Origin: Posidonia oceanica
Taxonomy: Eukaryota > Streptophyta > Magnoliopsida > Alismatales > Posidoniaceae
Length of the DNA stretch: 64,000 nt
NCBI GenBank assembly: GCA_037176725.1
Contig: JAZBRS010000074.1
Location: 65,414,001-65,478,000, forward strand
Direction of reading: 5' to 3'
Shown here: positions 1 through 64,000 of the stretch, one piece after another
Numbering within the stretch: the first letter of the stretch is position 1
Layout: every line of letters starts with the position of its first letter
Notes under the pieces: generated by a model
What the model was told of the DNA's origin: nothing
The model's input: the letters and a program-made list of their open reading frames with translations, nothing else
The model's database searches: none
Translations under genes and position numbers: made by a program

Positions 1-1440
1 AGCACAACGGGATAACAAAGCAAACCAATCAAGGAAAGATCCCCGGAGCATAACCGGGACACCAAAGCAAAGATCCCCGGAGCACAACTGGGACAACAAA
101 GCAAACCAATCAAGGAAAGATCCCCGGAGCATAACTGGGACACCAAAGCAAAGATCCCCGGAGCACAACCGGGATAACAAAGCAAACCAATCAAGGAAAG
201 ATCCCCAGAGCATAACTGGGACACCAAAGCAAAGATCCCCCGAGCACAATCGGGATAACAAAGCAAACCAATCAAGGAAAGATCCCTGGAGCATAACCGG
301 GACACCAAAGCAAAGATCCCTGAAGCATAACCGGGATAACAAAGCAAACCAATCAAGGAAAGATCCCCGGAGCATAACCGGGACACCAAAGCAAAAAGCC
401 CCGGAGCACCATCGGACAAATAAAGCAAATCTCGGAGCACAACCGGAAAAATAAAGCAAACCCCGGAGCACAATCGGACAAATAAAGCAAGCCCCGGAGC
501 ACAACCGGACAAATAACGCAAACCCTGGAGCACAACTGGACAAATAAAGCAAGCCCCGGAGTACAACCGGACAAATAAAGCAAACCCCGAAGCACAACCG
601 GACAAATAAAGCAAACCCCGGAGCACAACCGGACAAACAAAGCAAGCCCCGGAGCACAACCGGACAAATAAAGCAAGCCCTGGAGCACAACCGGACAAAT
701 AAAGCAAACCCCAGAGCATAACCGGGACACCAAAGCAAAGATCCCCGGAGCGCAACTGGGATAACAAAGCAAACTAATCAAGGAAAGATCCCCGGAGCAT
801 AACCGGGACACCAAAGCAAAGATCCCCGGAGCACAACCAGGATAACAAAGCAAACCAATCAAGGAAAGATCTCCAGAGCATAACCGGGATACCAAAGCAA
901 AGATCCCCGGAGCATAATCGGGATAACAAAGCAAACCAATCAAGGAAAGATCCCCAGAGCATAACCGGGACACCAAAGCAAAAAGCCCCGAAGCACCACC
1001 GGACAAATAAAGCAAGCCCCGGAGCACAACCGGACAAATAAAGCAATCCCAGAGCACAACCGGACAAATAAAGCAAGCCTCGGAGCACAACCGGACAAAT
1101 AAAGCAAACCCCGGAGCACAACTGGACAAATAAAGCAAACCCCAGAGCACAACCGGACAAATAAAGCAAACCCCGGAGCACAAAAGGACAAACAAAGCAA
1201 GCCCCGGAGCACAACCGGACAAATAAAGCAAGCCCCGGAGCACAATCGGACAAACAAAGCAAGCCCCGGAGCACAATCGGACAAATAAAGCAAATACCGG
1301 AACACAACCGGACAAATAAAGCAAGCCCCAGAGCACCACCGAACAAACAAAGCAAACCCGAAGCATGATCGGACAAACAAAGCAACCCTGGAGCACAACC
1401 GGACAAACAAAGCAAACCAACTAGCATAAAGATCCCCGGA
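1..1440. repeat. 3' UTR tandem array A1 (30-47 bp units)
   Basis: The whole stretch is built from short related units. One type, in 1-400 and 720-990, alternates about 34-bp and 47-bp units containing CCCCGGAGCATAACCGGGAC and AACAAAGCAAACCAATCAAGG. The other, in 400-720 and 990-1420, is a 30-31-bp unit containing GCCCCGGAGCACAACCGGAC and AAATAAAGCAA. Each unit holds a short inverted repeat (CCGG...CCGG). Long open frames on the minus strand exist only because the unit repeats. The array continues left of the window. Its position upstream of a polypurine tract and LTR start makes it the 3' untranslated array of TAT-A. Confidence 0.9.
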
Positions 1441-1450
1441 GCATGACCGG

Positions 1451-1850
1451 GTCAACAAAGCAAAGCCAACGGTATTAGTGAACCCCCTGTTCACTAACTC
1501 CCGGGTCAGAAGATGATGGTCCCCACCGAGAATGTAGGCAACATTCAATGAAAGGACACTTGATTCTGACGAATAACGCCAACGGTATCGACAAACTCAT
1601 CGTTCATCGATTCCGGGTCACGAGATGACAGTCTCTGTCGAGAATGTAGACAACATTCAATGAATGGACACCTAATTGTGACGAATAGAGCCAATGTGGT
1701 CGGCAGAGAAGAGATCATTTCCCTTGTTGCCTGGGAGCATCATGGACCTCTCGCTCACCAATCCGCGTATCATGAGACGACGGTCCCCTAGGAGAGTGTA
1801 GGCTATACTCGAGGAAAGGGCACCTGATCATGACAAATTGCATTCACGCA
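1451..1850. repeat. Degenerate tandem array A2 (about 115-bp units, 3 copies)
   Basis: Three diverged units start near 1455, 1566 and 1684. Each has the order GCCAACGGT, a CCGGGTCA-like block, AGATGA(C/T)GGTC, GAGAATGTAG(G/A)CAACATTC and GACACCT. The third copy is longer and more diverged. Nothing suggests coding. It continues the 3' region of TAT-A. Confidence 0.7.
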
Positions 1851-2060
1851 TGTGTCAGTCCACCTTAAGTGATGAGAAAAATTCCTGAGCCAACCCGGTA
1901 TACAAATTAAGTCCGGTGATGATGGAGGAACCTCATTACCTAGGGTCATGCATTGCATATCATGACCCCTTTTGCATTCCTGTCAGCACGCATCCATGCA
2001 TAGCGCATTGTACTGCATTCGCATTGAGTGGTCGTCGGAATCATTAGCTATCCATCCTTT
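1851..2060. other. Spacer in the 3' UTR of TAT-A
   Basis: Non-coding spacer rich in GCATT-type words (CATTGCATATCATG, GCATCCATGCATAGCGCATT). Similar words occur before the PPT of TAT-1 (21900-22080) and TAT-C (46400-47200). No gene is visible. Confidence 0.5.
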
Positions 2061-2330
2061 TAGTTTGACCCCCGTGGGTCTTCCCCGCGGCAGTGTCCTT
2101 TAGCTTGACCCCTGCAGGCCATCCCCGTAGCATGTCTTTTAGTTTGACCCCTACGGGCCATCCCCGTAGCGTGTCTTTTAGTTTGACTCTTGCGGGCCAT
2201 CCCCATAGCATGTCTTTTAGTTTGACCCCCGCGGGTCTTCCCCGCGGCAGTGTCCTTTAGCTTGACCCCCACGGGTCTTCCCCGTGGCATGTCGTTAGTT
2301 TGTTCCCCTTGGGCAATCCCCTTGGCCGTG
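2061..2330. repeat. Tandem array A3 (39-40 bp units)
   Basis: Units start at 2061, 2101, 2140, 2179, 2218 and 2258, a very even 39-40 bp step, followed by a degenerate remnant to about 2330. Each reads TAG(T/C)TTGACCCC, a short GC core, then GGGTCTTCCCCG. The core of each unit is a small hairpin (GACCC...GGGTC). It is the array closest to the PPT of TAT-A. Confidence 0.9.
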
Positions 2331-2466
2331 TTTCTTTAGCCGACCCTCTTTGTGTTCCGTCTAGGTCTGGTGGCAGCAGGCATTGGATTTCATTTAGAAC
2401 CCCCAGGTAGCGCCACATGGGGGTATCGTCTCGCCTTGTAGATAGCTTCGTGCCGAAGCCATCTTC

Positions 2467-2480
2467 AAGGAGGGGCAATC
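2467..2480 (+). promoter_or_regulatory. Polypurine tract of TAT-A
   Basis: The purine run AAGGAGGGGCAATC sits directly against TGTAGATACCCC. It matches the PPT/LTR junctions of TAT-1 (GGGAGGGGCATC before 22223), TAT-C (before 47417) and, on the minus strand, element F (after 58744). This marks the LTR that follows as a 3' LTR on the + strand. Confidence 0.75.
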
Positions 2481-3065
2481 TGTAGATACCCCGTTTGGCA
2501 CTCCCTTCATGTTAGGATAGTCTCTTGCATTAGGTCGCTTTAAGAGGTCCTCTACCCATTTCTGAATCTCACTTGAGCCAAATGTTCCTCTCAAGTCCAA
2601 AATGCTATACCTTTTTAAGCCCCAAATGTTGGCAACCTGAGTGTTCTTCACGTCCTGACCAAATTTGGAAGTAAAACTGATTAAGGGTGTTGTCCGCTGG
2701 ATTGTCCGCGTACAACGTTGGCTGCTGGTTTTCCAGTAGCTAACATTAGCCACTGGCTTTCCAGCGTCCAACGTGGCAACCCAATCAGCCAAAGCTTTCC
2801 ATATTTGGCCTAATCCAAAAATTGTGTTTTTGCCATCTTTGGAACCTGTTGACCTGTCAAAGCCATCAAAGCCGAGTTTAATCACACTTAAAGACTCCTT
2901 AATTGGAGAATCTTCTCTGATCCTGGCAGTTATGCGTCGGAGCTCGTTATACGCGGGTTCTCTCGCTTATAACATTATACGCTGGTTTTCCAGCGTATAA
3001 CACTTCTGAAACAGGAAACTCTGCTGACTTGGCATTTGTATCCTTTTTTGTTCCTCCCTTGCTTC

Positions 3066-3073
3066 TATAAAAG
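3066..3073 (+). promoter_or_regulatory. TATA box in LTR of TAT-A
   Basis: TATAAAAG is preceded by a CT-rich run and followed about 30 bp later by an A/G-rich leader (GAGAGAGGAAAAGAGC), a normal plant core-promoter layout. Before TAT-1 inserted, a transcript from here would have read towards the + strand genes at 26089-28772, but that link is only inference. Confidence 0.55.
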
Positions 3074-3386
3074 CATGGGTACCCCCATAGTGTTCAGTGC
3101 CGGATTTTTGAGAGAGGAAAAGAGCTAAGAAGCTTTTGGAACTCACATACTCTTGAGATTAAAAATCCTAGAGAAGTGTGGTCCTCAAGAATTGAGAGTG
3201 AAAAGAGAGATTTTGAAAGAGAAGAATCTAAGAGATAGCTAGAGGATCCTTTTGTCGTTGTTGGCTCCATGCTAACACGGTTTGCACCTCGTGCATAGAC
3301 AAAGGAAACTCTGTTTCATACATTTCTTTCTTTATTTCTATTATTACTTGTTTAATTCCGTAGCGTAGTCAAGCATTTTTTATTTC

Positions 3387-3391
3387 AAGTT
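3387..3391 (+). repeat. Target site duplication of TAT-1, left copy
   Basis: AAGTT immediately precedes the TG of the 5' LTR and is repeated exactly at 25579-25583 after the CA of the 3' LTR. Confidence 0.9.
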
Positions 3392-3611
3392 TGTAGACAC
3401 CCCATTCTGATAGCGTGGAAGCTGGTAGTTCTCTTTTGCAGGCTCGTGTGGTCTCTAGATTGGCATTCCCTTTTCTAACCCATTTCCTAGCCCATTTCCA
3501 AACCCAAAACCTCACCTAAACCCTAGAAGCCTTTACCAAGCCTTCTTGCAATTTTTACAACACTTCTAGGCCCAAACCTAAGCCCATCTGCAGCTTATGC
3601 CACCTGAGTGT

Positions 3612-3733
3612 CTTGGACGCTAGAATAAGCAGCGTCCAACGTTGGACGCGGCCTGTGCTAGCGTCCAACGTTGGACGCGCTCTGGTCTAGCGTCCAACAT
3701 TGGACGTGCTCTGGTTTGGCATCCAACGACTCG
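3612..3733 (+). repeat. LTR stem-loop cluster 1 (four tandem hairpins)
   Basis: Repeats of TTGGACGC, about 11 nt, then GCGTCCAAC, joined head to tail so that each junction is the palindrome GCGTCCAACGTTGGACGC. This cluster has one 29-bp unit more than the matching cluster in the 3' LTR (22442-22532). Confidence 0.85.
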
Positions 3734-4313
3734 AGTGCAGCAGCGGCAGCTCTGCCCCCTTCCGCTCACCGCCCGTCCACTCCACCGCCTCCCCACACTT
3801 ACTACCCGTCCCTTCCTTCGCTCCACGCCAGCCACTACCTTCCAAGCCTCACTTACTACCCATCTCCTCCATATCAGCCCAAAACCCGCCCTCTAAGCCC
3901 TCTCTGACAGGCCTGACTTTCATCGGTCGTGTCAGCCACCACCTTGCCTCCGCCGCCCTCCTACCAATGCCCATGCCCTCCTCTGACATCCCACATGGCC
4001 TCTAAACTCTCACCTGCACCTGCCAACACCTGCCAAGCCCAGAATTTGGCCTGCAAATCCTCTGCACCAGCACACGAACCCATGCCATTTGCACAAAACC
4101 AGCAGCTTCAAGCCATTACTACTCTCACCACACAAAGCCTACGAGAGAATTTTCACTTCCGAGAGCAAGAAGCGACTCCCATCTTCGTCTGCAACCAGCT
4201 GCAAGCTCCTCCGGTGCTCCGAGCAACTCAAGCAAGCCCGCTGAACTTGCTGCCATGCACACACCTACAACTCCAGTGAACGAGGTGGAGCCGGCCTTCT
4301 AGCCCAGGAAACG

Positions 4314-4319
4314 GTAAGC
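4314..4319 (+). promoter_or_regulatory. Candidate splice donor inside the 5' LTR of TAT-1
   Basis: AACG|GTAAGC lies exactly where the C-rich, stop-poor sequence changes to T-rich, intron-like sequence. Equivalent donors at the same switch point are seen in TAT-C (48612), TAT-E (52233) and TAT-2 (41828, minus). The proposed acceptor is at 7770-7771. Confidence 0.5.
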
Positions 4320-4425
4320 CCCGTATCCCACTATGTTGTGCATGCATGGTAGTACGTGTCCATGCACTTTTTACAAGCTTTTAGCTCCTTTTGGATGTGA
4401 TTCACATCCAAAAGGAAGTTCAGTG

Positions 4426-5814
4426 TGTTGGACGCACCAACTGGTGCGTCCAACGTTGGACGCGGCATAGGCTGGCGTCCAACGGCCTGCTTTGCTCTAC
4501 CTTTATCTGAATGCTTTCCATGCCTTTTCCTTGCATGCCTGTTTGCAAACATATGCTATTTGCCTCCTTTTGATTCTCTCTGATGCTATACCATGTTTTT
4601 AACTTGTTCCATGCTTGTTTGAAGGCTTTTTGCATGTTTAATATCCATCTGTCTGCTGCCTTTGTTGGACGCTAGAATGAGCTGCGTCCAACATTGGACG
4701 CTGGTTCACCTAGCGTCCAACGCCCCTGCTTGCTTTGCTTTGCTGCCATGCCTACTCCATGCATATTTTGAGTATTATTTTGTGATCCATGCCTAGTTAG
4801 AGATGCCTGGCCCCTATGGCAACCATGCTTAGGTTTGCTAGGATTTTACTAAGTTGTTTATTTCTTTTTGCAAGTTTAAAGCTTCCATCTCTTATGCATG
4901 TCCTTCCTTTTTGTTTTTCTTTAACTTAAATGCTTGCCATGCTTGCTTTCAATGCTTCCTTTTCTGTTATGGCATGTTACAGTAGCTGCATGCATGTAGG
5001 TGGGGTCTGAGCTAAGCTCCCCCTTTAGAACAGGTGAGTCTGCTGGTCTGGGTCGTTGGACGCCAGAGCCTTCAGCGTCCTATGTTGGACGCTGCTGGCT
5101 CTAGCGTCCAACGTCCTGGCTTCTCATGCATTTGTTTAATGCTTGCATGTCTTCCTGATCTTGCTTGTTTGCTTATTCCCTATGTTCTTATGCATGCCTA
5201 GTTTCTTTAGCAACTGTTATTTATTTTCTTTGAATTATTTGCTTGTTTTTATGCATGCTTTTTGTGTGTTGTGCCTCCCAGAGCGTTGTACGCTGCTGGT
5301 GTTGGCGTCCAACGTTGGACGCCGACCTAGCTCGCATCCAACGCCCTGGTTGTGCCTTTGGCCTGGCACTCAACACAAGTAAGGCCTATTTGATTTTATT
5401 TTGCCTCCCATGCTTGCTTGCTTGCTCCATGCTCAACTCCAGAGACCCAAATGCATGATCCCAACTCTCCTCTATCACTTGTATGCATCTTTTCTCCCCT
5501 CTACCTTCTGTTCTTGTTGGATGCCAGCCTCTCTAGTGTCTAACGTTGGACACCCAGCCTACAGGCGTCCAACAACCTGCATGCTTGGATCTTTAATTTT
5601 GGCATGCTCCTTGTTCTGATTCTTCCTCTAATCTTCTGTTAGGTTAGATTAGCATGTCTAGCACCCATTTAGCTGCACATTTGCATCTGTATTGCATCCA
5701 TATAGTTAGAAAGCATGGATTTTCAAAAGAGTGCATGCTGTCTGTCTACAGCAAGTGTTGGACGCAAGCTCTTCCAGCATCCAACGTTGGACGCTGGTGT
5801 TTCCAGCGTCCAAC
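4426..5814 (+). repeat. LTR stem-loop clusters 2-7 (paired hairpins)
   Basis: Six double hairpins start at 4426, 4664, 5053, 5284, 5516 and 5756. The steps are 238, 389, 231, 232 and 240 bp, so the block is a very degenerate tandem repeat of about 235 bp. The clearest is 4664-4721: GTTGGACGC, 11-nt loop, GCGTCCAAC, one base, TTGGACGC, 11-nt loop, GCGTCCAAC. Around the hairpins the sequence is T-rich with many GCATGC-like words. The same set is present in the 3' LTR. Confidence 0.85.
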
Positions 5815-6185
5815 GCTTGCAGATGGTTGACAGCCGTTTTAAAGCGCAGATTTCGTTTCGTTCGGCGTTTCTTGCGTTTTATCGCTTCTTTGGCTTGCTG
5901 CAACCCCAATGCATGTTGTCCACCCCTTTGTTTTGATTTCGCACCCTCCTTTGCCCCATTTTGCGCACTTTGCCCCATTTTCTGCATTTTTGCATTGTTT
6001 TCCCGCTCTTCTGCATGGTTTTCCCGCACCCCTTTGCATCGCTTTCTGCTTTCGGCATCGTTTTCCGTGCCTTGCTTTATTTTTCTGTATTTTCGCATCA
6101 TTTTCCGCACCTGTTTTACTTTATTGCTTGCATGTCGCTCGTATTGCTTGGTTTTCCTGTTGTTTCGTTTTATCGCTTGCATCCG

Positions 6186-6191
6186 TATATA
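6186..6191 (+). promoter_or_regulatory. Possible TATA motif in the 5' LTR of TAT-1
   Basis: TATATA precedes a block conserved among the LTRs of TAT-1, TAT-C (49546 onward) and TAT-E (54358 onward): ATGATGCTTACTG, GGAGTTCT, GAACCAGGG, CGCCC, GAACACT. In the 3' LTR the first T is C. The conserved block is a good core-promoter or R-region candidate; the TATA itself is weak. Confidence 0.35.
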
Positions 6192-6391
6192 GGGCTATGA
6201 TGCTTACTGCTTAGGAGTTCTCACGAACCAGGGTCCGCCCAGTTCGGAACACTAGCAGCGTGGCTGAGCATATAGATAGCACGTTTATTTCCAATGCATA
6301 GTAGGTAAGCATTTAAGGCATTTAGGCATTAGGCTAGCAATTCCCTGCATAAGCACAAGATTGCCTAAGAAAGACCGAATCTCAGACGTAT

Positions 6392-6415
6392 CGGGGGTGC
6401 CTAACACCTTCCCCG
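6392..6415 (+). other. Conserved hairpin in the R/U5 part of the LTR
   Basis: CGGGG (6392-6396) pairs with CCCCG (6411-6415), GTG pairs with CAC inside, and the loop is CCTAA. The same element is in the 3' LTR (25194-25217), TAT-C (49812-49835), TAT-E (54679-54703) and TAT-2 (minus, 40418-40440). Confidence 0.6.
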
Positions 6416-6615
6416 TGCGTAACAGGAGTCCTTGCCCTTTCTCTTGGCTCGCATTGACCTTTCCCTTATCCTAGGCCTGAGTCATAGCATAGCATGATAG
6501 CGTAGCATAGCTTAGCTTATCCTTGCATCTCTTTGCCCCTCCTTGCATCCGGTTCAGCATGTCTTTTCATGCTTTACCCCCTGGTTTTCCTTGTCTTCCA
6601 ATTCAATAGATTCAG

Positions 6616-6625
6616 TGGCGACTCC
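6616..6625 (+). other. PBS-like decamer inside the LTR
   Basis: TGGCGACTCC, identical to the first ten bases of the true PBS, lies about 150 bp before the LTR end. Matching words occur in the other LTRs at 25418, 42979, 49994, 54859 and, on the minus strand, 40264-40273 and 51168-51177. Confidence 0.75.
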
Positions 6626-6777
6626 GAATTGTCTTATCATTTCTTTTCTTTTCTTTTGCCAGCGTTTCTGAGTCGAGTTCTTCCCTTGGATCTAGCCGCA
6701 TATAGTGAGCCTATTTTGATCGGTGCACACAAGCTTTGGTAATGTGCATGGACGATCAGAATTCAGGATTACTACAA

Positions 6778-6795
6778 TGGCGACTCCGCTGGGGA
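6778..6795 (+). promoter_or_regulatory. Primer-binding site of TAT-1
   Basis: TGGCGACTCCGCTGGGGA follows the LTR end after one base. TGG is the complement of a tRNA CCA end, and the sequence is the one associated with the tRNA-Arg primer used by Ogre/Tat elements. Confidence 0.85.
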
Positions 6796-7456
6796 GCAGT
6801 ACTCCGACTTTCGCCTTGGCCTTCTCGCCTCTTGCTTGGGTGTTTTGCTTGCCTTTTGCTTCTACCTGCTTTACTTGCTTACCTACTTGCTTGGTTATTT
6901 ACGTGCTTTATGCCATGATTGCCTGTGCTGCTTCATTTGCTTGCATCCCATGTCTAAATACTTGCTTGGCACACCATGCATGCTTTTTGGGTGATGAATG
7001 CTTCCTTTTACACCAATGCAATGCCACTGCACCTGCACATGCTATGCATACCTGCTTTTTGCAATGATAAGTGTTTTTCCTTTCACTATCATGCTCACAC
7101 ACACATACACATGCCGTGCCCATGCCTTTTGCAATGATGTGTGTTGCTTGCTTGCCATGTTTGGGTGATTTTCTTCCCCTTTTGCATTTAAGCTTAAGGA
7201 CAATTAGAGACTGGTTGTTTCCCCCAAGGCTAACTAAAAACAGCAAGTAAAAAGAACTTCTAGGAGCCACTAAAGACTGCAAACTCACCTACACCCCCTT
7301 GAGTTAATAAAAAATGCAAGATAAAACGCGAAGCATTTGCATGAAGCATCATATAAGACATGCATTTTTCTCATCTGAATCCACCTACAGTCTGAGAAGG
7401 ATAGTCCCGGTCTCTTGCGTCCAACGCTTTGGTGTGGAGCAAGTAGATCGGTCTGT

Positions 7457-7473
7457 CCCCCCTTGTCAGGGGG
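7457..7473 (+). other. Conserved leader stem-loop
   Basis: CCCCCC-TTGTCA-GGGGG. Counterparts with loop TTGTC(A/T) or a close variant are at 55686-55700 (TAT-E), 50325-50340 (TAT-D, minus) and 39240-39255 (TAT-2, minus). It is a plausible packaging, dimerisation or ribosome-control element; the function is inference. Confidence 0.6.
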
Positions 7474-7759
7474 TCATGTCGGTGTTAGTAGAGGGTACCA
7501 CCCATGCTTCTGGCAGGTCAAGGCCACCTACACACCACTACGTCACCACCTGAGCTTTGGGCCAGGTTTAAGACGTGGGACCTGCCTTTTTCTAGCCTGA
7601 GTCGGCGACCTGTACACCCCTGAGCGTCCGAAGTAGACTGCCTACTAGGACACCCTAGATTGGTGAGGGAGAGCATGCTAGAAAGCATACATCTGCATTC
7701 ATATCATGCACTAACACATTTGTTTTTACTTTCGGGTTCTAATCCCTTGATTTTGTTTG

Positions 7760-7771
7760 CCTTTTGCGCAG
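7760..7771 (+). promoter_or_regulatory. Candidate splice acceptor before gag of TAT-1
   Basis: The pyrimidine-rich CCTTTTGCGCAG is followed by sequence containing GAGTTCC. The same acceptor plus GAGTTCC occurs in TAT-E (AG 55984-55985) and TAT-2 (minus, AG at 38944-38943), each 145-185 bp before gag. Confidence 0.5.
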
Positions 7772-7954
7772 AGATCTGTCAGTGAGTTCCTTAGCTGGAG
7801 TTTGAGTGTCCTCTCTTGCTGACGCCCCTGCTGTAACCCCTGCTTCTGATCATCCTCCCTTTCGAGCTACGTCGCTTTAGCGAACATAGCTCCTCCTAGG
7901 ATTCGCCCCCTTGCTCCTGCTCGTAGCCCTGTGATCACCCGTTCTCGGTCAGTG

Positions 7955-9989
7955 ATGGCCCAGTTTGTTGGTGACTCCCAGGTCCCTGTTGCCTCGGAGG
8001 TGGCCCCTCTTTTGGCCCCTTCGGCTCCCGCATACACTCCCCCTGTGCCAGCGTCTCCTTCTCTGGTACAACTGCCACCTTCTTATTCTGTAGGGCAGTG
8101 GCAAGCTCCGCCAGACCCGGTTGCCGAGACTGTCTTGGTGATCGCCGCCCGCACTCCAAAGGCACCACTGACTCCCCCTCCTCAGGGTAACGTCACTTTT
8201 GACGCTCACCCTGCTGCGGCGAATTATGCCCTAGGACCTCCGCCTCTTGGACAATTTGCGTCCCAGCCGCTTGATTCTGGTCCTCCGCCGGTCTTGCAAC
8301 TCAGCATACCTACTGATGGGTCCCCTGAGATGCAGTACCAGCAGCTGATGGAGACTGCCTACAGACTGTAGGGCATGGCTCTATCTCTCCGCCCCGCATT
8401 TGTTCCTGCTGCTCCCGAGGCTCCGCTGCGACCTGCTCTCGCGTCGCAGGCATTCCCTTCTGCTCCCCCGCCCAGACCATCGCCTCAGCTACTCACTGCT
8501 CAGGTGATGGGGGCCCAGCTTCTGCCTCCTGCATATGCACAACACCCTGCACAACATCCTCCTCTGGCACCTGGTGGTCAGTCCGTAGGACTGATCGGAG
8601 TGCAGCATCCCTCTGGCCCGCAGCCCGGCGCCGTGCCGGTGCAGCAGCTGACGCTCCAGCACCCTGCATCACCTACTGCTCAGCATGCTAGCTATACATA
8701 CCCCCTGCATCAGCAATACCCCACCCCAGCATACATGCCTGCACACACAGCACACCCGCATGGATACGCCGCCCATCCTGTCGCTCCACCAGGCGAGGTG
8801 ATGGTTGACCCAGAGGAACACCTCGGTGCATCTTATGCGGCATATGTGGCCCCTGCCCCTGCTGTACCACCTCAGTTGGCAGCAGCTCCAAACTCCAGCG
8901 ACAACAGGCTTGCTGTTCTAGAGAAAGCACTTCGACAAGTGCAGGGTACAGACCACCAGTCTTGCTAGTTCTGGGACCTCTGTTATTTCCTAGAGGCGGT
9001 ACTCCCCCCGAAGTTTCGCATCCCAGTATTTGAAAAATACAATGGTAGAGGCTGCCCGATTGCACACCTGAAGGCGTACTGCGGAGATCTCGCTCAGCTC
9101 CAGGCTGATGAGAGGTTGCTAATCCGCTTGTTCTGGAAAAGTCTGAGTGGCCCTACGCTCAAGTGGTTCACCTCACTTGATATGGCCAGCATTAAGATGT
9201 GGAATGACCTCAACCAAGCATTCCTGGGACAATACTCCTTCAACTTGGACCTGGTCCCTAAGCGCGCGGACCTCGTCGCATTAAAGCAGAACCCCGGCGA
9301 GCCATTCGGGGAGTACCGCTTTGCAGGTTCGAGATGGACCCTCTGATGAGGAGTCCCTCGAGATTGTGATCGGGGGTGCGCAACCTGCTGTCGGGGCTCT
9401 GCTCAGCATTCAACCAGTCACAACCTTCTCTGCACTGATCCAGGCTGGCACTCGCGTGGAGAGTTCGCTACGGAGTGGCAACTTCCCGGCGCTCTCTGCA
9501 TTTGCCAAGCAGGCCGCCACCAGTAGCAACAGCAACAACTCCAGCGGCAACACCAGCAACAACAGCAGTGGTACCAGTAGCCAGCCCAAGAAGAAGGACT
9601 CGCCAAAGCCTACTGTTGCCTACGTCAACCCTACGCCTGTGCCTGTTCAGCTGGCGGTTCGGCCTCCCCCGCATCAAGTAGTCTATGCACTAGCACCTAA
9701 AGCACCCCCCACACCACAAATCACTACCACCGCCCAATCGGTGTATCCTACCGCACTGGTCCGGCAAGCACAACCCCAGGGACCAAGGCGGCCATGGTGT
9801 CAATTCACCCCACTGGTGGAGCCGCTAACCGCCATCCTCCCCAAGGTTGCGACATTTCTGAGGTTTCCCGAGGCGCACCCTTTGCCAAATCCACTTCCGC
9901 ATTGGCATAAGGCGCACCTTTTCTGCGACTTTCATCGAGCCCCCAAGCACTCGATGAACAGTTGCCTCACTCTACGGGACGCCATCTAG
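7955..9989 (+). pseudogene. gag: TAT-1 gag (broken)
   Basis: This would encode the capsid/nucleocapsid polyprotein. I start it at the ATG at 7955 because TAT-2 (38762, minus) and TAT-E (56130) also begin MAQ after an SRS/SLS-like context. The N-terminal third is Pro/Gln/Ala-rich. The retrotransposon-gag core follows at 9000-9480 (FWKSL.GPTLKWFTSLD). A zinc-knuckle-like C-x2-H-x4-H-x4-C lies near 9925-9965, and element F and TAT-2 share this CHHC spacing. Breaks are TAG at 8369, TAG near 8966, a deletion near 9325 that removes about nine residues and shifts frame, and TAG at 9987. The 8369 and 9987 stops match glutamine in TAT-2. The gag, protease and RT otherwise share one frame, so the ancestor probably made one long polyprotein. 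Confidence 0.85.
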
Positions 9990-11668
9990 AATCTGATCGA
10001 GTCGGGAACGATCTCGATCCACATGCACGAGGCACCATCTTCTGTCCCTCCATCAGCATTAGCCCCTGCATCTACATTAGCCCCCCTCATCCCAGCATTG
10101 TCTGCCAGCCCCTCCCGGAACATCCCAATTCGGGGGGCGCCAGAACCTCAGGAATCTACTCTCTCTCTCCCTCCAGGCCTGCTACGTCTGTGGTAGACCC
10201 CTCCGAACTCATTCATGATGTCTCGGAGCCCTTCCCTCTTGCTCTTTATTATGCTACCGTTGCCAGCTCCGAGTCGGGAGTCCATATGATCCGACCGTGT
10301 GCCAGGCCGGGGCGCTCCGCTGCTTGCCCTACCATGCATCCTTAGGCCCCTACCCCTGCCCCTGTATACCTTCAAGCCAGACCTCAGGACCAGACCCCAG
10401 CCTCCTATCTGGGTAGGCCCCCAGTCAGCCTGTTAGCCTGGTCCCAGCCAGGGCCTCCTACAACCTACCAATACCAGCACCCCCTACCCTATTACCCAGC
10501 CAACCCTCCGGTAGCCCCTCTCGTGCTCGAAGCACGGGCCCCTATGGTTATTGACTTAACCTAGGACCCCCATCGCGTACCCTACGACTACGCCACAGAA
10601 ACATGTGCAGAAGTCACGCGATCGGGGAGGGTATACCAGCCCACAGCACCAGTGGTAAGGCCCAGCCGTCCAGCACCCGCTGCACCTCCACTAGCAAGCC
10701 AACCCATAGCACCCCTGCCTGTTAGCCAGCCCACAGCACCCCCAGCATCAAGCCAGCCCCCTGCACCTAGCCCGGTAGAACCAACTCCCAGAGCACCCCC
10801 TCCTGCTGCCAGAAAGCCGCACCACAAAACAGACATCACTTCCCAGCTTAGGAGGGTTAAAGCCGATATATCCATCTGGGACCTTATCCACTCCTCTTCC
10901 GAACACTGTGAGGCTTTTCTCCGAGTGTTCCAAGCTACTCGAGTGTCCCAAGCCATAGAACCCGCGGCCCTGGAGAGCATGGTTGGCGTTATCGCGGAGC
11001 CGCAGATCATCTCTTTCACAAGCGATGAGCTGCCCCCAGCCGGGATTAATCATAACCAACCCTTGTTTGTCACGGTGCAATACAAAAACTTCCGCATTCC
11101 CCTATCACTGGTTGATAACGAGTCAGGCCTTAATGTCTGTCCGTTGCGCACTGCAACCAGGTTCGGATTCAAAGTAGAGGATATCACTCCGGCGATAAAG
11201 GGAATGACAGCTTTTGATAATACGCACCATGACGCTCTAGGGATTCTGATTATTCCTTTGATCATTGGCCTGGTCACCTTCGATGTGGAGTTCTACATTA
11301 TTGACTTGGAGCCTAACTTTAACTTCCTCCTTGGGCGCCCTTGGCTTCACAAGCATCAGGTCATCCCCTCGACCCTCCACCGCATGATCAAGTTTTGCCA
11401 CGGCGACGATGTTATCGTTGTAATGGCAGAAAACTTCGAGAAAGAGCGAATCGAGGCAGTTGCACCCATCTCTTTGCATACTATCCCTTTTGACCTTGAA
11501 CTTTCAGCTTCTTTGTATCGAGTTAATCAGTGCGAGCCGGTTAGCTTTGTACCTGATCTTGAACGTGTCAACTCCTTGGCCATTCACAGCAACCCCTTCC
11601 GGATGGTCAAAAATGTCTGTCACAGGTGGGGCAATGTCAAAGGAGCGCCACTCGGGCGATATGGCTAG
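9990..11668 (+). pseudogene. TAT-1 protease region
   Basis: This follows gag, first through a low-complexity Pro/Ser/Ala linker (frame restored near 10100, stops near 10343 and 10561). The aspartic protease is at about 11050-11400: a LVDNESGLN segment matches the TAT-2 active site LVDNGAGLN, with FDNTHHDALG, and LLGRPWLH near the C-terminal end. In TAT-1 the usual glycine after DN is replaced by Glu, so activity is doubtful. A block near 10850-10980 (ISIWDLIHSSSEH.EAFL) is shared with TAT-2 and precedes the protease. It ends at TAG 11666-11668, after which the same frame stays open; TAT-2 has TAG at the same place. Confidence 0.8.
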
Positions 11669-13640
11669 GGAATCACTGAGCCAGTCAAAGCAGCAGAGCG
11701 AAGAGAGTCTGAAGGCCTTGGATATGATCTGCAGCCCAGTAAAGACAGATGCATACTGCCCAAGGATCAGAAGATGGCCATCCCGCAGTACCTCACTAAC
11801 TTCACCAGTGCAGGTATCCTGGAATCAGGCAGCAGTGAAGCCTCAGCACAGCAGGCGCTATGCCCAAGTTCTCAGCTGCTAGAAGAAGAATGGGTCTACA
11901 TCGAGGACTATTACTCAGATGAAGAGAAGTCTGGTATAGTTGAGGCAGCCCCAACCAGCAATAAGGACCAGCTCAGCGCGACTGTGTCCCAGTCAGTTTG
12001 CTTAGCACTTACCAATGAAGCAACAGATTTGGCAAACCCTGGGGCAGGGCTGACAACTGCCTTTCTTCCTGCAGCATCACCAAAGTTGCCGATAGTCGCA
12101 GCTGCAGCACCAGAACCAGAAGCACGCCCTCTGGCATTATCCGGCAGTCAGCCTGTGGCCGCAGCTGCACCAGCTTGGAAATCACTTTCTCAGGCGGCAC
12201 CGTCAGCCAGATCAGGCGGCAGCGAGACTCAGCCCGCATCGTTGACAGTGCTACAAGAAAGCCAGGCAGCTCAGTCAGGCACACCACTGTCAGCCTCAGC
12301 AGATCTTGCTATGTGGAAGATTCTCGCCGCTGCTACCGGGAGACCACCACTGTCACCCACGGGCACCGACGTTTCATCCCCAAGCATGGCGGCCCAGCCA
12401 TCGGCCCCTCAAAAGAGTGGTTGTGTCTCCCCACCGGCACCAGCAGTAATCCTGGCAGCATATCCAGCAGCAGCCAAGCAGATGCCCCAAGCAGTAGAAA
12501 GCCCAGCAGTCGAGCCAGGGCCGGCCGCAAGTCCGGCAGTCGCTTATTACGTCGACTCACCCTCGGATGAGGAGGCAGGAGCGGCTACTAATGCTCAAAT
12601 TGATTTCTCTATGGGAGACTTGGAGCAATTATTCCAGGAGCAGCTCGCGTCACTAACGCAGGACGTGGCCGAGCATGAGACTGCACAAAAGAAGGGGAAG
12701 GCCGTGGCCACAGATCCCTCTATCATGGTCCTAGAGGAAGATCTAGCGCTCGAGGCACCCATTAGACCAGATGAGCTGATCACCCTGCAGCCAGGGAGTG
12801 GGTCTCGATGGTTTGTGCAATGCATGCCACATATAGGCAAAGCAACAGTAGCAGAGCAAGATGCACTAGCAGTAGAGCATCATGTAGTACAGCATGCAGA
12901 GGTAGGAGAGCACCATGCAGAGTCCCATGCAGAGCACCATGCAGAGTCCCATGCAGAGTCCCATGCAGAGCACCATGCAAAGCCCCATGCAGAGCCCCAT
13001 GCAGAAGAAGGAGAGTCCCATGCAGAGTCCCATGCAGAGCACCATGCAGGGTCCCATGCAGAGTCCCATGCAGAGCACCATGCAGAGTCCCATGCAGAGT
13101 CCCATGCAGAAGAAGCAGAGTCCCATGCAAAGTCCCATGCAGAGTCCCATGCAGAGCACCATGCAGAGTCCCATGTAGAGCCCCATGCAGAGTCCCATGT
13201 AGAGCACCATGCAGTAGAAGTAGCGTCGCATGCAGTAGATGTAGAGCACCATGCAGTAGATGTAGAGTCCCATGCAATAGAAGCAGAGCACCATGCAGTA
13301 GATATAGAGCAACATGCAATAGTAGTAGAGCAACATGCACCTACAGCAGCAGAGCAATATGCACAAGTGGCGGCAATACAGCATATATCGGTAGCGGCAG
13401 AATATGCACGGACAGCAACGCAGCAGTCACCAGCAGTACAGTCAGCAGCAGCAGAGTTAACGGAATCAGCAGAGTCAGAGCAGGCAGAAACAGCTGAGGA
13501 GCTTGCCAGGACGGAGGTCGCGCGCCGAGGGTATAAAAACACTCGAATATGCGTGACCATCCTGAAGCGTCACCAGGGCCAAGCAGCGAAGCACTTGCAC
13601 TCCTTCGATATCTCAGATCCCACATTTGAGAAGGAGATCC
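11669..13640 (+). CDS. TAT-1 linker between protease and RT (polyprotein part)
   Basis: This is in the same frame as protease and RT and open from the TAG at 11666 into RT; the first ATG is at 11774. It is Ala/Pro/Gln-rich and mostly low complexity, but blocks are conserved with TAT-2 (33783-35159, minus): a start near 11774 (the LTNFTSAGIL segment), an acidic EEWV.IEDYYSDEE near 11885, LEQLFQEQLA near 12625, and MVLEE...LI...GS.WFVQC near 12725-12820. In Ogre elements an intron can separate protease from RT, so part of this could be intronic, although it stays open here. It contains an ESHA/EHHA repeat (12853-13345) that TAT-2 lacks. No known domain is recognised. Confidence 0.6.
12853..13345 (+). 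repeat. 12-bp coding minisatellite (ESHA/EHHA tetrapeptides)
   Basis: Repeats of GAGTCCCATGCA or GAGCACCATGCA encode Glu-Ser-His-Ala or Glu-His-His-Ala. About 25 near-perfect units lie in 12907-13212, with degenerate units on both sides to 13345. Because 12 is a multiple of 3, all six frames stay open, which produces spurious long ORFs on the minus strand. Confidence 0.9.
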
Positions 13641-15363
13641 TCTCAGAACTTATTGCATATGGAGAGGAGGATGATACAGGCGAAGTTGAGAATGATGAGC
13701 CATCACCTGAGTTCCGGCCCCACAACGACGATCCAGAAGGCCCCAACCTCCATGTCGAAGAGGAGACAGAGGTTGTCAGCATTGGCACAGCAGAAGAAGT
13801 CAGAGAGGTCCGCATCAGCGCCCTTCTGTCGCCCCAAGCTAGAGCAGAATTCATCGCATTCTTGAAGGAGTATGCGGATGTCTTTGCCTGGAGCTACGAG
13901 GATATGGTGGGCCTTGACATTAAAATAGTTGTGCACAATCTGCCCTTAGACACAGATGCAAGGCCAGTAAAGCAGAAGCTAAGGCGATGGCGACCGCAGT
14001 GGCTACTTATGATCAAAGAGGAGATCATGAAGCAGCACGGCGTTAACTTCCTCAAGGTTGTCCTTTACCCTGAGTGGCTTGCAAATGTCGTCCCAGTGCC
14101 CAAAAAAGACAGACGAGTCCGCATGTGCATCGACTATCGGAACCTAAACAAGGCGAGTCCCAAGGATGATTTTCCACTACCGTATAATGACATCCTGGTC
14201 GATAATACCGCAGGGCACAAGATGCTCTCTTTCATGGACGGCTTCTCTGGCTATAATCATATTAGAATGGCAGAAGAGGATATGGAGAAAACATCATTCA
14301 TCACCCCTTGGGGTGTCTTCTGCTATCAAGTTATGCCATTTGGGTTGAAGAATGCTGACGCAACCTATCAGAGGGCCATGACTGCACTTTTCCACGACCT
14401 CATGCATCAAGAAGTTGAGGTATACGTGGACGATATGATTGCCAAGACCAAAGAGCCTGAGGATCATCTTGCCTGCTTAAGGAAGCTCTTTGACCGCCTG
14501 CGAAAGTACAAGTTGCACCTTAACCCCAGTAAATGCGTATTTGGGGTATCTTCTGGCAAACTCCTAGGCTACATTGTTAGCCAGAGGGGGATTGAAGTGG
14601 ACCTGATAAAAGCAAAAACCATCGTGGATATGCCACCCCCCAGGACAGAGAAAGAAGTCCGAGACCTGCTCGGACGCCTGCAATATATTAGTCGGTTCAT
14701 TGCTCAGCTCACGCCTATATGCGAACCGATCTTCAAGCTCCTGAAGAAGAATGCACAGATCAGCTGGAGCGAAAAGTGCCAGGCCGCCGTAGACAAGATT
14801 AAGCAGCTTCTGACCAAGCCTCCTGTGTTGGTCCCTCCCACGCCTGGGAGACCTCTGCTTCTCTACCTCTCTACCACCCAGCATTCCATGGGCGCCGTCT
14901 TGAGCCAGCATGATGAATCTGGTAGAAAGGAGCACATAATTTATTACCTGAGCAAGAAATTCATTGACTGCGAAGCCAGGTATAGCACAATGGAGAAGAC
15001 CTGCCTTTCCCTCTTCTGGGCTGCACAGAAGCTGAGGCATTACATGATGGCATACCCAGTCCGGCTCCTATGCCGACACGACCCCATCAAGTTCCTCTTC
15101 CAGAAGCCAGCAATGGTAGGCAGATGCGTCAAGTGGCAAGTGTTGTTGTCTCAGTACGACATCACCTTTGTCATGCAGCGCGCCATGAAGGGCCAAGCCA
15201 TGGCAGATCACCTTGCAGACTTTCCTTTGCCTGAATACCAACCTCTCCAGATGCAGTTCCCAGATGAGGACATTCTCTTTACAATGGAAGACACTGAAGA
15301 GAAGGACCCCGAAGACTTAGAGCATTGGCAGTTGTACTTTGATGGCGCTGTCAAAAGAAGGGT
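13641..15363 (+). CDS. pol: TAT-1 reverse transcriptase and first RNase H
   Basis: This copies the element RNA into DNA. The RT core is about 14030-14560: VLYPEWLANVVPVPKKD, CIDYRNLNKA, FPLP, then LSFMDGFSGY (the usual D is kept), MPFGLKNA, and the catalytic YVDD near 14422-14436. The first RNase H follows at about 14830-15200. Its first catalytic Asp is replaced (YLSTTQHS where active enzymes have a DAS-type motif), as expected in the Tat lineage where this copy is a degenerate tether. The segment before RT (13690-13900) is conserved with TAT-2. There are no stops in this stretch; the frame is lost at about 15360 within the next RNase H. Confidence 0.92.
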
Positions 15364-15756
15364 TGAGGCATACGTGCGGTGTTGACTACACCGCAGGGGC
15401 AGATGATCCCCTTTACAAGGAAGCTGACCTTCAAGTGCACTAACAATGAAGCAGAATATGAAGCATGCATTCTAGGATTGAAGGTCGCACTTGAGCATGA
15501 GGCACAGAAGTTGCATGTGCACGGCGATGCCATGCTAGTGATTTCCTAAGTGAATGGCGATTGGAGAACAAAGGATCCAAAGTTAGTGCCATATCACGAA
15601 TACCTGCTGAAGCTGATAGAGCAGTTTGCAAGCATCTGCTTCTCGTATATGAATAGAGTAAGGAACGCATATGCAGATGCATTGGCGACCTTGGCGTCCT
15701 GGCTCAGTATACCTGAAGACCGAGCAGTGGATGTATCAGTTACATGCATAGAATAG
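15334..15756 (+). pseudogene. TAT-1 archaeal-type RNase H (aRNH), frameshifted
   Basis: This second RNase H, typical of Tat elements, should remove the RNA template. The catalytic set is visible: FDGA near 15345, NNEAEYEA near 15446, HGDAM near 15522, and NAYADAL near 15665. Compared with TAT-2 (31590-31980, minus), the frame changes at about 15360-15378, so the first Asp and the rest are in different frames. TAA at 15547 and TAG at 15754 both replace glutamines kept in TAT-2. Confidence 0.85.
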
Positions 15757-15945
15757 CCTGCGCATTGCATGAGCATAGAGGAGGCAGATTCAGCAGAAGA
15801 GCAGCCTTGGTACTGTGACATTAAAGCATTCCTCGAGTCTGGCAGCCACCCACCTGGCACCTCAGTGGCAGATAGAAGAACTTTGGCGCATCTGGCGTCA
15901 AAGTACGTATTAGGGGCAGGGCAGCTATACAGAAGGTCATACAGC

Positions 15946-17049
15946 TAGATGCTCCTGCGCTGCTTAAGCAAGTCAGAGGCCGACACCCTTATGCTCCAAG
16001 TCCATGCAGGGACTTGTGGTCCGCATATGAATGGAGTGCTGCTGGCCAAGAAGATAATGTTGCAAGGCTATTTCTGGTCAACCATGGAGGCAGACTGCTG
16101 CCAATTTGTACGTAGATGCCACAACTGCCAAATCCATGGTAATCTTATGCACGCACCCCCACAGGAATTGCATAGCATGTCCTCGCCATGGCCCTTCTCC
16201 ACCTGGGGGATGGATGTCATTGGCGCTATACATCCTGCAGCATCGAATGGTCATCGCTTCATCCTGGTAGCGATAGATTATTTCACTAAGTGGGTGGAAG
16301 CAGCCTCCTACAAGGCAGTCACAGTTGCGGTGACAGAGAAGTTTATCAGAAATAACATCGTCACCTGTTATGGGGTCCCGCATGCAATCATCTCTGACAA
16401 TGGCCCGAATTTTATTGCAAAGAGGATCAAGGAATAACTGCAGAAGCATCAGATCAAGCATCATAGATCCTAGCCGTATCGGCCCTATATGAATGGAGCA
16501 GTGGAGTCTACCAACAAAAACATTGTGAAGATAATGAAGAAGATGGCAGAAACCTAGAGAGATTGGCATGATAAGCTCCCGTACGCACTCTGGGCGTACA
16601 GAACATCAGTGCGGACCTCTACAGGAGCTACCCCTTATTCGCTGGCATATGGCATGGAAGTAGTGCTGCCCGTCGAAGTAGAAATCCCTTCACTGCGAAT
16701 CCTACGAGAAGCAGAGCTGGAAGAAGTAGAATGGGTCGATGACCGCTGCGCCCAGCTTAACCTGATAGACGAGCACAGATTGCAAGTAATGCATAATGCT
16801 CACTGCTACCAGAAGCGTATGGCAAGAGCATACCTAAAGAAGGTGCGACCCAGGAGCTTCCAGCCAGGTGACCTTGTCTTGCAAGCCATCCACTTGCCAG
16901 ACGGTCGAGGCAAATTCCGACCCAACTGGCGTGGCCCCTTTGTGGTCAAGCAGGCATTCTCAAGTGGTGCAGCCATTCTTGAGGACATGGATCAGACTGG
17001 GCAGTCAGAGCCGGTCAATGCATGCTACCTCAAGAAATACTATCAATAG
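15946..17049 (+). pseudogene. TAT-1 integrase (several stops)
   Basis: This would insert the cDNA into the genome. The HHCC zinc finger is at about 15990-16130 (H...H, then CHNC). The catalytic core has D in WGMDVIG (near 16210), D in ISDNG (near 16392) and E in NGAVES (near 16494). The C-terminal GPF-type module (NWRGPFVV) is near 16925 and the end YLKKYYQ is followed by TAG. Stops at 15946, 16435, about 16471 and about 16555 interrupt it. The 15946 stop replaces a glutamine of TAT-2. It is in frame with aRNH upstream, so it was part of one polyprotein. Confidence 0.9.
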
Positions 17050-18565
17050 CCTGGCCCCAACCTTGCAGGGCATTTCCTTCCATCCTACCCTTTGCATCTT
17101 CTCTTCCTTGTACATCCTCCCTGCATCCCAATCTCGTCCCTTGCATTCCCACATTCTCTGCATATAGCCTTGCATTCTCTATCTCTTCCTGCATACTTCC
17201 AGCAAAAATAAAAAATTCCTGCAAAAATCATGCATTGCATCAAGCCCGATGATGAAATCGGACGTGCTGCCTGCTTTGGAAGGAATCTACCCTGCCTCAC
17301 CTGACACTACTTAAGCGTCTTAGCTAGTGAGGGAGCCACCTTTCAAATGAGAACAGGCGAAACAACGAAACCACTTAGGACTTGCGCCTCCCGAGGGAGA
17401 TAAAATGCTAGGACGTGAGCAAATGTGAGCATAAAAGATATGTCTGAGCATGGGCACAAAAGAAAAGCAATAGAAGGCGAAGGCAGAAGCAAGCCCTAGA
17501 GATAGAGGCGTGTAGCATAACCCTGTCCCTCCGAACTGCTTCGAAGATGATCCAACATTCAGCACCTGGGAGCCCCGAATCCACTTCAAAACCCCAGCGC
17601 CCATTACCTCTAAGCCTGGGATAGCGGAAGCTTGCAAAAAAAAGAAGAAAAGAAAAAGCAAAGCAAAAAGCAAAAAAAAGAGAAAGCAAAAAGAAAAGAA
17701 GCAAAAAAAAGAGAAGGAGTGAAAATAAAAAGCAACTCCAGAAAGAAAAAAGGCAAGCAGCGCAATCCCATCCCTTACCTGCCTTAGAGATGAACAACTT
17801 GCGCCTGGGGAATCCACAAGCCCTGCGAAGCCTTTAAACTCAGCAAAGCCTAGCAAGCAGCTCCCCAACTCCAACTTGGTGCCCATTGCCTCCAAGTTAG
17901 GGATAGGGGAAACCTACATGCCTATGAGGGAGCCAAAACGATGCAAAAGAGTAGGTGTAGGTCCTTGCGAGTTTGGTCTGGAGCCCGTCCTCATCACCCA
18001 CCACCCCCGCACTACAAATAACCCCCTCCTAAGCGCCACCAGCAAGTTAAGAGTTCGAGTAGAGTCCAGTGAGTCAAGGACCCCTCTCTTCCTCTACAGC
18101 AGGCACCAAGCACTCCTTATGCTGAGGGCTACAGCATATAAGCTAAGTCATGCACACATCTATAGCATCTATTGTAAGCCTTGCACATATCTGCGCATAC
18201 CAAGCATAAACCATGCATGCATGCATAACATAAGTCCTTTCTTTTCTTCTACCTTCCCGCTCTGCAAAACTTGGCCCGGCGTTGAGACAGTACTTCTATC
18301 TAGCGTGCGCCGACCGTCTCCCGGCTGCACTGGTCCAAAGCTTCGACCAACCACTTGCCCCAGCAGAGCTTCCCCTAGTCTAAATATGCCTTATATCTAC
18401 ACTCTGAATGCTATCTGCTGAGCTTGATATAACTACTGTGTTAATTTTGAAATGATGCCCTCTACCTGCCAAGTGTTGTATGCTTATACCTAAACTGATG
18501 AACTGCAACTCTGTTTACAGGTACCTGAGCTTTCTGCACCAGCAGCCTGCACGTACACTCCTACG
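17050..18565 (+). other. Non-coding region between integrase and the PMD-like ORF of TAT-1
   Basis: No supported gene. The 17320-17420 part (GGGAGCCACCTTTCA, then GAGGGAGATAAAATGCTAGGACG) recurs in TAT-2 on the minus strand around 29899-30010. A phrase like CCATTACCTC.AAG.TGGGATAG occurs twice in TAT-1 (17605, 17883) and in TAT-2 near 29660. There is an A-rich stretch at 17637-17745. A CTGTTTACAG acceptor-like site lies before 18520. Confidence 0.6.
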
Positions 18566-19768
18566 ATGGGCTACCCGACTTTGGTCACTCCCATGCACTG
18601 TTCAGATGCCTTGCGAGAGTGGGTTGGCAGACTCACTGAAGCTGATCGCAAGAGGCTGTGCACTTGGGGGATTCCCTCTAAACTTCTGAAAGCAGCAGAT
18701 GTTGAAGTGAGCCCGCACGTCCCATGTGCTGCAGTAAGATTCTGGAAGCCAGCACATCACGTCTTCCACTTCGGCAGGACGGAGCTAACTCCTACGCTTG
18801 AGGAGGTGTGCCGGATCTGCGGCTTCTTTGCAATTATGGGACCCCCAATCTTTATGAGGCGTGATGGATATGCTGCGGTCCTGAGCCAGCTGACTGGGCT
18901 CTCTGTTAAGCGCGTCCAGCAAAAACTTATCTGCACCAGTGGGCCCATGCCCCTGCTTCGCCTAGAGTACTTTGATGCTGTTATGGAGAAGCGCGCTGAA
19001 CTTGGAGACAAGCTGTGGCTCCAGGGATTCATCGTCTGCTTCCTAGGCGAGCTGATCTTCACGCATGGCAGGATGATGGTTGCAATCGAGATTGCTGAGA
19101 TTGCACTTGCAGTGGTGACCCAGCACATCGACCTAGCACCAGTCGTCCTCGTAGAGACATACCGCAGGCTAGACCGCATTGTGCATCGCTGCCGTCAGTT
19201 CCACGGCTGCGGAGTGCTTGTGCAGATCTGGCTAGCTGCACACCTGGAGATGGACCTCCTGTGCCCTCAGAGGCATGCTATTGAAACCTACTGCAGCAGC
19301 GGCCATGCAAGAACTATAAAGACTGTGCCAGAAGAGTACCAAAAGCTATCTGAGCTGACAGATGATGCAGTAACTTGGCGGATCATCCCATCTGTAGCAG
19401 AGCCCTTTACTGTATTCTTCGATGCTCGCGATACGCGGCTCGTAGTGCTGCCAGGATTCACCGGGGGTGTGGAGTACCACCCTATCCGGGTTATGTGGTA
19501 GTTTGGCTACCGGCAGGGCGCATTCATTGATAGCACCGCGTCCAGACTCATGCAGCCATACCCCTTCAGCACGATAGCATCCACAACAGTGCTAGCAGAC
19601 CTAATGCGGCACGGGGTCAAATCCACTGATATTGCAGCTGTGAAGGGTTCGGGATGTACTTCTGAGTACGTCACCAAGGTGCAGGGACTCTGGCCCCTCA
19701 GCGGGATTCCTCCTGGCGCCCCTCAGTTTTCTAACTCCTGCCCAGCAAAGAAGGCCTGGCATAACTAA
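18566..19768 (+). pseudogene. Plant-mobile-domain-like ORF of TAT-1, sense, intronless
   Basis: About 400 codons starting at ATG 18566. It is open for 311 codons, then TAG at 19499-19501, then open again in the same frame to 19768. The segment FWKPAHHVFHFG...LTPTLEEVCRICGF resembles the start of the plant mobile domain (PF10536 type), known in transposons and in the host MAIN/MAIL genes; the assignment is by motif only. A close paralogue is encoded at 27316-28772 with two introns. Here the matching joins are contiguous: ATG-GGC at the start, and GTGCAG-ATCTGG near 19223. The TAG lies at the same site as in the paralogue. It is the same strand as pol, 1.5 kb after integrase, so it is an extra ORF of the element. 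Confidence 0.65.
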
Positions 19769-20279
19769 GCACCTATGCAGTTGTTTGCTTGTATAGTTCT
19801 TCTTGAATCAAGCTGTATCTTTTGGCCTGTCAGAGGCGTGTAACCAGAGATTCACTCAATACAAAGACATTTCACGCCATTTGTTTGTGTTGCATGCCTT
19901 GCCTATTTGCATATCTGTTCCTGTTAGGATGTTACAGGACCTGCATCAAGCACCTCAGAGCATTAGCCCATGCAGACAACCTGAAGCAGCCCCGCAAAAA
20001 GTCTAAGAACAGCTCCCCTGCAAGCACCATGCAATCAGTAGCCTCAGCAGGAGAGTTGCAGCAAAGCCCTTGCAATCAGCATGCACGCAAAGAACCCTGC
20101 TGATCCATGCACTACTGCTACCCCTTGCCCAGTTTGCTCTGGGCTGGCACCCCTAACTGCTCGCTTGGCAAACGCGTTAGTTTTGTCTGCATTTTCTTTT
20201 TTTTTGGTACTAAGGGCGCTTCAGTTGTCAGGGGCATCTTTTTAGCTACCCTCTGGTATCGCTTTTCCCTTTTTTTCCT
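19769..20279 (+). other. 3' UTR of TAT-1 before the array
   Basis: No gene. Positions 20140-20260 hold single copies of words that are tandemly repeated in TAT-C: GGGCTGGCACCCCTAACTGC, TTGGCAAACGCGTTAG, and GGGCGCTTCAGTTGTCAGGG. Confidence 0.6.
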
Positions 20280-21720
20280 TTCTGCTTGCTTCCTCAGGCG
20301 AGGACAAGCTCTTCTCGGACCCCGTATGCTCGGAGTCCTGCCCTGTATCCTCGCGTGAGGATCAGCCCTTGCGTGGCTTCGCTCCGTGCGGACGAGGCCC
20401 ACGCTTGCCTGCCTCCTTTCCCTTCCTGCTTATCCTCGGGCGAGGATAAGTATTTTGTCTTTCTTGCTTGTCCTCGTGCGGGGACAAGCCTTTTTCCATT
20501 TTGCGTGGCTCCGCTCCGTGCGGACGGTGTCCCGCGCGCTTGCTTCCCCAGACGGGGACAAGCTTCTTTCTTCTGCCTCTCCTACTTGTCCTCGTGCGAG
20601 GATAAGCCTTTTTTCTTTTCTGCGTGACTTCCCTTCGTGCGGACGGGGTCCTGCACGCTTCCTTCCTCGGGTGAGAACAAGCTTCTTTCTTCTATCCCTC
20701 CTGCTTGCTTCCTCGGGCGAGGACAAGCCCTTTTTCCTTTTTGCTTGCTTCCTTGGGTGAGGACAAGCTTTGTGCAGCTCCACGCGGATGGAGTTTTCCT
20801 GTTCCTCGGGCGAGGATCAAGCTTGCTTACTCCTCGACCAAGGATAAGCATATGCGTGCCTCTGCTTGCTCCTCGGGCGAGGACAAGCTCTTCTCAGACT
20901 CCGTATGCTCGGTGTCCTTCCCTATATCCTCATGCGAGGATCAGCCCTTGCGTGGCTTCGCTCCGTGCGGACGATGCCCATGCTTGCCCTCCCCCTTTTC
21001 CTTCCTGCTTATCCTCATGCGAGGATAAGACTTTTGTCTTTCTTGCTTGTCCTTGTGCAAGGACAAGCCTTTTTTCGTTTTGCGTGACTTCCCTCTGTGC
21101 GGACGGGGTCCAGCGCGCTTGCTTCCCCGGGCGGGGACAAGCTTCTTTCTTCTGCCTCTCCTGCTTGTCCTCGTGCGAGGATAAGCCTTTTTCCTTTTCT
21201 GCGTGACTTCGCTCTGTGCGGACGAGGTCCCGCGTGCTTGCTTCCTCAGGCGAGGACAAGCTTCTTTCTTCTTTCCCTCCTGCTCGTTTCCCTAGCCAGG
21301 GACGAGCCCCCTGTCTATCCCTCGGGGCTCGGGTCAGACTGCTGCTTGTTTCCTCAGGCGAGGACAAGCCCCCCAAGGATTCCGTCCGTGCGGAATCCCC
21401 CACTTGCTTCCTCGGGCGAGGACAAGCTCTTCTCGGACCCCGTATGCTCGGTGTCCTGCCCTATATCCTCGTGCGAGGATCAGCCCTTGCGTGGCCTCAT
21501 TCCGTGCGGACGATGCCCACGCTTGCCAACCTCCTTTCTTTTCTTGCTTGCTCCTCGGGTGAGGACAAGCTCTTCTCAGACCCCGTATGCTCGGAGTCCT
21601 GCCCTATATCCTCGTGCGAGGATCAGCTCTTGCGTGGCCTCGTTCCGTGCAGACGATGCCCACGCTTGCCAACCCCCTTTCTTTTCTTGCTTGCTTCCTC
21701 AGGCGAGGACAAGCTGCTCC
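20280..21720 (+). repeat. 3' UTR tandem array of TAT-1 (hairpin units)
   Basis: Units contain GCTT(C/G)(T)CCTCGGGCGAGGACAAGC or CTTATCCTCGTGCGAGGATAAG and spacers such as TTTCCTTTCTGCGTGACTTCGCTC and GTGCGGAC. Almost every unit is a near-perfect hairpin (CTTGTCCTCG...CGAGGACAAG). Higher-order repeats of about 530-570 bp recur (compare 20290-20420, 20880-21010, 21410-21540). Long open frames on both strands here are by-products of the repeat. Confidence 0.9.
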
Positions 21721-22209
21721 TATTCCCTGTAGGCTGGCAGCCCCAACTGCTCGGTCGACAGCTGTCCAATTGTCTCCCTCTTTGCTTGCTGGGCTAGCAA
21801 CCCTAACTGCTCGGATGCCAAGCCCGTCAGTCTTATCAAGCATTTCTTCTGTGAGGTCGGACTAACCCCCGAACTCACGCATTGCACTGCAGCTTTATTT
21901 GCATCTCTTCTGCATCAGCATCGTATTCTTGCACTAACAGCATTGCATGGTAAATAACTGCATCAGCATACATTGCATTTGCACTAACATCTAACATAAC
22001 CTCTGCACTAATTCCTGCATTAGCATGCATCGCATTGCATCAGCACGCATTGCACTCGCATCCGCATCTGCATTGCAGCTCTGAGCCATGTCTTCCAGTG
22101 TATCCATCGGGCGAATGGCTCGTGCCTACAGTTGTTTGCGCTCTCGCCAGCGTCAGGTAGGGTGTCTTGTCAACCCTGAGCAGCAGTCTCACTCCGCTTG
22201 ACCTTGCTC
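21721..22209 (+). other. 3' UTR of TAT-1 after the array
   Basis: Two copies of GGGCTGGCAGCCC-like words (21727, 21797), then GCATT-rich sequence. A terminal segment of about 110 bp (GGGTGTCTTGTCAACCCTGAGC, GCTTGACCTTGCTCAGGGAGG) is shared with TAT-C (47350-47416). No gene. Confidence 0.65.
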
Positions 22210-22222
22210 AGGGAGGGGCATC
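22210..22222 (+). promoter_or_regulatory. Polypurine tract of TAT-1
   Basis: AGGGAGGGGCATC abuts the TG of the 3' LTR and primes plus-strand DNA synthesis in this class of element. Confidence 0.85.
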
Positions 22223-25200
22223 TGTAGACACCCCATTCTGACAGCCTGGAAGCTAGTAGTTCTCTTTTGCAGGCTCGTATGGTCTCTGGATTGGCATTCC
22301 CTTTTCTAACCCATTTCCTAGCCCATTTCCAAACCCAAAACCTCACCTAAACCCTAGAAGCCTTTACCAAGCCTTCTTGCAAGTTTTACAACACTTCTAG
22401 GCCCAAACCTAAGCCCATTTGCAGCTTATGCCACCTGAGTGTGTTGGACGCTGGAACAGGCAGCGTCCAACGTTGGACGCGCTCTGGTCTGGCGTCCAAC
22501 GTTGGACGCGCTCTGGTCTAGCGTCCAACGACTCAAGTGTAGCAGCGGCAGCTCTGCCCCCTTCTGCTCACCGCCCGTCCACTCCACCACCTCCCCACAC
22601 TTACTACCCGTCCCTTCCTTCGCTCCACGCCAGCCACTACCTTCCAAGCCTCACTTACTACCCATCTCCTCCATATCAGCCCAAAACCTGCCCTCTAAGC
22701 TCTCTCTCATAGGCCTGACTTTCGTCGGTCGTGTCAGCCACCGCCTTGCCTCCACCGCCCTCCTGCCAATGCCCACGCCCTCCTCTGACATCCCACATGG
22801 CCTCTACACTCTCACCCGCACTTGCCAACATCTGCCAAGCCCAGAATTTGGCCTGCAAATCCTCTGCACCAGCACACGAACCCATGCCATTTGCACAAAA
22901 CCAGCAGCTTCAAGCCATTGCTACTCTCACCACACAAAGCCTACGAGAGAATTTTCACTTCCGAGAGCAAGAAGCGACTCCCATCTTCGTCTGCAACCAG
23001 CTGCAAGCTCCTCCGGTGCTCCGAGCAACTCAGGCAAGCCCGCTGAACTTGCTGCCATGCACACACCTACAACTCCAGTGAACGAGGTGGAGCCGGCCTT
23101 CCAGCCCAGGAAACGGTAAGCCCCGTATCCCACTATGTTGTGCATGCATGGTAGTACGTGTCCATGCACTTTTTACAAGCTTTTAGCTCCTTTTGGATGT
23201 GATTCACATCCAAAAGGAAGTTCAGTGTGTTGGATGCACCAACTGGTGCGTCCAACGTTGGACGCGGCATAGGCTGGCGTCCAACGGCCTGCTTTGCTCT
23301 GCCTTTATCTGAATGCTTTCCATGCCTTTTCCTTGCATGCCTGTTTGCAAACATATGCTATTTGCCTCCTTTTGATTCTCTCTGATGCTATACCATGTTT
23401 TTAACTTGTTCCATGCTTGTTTGAAGGCTTTTTGCATGTTTAATATCCATCTGTCTGCTGCCTTTGTTGGACGCTAGAATGAGCTGCGTCCAACATTGGA
23501 CGCTGGTTCACCTAGCGTCCAACGCCCCTGCTTGCTTTGCTTTGCTGCCATGCCTACTCCATGCATATTTTGAGTATTATTTTGTGATCCATGCCTAGTT
23601 AGAGATGCCTGGCCCCTATGGCAACCATGCTTAGGTTTGCTAGGATTTTACTAAGTTGTTTATTTCTTTTTGCAAGTTTAAAGCTTCCATCTCTTATGCA
23701 TGTCCTTCCTTTTTGTTTTTCTTTAACTTAAATGCTTGCCATGCTTGCTTTCAATGCTTCCTTTTCTGTTATGGCATGTTACAGTAGCTGCATGCATGTA
23801 GGTGGGGTCTGAGCTGAGCTCCCCCTTTAGAACAGGTGAGTCTGCTGGTCTGGGTCGTTGGACGCCGGAGCCTTCAGCGTCCTACGTTGGACGCTACTGG
23901 CTCTAGCGTCCAACGTCCTGGCTTCTCATGCATTTGTTTAATGCTTGCATGTCTTCTTGATCTTGCTTGTTTGCTTATTCCCTATGTTCTTATGCATGCC
24001 TAGTTTCTTTAGCAACTGTTATTTATTTTCTTTGAATTATTTGCTTGTTTTTATGCATGCTTTTTGTGTGTTGTGCCTCCCAGAGCGTTGTATGCTGCTG
24101 GTGTTGGTGTCCAACGTTGGACGCCGACCTAGCTCGCATCCAACGCCCTGGTTGTGCCTCTGGCCTGTCACTCAACACAGGTAAGGCCTGTTTGATTTTA
24201 TTTTGCCTCCCATGCTTGCTTGCTTGCTCCATGCTCAACTCCAGAGACCCAAATGCATGATCCCAACTCTCCTCTATCACTTGTATGCATCTTTTCTCCC
24301 CTCTGCCTTCTGTTCTTGTTGGATGCCAGCCTCTCTGGCATCTAACGTTGGACGCCCAGCCTACAGGCGTCCAACAACCTGCATGCTTGGATCTTTAATT
24401 TTGGCATGCTCCTTGTTCTGATTCTTCCTCTAATCTTCTGTTAGGTTAGATTAGCATGTCTAGCACCCATTTAGCTGCACATTTGCATCTGTATTGCATC
24501 CATATAGTTAGAAAGCATGGATTTTCAAAAGAGTGCATGCCGTCTATCTGCAGCAAGTGTTGGACGTGGGCTCTTCCAGCATCCAACGTTGGACGCTAGT
24601 GTTTCCAGCGTCCAACGCTTGCAGATGGCTGACAGCCGTTTTAAAGCGCAGATTTCGTTTCGTTCGGCGTTTCTTGCGTTTTATCGCTTCTTTGGCTTGC
24701 TGCAACCCCAATGCATGTTGTCCACCCCTTTGTTTTGATTTCGCACCCTCCTTTGCCCCGTTTTGCGCACTTTGCCCCATTTTCTGCATTTTTGCATTGT
24801 TTTCCCGCTCTTCTGCATGGTTTTCCCGCACCCCATTGCATCGCTTTCCGCTTTCAGCATCGTTTTCCGTGCCTTGCTTTATTTTTCTGTATTTTCGCAT
24901 CGTTTTCCGCACCTATTTTACTTTATTGCTTGCATGTCACTTGCATTGCTTGGTTTTCCCGCCGTTTTGTTTTATCGCTTGCATCCGCATATAGGGCTGT
25001 GATGCTAATTGCTTAGGAGTTCTCACGAACTAGGGTCCGCCCAATTCGGAACACTAGCAGCGTGGCTGAGCACATAGATAGCACGTTTATTTCCAATGCA
25101 TAGTAGGTAAGCATTTAAGGCATTTAGGCATTAGGCTAGCAATTCCCTGCATAAGCACAAGATTGCCTAAGAAAGACCGAATCTCAGACGTATCGGGGGT

Positions 25201-25578
25201 GCCTAACACCTTCCCCGTGCGTAACAGGAGTCCTTGCCCTTTCTCTTGGCTCGCATCGACCTTTCCCTTATCCTAGGCCTGAGTCATAGCATAGCATGAT
25301 AGCGTAGCATAGCTTAGCTTATCCTTGCATCTCTTTACCCCTCCTTGCATCCGGTTCAGCATGTCTTTTCATGCTTTATCCCCTGGTTTTCCTTGTCTTC
25401 CAATTCAATAGACCCAATGGCGACTCCGAATTGTCTTATCATTTCTTTTCTTTTCTTTTGCCAGTGTTTCTGAGTCAAGTTCTTCCCTCAGATCCAGCCG
25501 CATATAGTGAGCCTATTTTGATCGATGCACACAAGCTTTGGTAATGTGCATGGACGATCAAAATTCAGGATTACTACA
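22223..25578 (+). repeat. 3' LTR of TAT-1 (3356 bp)
   Basis: Collinear with the 5' LTR, TGTAGACACC to ACTACA. It lacks one 29-bp hairpin unit of cluster 1. Other visible differences are mostly A/G or C/T changes. The PBS-like word is at 25418-25427 and the hairpin at 25194-25217. Confidence 0.93.
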
Positions 25579-25583
25579 AAGTT
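25579..25583 (+). repeat. Target site duplication of TAT-1, right copy
   Basis: AAGTT, identical to 3387-3391. Confidence 0.9.
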
Positions 25584-25706
25584 CATATATTGTTAGCTAG
25601 GCATACATCTTTGTCATTTGCAACTGGGGGGATCAAACCCCTCGGGTACGTATCTCACCACATTTTCTTTACTTTCATTTCTACTAACTCTAGATAGATT
25701 ACTACA
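25584..25706 (+). mobile_element. Candidate remainder of the LTR of TAT-A
   Basis: This continues the sequence broken at 3391. GATTACTACA at 25697-25706 is identical to the last ten bases of the TAT-1 LTR and is the best candidate for the end, but no target duplication can be checked. A small inverted repeat (GGGGATCAAACCCC) lies at 25627-25641. Confidence 0.35.
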
Positions 25707-26088
25707 CATATTGATCCATTTTTACATTGTCTTGTTTGTTTTGTTTTGCTAACGTTTGTTATACAAGGAGGAAGAAGGAAGAAAGAACTTACCAAGCACG
25801 GGCACCCTTGGGCAATGCTGGCGTTGTCCCAAGGTAGCTGAACCCGCAACCACACTATATCTCCCCAAAGGCATCTCAAGGGCCAGCGAAAGCGAACCGA
25901 GAGTGGCGATCACACCGATTCCATCACACGTGGAGTGACGGAGTCGGATACAAAAAAGGGGAACCTCGAAAAAGAGAAGATAGAGCGAGCAAAAAAGGGA
26001 TCCAAAAAGAAAGAAGCCTTCTTCTTCCCACAAAGCCTCCATCATCATCATCTTCTTCTTCTCCATCCAAAAACCCCATATCCACAAT
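25707..26088 (+). other. Unassigned sequence upstream of the + strand genes
   Basis: No gene supported. It ends in an A/G-rich then CT-rich stretch (25960-26075) that could be a 5' untranslated region of the gene starting at 26089. Confidence 0.4.
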
Positions 26089-26845
26089 ATGGTGTCAGAG
26101 ACCCTGACTCGGGCCGCTGTCAGGACTGCTTTGGCCGCATCGGCGATGGCCCAGAGCCGCTTCACCATCCGGGAGGTCTCCCGCGATGAATATATGGATT
26201 GGTTCGAGCGGGTCGGCAAGCCGCACTTGTTCCCGGAGGATCTTCGGGATGGACAGACCCAGATGTGGTACAACGAGGGCTGGAGTCAGGTAAAGGACTC
26301 CTAACACTGCTGTAGGTTTGATAAATGTAGTATCTGTCTCCTCATTCTGACTCTTTGACTTGGGTACAGGCCTTTGAGGTGCGGCTGCAGGATTGGATGT
26401 GGCAGATGCGAGCTGCTTCGGTAAAATAGCTGTAAAGTAGCCTTTAAATTTGCTTGTGAATGTATACCTGTCTGTTCTGACATGTCTGGTTTTTTGGCAC
26501 AGGGGAGGTGGTAGAGACGGCTTCCAGCAGTATAAGCTTGGATCAAATGCAAACAGCTTAACCTATTATAAATGCCTGCTAAAATGCTTTATGTTTGCTT
26601 TTCAGGGGAGTAGCTTCGGTCCAGCCGTCAACACTGAGTCCAATGGGGAGTTCAGCGTGGACTTCGCCTTGGCGGATGTGTCAGACGCAGAGTCTCCTAC
26701 CGAGGAGTGCAGCATGGGGCTGGGTCCCTTGCAATCTCGATCAGTTGCAGCCAGGCTCGCTAGGAGGCTGCGGAGGAAGCAAGTCAGGGAAGGTCTCGTG
26801 AGGATTCATGGCGCCCCACCTCCTGACTCGTCCAATGAGGACTAA
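26089..26845 (+). CDS. Unknown three-exon gene, antisense in the 3' region of TAT-2
   Basis: I do not recognise the product. The reading is open only if two introns are removed. Exon 1 is 26089-26289, ending CAG|GTAAAG. Exon 2 is 26370-26420, from TACAG|GCC to TCG|GTAAAA. Exon 3 is 26606-26845, after TTTTCAG|GGG and ending in TAA. Exon lengths are 201, 51 and 240 nt, all multiples of three, and both donors and acceptors are good plant sites. The predicted protein is about 163 residues. It has a charged, aromatic N-terminal half (YMDWFERVGKPHLFPEDLRD), a short Trp-rich middle, an acidic segment and a basic tail (ARLARRLRRKQVREGL). The retained introns suggest it is not copied through RNA in this orientation. 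It could be an extra ORF of TAT-2 or an unrelated gene fragment. Confidence 0.5.
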
Positions 26846-27315
26846 GTGCCTGCAGTCATGGAATTTTTGTTTGCTGGGCTTGTTTGCATTCTATTGTTTT
26901 CTTTATGCTTTATCCTCTGTTTGTACTCCTGATGCTGTAAACTGAGTTGGATATGGAATGCAAAAGGAACTGCCCAGGGGGCTCTTTGGATGACAAAATA
27001 TGTGTATCTGTGCTTGTGTTGTATGTATGTGCCTGTATGATCGGGCAAGTGGCCTCTTTTGCATTTTTTAGGGGTCCCACAGGTTGCAGGCGACTTAAGT
27101 TAACTTAAGTCACAGCCAGAAATTTTACTGTAAAAAGCACGGGAGTTCCACGCGGGAGCTGGGCGCGGGACCGCGACGCGGGACCAAGTGGCCTGCCCAT
27201 ATGTCACGTGATTTGCTTTTCTAGGGCACCCATTTATATGCCCCCCACAACACATGGAGGTGCCAGACGCCTCCCAAGAACCCTGAGACCTCTCCTTCTC
27301 CCATTCTTCTCCAAA
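26846..27315 (+). other. Region between the two + strand genes, with a promoter candidate
   Basis: No gene. 27138-27186 carries a cluster of GCGGGA words (ACGCGGGAGCTGGGCGCGGGACC) like those in the TAT-2 LTR (41100-41140, 42380-42620). About 50 bp further, TTTATAT near 27231-27238, 80 bp before the ATG at 27316, is a reasonable TATA box. Confidence 0.4.
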
Positions 27316-28772
27316 ATGGTGGGTTTCTCTTGCTTTTTCCTTGATTTCCATGGTTGGCCCATCACACCCTAGGTTTCCATGGTGGGGGCTCCTGCCGGCT
27401 CGACGAGGCTGCTGTCCGGCCCTTCCATTTTCGTTCCTCTTGATTTATTGAGTTCTATTCTAATCTTTGCATTTGTTTCTGTGTAGGCTTTTCCCACTTT
27501 GGTCACCCTAGTTCACTGCTCGGAGGTACTACGGACATGGATCCGAGGCCTTACTGCCGTTGATCGGGAGACGCTGCGGCTATAGGGCATCTCCTCCCAG
27601 ACACTGGATATTGCCGAGGTGGAAGTCAGTCGCCACCTCCTTTGTGCTACGGCAAGGTTCTGGAAACTGTTGCTCCATGTTTTCCGCTTTGGCTCAGTGG
27701 AAATGACGCCCACCCTAGAGGAGGTGCGCCGGATTTGTGGCCTATCGCCACTGTCTGGGCCTGCTGTGTTTATGAGACGGGAGGGCTATGTGTCTGTCCT
27801 GCGCCAACTAACGGGTCTCACCCCGGGGGAGTGTGCAGGAAGGTTGATTCGTACTGACGGGCCGATGCCTAGGATCCGCCTGGAATATTTCGAGCAGACA
27901 ATCCCGAGGCGTGCCACCTTGGGTGATGAGTTGTGGCTTAGGGGGTTCGTCACCCGCTTCCTTGGTATGCTGATCTTTGGCCACGGCCTGCTGGCTGTCG
28001 CTGTTGAGGTGGCTGAGATAGCTTTAGCTGTAGTAACCCGGCAAATTGATCTGGCACCGATGATTCTAGCAGAAACCTTCTGTGGGCTGGACAGGGTCTC
28101 ACACCACTGTCGTCACTTCCACGGGTGTGCGGCCATGGTTCAAGTAAACTACTCATTATAACTGTCCAGATGGCCTGGTCTGTTTCTGCTCTGTTGACTC
28201 TACTAATTTCTCTTTTTCAGGTCTGGCTGGCCTGCCATATGGGGGCAATGGCTATCTGCCCTCAGCGTCCTGTCTTTGAAGGTTACTGCTGCTCTGGGCA
28301 TGCCCGAGCCATAGGGAGCATCCGGGAGGAGTATGAGAAGCTAGATGGGTTGACCGGGGACACTGTGGTCTGGCGGATTCTCCCTACCGCGGCGGATCCA
28401 TTTACCATGTTCTTCAATGGGAACAACGCACGGTTGGTCATCCTGCCGGGGTTCACTGGGGGCGTTGAGTTCCATCCCATTTGGGTGTTGCAGTAGTTCG
28501 GCCTTCGCCAGGATGCGTTCATTGAAGGTCACATGCCTGAGAGATTCTGGTCTTATCCGCTCAATTCTTCAGTGATGACGGAGGAGCTAGCCCGACTTAT
28601 GAGAGGCAGAATAAGATCTACTGACATAGCTGCGATGCCTGGCTCGGACTGTACTGCTGGATACATCACTGAGGTGCAAGCAACATGGCCCATCTGCGAG
28701 GTCCCACCTAGTGGTCCTCTGTTTAGTGGTGCTGGTAGCTCCAAGAGGGGGCGGTCCAGCTTAGATGAATGA
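27316..28772 (+). pseudogene. Plant-mobile-domain-like gene with two introns, antisense to TAT-2 pol
   Basis: A paralogue of the TAT-1 ORF at 18566-19768. The ATG at 27316-27318 is followed at once by a donor (ATG|GTGGGT). Intron 1 is 27319-27486 (acceptor CTGTGTAG). Exon 2 is 27487-28143 (219 codons, ends CAA|GTAAAC). Intron 2 is 28144-28220 (acceptor TTTTTCAG). Exon 3 runs from 28221 to 28772. Both introns keep phase 0. The conserved core includes FRFG...MTPTLEEVRRICGL, GPMPRIRLEYFE, ALAVVTRQIDLAP and LPGFTGGVEFHPI. Stops are TAG at 27583 (Trp in TAT-1) and TAG at 28494 (shared with TAT-1). It lies 1.5 kb beyond the end of TAT-2 integrase on the opposite strand, so it is probably an antisense extra ORF of that element, a class known in Tat elements. 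Confidence 0.65.
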
Positions 28773-30246
28773 AAGCAAAGTGTAACATGTTCATCAACCC
28801 AGCGGCTTGTGCGGGTTAGATCCAATGCTTGTAACTGAATTTCAATGAATATGAAGACTATCATGATGTTGTGTATGCTCCACTTTGATTTTTGTTTACG
28901 GCACTTGGGGTCTTCTTGGTTTTGCAGGCAAAATGCAACCAATCCACTAACAGCTGCTCTGCAGCCAAGACCCTATTAAACACGCGGCGATGGGACGCGG
29001 GAGCTGAGCGCGGGATCTACACGTGGGGACGGCCTGGCAGGCCACTGTCAATGCCTTTTCCCCCTCTCTGAGTGGTGTAAGGGGGGCCAGGCGTAGCCTC
29101 CTGACTATGTCTATGACCTTCAAGCTGATGGGCAAGTCCACTCTACCTCCTGCCAAAGATTCTGCCTCTGAATGGTGATCCACTAGCAAAGTCCAGCCTG
29201 AACTCGGTGCATCCTTTGATACTAGCTTGTTGTTTGGCAAACTCTGACTGGGTCGGCGATGCATGTCCGGCTTAGGAATGTCTTGTCCCTAGTCATACTG
29301 GCCCAATGATCTCTGTAGCGGGCAACGGCGTGCTTTGGCTCGAAACTGAGCTGGAACCTTGCAATATCTGGCAAGAGGGATGCTAAATGGATGCATGCTC
29401 GATGTGAACATATTGTCGTCCTCAGTATATGGAAGGCTTTCAATGCCAGCTATGGAGAAGGGAATGGTCTCAAACATCATCTGGCCCTACCTAGACTCTC
29501 AGCTATTGGTGGCACTCAGGGAAGGGTGAAGGTATGTTTGTTTGGTGGTGGGATGAGAATGGGCTTCATGCCAAACCCTCTCCGGGACCTACACCTTCTC
29601 TTTTAATTCCCTTATTTTTCTCCCACATAGATGAGCAAACTCACTCTATCCCTAACTTGGAGGTAATGGATGCCTGGTCTGGTATTCAGGAGTTGTTACT
29701 ACTAAAAGGGGTGGCTAGTCCCTGGGGAAATGTACTTCCCAGGCATGGGCTTCGACTCCTCTCCAAGGTTGGCTGAGGGAATAGGGCTACTCTGCTCGCC
29801 TCTAACTCTAGGGCTAACTTCTATCTTCGTCTTCTGTCTTCTTATTTCTTTTGTGCCCTGGTAGGCGGATAGATAAATTTTGTATGGCTCACACTCTCAC
29901 TCTCGTCCTAGCATTTTATCTCCCTCTTGAGGTGTAGGTCCTAGGAGGTTTGAACATTTCGTCCATTCTCACATTGAAGGTGGCTCCTTTACTGGCTGAG
30001 ACATCTAGGTAGGACCAGATGAAGCGAGGTTGGATCCCTACTCAAGCAGGCAAGCTTTTCCAGCTTTCCTCATCGGACGAAGATTGTAATGCATGATGAT
30101 GATGTGCAGATGCTGTTTATGACTGGCCGAGTGGCATGTAAAGCAAATAAAAGAGTGCAAATGCGAGTGCATGATGGCGGGACGGTCATGTATGCATGGG
30201 ATGCAAAGGGAAAGAGGATTCTGCAAGGCAAGGATACAGTTCCAGA
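28773..30246 (-). other. 3' UTR region of TAT-2 after integrase
   Basis: No supported gene. The part near integrase (29650-30010) is homologous, on the minus strand, to 17320-17900 of TAT-1, which assigns it to the element. 28980-29025 has another GCGGGA cluster (ACGCGGGAGCTGAGCGCGGG). The rest is unrecognised. Confidence 0.55.
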
Positions 30247-31365
30247 TCACTGGTAGTATTTCTTGAGGTAGCAGGCATGGACTGGCTCGAACTACTCGAC
30301 CTGATCCATACTCTCAAGGATTGCTGCGCCCCTAGAGAATATCTGCTAGATGACATAAGGGCCACGCCAGTTGGGCCGGAATTTGCCTCGGCCGTCAGGA
30401 AGGTGAATGGCTCGCAAGACCAAGTCACCTGGCGTGAAGCTTCTGGGCCTGACTTTCTTCTGATAGGACCTGGCCATCCTCTTCTGATAGCATTGAGCGT
30501 GGTGCATTGCCTGCAATCTACGCTCGTCGATCAGGTTCAACTGGGCGCAACGGTCTTCGACCCATTCTGCCTCTTCTAGTTTTGCCTCTTTTAGAATCTG
30601 TAGAGACGGGATCTCAACTTCAACTGGCAGAACGGCCTCCATGCCATAGACCAGTGAATAAGGAGTTGCTCCTGTCGAGGTCCGGACCGACGTTCTGTAG
30701 GCCCACAAGGCGTATGGGAGCTTGTCGTGCCAGTCCTTGTGAGTCTCCGCCATCTTCTTGAGGATCTTTATCAAGTTCTTATTGGCTAACTCGACTGCAC
30801 CATTCATCTGTGGCCAATAAGGGGAGGACTTGTGGTGCTTAATCTTGAAACTGTGCAGGCACTCCTCCATTCTCTAGGCCGTGAAGTTCGTGCCATTGTC
30901 AGAGATGAGCGCGTACGGGACCCCGTAGCGGGCAATGATGTTGTTCCTGATGAACTTCTCCGTTACTACGGCCGTTACTGCCTTGTATGAGGCCGCCTCC
31001 ACCCATTTGGTAAAGTAGTCGATCGCGACAAGGATGAAGCGATGACCGTTGGAGGCTACAGGATGGATTGCGCCAATGACGTCAATTCCCCAAGTGGAGA
31101 AAGGCCAAGGTGACGCCATGCTATGAAGCTGCTGCGGCGGTGCATGGATGAAATTCCCATGTATCTGACAGTTGTGGCATCTGCGCACGAACCGGCAACA
31201 ATCTGCCTCCATTGTGGACCAGAAGTAGCCCTGCAGCATAATTTTCTTGGCTAGTAACACGCCATTCATATGTGGGCCGCATGTCCCTACGTGGACCTGA
31301 AGCATCAGCATGTCAGCCTCTTTTTTGTCTGCACAGTGCAAAAGCATCTGATTGTAGGACCTTCT
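30247..31365 (-). pseudogene. TAT-2 integrase
   Basis: Integrase with the HHCC finger (about 31330-31190: HVGTCGPHMNG...CHNCQIHG), the core D in WGIDVIG (near 31090), D in ISDNGTNF (near 30900) and E in NGAVEL (near 30800), then the GPY module (NWRGPYV near 30350) and the end YLKKYYQ with TGA at 30247-30249. Stops: TAG at about 30871-30873, TAG at about 30343 and TAG near 30283. It is in one frame with aRNH and RT. It is closely related to the TAT-1 copy, with most residues identical in the core. Confidence 0.9.
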
Positions 31366-31589
31366 GTAGAGATGTCCTGCTCCTAAGACATACTTAGACG
31401 CCAAACGTGCCATAGTCTTTCTGTCCACTGCTGACGTGCCGGTTGGGAGGTTGCCAGACTCCAGGAAGACCTTGATGTCATGGTACCAGGGTGGTTCCTC
31501 TGTGATAACTGCTTCCTCGATATTCATGCAGTGCACGGGTTGCTCAACGCGGGTGACTGATACGTCCACTACATTGTCTTCGGGTATGG

Positions 31590-31985
31590 AGAGCCAGGAT
31601 GCTAAGGTTGGCAAAGCATCTACATAGGCATTCTTGGCTCTATTCATGAAGGTAAAGTGAGTCTCCTTGAAATGCTCAATCAGTTCCAGTAGGTACTCAT
31701 GGTATGGCACTAGCTTGGGATCCTTGGTCCTCCAGTCGCCATTGACTTGGGAGACGACTAGCATTGCATCACCGTGCACATGCAGTTTCCGCACACCATG
31801 CTCGAGTGCGACTCGCAGTCCTAAGATGCAGGCTTCGTATTCTGCCTTGTTGTTGGTGCAGCTGAAGGTCATTTTCCTGGCGAACGGGATTAGTTCTCCC
31901 TGTGGTGTTGCTAGGACTGCTTTGATGCCTCTGCCTCTTTTATTGACGGCGCTGTCAAAAAACATGTGCCACTGAAATTCATCCT
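31590..31985 (-). CDS. TAT-2 archaeal-type RNase H (aRNH)
   Basis: An uninterrupted second RNase H domain. Catalytic residues are visible as FFDSA (near 31960), NNKAEYEA (near 31845), HGDAM (near 31770) and NAYVDAL (near 31625). Two stops lie just upstream at about 31990-32030. It serves as the in-frame reference for the broken TAT-1 copy. Confidence 0.88.
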
Positions 31986-32118
31986 CGGGATCCTTCTACT
32001 CGACGTCTTATGAAGCGAACAAGATGTCCTCATCAAGGAACTGCGCCTGCAAAGGCTGATATTTAGGCAGTGGTAAGTCGGCCAGATGATCTGCTACAGC
32101 CTGCCCCTTCATCGACTT

Positions 32119-33600
32119 CTAGGTCACGAAGGTGATGTCGTACTGAGATAGGAGTACCTGCCACTTGACACATCGGCCTACTAGTGCTGGCTTCTGAAAC
32201 AAATACTTCATTGGGTCATGCCTGCACAGGAGTAGAACGGGGTAGGCCATCATATAGTGCCTCAGCTTTTGTGTGGCCCAGACTAGGGAAAGGCAGGTTT
32301 TCTCAATCATTGTATACCTGGCTTCGCAGTCATTGAACTTCCTACTTAGGTAGTAGATGGCGCGCTCTTTGCGACCTGATTCATCATGTTGGCCCAGGAC
32401 TGCGCCTACAGAATGCTGTGTTGTTGAGAGGTACAGTAGCAGGGGTCTTCCTGGCGTGGGAGGAACCAAGACAGGGGGCTTAGTTAGGAGCTGCTTGATT
32501 TTCTCAAACGCGGCCTGGCATTCGTCGCCCCACTTGATTTGTGCATTTTTTCTCAAGAGTTTGAAGATCGGCTCACAGATGGGCGTGAGCTGTGCGACGA
32601 ATCGACTGATATACTGCAGTCGCCCCAGTAGGCCTCGGACCTCCTTCTCAGTAGCAGGGGGCATTTCAATGATAGCTCGAGCTTTGCTGGGATCTACTTC
32701 AATCCCCCTCTGGCTGACAATATAGCCAAGGAGCTTTCCAAACGACACATCGAAGACGCACTTGTTGGGATTGAGCCTGAGTTTGTAGCGCCTAAGGCGA
32801 TCGAACAGCTTCTTCAGGCAAGCAAGATGATCTCCGAGCTCTCGGGACTTGGCGATCATATCGTCCACGTAGACCTCCACCTCCTGATGCATGAGGTCGT
32901 GGAACAAGGTCATCATTGCTCTCTGGTAAGTTGCTCCAGCATTTTTCAGCCCAAATGGCATTACTCTGTAGCAGAAGGCCCCCCATGGAGTGATGAAAGA
33001 TGTCTTCTCCATATCCTCCTCTGCCATTCGAATCTGGTTGTAGCCTGAAAAGTCGTCCATGAATGAAAGCACCTTGTGGCCCGCTGTATTGTCCACCAGG
33101 ACGTCTATGTGTGGCAGAGGAAAGTCATCCTTGGGACTGGCTTTGTTCAGATCTCTGTAATTGATGCACATGTGGACTTTTCTATCTTTCTTTGGTACAG
33201 GTACGACATTGGCGAGCCATTCCGGGTATAGGACGACCTTGAGGAAGCTAACATTATGCTGCTTCATAATTTCCTCCTTGATCATCAACAGCCATTGCGA
33301 TCGCCACCTCCTAAGCTTCTGTTTAACTGGCTTTACATCCGGGTCTAGCGGTAGTGTGTGTACCACTATCTCGACATCTAAGCCGACCATATCATCATAG
33401 CTCCAAGCGAAGACGTCTGCATATTCCGTGAGGAATGCAATGAACTCTTCCCGGGCTTGGGGGGACAATTTGGCACTGATACGGACCTGTTTAATTTCCT
33501 CAGCTATGCCGATGTTGATGATCTCTACTTCCTCCTCGACGTGTAGGTTTGGTCCTTCTGGATCGTCATCGAAGGGTTGAAACTCAAGCAAAGGTTCGTC
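32119..33600 (-). CDS. pol: TAT-2 reverse transcriptase and first RNase H
   Basis: A long open frame. The RT core has VVPVPKKDRKVHMCINYRDL, FPLP, LSFMDDFSGY, MPFGLKNAG and catalytic YVDDMIAKS (near 32870). RNase H follows with LLLYLSTTQHSVGAVLGQ, again lacking the usual first Asp, and ends at TAG 32119-32121. A one-base change near 33730 shifts the frame from the linker upstream. An upstream stop near 33715 replaces the glutamine of KRHQGQ in TAT-1. Confidence 0.92.
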   Translation of the reverse strand, partial: DEPLLEFQPFDDDPEGPNLHVEEEVEIINIGIAEEIKQVRISAKLSPQAREEFIAFLTEYADVFAWSYDDMVGLDVEIVVHTLPLDPDVKPVKQKLRRWRSQWLLMIKEEIMKQHNVSFLKVVLYPEWLANVVPVPKKDRKVHMCINYRDLNKASPKDDFPLPHIDVLVDNTAGHKVLSFMDDFSGYNQIRMAEEDMEKTSFITPWGAFCYRVMPFGLKNAGATYQRAMMTLFHDLMHQEVEVYVDDMIAKSRELGDHLACLKKLFDRLRRYKLRLNPNKCVFDVSFGKLLGYIVSQRGIEVDPSKARAIIEMPPATEKEVRGLLGRLQYISRFVAQLTPICEPIFKLLRKNAQIKWGDECQAAFEKIKQLLTKPPVLVPPTPGRPLLLYLSTTQHSVGAVLGQHDESGRKERAIYYLSRKFNDCEARYTMIEKTCLSLVWATQKLRHYMMAYPVLLLCRHDPMKYLFQKPALVGRCVKWQVLLSQYDITFVT

Positions 33601-33782
33601 ATTCTCTTCTATGCCTGTATCCTCCTCCTCATAAGCTATGAGTTCCGAGAGGATCTCCTTCTCAAAGGTTGGATTTGTGACATCGAAGGAGCAAATCTGT
33701 TCAGCATCCTGGCCCTAATGGCGCTTCAGGATGGTCACGCTGACTCACGTGTTTCTATATGCCCACTGTGTGGGCTCAGCTC

Positions 33783-35159
33783 CTAAGCCTCTGGCTCTGC
33801 TGGTCGTCCAGGTCTTTCTGCCTCTGCTGTCTCTGCTGCTGCTGCTGTTACTGTATGCTCCTCCACACTTCCTGATGGGTTGGCGGAGAGCGTCCTGATC
33901 CGGTAACTATCTCTTGGCAGGTTGGTGGAACTACTTCTGCCTGCTGTGCTGCTTGAGCGAGGCAAGCACTGTACAAACCACTTAGACCCACCTCCCAGCT
34001 GCGAGGTGATTAATTCAGATGGTCTAGTGGGTGGTGGAATCACTGTTTCCTCCAGGACCATGATGGATGAGTGGTCCTGTTGCCTGGGGGGATGTGCGAG
34101 TATCTGATCTGTAACCACCACCTTTCCTTTCCTTGCGGCATCCAATTCGGCGGCATCTTCTACAAATACTGCCAGCTGCTTCTGAAATAATAACTCTAAG
34201 TCCTCGAGCATGTCCTCCTCTTGCACCTCCTTGACGGCTCCCTCTTCTTCGTCGGGAGCGAGGTCGACAAGGTAGGCACTGCACGGCTCATACGTCTGCC
34301 GCTCGAGATTTCCCCCTCTTGGGGCGGCTGCCTCGGTCACTAATTGGATTAGGGGCTGAGGTGCCCGCCACGACGAGGGTGCTATCCGTGTTGGCAGGTA
34401 GGGAGGACAATCTGGCCCATTGCTTGGGAGGGCCGATAGCTGGACGGCCGCGCCGGGAGATAGGACTCCTCTGGTAAGTGGTGACATTGTGGGTGTAACC
34501 GCGGACACCATGTGGTCCCTCCACAAGACTTGATTCTTTAAAGTAGGTAGCTGTGTGGCTGTAGGATCCACTTGCATTGTTAACAACGCCACTGGCAAAG
34601 CGGGAGGACCTGCTGAACTGGCGAAGCTCTTCTCCCAGGGAAAGGGGCACAATGCTGAGGCGATTGCTGTCCTAGTCGGGTAGGATGGCAGCTTCTGGGG
34701 ATGTGCTCCCGACTGTGGAGCTACTGCTGCAACTGGTGGGCAAACTGATGATGCTGTGTAAGGACGAGTGGCTGTCAACCTTGATGCAGCGTCTGCCGGA
34801 ACTGTTATGACCGTTGGAGGCAGGGAGAAGCGAACTAACCGAGGTGCTGGGGGATCTAGCCGGGCATCCTTGCTGACCTGCACAGTGTCTGTCTCTGACT
34901 GCTCTTCATCTGAATACCAGTCTTCGACAGTGACCCACTCTTCTGATGGAGGTGGGGAATCTGAGCGCAGTGCGGCCTGTGCTGCGGCTTCATTAAGGTT
35001 GGGATTGAGAATACCTGCACTGACGAAGTTAGAGAAATTCGAAGGAATAAACATCCTCCGACCTCTTCCGCGCCGGTATGCATCCTTACATGGCTGCCAG
35101 TCGTAACCGAGGCCTTCATGGTCTCTTCTCTCTTCTGCCGTGATCGGCTCAGCGATCCC
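33783..35159 (-). CDS. TAT-2 linker between protease and RT
   Basis: This continues in frame after the TAG at 35160-35162; the first ATG is at 35054. It matches TAT-1 at the N-terminal block (SNFVSAGIL), EEWVTVEDWYSDEE, LELLFQKQLA and MVLEE...LI...GGSKWFVQC. Between these it is Pro/Ser/Ala-rich and diverged. It has no ESHA repeat: where TAT-1 has about 160 extra residues, TAT-2 has a short Ser/Ala-rich stretch. It ends at TAG 33783. Confidence 0.6.
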   Translation of the reverse strand, partial: GIAEPITAEERRDHEGLGYDWQPCKDAYRRGRGRRMFIPSNFSNFVSAGILNPNLNEAAAQAALRSDSPPPSEEWVTVEDWYSDEEQSETDTVQVSKDARLDPPAPRLVRFSLPPTVITVPADAASRLTATRPYTASSVCPPVAAVAPQSGAHPQKLPSYPTRTAIASALCPFPWEKSFASSAGPPALPVALLTMQVDPTATQLPTLKNQVLWRDHMVSAVTPTMSPLTRGVLSPGAAVQLSALPSNGPDCPPYLPTRIAPSSWRAPQPLIQLVTEAAAPRGGNLERQTYEPCSAYLVDLAPDEEEGAVKEVQEEDMLEDLELLFQKQLAVFVEDAAELDAARKGKVVVTDQILAHPPRQQDHSSIMVLEETVIPPPTRPSELITSQLGGGSKWFVQCLPRSSSTAGRSSSTNLPRDSYRIRTLSANPSGSVEEHTVTAAAAETAEAERPGRPAEPEA

Positions 35160-37718
35160 CTAGCCGTGTAGCCCAAGCGGCGTTCCATGCTTGTAGCCCC
35201 ACCTGTGGCAAAGGTTCTCGACCATCCGGGAAAGATTTCCCTGAGCGGTCGGAAGATTGACATGCTCAAGATCGGAAAGGAAGTCAACCGGCTCGAACCG
35301 ATTGACGTGATACAAGACATCGGTGGGTTTAGAATCAAAGGAGACAGTCTGCGGGGAAACTGAGGAGACCACCTCGCCTCCCTCTCCGTCAAAGTTTTCA
35401 GCCATGACGGCGATGATTTCGTCATTGTGGCGGAACTTTATCATTCGGTGGAGAGTTGAGGGGATCACCTGATGTTGGTGCAGCCAAGGGCGCCCCAACA
35501 GAAGATTGAAAGACGGCTCTAAATCGACGACAAAAAAGTCAACATCGAATACCACTAGGCCGATGGCAAGGGGGATAACCAAAGCTCCCAGAGCGTCGTG
35601 GTGCGTGTTGTCGAACGACGTCATCCCTTTAGTGACTGGTGTGATATCCTCGACCTTGAATCCGAGTTTACTTGCAGTGCATAAGGGGCAGACATTAAGG
35701 CCTGCGCCATTATCAACCAAGGTCAGAGGGATGCAGAGATCGTTGTACTGCACTGTGACGAAGAGGGGCTTGTTGTGGCATGCCCCTGCCGGGGGGAGCT
35801 CGTCACTCGAGAAAGAGATGACATGAGGTTCCGCAATCATGCCCACCATGCTTTCAAGGGTTGCGGGTTTGATGGTTTGGGATACATGGGCTGCCTGGAA
35901 CACACAGAGGAAGGCCTCTTGGTGCTCCGCAGAAGAGTGGATTAAATCCCAAATGGAGATGTCGGCCTTTACCCTCTTAAGCTGGGCAGTAATGTCGGCA
36001 CTAGGTTGGCCTTTCGGGGTGGAGGCAGAGGGTTGAATGGGGTCCTGGGATGGTTTGGTGGTTTGCTTTGTGGATGGAGTGGTTGTGGCTTCTGGAGTGG
36101 TAGGCTGGGCTACCAGGGCTGGAGGCCTGTACACCCTTCCCGAACGCATGACTTCGGCGCACATTTCTGTGGTGTAGTCATACGGGACTCTATGGGTATC
36201 CCAGGTCAGAGTAATGACCACAGGTATGCGGGCCGCAAGCTCCAGGGGGGTTGGTAGTGGATAGGTGGGTCCTGCTGGTGTAGTAAACTGGGAGGAGGGT
36301 TGAAGAGGTTCTGGTTGCGGCAAGGCCAACAGGCAGATAGGTGGCTCAGCAGGGTGTTGCATGGTGGGCCGAGCGGCGGAAGGCCCCGACTCGGCGTTCA
36401 GCTGTATCATATGGATTGCCAATTCAGAGCCAGCAAGAACAGAGTTGTACAGAGCCAAAGGAAAAGGATCTGAAACACAATGGATTAGAGAAGATGGGTC
36501 CACTACGGAGGCGGTGGGCCCAGAAGGGAAGAGAGCATTGACTCCTGAGGTCTCGGCGCCTCCTGAGCCAGAATGCTCAGGTAGGGGCCGATGCAAGATG
36601 CTGGGGTGAGCTAGAGATGATGCAGGGGTGGATGCAAGTGGAGGGGCAGAAGTGGATGCCGCCTCCTGAGTGTTTATGGTGATGACCCTTTGGTCAATCA
36701 GGTCCTGGATGGCTCCCCGCAAAGTGAAGCAGTTATCCGTCGAGTGGCCCTCAACTCGATGGTAATTGCAAAAGAGGCCTGCCTTGTACCACGGTGGAAG
36801 TGGGTTTGGCAGTGGGCAAACCTCAGGGAACCTAAGGAGTAACGCCACCTTAGGCAGGACGGTGCTCAGCAGTTCCACGAGCTTTGTGAATTGGGGCATG
36901 TTGCCGCGAAACCGTTTCTGCGGAGGGCGTTGTCCTTGCCGGGCCGGTGCGGCTGGATAGACCGGTTGGGCGATGTGTGCAATCTGTTGAGTGTGTGAGG
37001 GTGCAGGTGCATAAACTATTTGATTCGGGGCAGGGTGACCCGCCAGGTTGAACTGCGCCACAGGAGAATCGACGTAGGCAACAGCGGGCTTGGGCTGATC
37101 CCTTCTTCTAGCAAGGTTGTTGCCGCTGTTGTTGTTGCCACTGTTGTTGCTGTTGTAGTTGTTGTTGTTGTTGTTGCGGTTGGGGATGATGTCCTGTCCG
37201 ACAAGTGCGAAGATGGTGGGGTAGCGGCCAGTGCGGATTGCACTCTCTATGCGGGAGCCTGACCGAATCAGTGATGCAAAAGTGGTGACAGATTGAAGAC
37301 TGAGCATACCCCCAATCAATGGCAGTGAGCCTCGGATGAGGATCTCGATAGACTCCTCGTCAGAGGGCCTATCTCGAACCTGCGAGGCCAGTGCGCACCA
37401 TTGGTTGACGTACTCCCCGAACGGCTCATGGGGTTTCTGCACAGTGGAGACCAAATCCTCCCTCTTTGGGACTTGGTCGAGATTGAAAGAGTACTGTTTC
37501 ACGAACGCCAGAGTGAGGGCGCTCCAGGTCCTAATGGAGGCCATATCAAGTGACGTGAACCACTTGAGAGCCGGACCAGTAAGACTCTTTTGGAACAGGC
37601 GAATAAGAAACCTCTCATCACCCTGAAGCTGTGTGAGGTCCCCGCAATAAGCCCGCAGATGAGAGATAGGGCAGCCCTTCCCGTTGTACTTGTCAAAGTC
37701 TAGGACGCAAAAATTCAC
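35160..37718 (-). CDS. gag: TAT-2 gag core and protease (open)
   Basis: An 852-codon open frame. It holds the retrotransposon-gag core (37700-37250: SHLRAYCGDLTQL, FQKSLTGPALKWFTSLDMAS, EPFGEYVNQW), an Asn-rich tract (about 37190-37130), the CHHC zinc motif (CNYHRVEGHSTDNC near 36770), a Pro/Ser-rich linker, and the aspartic protease (LVDNGAGLNVCPL near 35710 and LLGRPWLHQHQ near 35500). It ends at TAG 35160-35162 at the same alignment position as TAG 11666 in TAT-1. It shows the intact gag segment that TAT-1 lost by deletion near 9325. Confidence 0.9.
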   Translation of the reverse strand: MNFCVLDFDKYNGKGCPISHLRAYCGDLTQLQGDERFLIRLFQKSLTGPALKWFTSLDMASIRTWSALTLAFVKQYSFNLDQVPKREDLVSTVQKPHEPFGEYVNQWCALASQVRDRPSDEESIEILIRGSLPLIGGMLSLQSVTTFASLIRSGSRIESAIRTGRYPTIFALVGQDIIPNRNNNNNNYNSNNSGNNNSGNNLARRRDQPKPAVAYVDSPVAQFNLAGHPAPNQIVYAPAPSHTQQIAHIAQPVYPAAPARQGQRPPQKRFRGNMPQFTKLVELLSTVLPKVALLLRFPEVCPLPNPLPPWYKAGLFCNYHRVEGHSTDNCFTLRGAIQDLIDQRVITINTQEAASTSAPPLASTPASSLAHPSILHRPLPEHSGSGGAETSGVNALFPSGPTASVVDPSSLIHCVSDPFPLALYNSVLAGSELAIHMIQLNAESGPSAARPTMQHPAEPPICLLALPQPEPLQPSSQFTTPAGPTYPLPTPLELAARIPVVITLTWDTHRVPYDYTTEMCAEVMRSGRVYRPPALVAQPTTPEATTTPSTKQTTKPSQDPIQPSASTPKGQPSADITAQLKRVKADISIWDLIHSSAEHQEAFLCVFQAAHVSQTIKPATLESMVGMIAEPHVISFSSDELPPAGACHNKPLFVTVQYNDLCIPLTLVDNGAGLNVCPLCTASKLGFKVEDITPVTKGMTSFDNTHHDALGALVIPLAIGLVVFDVDFFVVDLEPSFNLLLGRPWLHQHQVIPSTLHRMIKFRHNDEIIAVMAENFDGEGGEVVSSVSPQTVSFDSKPTDVLYHVNRFEPVDFLSDLEHVNLPTAQGNLSRMVENLCHRWGYKHGTPLGLHG

Positions 37719-38762
37719 TGGGAGTACAACCTCTGGGAAGTAACAGAGGTCCCGGTACTCGAAGGACTGGCATTCCCCACCCTACACTCGACGAAGTACT
37801 CTCTCCAGATCGCCCATCCTGTTAAGGAGGGCATCCGGGGTCGCTGCTGGCAAAGAAGGTGTAGCTAGGGCAGGGTTAGCGTATGCCGTCTGGGTCGCAC
37901 CTAAGTGCTCCTCCGGATCCACCATCTCGTCGGCTGGTGAGGCGACGTGATGGCCGGCATACCCGTGCAAGGGTGTGTGGTGCTGTGGGGTGTATGCAGG
38001 AACCTGAATCTATGGATGCACTGGGGGAAGATAAGCAGAATGCTGTGCTGTGGGTGTTAGAGTATGCGGAAGCAACAGCTGCTGCAATGGCACAGTGCCG
38101 GACTGCAGACCAAGTGGGTACTGTGTTCCTGTCATCCCAGTAGGATGACCACCAGAGGGGGGAGTAAAATGCTGTGCAGTGAGGAGTGGGTGCACAGGAG
38201 GCAACGATGCTGCCCCTACCGTCGGAGCAACGAGTAGCTGCGACGAGGGCCGAGGCGGTGGTGCAGTGGGGAATGCCTGAAATTGGAAGGGAGGGACAAA
38301 AGGGACCTCAGGAGCCACGAGGGGGCAAAGAGACAGAGCCATGTCCTGCAGATGCTGGACAAGCCCTAACAGGTGCTGGTACTGTGCTTCAGGTATCCCA
38401 TCAGTGGGAATACTGAATTGCAGTGCCTGCGGGGGAGTGGGTGCAACAGGTGGAGGCACAGACTGTCCAACAGGGTGGAATCCTACATCAAGAGGAGCTG
38501 TCGCAGTGGGGGAATCAAGTGCAAGACCCAGGACATTATATAGCATTGCCGGGACACGAGAAGTAGTCACCGTGACAGATTCGGTGACAGTCCCCGGAGG
38601 TAAGGTAGCTAGATGATGTTCGAAAATTCCAGGGTTCCCCTGCGCCTGAAAGTGAAAGGTGTGAGGGGCAATAGTGGAGACCAGAGCCACAGAAGGAGGG
38701 GTCGGAACCTGGGACCCTTCCAAGGCAATAGAGAACATGGGCTCACTAACACGCTGGGCCAT
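37719..38762 (-). pseudogene. gag: TAT-2 gag N-terminal region
   Basis: It starts at ATG 38762 (MAQ, as in TAT-1 and TAT-E), is Pro/Gln/Ala-rich and in frame with the gag core. It is broken by TAG at 38010 and TAG at 37782; the second replaces the glutamine of QVQG in TAT-1 and TAT-E. Conserved words are GEVMVDPEEH-like (here DEMVDPEEHLGA) near 37920 and the QFSIPTDG segment near 38410. Confidence 0.8.
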
Positions 38763-39856
38763 GGCGGTCCGAGAGCGAGTGAGAACAGGACTGCGACAGG
38801 GAAGAGAAGGACGACACCTAGGATGAGCTATCGTCGAACTCGACGGATACCTCGAGAAAGGAGGGTCGAGAAAAGGGTGTCACAACAGGGGCGTGAGCAA
38901 AGAAACAAACTCGAGCTCCGACAAGGGAACTCGCTCATAGACCTGAGGGACAAAGCAAACAAAAAGGTTAGGACCTAACAAAGGAATGCAAATGCTGTTA
39001 GTTGTGATATGTATGATATGCGTGCGAATGCTTTCTAACATGCTCTCTCTCACCAATCTAATGTATCCTAGTAGGTTATCTACTCCGGATCCACACAGGG
39101 TGTACAGGTCTCCGACTCGGTCAGAAAAGTAAGGCTCCCATCTAAATCCTGGCCGAAGCCAAGTGGTGACGAGTGGTGCGTTGGGGAGCCATCAACCTGC
39201 CAAAAGCAAGGCTTGTACCCCCTAGTAACACCGACACGACCCCAGACAAGAGGGGACAAGGCCAATCCACCTGCGCTATCGCAAAAAGCGACGGAACGGG
39301 GGACGGGACCTGTCCTTCTCAGACTAAGTAGGTGGACTCAGGAAGGAGAAGAATGCATGCCCTATATGCTCAAACATGCGCGTATGCATTGAGTTTTTTA
39401 GCTTGCCTGTTTTATTAACTGCAAAAGGGGGTAGAAGTTGATGTAGAAGCTCTAGTAAACCTAAATGTCACTTTTACTTGCATGTTTTAAGTTAAACCAA
39501 GGAGGGAGGCAATCACATCTCTACTTTACCTTAGGATAAATGCAAGAAAGGGGAAACAAACACTCAGTCATGGCAATGCTAAATCATACAACACATCAAA
39601 AGGCATGAGCATGGCATGTAATCGTGTTGTGTACATGATTTGTGAAATAAAACAATCATCAAACCAAAAGAAGGCATGTATACTAAGGCATGTGTGTGCG
39701 GTGATAATGACATGCAGGTGTGGAAAGAGAACAAACAATCAATCACGACATTGCAAATAAACGCTAAATAGAATAACAAAGGGCTAGAACAAAGGTGCAA
39801 GCAAGGAAAGACCACAAGATAAGCGAAAGGCGAAAACAAAAAGTCGGAGTCTAGTA
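38763..39856 (-). other. Leader of TAT-2
   Basis: About 1.1 kb without a gene. It contains the conserved stem-loop (39240-39255), sequence shared with TAT-D (39069-39330 compared with 50160-50430), and a splice acceptor (minus, CCCTCAG with AG at 38944-38943) just upstream of gag. Confidence 0.65.
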
Positions 39857-39874
39857 TCCCCAGCGGAGTCGCCA
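39857..39874 (-). promoter_or_regulatory. Primer-binding site of TAT-2
   Basis: TCCCCAGCGGAGTCGCCA on the + strand, the exact reverse complement of the TAT-1 PBS. Six bases separate it from the LTR edge. Confidence 0.88.
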
Positions 39875-41826
39875 CTTTACTGTGACCGTCTCTTTTGACG
39901 TACGACTTGGGGGTCGCTGCCAAAGCTCGTAGACACCCGGTCGTAGGGAAGGAGGGCCACAGCTAATGGTGTATCCGAGGAAAGTTCGACTCAAGGAAGA
40001 AAACACCAATAAAATGATAAGTGACGATAAAAGGAAAAAAGGAAAAAAGGGATCAAGTCTAAATTCTTTAACGGAGTGGTCATTCTTATGCGACCGTCTC
40101 TTGCATACGATACAGGAGCCGCTGCCAAAGCTCGCAGACGCCCAGTCGAAGAGAAGGAGGGTCTCAAAAAATGGCATGTCCGAGGAAGATTCGACTCGAT
40201 AAAGAGTGTAAAATTACCAATAAACATCGAAATCGACAAATAAGATAAACAACAAAAAAGGGGGGAGTCGCCACCTAGTCTAATTGGGAAAAGCCAGAAG
40301 ACGAGGAAAATCAGAGTAAACAAAGAAAGCGAAAGAAAACAAAGTCGATCCATGCAAAACGGATGCGACACTGAGTCATTGCGGTCCAAAGATGGGTAAG
40401 GACTCCCAATACGCGCAGGGAAGGTATTAGGCACCCCCGACACGCCCGAGGAGCGGCCTTTTCTAACGTCATTCCACTCATAGTGTGGCTTAATGTAGGC
40501 TGAAGGCCAATTAATATGTTCTAGCTAAAGAAAACATGCCATGATATCTTAAGAAGGCGAAAGGAAAGAAACTTAAGTAAACAAGCTCATGGATTAAAGG
40601 AAGACTAAGGCAAATAGCTATGTAAGGCTAAGAAGCAAACATACATGAGAAGATAGAATGTAATTAAACACCACACATGCTGCAAGCAATCAGGAGATAA
40701 ACAATATAAAGCAAGGAGGTAATGTACAAGATAAAGAGCATAAGTAAAGCAAGTAAGACTTAAGTAAACAATGCTCAAAAGGAAACAGAGAAGTAAATAA
40801 GGGTGCTTGAATGTAAACATGCATGAGGGGCAGCCAAAATGAGGGAAGATAGGCACTAGTCACATCTGTAGAAGCCACTGTTAAATACGCAGGGGTCTCA
40901 CATGGGACCTCCACGTGGGGACAATTCACACTTCCAGTGATAAGTCACAGCCAAATGGGAGGCCCTCCTCAATCCAATTCGGTACGAGACCAGTTGGATG
41001 ATGGGGAGGAAGTATCCCGGAACAACATTATGCAATAACATCTGGAAAATAGGCACAAATGTGGGTCGGAATGATGGCTGGGAACTCTGTCTGATATCTC
41101 AATCAAACACGCGGGAGGTCCACGCGGGACCTCAACGCGGGACCAATCGGTTCAGAAAGAGAACCTTCATCGCCAGATTCCGGGATCCACAGGCAATGGA
41201 AATTAAAGAAAGCAGATTGGTATTGAAGAGAAGATGCTAGACAACAGTATTATGCAAAAACATGAAGGAAACAGATGCTAACAGGGGTCGGAAAGAGGCT
41301 GGAAGCTTGGCCTGGCGTCACAGTCTAACACGTGGGAGGTCCACGCGGGACCTCGACACGAGACCGGTCTGCCAGACAGAGAATCTTCATCGCCCGATTC
41401 CGAGCCCGATGCTCAACGGAACGCGACGAAATAAGTTGGGGAGGCGAGACGGCACACCCAGCTATCCACATGAAGTGCAGACGCGAGGTGGCGTGGCCCA
41501 AGGCATCGCCCCCACCTCGGCAGTATCGTGCCAGTGATCGCGCTTCTCCGTCGGCCATAGAGGTGGCTTGGAGGGCGCTATCAGCCCGAGGCACACTGAG
41601 GAGGTTTGAGGTGGAGGTGGGGAAGCCAGCTGGAGGCTCTGCACGGCGAGGCGAGGTGGCTAGGGGCACGTCGGCATGAGGCCAGGCGCGAGCCATCTGC
41701 TTGGCGCGAGAGGCGGTGGAGAAATGGAAAAAAAACAATGCATACTACAATTGAGGTTGAAAACTAATGGGGAATGAAAACACTACGTATGGGGACAGTT
41801 CTACACTACCAGAAGACCAAGTGCAT

Positions 41827-41833
41827 ACCTGAA
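41827..41833 (-). promoter_or_regulatory. Candidate splice donor in the TAT-2 LTR
   Basis: On the minus strand, TTCAG|GTATGC at the switch from GC-rich to A/T-rich sequence, about 330 bp after the TATA box. Confidence 0.5.
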
Positions 41834-42159
41834 GCACGCCGGGGATGCTGTCTTCTCCAGCAACGTCACTGCTGCAGACAGGCGAGCGGACGGAGCGGTA
41901 GAGCTCGGGAAGTCACTTGGGAAGGTGGGGCTCTTCCTCGCGGGCTCAAGGGTGTGCTCTGGATGTGCTGGAATGCCGGTGGGGGTCTCGACGGTGAGTG
42001 AGTTCACCGGAGATACTTCCTCAATTCCAGAACGCCGAAATTGAGGGGTTTTAGAGGTCAGGAGGGGCTCAGAAGCTCGGAGGGAATGCTCTAGGTGTAG
42101 GTGATGCTCTTAGGGATGCAAGGAGTGCTGAACCGGGCGCTGGGAGGCTCTGGCCGGGG

Positions 42160-42166
42160 TTTTATA
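42160..42166 (-). promoter_or_regulatory. TATA box in the TAT-2 LTR
   Basis: TATAAAA on the minus strand, followed by C-rich sequence. It would place the RNA start near 42130 and make the R/U5 part over 2 kb long. Confidence 0.6.
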
Positions 42167-42379
42167 GGCTACGGAGGTCGATGCTGGCCGTTGGCGCAGA
42201 TCGAGATTTGAAATGAAAGGTTGGGATGGTTGCTGAAGATCGATGGGTGGAGTTGGTTGGGACGTGCAATTGGATGGTCCAGGTGTCCAAAGGCACGAGC
42301 CCAGATCGGTGGGAGCCAATGGCGAGCGAGGAGGAGGTGGGCCAAGGTGATTGGTCCGCCTGATTTTTGTTACTGACAC

Positions 42380-42625
42380 AGGACATAACGCGGGAGCTGG
42401 GCGCAGCTGTCAGTCTGTCAGTTTTCGCTACCGACATAGGACAACAAGCGGGAGCATCACGCGGGAGCTATACATGAGTGTCAGAGTACCGGTTTCTACC
42501 ACTGATGCAGGAAAACACGCGAGAGTACCACGCGGGAGCTCAACGCGAGAGTGATCCCGTCAGTGTTGCCACTGATGCAGGAAAACACGTGGGAGTGGCA
42601 CGTGGGAGCTCTGTGCGGGAGGTAT
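42380..42625. repeat. Diverged tandem repeat of GCGGGA triplets in the TAT-2 LTR
   Basis: Four units of about 65-70 bp, each with ACTGA(C/T)..AGGA.AA(C/A).CG, ACGCGGGAGCT-like words spaced 16-20 bp, and a GTCAGT-type end. Related words occur at 41100-41140 and 41325-41370, where GAGGTCC and GGACCTC also form a hairpin. Confidence 0.65.
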
Positions 42626-42864
42626 TCCGTCAGTAGCTGCCTCACCTTTCTGATCTTGCTTCTCTGGTTCGAGGACCATCCAGGGCTAGGGTTTTGGGGT
42701 TTTTGTGGTAGTGGATGTGTTGGGATATGATTGGTGGGGTTTTGGCTGGTTTGGGCTGGTTTGGGTCTAGGCTTGGGGTTTCAAGAAAAGATGGGAGCCG
42801 CCTCTTCCATACGCTTCTGGGAGCAAACAACCGTCACCTGACTTCCAGATTTGGGGTGTCTACA

Positions 42865-43141
42865 CATAGCATAGCATAGCATCGCATTGTGTTGTATCGC
42901 ATCTCTTTGCATCCGGTTTTGCATGTCTTTTCATGCATTACCCTCGATTTTCCTTGTCTCCCAACTTAATAGACCTAGTGGCGACTCTAATTTGTCTTAT
43001 CATTTCTTTTTCTTCTTTTTGCCAACGTTTCCGAGTCAAGTTTCTTCCCTCGGATCCCGCCGCATATAGTGAGCCTATTTTGATCGGTGCACGCGAGCTT
43101 TGGCATCGTGCATGGACGATCAGAAATTTAGGATTACTACA
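42865..43141 (+). mobile_element. LTR fragment of the TAT-1 family
   Basis: The last 277 bp of an LTR, clearly collinear with 6490-6776: ATAGCATAGCATAGC, TGCATCCGGTT, the PBS-like TGGCGACTCT at 42979, CGCATATAGTGAGCC and the end GGATTACTACA. It is cut on the left by TAT-2 and followed directly by the array of TAT-C, with no PBS. Confidence 0.8.
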
Positions 43142-43790
43142 GACACCTGTTAAAATGTCACATCGAGCTGGCAGCCCTAACTACTCAGTTGACACCCGTT
43201 AAAATGTCACACCGGGTTGGTAGCCTTAACTGCTCGGTTGACACCCGTTAAAATGTCACACCAGGCTAGCAGCCCTAACTGCTCGGTTGACACCCGTTAA
43301 AATGTCACCCACGGGCCGATACCCCTAACTATCCAGCGATGGGTCCGTTAACTTCACACCGGGCTGGCAGCCTTAACTGCTCGATTGACACCTGTTAAAA
43401 TGTCACATCGGGCTGGCAACCCTTACTGCTCGGTTGACACCCGTTAAAATGTCACATCGGGCTGGCAGCCCTAACTGCTCGGTTGACACCTGTTAAAATG
43501 TCACACCAGGCTGGCAACCCTAACTGCTCGGTTGACACCTGTTAAAATGTCATACCGGGCTGGCAACCCTAACTGCTCGATTGACACCCGTTAAAATGTC
43601 ACCCATGGGTTGATACCCCTAACTATCCGGCGATGGGTCCGTTAACTTCACACGGACTGGCAGCCCTAACTGTTAGGTTGACACCCATTAAAATGTCACC
43701 CACGGGTTGATACCCCTAACTATCCAGCGATGGGTTCGTTAACTTCACACCGGGCTGGCAGCCCTAACTGCTCAACGATAGGTCTGTTAA
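43142..43790 (+). repeat. Tandem array C1 of TAT-C (about 47-bp units)
   Basis: Units of TTGACACCCGTTAAAATGTCA and CACCGGGCTGGCAGCCCTAACTGCTCGG. Both halves are short inverted repeats (TGACA...TGTCA, GGGCT...AGCCC). A variant with CCACGGG, TGATACCCCTAACTATCC and GGCGATGGGTCCGTTAACTT is interspersed. Confidence 0.9.
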
Positions 43791-45375
43791 CTTATCATCC
43801 TGCACATGCATATCACTTCTTGTATATGCACATTTCTTCCTGCACATATCTATCACTCCCTGCACATGCATTTTCATTTTCTGCATGTACATATTATTTC
43901 TTGCATCCTACAAAAGACAAAAGCACCAAAAAAAATCAAGAAAATCAAAAAACAACAAAAATGTTTTTTCGCCGTTCTGCTGGTTTTCCCTTTTTATGTT
44001 TTGTTAAACCCAAAAACCATAAAAATACAAAACCAACGCAAAAACCCAAAATTATGCTTGTTCCCTTCCTAAAATACAAAACACACAAACATTTGTATCA
44101 TCCAAAAACCCGTCTTTGGACAACAAGCAGTGCCGAGAGGATGCCAAGCATTAACAATCTCAGGTAGAACTCACTCGAGCAGTGCCATCTCTTGCATGTG
44201 GCTACATAGTGGGACTGAGAACAGAACAGAGCATCTCGCTGAGCTCAAAACTCCAAAAGCAAGATCCACCCTATCAAGAGAGTCCACCAAACATGGAGAG
44301 GACCAAAGCAGAGCAGAGTATAGCCAAAGGCTGGGAGTACACATAGCAGAGGCTAAGGGTGTACGCCGACTAGCCGAACTCTTAACTCCTCACCAGGGAC
44401 CGCTACCCCAAGAGGGTGAAGACATGCATATCCAAATGAATAGAGATCATGTGAAAAAAAATATGATAACAAGATATGCATGCTGGGCATAAAAGAGAAA
44501 ATGAAGAAAGAAGACGCCCATGAGAGGAGTGACTTAGACAAGCATCGAAGCCCCCTCAACTTTCAACTCCAAGCATCACATTGCCAACTACATGGGAAAC
44601 ATTATCAGGAGAACCTGGCTCCACCCTCCGAACGAAGCAGCACGCTCCAATCCCTTGTGCAAACAGCAACTCTACATCCCTAGCAGGCTAGATGCAAGTC
44701 CCGTCACTCAAGAGGGGAAAAGAAATATCTACCCGAGAGCGTCAAAAGCGGTAGCTGGTCCCCGAGGAATTGAGACGGAGGCTATGAAGCTACATCTAGC
44801 ACATCTGCTCCACATGCAGCCAAAGGCTATGTTTTGCGAAGCTGAGGCCTCATCCCGAGCTTAAAATGAGAGTGAATGACTGAGGTGTAGGGACTCTCGC
44901 CCACCAGCGAGATCCGACCTGAAGCACCTCTATACCCTGATATCAGGAGGTCAAAGAACGTCCGAACCAATTAAGGCGTATGAGCAGTTATACCAAGGGG
45001 TCAAAGAGAGCCACCGACCACAACTCGGCATGGCGTTGCTCGAGGATCGAGAATCCCCTGAGTCAGAAAGTGCAGAAGCACCCTCTCGGTAATAGCTGCT
45101 TTGAATTCGAAGCCACCAAAAACATACATGCTATAATAATCTATCTTCCCTTCTCCCTGTTTTCGAAAACTAAAGCCAAGGACGAGCACTTTTTTGGCTA
45201 ACCCTCGCTCAAAGGCTCCGTGCTTTTCAAATTTTACTGCCCACCACGTTGGGTAGGTCCATGATGACTGGCATGTCCATTGTTTGCCACTCTGTGGCCT
45301 AGCATTCCATGCCCATGCTGAGACCATTGCACACCCACCACGATGGGTCCCTGTTTTCTCTCTACATCATCCTGC
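43791..45375 (+). other. Non-array 3' UTR of TAT-C
   Basis: No supported gene. There is a CTGCACAT-rich part, an A-rich part (43910-44070) like the A-rich stretch of TAT-1, then unrecognised sequence. Open frames here are short and lack motifs. Confidence 0.5.
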
Positions 45376-46385
45376 ATTCCTTTGCATTGGGCTGGCAACC
45401 CTAACTGATCGGTTGACGCCCGTTAAAATGTCATCCCGCATCTTCGCATTGCATCGGGCAGGCAGCCCTAACTACTCGGTTGACACCCGTTAAAATGTCA
45501 CCCCTGGCTGATAGCCCTAACTATCCGATAATGAGTCCATTAACTCCTCAGTGGGCTGGCAGCCCTAACTGCTCGGTGATAGGTCCGTTAACTTATCATC
45601 TATCCATCCATCCTTCGCATTCCGATGCCAGGGGCGCTTCAACTGTCCCCTATTATCATTCCTGATACCAGAGGCATCATTTTTTGCTGCCCTATGGTAT
45701 CACTCCCCCATCTCACCAGGCTGGCAACCCTAACTGCTCAGCGATAGGTCCGTTAACTTATCACCCTGCATTTCCCTTTGCATTATCCCATTGCATTCCC
45801 CACCGGCATTGCACATCGCACGGTGAGCCCTTACACCCATCTCATTGCATCAGGCTGGTAGCCCTAACTACTCGGTTGGCAAACACGTTAGCTTTGTCTC
45901 CACTTTACATTTCAATGCCAATGGCGCTTCGGCTGTCATCTAGTATCGTTCACCGATACCAGGGGCATCTTTATTTGCTACCCCATGGTATCACATTTCC
46001 ATCTGCATCCGGGCTGACATCCCCAACTGTTAAAGGAGCATCTACGGACCTCTGCCACACCTTTGGGTATGGTATTCCTTTTGCATTCATGGTTACAAGT
46101 CATCCCACTTGTCACCACCTCTCTTGCCTGACAGACTCGCTGGCCTGTCATCGCCTTCGATACCAAGTGCATCTGGCAACCCTTTGGTATCGTCTCACCC
46201 TCATTGGGCTGACATCCCCAACTGTCGCGGGACGGTCCACGGACCTCTGCCGCACCTTCTGGTTCGGTATTCCCGCCACTTTCCACTCGCATCCGGGCTG
46301 ATAGCCCTAACTATCTGGTGATGAGTCCGTCAACTCTTCAGCGGGCTAATAGCCCTAACTATCCGGCAATAGGTTCGTTAACTTA
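45376..46385 (+). repeat. Tandem array C2 of TAT-C
   Basis: More GGGCTGGCAGCCCTAACT units mixed with longer modules: GGCGCTTC.ACTGTC, ATACCAG.GGCATC, CCC.ATGGTATCAC, and GGACCTCTGCC.CACCTT. Single copies of these modules are present in TAT-1 at 20140-20260, so both elements share an origin for the region. Confidence 0.8.
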
Positions 46386-47403
46386 TCACCTTTTGTCATA
46401 GTGTAATAGCATTCTGTTGCATAGCATTAGCATCTCATTGCATATCATCATGTAGCTTCCTTGTATCCCCCATAGAGTCAGTCCTAGTATTGCATCTCAT
46501 CATCACACGGACATCGCGTACCTAGGATTCGAACCCCTGCTTCGTGTATTGCTTAAGGTAGCATCCTCAGCACTCGCAACTCTACGTAGCTTGCCCCCTT
46601 CGGATGACACCCACAGTAGTGCGCGACCAGGATCGTTTTCTCGGTTTCACATGCTCGGCGTCCCACACTGCATTTCACTGCATAACATCGCATCACATTG
46701 CATTCTTATTGCGCTGCTACTCCTCTGTTAGTCATTACCCCAACTCCCACATTCCATTTCCCGGACATGGCGTGCTCAGGAAATCGAACCCCTGATCGCA
46801 CATTGCTTAAAGTGATATCTTTAGCACTCCGCGGCTTTTAAGGCCAACCCGCTTGAGATGACACCCGCGGTAGTGCACGGCCAGGATCGCTTCCTTAGCA
46901 TTACATGCATGCCATCGCATGCACATCCATAGCATTTTACTTTCAACACTTTACTTTCAGCCTTTTACTTTCTACAGCAGCACCGCCTTCGTCTTAAGCA
47001 AAGCTTGGCGAATGGCACACCTACGCTAGAGCTGTACACCGCTCAACGCACTCTGTCGACTGGCCTTCCTGCATTGCCCAGTGACCCTCAGCATTGCATT
47101 GCATTTTTCGCCACACCACGTGCATGCATCACCCGCTTTCCCCCCAGTGGAGTACAGTGCAATGAGTATTAGCGTAGGCACATTAGCATAGGCATCACAT
47201 CTGCACTAGCACCGTACACTAGTCTTTGCATTGGCACAGCATCCTAGTGTTCGCATACATCTGCATTGCGGCAACGAGTCATGATTTTTGGTGCATCCAC
47301 CGAATAAGTGACTCACGCCTACAGCAACATTGGCCTCTTACCGGTGTCAAGAGGGGTGTCTTGTCAACCCTGAGCCACGGTCTCGCTATGCTTGACCTTG
47401 CTC
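46386..47403 (+). other. 3' UTR of TAT-C before the PPT
   Basis: GCATT-rich non-coding sequence. Two related units of about 240 bp (46498-46735, 46745-46985) each contain a tRNA T-arm-like word on the minus strand. The last 110 bp match the PPT-proximal part of TAT-1. Confidence 0.55.
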
Positions 47404-47416
47404 AGGGAGGGGCATC
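47404..47416 (+). promoter_or_regulatory. Polypurine tract of TAT-C
   Basis: AGGGAGGGGCATC, identical to that of TAT-1, abutting the LTR. Confidence 0.8.
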
Positions 47417-50154
47417 TATAGACACCCCATTTTGACACCAAGCGGCGAATTAAACTTGGAGGAACGAGCTTAGAAGCGATGGATTCAAACCTTCCACCCA
47501 AAACCCTCAAAACCGGCCTTCTAACCCAAACTGACCCAAAACCCCACTTTCAACCCTAAACCAACCCAAAACATTCAAACTACCCAAAACACAACATCAC
47601 AACCCTGACTTAAGCCCAAAACCCATTGGTGGCTTAAGGACTAGGTAGTGGGCCTGGATTTCACTATTCAGGCCCAGTCCACTGAGTTGCACGTTTGGTC
47701 GCTACATGGAGCGGCGACTAGACGCTGTCGCCAGCGAGACCGGCGACTTTTCTGCAACTCAGGCCACCGCTTGAACTTTCCCGCGCAGCCGCTGCCAGCC
47801 GTCGACGACCGTCCTCTCCCTACCAGACTCGTCCCCTCGGCCACTTACTCCTCGCTACCTCCACGCGCTACGTGCCAAGGCCCACTTACTTCCTGGCACA
47901 GCGTCCACTCCTCGTCGGCGGTCTTCCCGCTCACTCCACAGCCACTGACCAGCCGCCTGCAACCCCTGCCACCGACGACCTTTGCTGTCCTTCGCTTGCG
48001 CCACTTACTTCCTCGACTGCCAAACCTTCTCACAACCCCTCACTGCCACCCTCTTGCCATCCATTGGTCTTGCCAGAGCCAATAGGAGGAGGAGAACCCA
48101 ATTCTTGAGGCATGGTATCACATTTCCATCTTCCTCCCTTGCCGCTCGAACCAGAGTGAGTAGAGGCGATCCAGTAGCATTCTCCAGCCTTCGCCCCGGC
48201 CTTTCACACTTCGCTTTAGCCTCCTAGAGCCACTGCATAGCCTCGTTGTGCCTCCGCAGTCCACCAGAACCCATCGCCGGTGACGCGTCTCGCACCTTCC
48301 CACAGCCTTCACACAGCAATCCACGAACTCCTAGCAATCTCATACTCCCACGGGCCCAAACCACCGCAAACAACCCCACAACTGCCGCGCAACCAAGCTC
48401 GCCGCCCCTCCTTGCCGCCGCCGGCCAACATCGGCCAAAAGCCACGTCTCAACGCCGAACGTCCCTAAATCACTCCTGCACCTTCGCTGCATCGCCACGA
48501 ACACAACCCGATCAACCCGAGCATCCGCCACAGCCTCCAGCGCCGTAGCGACCTCCACGCCAGCGCACTTCAGCGAGCTAGGTCGGGGAGCACGACTGTG
48601 CACCCCTGCAGGTGAGTCACCTCTCCTTCAGCTTCGTTACATGCCATGCATGCTTTTTAGCTATTTAGCTCTATTTTACCATGCTTGTTTTGCCGTCGTT
48701 AACCTTCTTCTCCGGCACCGGAGGACTGCCAGGTTAGGCGCCGCCTACAGCGCCGCCTAACCTGCTCCTCTGGCTACTGGCTGGTTGGACTTTGGGCCGC
48801 CGCTTCGGCCGACCCAGAGCTCCATTTTATCTGTTCTTTGCATGCTTGTGTTACTAAATGTTTACTCTACATGTTTGCATAGTTAGATCTTCATTTAGCT
48901 TTGCCATAGGTTCTAGATTTGGTCCCAAAGTCGACTGTTTGGAGCACCTAAGTTGCAGTGGTATCGCCGCTAACACCGGCGACTCACTTGCAACTCTTGG
49001 CCATCCCTCCGGCCAAACTTTGGACCGTCGTATCTTGCGACCTAGGCGTCCATTTTACTTGTTGTTTGCATGTTTGTAATCCTGAATATGCCATCTACAT
49101 GTTCATGCATTTAGTTTGCCATTTTGCATCCATTAGCTAGCTTGATTTCGGCCATGAAATCTGTTGTCTAGGTAGTACTGTACATGCCTCTGTCGCCATT
49201 TGTACAAGCGACATGCTCAGGCGCTGCTCACACTGGTGACTGAGGTCGTTGCTGCTCTGATAGGTGCCATGTGCCTCGCCGATCTAACCGGCGACATGCA
49301 CTGCCGCCGCTCAGGGTGCCGATCAAGGCCACGGTCCAGACAGTGGCTGAGCCACCCTTGTTTGTCGCTTCGCACCTTGTTTATTCCGCTCGCTTGTTTA
49401 CTATTATGCTTCCCCAGCTTGCTTATCGCCTCCTTGCACTGTTTTAGCTTTGATTAGTTTTCTGGCACGTTTTACAAAGCTTTGCATGTTTTACTAACGC
49501 ATGTCGCTTCGCATTGCATGGTTTCTTCCGATGTTTTGTTTTCCACCTGCATTGCATTAGGGCGATGATTCTTATTGTGTGGAGTTCTTTTGAACCAGGG
49601 CACGCCCGGTTCAGAACACTGATAGTGCTGCTGAGCACATAGGTTACACGTTTAATTCACATCATACATCTTAGCATCCTGAGCATGTAATTAAGCATTC
49701 ATTAGGCATTCATAGTATTCCTCGCCCCTCGGGCGTACAGTAAAGGCAAGCAATTGCTGACATTCCTGCATATGCAAGCGAGAAGCCTAGAAAGACCGAT
49801 TCCGGACGTATCAGGGGTGCCTAACACATTCCCCGTGCGTAACAGGAGTCCTTACCCTTTTTCTTGGCCTACAATGACCATTATGCCCTCATCCTAGGCA
49901 CGAGTCATATCTTTGCATAGCATTGCATCCATCTGCATGTTTTTTTTTTGCATTTCCCCTGGTTTTCCTTGTCTCCTGAATTAATAGACTAGGTGGCGAC
50001 TCCGATTGCTTTATCTTTGTTTTTTCGCCCTTTTTCAGTGTTTTAGAGTTGAGTTTCCTTCCTCGAATCCACCCACTCATAGTGGCCTACTTTCGATCAG
50101 TGCAGGCGAGCTTTGACATCGTGCATGGACACGTCGATTTTCAGGGTTACTACA
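47417..50154 (+). repeat. 3' LTR of TAT-C (about 2.74 kb)
   Basis: It starts TATAGACACCCC (TG changed to TA) and ends GGTTACTACA. It has A/C-rich and C-rich blocks, a donor CTGCAG|GTGAGT (GT at 48612), stem-loops (for example AGGTTAGGC/GCCTAACCT at 48731-48763, and GCCG...CGGC sites near 48970 and 49280), the conserved block at 49546-49640, the hairpin at 49812-49835 and the PBS-like word at 49994-50003. No convincing coding. Confidence 0.82.
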
Positions 50155-50996
50155 CCAGTAGGTTGTCTACTTCGAACTCTCACAGGTGTATGAGTCACCG
50201 ACTCAAGTAGAAAGTAAGGTCCCCGTCTAAATCCTGGCCAGAGCTCAGGCGAACAACGGGTGGTGCATTAGGAGCCTCGACCCTGCCAAAGCATGGGTTG
50301 TACCCTCTACTAACACTGACACGACCCCTGACAAGGGGGGACAGACCGACCAACTTGCCTCACGCCAAAGCGATGGAACAAGAGACCGATACTACCCTTC
50401 TCAGACTGGTAAGTGGACTCAGAGATGAGAAGATGCATGCCCTATATGATCATTCATGCAAATATGATTAAAGTTTTTTACTTGCATGTTTTATTAACTC
50501 AAAGGGGGATGAATGTGTGTTTATGTCTCTAGTTGCTCCTAGAATTGATTTTACTTGCCATTTTTAATTAACCATGGGGGAAACAATCAATCTCTAATTG
50601 TCCTTAGGCTTAATGCAAAAAGGGGAAGAAAATCACCCAATTATGGCAAGCAAACATCACACATCATTGCAAAAGGCATGCTCATGGTATGTGTTAGTGT
50701 TGTGTCACATGATTAGTGAAAATAAAAGACAATCAACACATCAAAAGGCATGTGTGAGCATGGCATGTGTACAAGTGAGGTGACATAGCATATTTGTGTA
50801 AAATAAGCCAAGCACCAAACAAAAGGCATGAATTAATGCGGTAATCAAGCAAATATGGCGATTAAATGCTAAGATAACCAAAATGCGTGAATTAATGCAA
50901 CAATCAAGTAAGCATGGCAATTAAATGCTAAGCTAAGCAAAAAAGGTAAGCCACACAAAAAACGGAAGGGTGAAAAATGAACACCAAAGTCATGCA
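50155..50996 (-). other. Leader fragment of TAT-D
   Basis: Minus-strand leader homologous to that of TAT-2 (39069 onward), with the conserved stem-loop at 50325-50340. It is truncated where the LTR of TAT-C ends, so gag and pol of TAT-D are missing on this side. No gene. Confidence 0.7.
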
Positions 50997-51014
50997 TCCC
51001 TAGTGGAGTCACCA
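50997..51014 (-). promoter_or_regulatory. Mutated primer-binding site of TAT-D
   Basis: TCCCTAGTGGAGTCACCA, three differences from the TAT-2 PBS in the same orientation; all are C/T-type changes on one strand or the other. Confidence 0.7.
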
Positions 51015-51020
51015 CTTTCC

Positions 51021-51179
51021 TATAGCCATTTTTCGATCGAGCGGCTGCGAAAGCTGGATCGCGGGCCACGGCCAACGATGGATTCCGAGGAAGGACACTC
51101 GACTCGAAAACACGCACCAGAAAAGCAAGCGAAGAATGCAAGGAAAAATAAACAAAATAAAGACAAAGGAGTCGCCACC
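51021..51179 (-). mobile_element. LTR edge of TAT-D
   Basis: 159 bp of LTR end next to the PBS, with the PBS-like GGAGTCGCCA at 51168-51177. It is cut by the insertion of TAT-E. Confidence 0.6.
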
Positions 51180-54100
51180 TGTTGACACCCCATTTTTTCA
51201 ATTTTTCATTGCTAAGGTCTCTCTCTCTGGTGGCTTCAAAACAAACATACCTTAAAACCTAGAAAAACCCTAGGTCATTAACACTTTTCTTCTTCTTTCT
51301 TTCCCCTTCTTTTTCTTCCTCCTTTCCTTCTTCTTTTCTTCCATTTTTTCCCTCCATTTTCCCCACAGCCCACCAAATCCAGCCCACTTCTCCTTCCCAT
51401 TTCTTTTTTCTTTTTTCTTTCCTCACAGCCAGCCTAGCCCACTCCTTCTCCCTTTCTTTCTTTTCTTTTTTTCCCTAAGCCCAGCCCACATTCCTCTCTT
51501 CCCTCCTTTTTCTTTTCTTTTTTCTTCTTTCCCCTTCAGCCTTCCCAGCTACAGGCCCGACCATTCCTCCCTCTCCTCCTTCTTCTTCCTTCTTCTCCTC
51601 CCTCCCCCACCACCACTTACTGCCCTTCACTTCAACACTAACTCCATCCTTTTTTCCTGCTCACCCACAACCAATTCGCAACCAATCACACGGCCTTAAC
51701 CCACTGCAATTCACCTACAAGAACACCCCACTTGCACTCCACCTTCAGTGGCCTTCCACTCAACAAAACCATCTCCCCTCTTCCCTTCAGAGAGGCGGCA
51801 ACATTCGGCAATTCACAAACCTAGGAGGTCGGCAGAATTCACTTCAATCCACACAACCCACACAGCAGCAGCAGCAATCCAGCTGCTGCAACCGAACCCA
51901 AAAATCCCATTCACAGCGCACACGACACAGAAGCCTTCACAGACCTCCTCTCCACCATCCACAAGCATCCACCAATACCCGAGAGAGAGACACAGCTCAA
52001 GAGAGCCACACAGTCACCGAGGAAACCAAAAATTCACAGAAATAACCCAAATTCCAAAATTGGGTTTTGAGCAACGAAATCAACTTCTGATCACTCCCAC
52101 ACCTCTGTCGGGACACCCACGACTCGCGCCGATTGCCTCACACCGCCATCGTCCTACGCAGCGCCACCCCGAGCCTCCGCTGGACTGCTGAACCCAACCG
52201 AGGTCGGCAGCACGCTCCGGCCATCTCCGCAAGTAATGGAACTCATTTTTGAATTCCTTATAGTCCATACATGCTTCCTAGCTAGTTGTTTTCCTTTTTC
52301 GGGCTCTGGTTCGCATTTCGAGCTCCGCTGCTACAGTTATCTTCTCCGGTGACGATCCGCAGCTCTGCCACACGCCGCTGTGCTCCAGACCTCCCCGACC
52401 TTCCAGATCGCTCCCCGAGCATCGCCAGACCTCCAGCAACTCGATCCCGCTCCTCCCGAACACCGCCGCAGCCTCCAGCACCCGCTCCATCGCCGGCAGT
52501 CGCTGCAACTGACCACCGACGTCGACAACACGCCTCAGCCACCGCCGCGAGCCACCAGACCCACCAGAATGCTCAGCTGGCTTCACCCAAGCCTCCGTGC
52601 ACCTCAACCGTGCCTATCCGCCAGTCGGATCGCCGCCGCAGCCCTTCTTCTCCGACGCAATGCTGCAGTAGCTCGAGGGCTACTGTAGCACTGTAGTGAA
52701 GTAAAGTTTTAATTTTGTTTTGTTAAGTACATTGAATTAAAATACTGCAGGTTTTTTATACTTGCGTTTCAGTCCAGCTTTAATTCAAGTTATTTAAATT
52801 CTATTTTTTAACTTTGCTGCATTGCAATTAAGCCCTCTGGTTTATTTATTTTGCATTCCAGTCCATCAGTTGTTTAACAGTCATTTAATTTGCATTTTGT
52901 AATCATATTGCATTGCATTAAGTGTCTGCATGTTTAATTAATTGCATTTAGGTCCTGTCCATGATATCTTTGATTTAAATGTGATTTTAAACCTTATTGC
53001 ATTGTAATAAAGCCCTTTGGATTTTAATTTTTACATTTAGGTCCAATTGGGTTTCAACTGTGATTTAAATGCGAATTTAAAACTTTATTACATTGCAATA
53101 AAGTCCAACAAGTTTCAATTATTATATTTGAGTCCAATTCACTTTGAATTGTGATTTAAATGTGACTTTTAAACTTTATTACATTGTAATAAAGTCCAGC
53201 AAGTTTACATTATTGCATTTTGGTCCAGTTGGCTTCCAACTGCCATTTAAATGCAATTTTAAACTTTATTACATTGCAATAAAGTCCTGTGACTTGTTAT
53301 TATTGCATTTAAGTCCTGTTTACATACATGCATCATTTAAATTGCAATTTTAACCATATTGCATTACTTTAATTGTCCAACAATTTTACAAATTGCATTT
53401 CAGTCCACATTTTCAAACTGTTGTTTATTTGCATGCCTGTTTTGCTTTGCGATCTAAACCCTGCATGTTTTCAAAATTGCGTCTAGGTCCTTTTGCCTAG
53501 TTTCTTTATGCTTACATCCTGCCTTGCATTTTAAATTCAACAGTTAGGTCTAATTGCATGTTAGTCCTAAAATCTATTGTTGTCTACTTACCTCTTTCTT
53601 TTACATTGCATTTAAGTCCCACATATTTTCAAAACTACATGTAGGTGCTTTAATTGTTTTATTGCATGCCTGCCTTTAAGTTTAGCATTGCATTTGGCCC
53701 CTATTGGCCCCATACTCTGCTGCATCTACATTTTAACATGCATTTATCCTGTTGCATTCCATTTTGCCATGTTTCTGCATATAAGCCCCTGCAGTTTCCC
53801 TTAATTGCATTTAGGTCCCTACCTTTGCCTTGTTACATGCATTACATCTTCACAACATTGCATACTGCACTCTAGCACTTGTTTGAGCCCTCTTTGCCTC
53901 TTTGCATGTAGGACACCCTGCATTGCACACACATAAGGGTAATTTGCACTTAGGCCCCCACTTAGATCACTTTTTATGGTCCTTGAGCCATCTGACTTGA
54001 AACCTAAATAACTTTTGATCGGACCGTTGGATCTTCACGATTTAACTATCCAGGTCTTCCTAGTTGAATGATCTTTCATTCTAACCAAAGTTATTTCAAA

Positions 54101-54990
54101 TCAGGCCTCAGATCTTCAAGATAAGTCCATCTGAATCACTGCATACCACTTATTGCCTGTCACCTACACTGCATGCCTTGTTTTCGCACCTTGTTTTATC
54201 GAGCATGTAGATTAGGGTTTTCTGTCCTTGTATTCTTTTCCCTTTGCTTGTTTTACACTTGCATCGTGTGGTTTTACTTAGTTTTCTGTCCTGTTTTGTT
54301 TCCCCTTTGCTTGTTGCACACTTGCATTGCGTAGTTTTTGCTCGGCATTTTGTTTTATCACCTGCATTTGCATTAGAGCAATGATGCTTACTGTCTGGAG
54401 TTCTTACGAACCAGGGCTCGCCCCATTCGAAACACTGACAGCGCAGCTGAGCACATAGGCTGCACGTTTACTTTTTATCATGTATCACAGCACTTAGAGT
54501 ACACACTTAGGCATGTAACCACAGCATACATGGCAGTTAGACATTCAGGCATGCATTTTAGCAAGCATAGCATGGCATTAGCATTCCTCGTCCCTTGGAC
54601 GTGCAGTTAGGCAATCATTGCCGACATTCTGTAAATGCGAGCAAGAATAGCCAAGAAAGACCGATTCCTCGGGCATGTCGAGGGTGCCTAACACCTTCCC
54701 TACACGTAACAGGAGTTCTTACCCTTTCTCTGGTCCCGTAATGACCGTTTTGCCCTTGTCCTCAGCACGAGTCATCTTTCTTTGCATAACATTGCATTCA
54801 TTTGCATGTTTTCTTGCATTCCCCTAGTTTTCCTCGTCTTCCGATTTAATAGACTAGGTGGCGACTCCCTTTTTCTTTATCTTTTTGTTTTCTGGCTTCG
54901 CAGCTTCTCCGTGAAGACCTCTCCCTATCTAAACCCTCGTCCGTCTGTATCTCCTTTTAAGCAAAAAGGGTGGGGAAAGGCATGTTCACA
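51180..54990 (+). repeat. 5' LTR of TAT-E (about 3.8 kb)
   Basis: TGTTGACACCCC to TTCACA. A 330-bp pyrimidine tract (51285-51615), a C-rich block with incidental open frames on both strands (51748-52230 and 52286-52690), a donor-like GCAA|GTAATG (GT 52233), hairpin-bearing tandem repeats (52800-53350), the conserved block at 54370-54460, the hairpin at 54679-54703 and the PBS-like word at 54859-54868. Confidence 0.8.
52800..53350 (+). repeat. Tandem stem-loop repeat in the TAT-E LTR
   Basis: About six units of 80-110 bp. The best units contain CTTTATT-ACATTGC-AATAAAG (53083-53103, 53174-53194, about 53264-53284) and a second hairpin after GTCC that changes between copies while pairing is kept: CAATTC...GAATTG in one copy, CAGTTGG...CCAACTG in another (53226-53242). 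Confidence 0.75.
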
Positions 54991-54993
54991 GGC

Positions 54994-55011
54994 TAGCGAC
55001 TCCGTTGGGGA
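54994..55011 (+). promoter_or_regulatory. Primer-binding site of TAT-E
   Basis: TAGCGACTCCGTTGGGGA, two changes from the TAT-1 PBS, three bases after the LTR end. Confidence 0.78.
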
Positions 55012-56129
55012 TTTTAGACTCTGACTTTCGTATTTGGCTTTCTCACTTGCTTGGATTTCGCATTTGTTTGCCTTATGCCCTTTGCCTTGCTCTTGCTTGC
55101 CATATGTCCTTTACCATACTTTGTTTGCTTGCATTTTGCATGTTTACTTGCGTCATTGCTTACATTATTCTTGTTTGCTTTGTTTACGCTTTATACATGC
55201 CTTTTGAGTGGTAATTGCTTTGTTTTACACACTTGCTATGCCACCACACATGCACATACCATGCATACTTGCTTTTTGATATGATAAGTGTTTTCTTTTC
55301 ACTATCATGTGCACAAACACATGTACATGCCATGCACATGCCTTTTGCCTTGTTGTGTGATTGTTCGCATGCCATGACTTCCTGTTTCTTTCCCCTTCAT
55401 GCTTTTGCCATGTTAGGATATTAGAAACCTATTTGCTCCCCTCTGGCTTAATTTAAAAGCAACAATAGAGCCAACATTTAAACTTTAAGCAAAACTAGAG
55501 CTAAACTTGCAATTTTCCCCCCTTGGTTAATAAAACGCAAGTAAAACACTCTAATGCATATCGCATGGTTGATCATATTAGAAAGCATGCATCTTCTCAT
55601 CCCTGAGTCCACCCACTTAGTCTGAGAAGGGCAGTCCCAGTCTCTCATTTGGTTGCTTTGGCACAAGACGAGCTGGTTGGTCTGTCCCCCTTGTCTGGGG
55701 TAGCGTCGGTGCTAATAGAGGGTACAACCCATGCTTCGGAAGGGTTAAGGCCACTAACGCACCACCTGTTATACCTGAGCTTTAGCTAGGGTCGAGACAG
55801 GGACCTTTTTCTGACCTGGAGTCAATAAAACCCATACCCATGAGTGAGTCCTAGTAGGCTGCCTACTCGGGACATGCATGGTGAGAGAGCGCATATTAGG
55901 GCATTCATTTTTGCACGCATGCCACTCATGCCACCCCTAATAACTCTTTTTGCGTACATACTCTAACGTGTTTGTTGTTTTGCAGGTAGGTGCGAGTTCC
56001 CTCAGTTAGGATCTCGAGCGTCCCTCCTCTCTGCCTCTGAGCAATTTGTCGCCTCTGACAATAGCTCGCCTTAGGTCTCGTGTCCCTGCTTTCAGCCGAA
56101 GACCTGTTCACACTCGCTCGCTGTCCGTT
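55012..56129 (+). other. Leader of TAT-E
   Basis: No gene. Homologous to the TAT-1 leader, with the conserved stem-loop at 55686-55700 and an acceptor TTTTGCAG (AG 55984-55985) 145 bp before gag. Confidence 0.7.
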
Positions 56130-57158
56130 ATGGCCCAGCATACCGGTGAGCCCTCTTCCCTTTTGGTGTCAGAGGAGATACCGACTTGGATCTCCCCTTC
56201 CCTTACTTTGACATCCCTTGTCTCTTCTCCACTTCTGGTGCAGGAGACTTCCCAACTCCTCTATTTGGAACAAGAGTCGACCCCAGTTAATCTGGAGCTT
56301 GTCACCGAGTTAACCGTGGTGACCACCACTTGAGCTCTAGGAGCGTCGCCTCTTGTTCCCTCCCAGGGCCTTCTCATCTCAGGAATTCAACCTTCTACAG
56401 CTGCCTCTTGTGTAGGATCTACTCCTATCGCTTCCTCGATTTTCGTGCCCCCTTTGGCAGACACTCCTTTACGTCCCAGCCCGTCGGTCGACAATTTCCC
56501 TGCCTCGCAAGCACAGCGTCTGTTGGCTAAGGCCGAGAGGCTGCGAAGCATGACTTTTGCACTCGACCTAACTGCGACCCACTCTTCCCGTCCGACCCCT
56601 GAGGTTTCGGTGCAGCCCACTATAACTCTGCAGGCTCACCACACTGCACTTCCGCCCTTGTCACCGCCCTAGCTCCTCACGGCTTCGACATTGCGGGTGC
56701 TTTTTTTGCCTCCTGCATCTGCACAACACTTTGCACAGCATGCTACTCCATCATTTGGTGGCCAGTCTTTTGGATTGGCAGGAGCACAGCACCCCTCAAG
56801 CCCGTTGCCCGGTGCCGTGCCGGTGCAACAGCTGCTGATCCCCCACACTACACCTTACACTACACAACATGCCTTTTACTCATCTCCTTTGCATCAGGTT
56901 CAGGCTTTCACATGCATATCACCACACTTTACACACTTGCACAGGTATGCTAGCCCTCACGCTACGACACCAGGTGGTGTGATGGTGGATCCGGAGGAGC
57001 GCTTTCGCGCGACCCACACAGCACACGTTGTCCCTTCCTCTACTGCACAACCATCGCTAGCAGCAGCTTCAAATGCCTTCCTCACCAAGTTGGGTAATCT
57101 AGAAGAAGCATTTCGTCAAGTGCAAGGCACGGACCGCCAATCCTACCGATTTTGGGAC
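56130..57158 (+). pseudogene. gag: TAT-E gag N-terminal part (truncated)
   Basis: ATG 56130 (MAQ). One frame with stops at 56331 (TGA) and 56670 (TAG); the second is glutamine in TAT-1 (SPQLLTA). Shared words with TAT-1 are GAVPVQQL, GGVMVDPEE and FRQVQGTD. It stops matching after TTTTGGGAC at 57158, where element F is inserted, so the capsid core is absent here. Confidence 0.8.
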
Positions 57159-57829
57159 TGTGGATGTGGATTTTGGGGGGGGTGTTTGAGTTGAAGATGC
57201 CGGCGCTTCCACGACGTCGACAGCTTTGTTGTGATCGCCACTCGCCTTTGGGTAGACAAGACACCTGGGGGGAGATGATGAAGCTGTGAGTACTCGAATC
57301 ACTGGATCGACGGCAGGATGTCGTCCAGCGGCTCCTTCATGTTATGTAAGCAATTTCCTTTCCTTCAAAACAAATGAGAATAAAAGATGTAGATTAGTTC
57401 AAGTGTAGTAAATGTTAATAGAGAAGAACAGAGAATACTAGAAACAAATAGATCTAATACTAACCGGGGGTTGTTCCCCGCATGCATATGCTATGGATCC
57501 TATTTTAAGGAATGCAATATGAGATAAAAAGATTGGAAGATACTCCCTTCACCCTCGTGCTGTTTGTAGTGGAGTAGAAGTGGAGGCACGGTCGGAGCTC
57601 CGGCTAGGCTCGAGATCTCTGGGATCGTAGTTGGGTTGTAGTGATCTCTGGGATCTTGGGTTTCTCTAGATAGAGGGTGGAGACTAGGGTTTCTGATTTG
57701 GAAACTCTAGCTGTTTGAAGGTGGAAGCTCAGAAACCTAAAATCTACAGAAGATTCTTTCTGACCTGACTAAGGGGGCTCTCTCTCTCTCTCCAAAGTTC
57801 CGACCCTCAAACCACCGGCCTAGGGGGTC

Positions 57830-57837
57830 TATTTATA
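57830..57837 (-). promoter_or_regulatory. TATA box in the LTR of element F
   Basis: TATAAATA on the minus strand, followed by a CT-type leader (a GA/CT microsatellite at 57778-57790). Confidence 0.6.
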
Positions 57838-57979
57838 GACTCCAAGGGGTGTAGGGATGGTTGGAGTTCAGAAAATTCTAGAAAAGTGGCAGTTAGTGTT
57901 AGCTGCCGGTTGGACAGGCGCCTAAACCTAGCAACCGCTTGATCAAAGTGTGGGAAGACCCGGGAACGAGGCCACGATA

Positions 57980-58395
57980 GTTAGTCGCCGATTTAGGTGG
58001 CGCCTAACAGGTGGGGTGATCGTGTGAAATAACCGTGGAAAAGAGGTTCGAAGGAGACCACGATTGTTAGTCGCCGCACGTAATGGCGCCTAATGGTCAA
58101 GGATCGTAGGGAAGACCGAGGCGGTTCTGCAACCGTCTAGTCGCCTATTGAGATGGCGTCTAAAGGTTGAGGGGTTAGTGGGAATTAATTGTGGAAAAGC
58201 AACTGCCAGAGCGGTTATGACTTGTTAGTCACCCCTTTGGATGACGTCTACTATAGTCGCCTTATGGTGTGGCGCCTAGGTGGGTCACCTCCTCAGTTGG
58301 CTACAAGTTAGCTCGCATGTTGGAAGGACGTCCATCTTAGTTGCCTCCTTAAATGGCGCCTATTACGGTCGCATCCTCAGCTGGCAACTAATAGG
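57980..58395. repeat. Stem-loop series in the LTR of element F
   Basis: TTAGTCGCC, about 9 nt, GGCGCCTAA at 57980 and 58066; variants TAGTCGCC/GGCGTCTA at 58138, TAGTCA/TGAC at 58224, TAGTCGCC/GGCGCCTA at 58254, and TAGTTGCC with GGCAACTA at 58340-58395. Steps of 72-86 bp dominate. Confidence 0.75.
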
Positions 58396-58744
58396 CTCAG
58401 GTCATTTCTAGCCCTATTTTCCAGGTTTTGGCCAGAGAAACAAGATAGAAGGCCGGCAAACTACAGATAGTCTATGAAATCAAGAAGGCATCTCTGTTAA
58501 CTCAAATCTGCCACGAATCTGAGTAGAAATAAAGGATATTCAAGGTACTCGGACTTGCCATGAGTCTGAGTGAGTTGGCTCTGCCACAGCTAACAACCTG
58601 AGTCAAGGTAGGATCAAGTGATGCTTGAAGAAATCAAGGAAGATCTAGAAAATGTGTTGTTAAGCCTTAGACATGTGATCTTTGGTGCCTCAGAAGTTCC
58701 TGTCCTCTATGAACTCTGGGAAATGCGGAAATGGGATATCTACA

Positions 58745-58760
58745 GATGCCCCTCCTTGGA
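58745..58760 (-). promoter_or_regulatory. Polypurine tract of element F
   Basis: Read on the minus strand, CCAAGGAGGGGCATC abuts the LTR start, as in TAT-1 and TAT-C. Confidence 0.75.
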
Positions 58761-61140
58761 GTTGATCTTGGAACAAGATCGAGTCCAAGGTAAGAATGAT
58801 GTCCCATTGAGCATTTCCTGAAAAGGGGAGCTCCACCTCAAATAATCCGCTATAAGGGATGAAGGAAGATAATAAAAAAAAGAAGAAGGGGTGAACGGAC
58901 TGGTGTCGGGAGATTGCTGAACGGCCAGGTGGTTCGATTAATTGCCATCATATTGAAGACTCAGGCATGGAGGGGTCAAGTCGGTTTCGGAACTATGTGT
59001 CGCAGCCGATGTCGAGACCTGTCAACCATGTAGAGATGTACTTCAACGGGGCAGAAGCTAGGGGGAAATCGCGGGGCGTGACCCTTACACGATCGAAAAG
59101 GAGTGCTCTTGTGGCGTCATGTTTGAGATTTTACTCGGATTGGAATTGATAGAAGGATTGGTAGGAACTAGGTTGGCTCTAGGAGAATCACATGTCCTAA
59201 GTTTTCTAACACTCTTGAAGAACAATGCTCCGTCCGTGCTCCACTTCCAGTGATATGAGAAAATGCGTGGATGCATGATTCAAGCAAACAAATGCAAATG
59301 CAACATACGATGCAATGAATGGTCCACATGCTATGTTAGGCCGGCGGGGTACGGTTGGTCCCAAACCATATGGACATATGCAAGATGGATGAATGCAATT
59401 CGTTGTGGTCAAGTGTTTTCCGTCCTCGAGTGTGACCGGTACTCTTGGGAAAGGACCGTCGTCCCACACCTCGACTTGGCAAATAAAGGAGTTCTATGAT
59501 TAGAGAACTGGGTGAGGGAGTGAACCCTTCCTTTGCCAAATCGGGGTTTGCCTTTTAGTCAAAGTGGGTGTGCCTTTGCACACTATATGAGCCCCTTAGG
59601 CGTGAGCTCATTCTTTATGTTGTAAGCTTTGGTACCTGCACACTTAACAAAAGATGTTAGTAATCACAGGTGGACCTTTCCCAGTTCCTAGGGCAATTGA
59701 CTAAGTTATACTTGTTAGGGGGCAAAGTAATCTCTTAATCAACATGCTTGGGAACTAGGTGGAGGGAATTAGTCTTGGCCTCAGCGGAGAGATGGAAAAT
59801 CGGAGCCCAGTAGACGCCGATTGTGAGTCATCCGTAGATGCTCTAAAGATTATTGCAGAAGTAATGTCTTTGTTGAGAAAAATGCACCCAAGCCGTGAGG
59901 CACGCTTGAGTAGGACGCTATCCCCAAATCCGAGGTGAATCGATTTTTGCATCACCGGCCAGACTAACTCCAGTTTTCCTACTTACTAAGTTTTCACTTG
60001 TATGTAGGGTGGATGGTACTTCTTTTTGGTTGGTTTTCTTGGATTTTCTAATTTTTTGATTCTTTGCTGTTTTTTATTTTTTTTGGTATTTTGGGATTTC
60101 TGATTTTTTGGTAGTTTTGGATTGATGAGTTTTTTGGTAGTTTTTGAATTGATGAGTGCAGTCACAACCTTCTTACATAAAGACCTTGTAGCATTGCCTG
60201 GTATTTTCTAGGGTAAGAGAACTTTCCCTTCTAACATGCCTGGTCTGTTGAGAACTTGGAACCTCATACTAGCCTTGGTTTGATTGTTGTTTCCTTGGTT
60301 TAATCAAACCCTGAACTTCTAGGATTTCCTGCCCCTTGTCTGTGAGTGAGATAGGTGGAGGAGGTTTGAAGTGCAGTAAGCTCTCGACTTTGGCTTAGGT
60401 TTGAATTCCACTTGCCTTTCTTTGGTCCTTAACGCGTCTCTCCAGGATTTAGGTTTTAGATACATAGACAGCTTTTGCCATGTTCTTTTCCGCTCTTTGG
60501 ACAGCTCTTTGCTGACCTCTTTTAGTTGGACAGTTTCTTTTACTGTCTCTTTTCATTTGTTCCTCACTTGGATAGCTTCTTTGCTGCCTTCTTTCCTCTC
60601 TGTTTGGGCAGTTTTTGCTACCATCTTTTCTAGACGCTCTCTAAGTTGATTGGCAAGCGGTTCGTACCATAAGCCTCTACTCTGAGCTTGCCTTTCTCTT
60701 ACCTCCCTGTGCAAGTGTATGTGTAGACAGGACAAGGTTGAGGTTATCCTAGTTGTTCAACTCCTTTTCTATTTAGGATGCAGCTTTCTTTCCTTCGGCT
60801 AGGACCTGGTCTTTGGTTCTTTCTTGACTTTGGCATGCTAATTAAGGGTGTGTTGTATGTAACTCCCACGGATCTAAAGATGCCTTTAGGTTGTTACAAC
60901 CAGTGGTTGGACCTTCCCTGGGTGTGACGGTCTCTGCTTGGGAACCTTAGGTAATATTTTGGCAATGTTGCTAAATGCCTCTAAGTTGTTGGGTATAGTC
61001 CCCACTCATCAGTCATTTTTATTTATTTTATAGTCTAACTTAGCATTAGTGATAAATAAAAACAGAGTATTGAAAGAAAGTATCTTATTTACAAGTTTTA
61101 CTTAAATTAACCACTGCCCTCAGTCGGGTTCAGTGGAACT
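58761..61140 (-). other. Non-coding internal region of element F
   Basis: No gene supported; open frames are short and without motifs. A T-rich stretch (60010-60170; A-rich on the element strand) resembles A-rich 3' regions of the other elements. Confidence 0.5.
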
Positions 61141-63804
61141 TCACACCTCCCTTCCCAAATGAGGGGGCTTACCTGAGGGGTGACTGCGGAAGTCTGCTCC
61201 TGGCGTTAAGTGGTCAGGTGCTTGTGGCGCATGTTCTTGTCGTTCTTTTGGTTTGCGCCTTGTCCTTGCTTTCAAAGGGTCAGAGTCAGACTCATTCTGA
61301 CTCGTTCCAGGTAGTGTGCCCCTGGTGGCTTTGTTTTGGAGTGAGGCTATCAAATGTCCTCCTCCTCTTGAAGTGTGGCTGCTGATATGCTCTGTAGTAA
61401 CCTCTCCCTCATGAACACAGTGCTCATGACTGCCCTTAGTGTGTCTATTTGTAGGATCGGGCGGTTTGGGAGGAGGATCAGCTCTTGCTTGTGCTACTTG
61501 GAGAGCTTGGCAGAGTGAACTGAGTGCAACTTCTGCTTTATACCAGTTTGAATCCGCATACTCATCGTAGATAGGCAACTAATCTTCTTTTGTTAAGTCT
61601 TGGAACACTTGAACGTCCACTGTCTTTTCATTGCACCAGTCTAGGTCAGTGTACTCATCATAGATGGGTGAGCAGCCTTCCTTTGTTAAGTCCTGAAGTA
61701 CATGGGAATCAAGTTCCCCTTTGCTGGATGGGCTCTGCTCTAGATCTGCTGGTATGCACTGGATGGACGCGAACTCAGCCCGAGCAGCTGATAAGATGAT
61801 CTCTGCATCTGCATGATCTACTCAGTAGTTGAACAAGGGCTTTTGATGTATCTGCATTACTTGTTGGTCCCCTTGTTGAGCCGCCTTTAGTCTGGCTTTG
61901 AGCTCAGACCACATGATCTCACCCTTGTCATTCAGATTGTGTATTTTGTCTTTGACAGTGAAGCATTCTTCAAGGGTGTGCCCATTGTTTTGATGATAAG
62001 GGCAGTGCTTGGCCATATTAGCGCTTGGATAATTTGGGCTGGGCTCTGGGAGCTGCAGATCTCCACTTTCAACCAGCATCCTGAATGTATCAGGGATTGA
62101 TTCAGGAAGTGGAGGATAGTTTTGCCTTTGAGGGCCTTTGTAGTTTCGTGGAGGAGGAACGTTGTGATAGTTCTTCTGCCCCTGTTGTTGCCCTTGGTAT
62201 CTTTGCTGGGCATGTACTAGATAATCAGGTGGCTGTTGTTGTTGGTGTTGCATTAACTGCACTAGCTGCCCCTGGTACTGTGCTGGTTGGCTTAAGTACA
62301 GCTCTGGCTGATACTGGGTTGGTTGCCTTTTGGCCAAGAGTGATTGCTCAAACTGGTATTGGCCCTTCTGCTTCTGCTGGATTGAGACCTGTGCCATGTT
62401 ACCAGTGATCCCTTCAAGTGTATAGCCAGTGCCCTTCTTTTTGCCCCTTCCCTCGAGCTCTAAGAATGGTAGATCCTCTTTGTGACGAAGGATCCTTGCA
62501 GCACGTTCGTGTAGCTGAGGGTATGTTCGGAGGTCACTCATTAGTAGCCCTGTTCTGAGTGCTCCTGTAGCATTTTGGACGATGATCTCGACAGCTTGAT
62601 TTTCAGGAATATAGCATTTAGACCTTGCAGCCATGTCCCTCCATCTGCTTGCAAAAGTAGCAAACTCCTCATCAGGTTTCATCTTTTCAGCGAGGAGGTC
62701 GCTCATTGTAGGCTCGTGTTGGATGCGATGGACATATTGGCGCAGAAATTTCTCCTGGACCATCTTGAAGTCACTGAGATCATATGCTGTGAGCGTGTTG
62801 AACCATCCCAGTGCTTCTCCTTCCAAGCTCTTGAAGAAGAGATAGATTATAAGCCCATTGTCGTATTGATAGGGCAGAGCATCCATGGCAAATGTGGCTA
62901 GGTGGCCCCTTGGATCCTCTGTTCCACTGTATTTCCTCATTTTTGGCATTTTGAATCCAGGTGGAAGAACAAAATGAGGAAATTTTGTCGTGTCAAACCC
63001 TATCGGTGCTTTATGCGTAACTCCCGCCTCAGTGAGTGCTTCAGAGATCATCCTTTTGATGTCCTGTCCTGGCATGGCTTGTTGTCCCTGGTTTAGGTGC
63101 CCGTGTGTTTGGTGGTAGGATGGTGATAGAGGGTTGTATGGTGGAAAGAATGGTTGGGTTTGATGTGGAGTGTGGTATGAATGTGTGTTAGCTGGAGGTT
63201 GTGGTGAGTGTGTTATTCCAGGGTACTGGGGTTGGTATGATGTCCCAGGATATTGTGGTTGTTGGTAGGTTGTGTATGATGGCATGGTTTGCTGCATGGA
63301 AGGATAGGTTTGTGTTGTGTGGTATGGTGTGAATGAATTTTGAGTAGGGAAGTATGGAGTGGGGTTTAATGGCATGGTGCATGTGTAGGCGTGAGTGGGC
63401 GTGGTTAATGGGTTTTGGTGGTAGTTTGGGAAAGAAGTTTGGTGGACGGATGAGGTTTGTAGTCTCCTAAACGAGGGGTGGTGGTGTGCCAAAGGTCGAT
63501 AGATCTCATTAGCCGCTTCCTCAGATAGATAGGGAGCGGTCGTTGTAGGCACTACTTGGGAGGTCACCCTGGGAATTGTATGTTCAAACGGGGTACTTCA
63601 AGGTCGGGAGTGGCTTATTTCTCTTTCTTCTTCAAATGATTGGCCCATTGCTTGCGAGAAATTAGGGGTCTCTGGCTCCTCTGTTTGTGAAGTTGAAGCT
63701 CTGAATAAGAACCCATGTGGGCCTTGGCTTTGTTGCGCCATGGAGGTAGAAGCGGAGGCAGAGATCATGCTGATGTGCTCGTCATTTGGTCGATAAAGCT
63801 CCAT
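61141..63804 (-). pseudogene. gag: Element F gag and C-terminal extension
   Basis: Start ATG at 63804; TGA near 63598 splits off the first 68 codons; a long open frame then runs from 63567 to 61822. It has a Tyr/Pro/Gln-rich N-terminus (63500-63080), the retrotransposon-gag core (62960-62480: YSGTEDPRGHLATF, FFKSLEGEALGWFN), a Gln-rich segment and a zinc motif C-x2-H-x4-H-x4-C (CPYHQNNGHTLEEC near 61990). After TGA 61822 the frame continues (one more TAG near 61580) to 61141. This extension has two tandem copies of a QDLTKE...PIYDEY...W block. The pseudogene is broken only by point stops. Confidence 0.8.
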
Positions 63805-64000
63805 TGCAAGATTGTCTTTTTCTTTTTTTTTCTTTTCTTTTTCTTTGCTTTTCTTTTCTCTTTTTTTTGCTTTTGCTTTTGCTTTTCTCTCTTTTCTTTT
63901 TCAAACTATTACAGAGGATTAAGAAGGAGATTATAGACTGGATTAACACTACTTCATACAGACTTGATTAAATGGAAGTGAAAATATCAATAAGTAGCTG
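63805..64000 (-). other. Leader of element F, polypurine/polypyrimidine
   Basis: On the + strand a run of TTTTC/TTTTG words (63814-63905). No gene. Confidence 0.6.

Follow-up and report, generated by a model that had tools for sequence, protein, structure and literature searches.

Intron content varies with orientation in the PMD cargo gene of four Tat retrotransposon families of Posidonia oceanica

In four families of Tat retrotransposons from Posidonia oceanica (T1 to T4), the orientation of a plant mobile domain (PMD) cargo gene and its intron state go together: the gene is sense to pol and intronless in T1 and T3, and antisense with an intron in T2 and T4. A previous reading of this DNA from sequence only had claimed that orientation decides intron survival. 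Of this claim the association is upheld; what is too strong is its generality, since a single branch of the tree parts the two states, so that the association is one switch seen in many copies and not many switches, and since loss of a sense intron is not inevitable. The intron rule is indeed not absolute, because Ogre retains a sense intron, and the acceptor motif kept upstream of the sense ATG in TAT-1-type copies (see below) likewise counts against inevitable loss. The features of the window, that is, of the entire 64,000-nucleotide stretch analysed, are:

3392-6776, plus strand: 5' LTR of TAT-1, matching 22223-25578 at 96.3% in self-BLAST
10832-17531, plus strand: TAT-1 pol region (RT, RNase H, integrase), by Pfam RVT_1, RT_RNaseH and H2C2
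17699-18169, plus strand: spacer behind pol, TAT-1 copy, common to T2, T3 and T4
18511-18520, plus strand: TTTACAG, resembling a splice acceptor, ahead of the sense ATG (TTACAGGTA in 26/30 TAT-1-type loci)
18566-19768, plus strand: sense PMD/DUF7745 gene of TAT-1, intronless, with joins following 18568 (site 1) and 19225 (site 2)
22223-25578, plus strand: 3' LTR of TAT-1, self-BLAST partner of the 5' LTR
26087-26845, plus strand: final exons of 'gene A', a further antisense PMD gene carried by the T2 family; the window copy breaks off at 26087
27233-27239, plus strand: TATA-like box upstream of the gene B ATG (ATTTATAT-type motif in 28/30 loci)
27316-28772, plus strand: 'gene B', the three-exon antisense PMD/DUF7745 gene of TAT-2
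27319-27486, plus strand: gene B intron 1, 168 nt, immediately 3' of the ATG
28144-28220, plus strand: gene B intron 2, 77 nt, phase 0, between MVQ and VWLAC
29379-29850, minus strand: spacer, TAT-2 copy; homology to the sense families stops at 29379-29380
29775-38436, minus strand: TAT-2 gag-pol, on the strand opposite gene B, by Pfam gag, RVT_1, RT_RNaseH and RVT_3

As the sequence-only reading had it, the TAT-1 gene is intronless and sense to pol, its paralogue is antisense to TAT-2 pol and carries two introns, and the TAT-1 sequence is joined exactly where both introns lie; the coordinates proved exact, Pfam confirmed the pol strand, and both intron intervals have GT..AG ends. Both genes score above the curated cut-offs of PF10536 (34.9 bits) and PF24924 (DUF7745; 26 bits), the sense gene with E-values of 1.5e-14 (54.4 bits) and 2.2e-9 (37.3 bits), and gene B, with its exons joined, with 1.7e-9 (37.8 bits) and 1e-10 (41.7 bits), respectively. 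Once the introns are removed, the two proteins align without internal gaps and are identical at 217 of 400 aligned residues. The splice motifs of the window copy (slashes mark exon borders) are ATG/GTGGGT..TGTGTAG/GCT for intron 1 and GTTCAA/GTAAAC..TTTTTCAG/GTCTGG for intron 2. Among T2-type loci, intron 1 has both GT and AG in 30/30, and intron 2 has GT in 30/30 and AG in 27/30. Splice dinucleotides are changed in 3/240 cells, and constraint on the splice sites of gene B copies is not significant in base-matched sampling (P 0.14-0.16), so that site conservation alone is no demonstration of splicing.

The LTRs of TAT-1 begin and end with TGTAG..CTACA, the element is flanked on both sides by AAGTT, and a PBS-like ATGGCGACTCCGCTGGGGA follows directly after the 5' LTR at 6777. 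There, at 6778, and again on the minus strand at 39874, lies TGGCGACTCCGCTGGGGA, a candidate primer site of the tRNA-Arg type, which is a Tat/Ogre trait. The pol regions of TAT-1 (plus strand) and TAT-2 (minus strand) are 70-76% identical; rve matched on the pol strand of both elements, yet below the curated cut-off in both. In T2, RT_RNaseH lies in one frame and RVT_3, H2C2 and the sub-threshold rve in the next, and a scan of this family located, between RH and integrase, the additional RNase H by which Tat/Ogre elements are recognised. Homology of the TAT-1 spacer to the antisense families stops at 18167-18169. The point at which homology between sense and antisense families is lost cannot be taken as a proven scar, as the homology between T2 and T4, both antisense, also stops just before it. 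On its PMD side the TAT-2 element of the window is cut at 26087, and contiguous homology begins at 26087-26088 in 27/29 other copies. Gene A, which like gene B has several introns, is represented by a fuller copy in one locus (L070 and L013 combined; PF10536, E 5.9e-13), and its four splice motifs are intact in 20-25 of 25 copies.

Neither PMD gene of the window is intact. The TAT-1 gene has a TAG at 19499-19501 (codon 312), gene B has TAGs at 27583-27585 (codon 34) and 28494-28496 (codon 312), and these stops look like decay. We rejected the TAG common to both genes at codon 312 as a conserved signal because (i) the codon is CAG in 23/29 non-window TAT-1-type copies and TAG in 3/29, (ii) the stop is absent from all other TAT-2-type copies examined, and (iii) C-to-T changes in 30 TAT-2-type copies follow a decay pattern, with 0.119 per CG, 0.078 per CHG and 0.016 per CHH site. 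In an alignment blind to small insertions, 10/30 sense-type and 5/30 antisense-type copies are free of stops and gaps.

The genome survey extends the association to many copies. All 40 sense-type (T1) places, the window included, are intronless (1248-1254 bp of the 1251-bp query matched; best 40 of 15399 candidates), and all 40 antisense-type (T2) places keep both introns (1483-1491 bp of a 1491-bp query; best 40 of 8302 candidates). The 3' end of pol lies on the expected strand in 27/29 non-window loci of one type and 26/29 of the other, the remainder being without a pol flank. T3, for which one locus was read, is sense and joined at both sites, and T4, likewise read in one locus (L071), has a 72-nt GT..AG intron at site 2. 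By our count of the best 40 of 18470 T4 places, the pol end follows the gene on the opposite strand in 33, and no pol piece is seen in the other 7. The orientation of T4 had been named in advance as the deciding test, and it came out as the rule demands. Among the protein matches to T4 (best 137 of 61161 candidates), 9 start, by our own reading, at residue 74-78; the other matches run across site 2, and none of them is shorter by the 72 nt that an exact intron loss would remove.

Such searches rank copies similar to the query first, that is, intron-bearing ones for T2 and T4 and intronless ones for T1, so that occasional exceptions could be ranked beneath the places scored; the PF24924 search favours intronless copies (118/118 in one stretch). 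A less biased pattern search for the spliced T2 junction yielded 257 matches, each with at least two mismatches. Among the approximately 100 of these that were listed, C13:11974968 has a T2-like TTCAG and may represent an antisense copy that lacks the intron, an exception to the rule.

Of 58 database proteins, 26 show the join at site 2, each with T1 or T3 as its best match. In P0029 (T2-like) and P0036 (T4-like) the reading frame continues into or through the intron. We rejected the idea that P0036 owes its 24 extra residues to inserted coding sequence, the DNA of L071 there being GT..AG. P0055, in which the joint motif lies in a stretch unlike the gene, was dropped from the count of 26. P0004, P0005 and P0026 (T1/T3-like) stop one residue past site 2, which may be read as Trp-to-stop decay since two of the three end in Ile. 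P0038 is T1-like from residue 230, with 204 unlike residues before.

The intron-bearing antisense state is probably the ancestral one, because intron 2 shares its position and phase with the intron of MULE-borne PMD genes and, by our own reading, with an intron of gene A. The MULE-borne genes have an intron at this very site, in phase 0 and before the W-A motif, with the donor present in 7/7 loci and the acceptor found in 6/7; at a PMD-bearing element the MULE transposase was matched by PF10551 (E 9.6e-9). A tree rooted on L001, a host genic PMD sequence itself intronless at the intron 2 site, points in the opposite direction, with the antisense clade nested among sense rows. The L001 branch (length 4.41) is too long for this direction to be trusted, and a tree constrained to unite the sense rows is worse by 1.10 log units (p-AU 0.202).

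We thus consider it likely, from these comparisons, that the antisense, intron-bearing PMD gene is the older form and that one lineage turned it sense and lost its introns via spliced RNA. An ancestor of the present Tat/Ogre elements would have taken up an intron-bearing PMD gene as DNA, downstream of pol and on the other strand. The introns of this gene, being antisense, would not be introns in the genomic RNA of the element, and reverse transcription would therefore pass them on unchanged, while the gene itself would probably be expressed from its own promoter, with the TATA-like box upstream of gene B as a candidate. In the T1/T3 ancestor the gene would then have turned sense at the same place, and both introns would have vanished exactly because, as we propose, the sense version passed through spliced RNA. 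This may have happened in two steps, the DNA first being inverted and the genomic RNA then spliced, or by a single template switch from the genomic RNA to the spliced antisense mRNA during reverse transcription; both routes fit. The sequence-only reading had proposed antisense capture or carriage, inversion and intron loss through RNA; an intron-bearing ancestral state is probably right, and inversion is a possible route. A simple inversion would leave the flanks of the antisense gene in place, and neither its promoter nor its 3' flank is recognisable around the sense gene; no inversion footprints were found outside the gene. It is tempting to speculate that flip and intron loss were one event, a switch of reverse transcriptase onto the element's own spliced antisense PMD mRNA, which we regard as a tentative possibility. 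If so, the antisense copies would preserve the older form with its introns, and this would speak for a derivation of the Gypsy PMD from an intron-bearing host gene and not the reverse.

The missing flanks would also suit two separate captures with no flip, in which T2/T4 took a genomic, intron-bearing PMD gene antisense and T1/T3 a processed or intronless one sense, and an intronless genic PMD sequence, L001, is present in the genome. However, the sense and antisense genes form one family (T1-T2 55%, T2-T3 60% identical) far from L001 and occupy the same place behind the same spacer, which makes two captures unlikely. It is more improbable still that the T1/T3 ancestor lost its introns for reasons other than orientation and flipped on the same branch by coincidence: only a single switch is visible, and genes can lose introns by other routes, but each of the two introns is absent with an exact join at its site, T4 has the orientation expected, and gene A is a second antisense T2 gene with several introns. 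Finally, that 27319-27486 and 28144-28220 are insertions or artefacts is scarcely credible: although their splice dinucleotides are not significantly better kept than matched bases, both have GT..AG ends, intron 2 matches the MULE-borne intron exactly in site and phase, T4 has a GT..AG intron of another length there (72 versus 77 nt), and removal yields the open frame seen in 5/30 copies.

Antisense introns are known to survive in the element RNA of retrotransposition reporters, and genes captured by retroviruses as spliced host mRNA end up sense and intronless; these are laboratory designs or animal viruses, whereas the present case is a natural cargo gene. PMD extra ORFs of Ogre/Tat elements were reportedly described by Steinbauerova in 2011, and MULE-borne PMD genes by Babu in 2006. 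As here, PMD genes occur as extra ORFs in Tat-lineage Ty3/gypsy elements (PMC6317226; PMC9289625), but the available text of these accounts mentions neither introns of extra ORFs nor a link to orientation. PMD was found in 57% of Ogre elements, with extra ORFs scored as forward or reverse and 5' or 3' (Neumann 2019, PMC6317226). Prediction of extra ORFs there used single frames with a minimum length of 250 codons, a procedure that, in our view, could miss or cut intron-bearing ones. Ogre, likewise of the Tat lineage, has an intron that is spliced in only part of the transcripts; that intron is sense and kept (PMC6317226), whereas those described here belong to a cargo gene in antisense. The PMD genes carried by MULEs, treated in Ikeda 2017 (PMC5418596), are also mobile and have the same phase-0 intron, but belong to a DNA transposon without an RNA stage, the host gene having been taken up beside the transposase. 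PMD cargo in either orientation is hence already published; for the intron rule, our search of titles and abstract openings found no earlier report.

The Tat families thus provide a natural, many-copy case in which orientation goes with intron retention in a retrotransposon cargo gene, and introns and strand together offer a marker that separates DNA capture from RNA capture. The findings also bear on whether Gypsy PMD or genic PMD came first, which is called fully open in Ikeda 2017 (PMC5418596): the common intron site suggests an intron-bearing PMD ancestor.

The assignment to the plant mobile domain (PMD, PF10536; PMD/DUF7745) holds for both cargo genes of TAT-1 and TAT-2, the two Tat/Ogre-type Ty3/gypsy elements in the window, which are laid out as follows.

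3392-6776 and 22223-25578: LTRs of TAT-1, 96.3% identical to each other
18566-19768, same strand as pol (plus): PMD gene of TAT-1 (sense gene)
26087-26845, antisense side of TAT-2: last exons of a second PMD gene (gene A), its 5' part missing in the window
27316-28772, opposite to pol: PMD gene of TAT-2 (antisense gene), with intron 1 at 27319-27486 and intron 2 at 28144-28220
29775-38436, minus strand: gag-pol of TAT-2, with Pfam matches to gag, RVT_1, RT_RNaseH and RVT_3, and an rve match under the Pfam cut-off

TAT-1 is flanked by AAGTT at both ends and carries a PBS-like motif after its 5' LTR. As the sequence-only reading had it, the TAT-1 gene is intronless and its TAT-2 paralogue has two introns: with these taken out, the two proteins are identical at 217 of 400 residues without internal gaps, and TAT-1 shows an exact join at each intron site. 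Both genes are decayed by stops (TAG at 19499-19501 in TAT-1; at 27583-27585 and 28494-28496 in TAT-2), which, judged from other copies, are of the CG/CHG type. Copies lacking any stop or gap make up 10/30 of the sense type and 5/30 of the antisense type, with dN/dS over all copy pairs of 0.31 and 0.39, respectively; the value between the two families, ~0.145, is a rough figure because synonymous sites are almost saturated (mean pS 0.722, with some pairs undefined).

Several repeats were also seen in the window. Copies of a primer-site-like TGGCGACTC motif stand outside the usual primer-site position (6616, 25418, 42979, 49994 and 54859 on the plus strand; 51177 and 40273 on the minus strand), lying 160 bases ahead of the LTR end in each TAT-1 LTR, and several near-palindromic GCGTCCAACGTTGGACGC repeats occur inside these LTRs (22432-24610, 3613-3710). 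At 49499-50833 a plus-strand piece resembling the TAT-1 LTR end is followed directly by a minus-strand piece resembling the 5' internal region; relatives of both lie at 54324-55867, the second there on the opposite strand. Repeat arrays occupy 1-1465, 12862-13339, 20281-21743 and 43093-43773, with spacings of 31/81, 12/57, 143/579 and 49 bp.

Across the genome (2.96 Gb, 80 contigs), whose retroelements look plant-like, the pairing of orientation and introns recurs in the families T1 and T2, named after the two elements. The best 40 of 8302 antisense-type candidates from a DNA search, window included, all cover the 1491-bp query, introns too, in 1483-1491 bp; GT stands at both donors in 30/30 loci and AG in 30/30 and 27/30 at acceptors 1 and 2. 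Outside the window, 27 of 29 loci have the end of pol on the strand opposite the gene, and two show no pol flank. The best 40 of 15399 sense-type candidates all cover the 1251-bp query in 1248-1254 bp and so contain no intron; gene and pol end share a strand in 26/29 loci, and three show no pol flank. Since both searches rank query-like copies first, rare exceptions are possible below the scored rows. A less biased pattern for the spliced T2 junction gave 257 matches, each with at least two mismatches; nearly all of the ~100 listed appear to belong to T3, a further Tat family, with GTACA or GTGCA ahead of the join, and one of the listed matches, C13:11974968, has TTCAG as in T2 and may break the rule.

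The pairing extends to other families. In T3, at the one locus read, the gene is sense: the end of pol lies upstream of it, and it is joined at both sites. A database search with the sense gene gave 44 proteins, one of which (P0036) has 24 additional residues exactly at the site of intron 2, starting V-K and ending in Q, as read-through of an unspliced intron would give. The orientation of the corresponding family, T4, was set beforehand as the deciding test, the rule demanding antisense. T4 is abundant in this genome (137 matches scored of 61161 candidates), and the locus read, L071, has a 72-nt GT..AG intron (CAG|GTAAAAAACTG...TCTAAACAG|GTTTGG), and behind the gene the end of pol, which runs on the other strand; of 40 places scored in a DNA search with this stretch, 33 (L071 included) have the antisense arrangement and seven have no pol piece.

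The PMD gene occupies the same place in opposite directions across families. All four share the spacer behind pol (in pol-sense orientation), and homology is lost at the same spot in all four sense-versus-antisense comparisons (T1 18167-18169; T2 29379-29380; T3 651-662 of the reversed L069 locus; T4 1483-1496 of L071). Past this spot T1 and T3 still have a leader in common (T1 18380-18542), for which the T2 and T4 stretches used in the comparison gave no counterpart. The T2-T4 comparison stops slightly earlier, at window 29420; instead of marking a single rearrangement, the spot may therefore simply be where a conserved spacer ends.

In both protein trees (23 and 21 rows), T2 and T4 with their relatives are split from T1, T3 and the other rows, and the association thus represents one switch: it is strong in copies and weak in independent events. 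As to direction, where PMD genes of this genome stand next to a MULE transposase (PF10551 E 9.6e-9 in locus L002), a phase-0 intron interrupts them at LLQ|IWAWEH, the place of intron 2 (MVQ|VWLAC), with the donor in 7/7 loci and the acceptor found in 6/7. This shared site is most simply read as that of an old intron which the sense lineage would have lost. The opposite direction is suggested by the genic PMD gene L001, which is intronless at this site and, used as root, makes the sense rows enclose the antisense clade (T2 + T4 support 100/97); against it stands the place shared with the MULE-adjacent genes. A constraint keeping the sense rows together was not rejected (p-AU 0.202), and the midpoint-rooted tree without L001 places the T4 group outside, with T1/T3 and relatives together at 89/95. 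In T2 elements the antisense gene is preceded by gene A (PF10536 E 5.9e-13), which likewise has several introns, one apparently ahead of YWAMEH (read more fully in one locus, L070 + L013); of 25 copies, 20-25 retain four of its splice motifs intact. On contig C62 (~0.4-1.86 Mb), MULE-PMD-type PF10536 matches run on one strand every ~25.4-25.5 kb, in runs, a pattern suggestive of tandem repeats, each unit carrying one MULE-PMD copy.

Among atypical domains of Gypsy elements, a plant-genome survey met PMD most often (PMC9289625), and excerpts of another study give it for 57% of Ogre elements and score extra ORFs as forward or reverse (PMC6317226). Which came first, Gypsy or genic PMD, is called an open question in the portion consulted of Ikeda 2017 (PMC5418596), and a passage of a 2021 review suggests that elements may turn PMD proteins against host silencing (PMC8616336). 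Our literature search, with most subscription journals outside its reach, returned no report linking introns to cargo orientation.

Mechanistically, an antisense intron would be no intron in the genomic RNA of the element, and reverse transcription would therefore reproduce it unchanged. In 28/30 loci a TATA-like box precedes the antisense ATG, suggesting a promoter belonging to this gene itself; in 26/30 loci an acceptor motif precedes the sense ATG, suggesting that the sense gene is expressed by being spliced out of a longer sense transcript. Inversion to the sense strand followed by intron loss through RNA, as first proposed, would fit; a template switch onto a spliced antisense mRNA, achieving both in a single event, would fit as well. 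That orientation decides intron survival agrees with all four families, albeit through one switch only, and needs narrowing: unlike the intronless sense PMD genes of T1 and T3, Ogre, according to the same excerpts (PMC6317226), keeps a sense intron where it overlaps an essential gene, and the rule is therefore that dispensable sense introns, not all, are lost.
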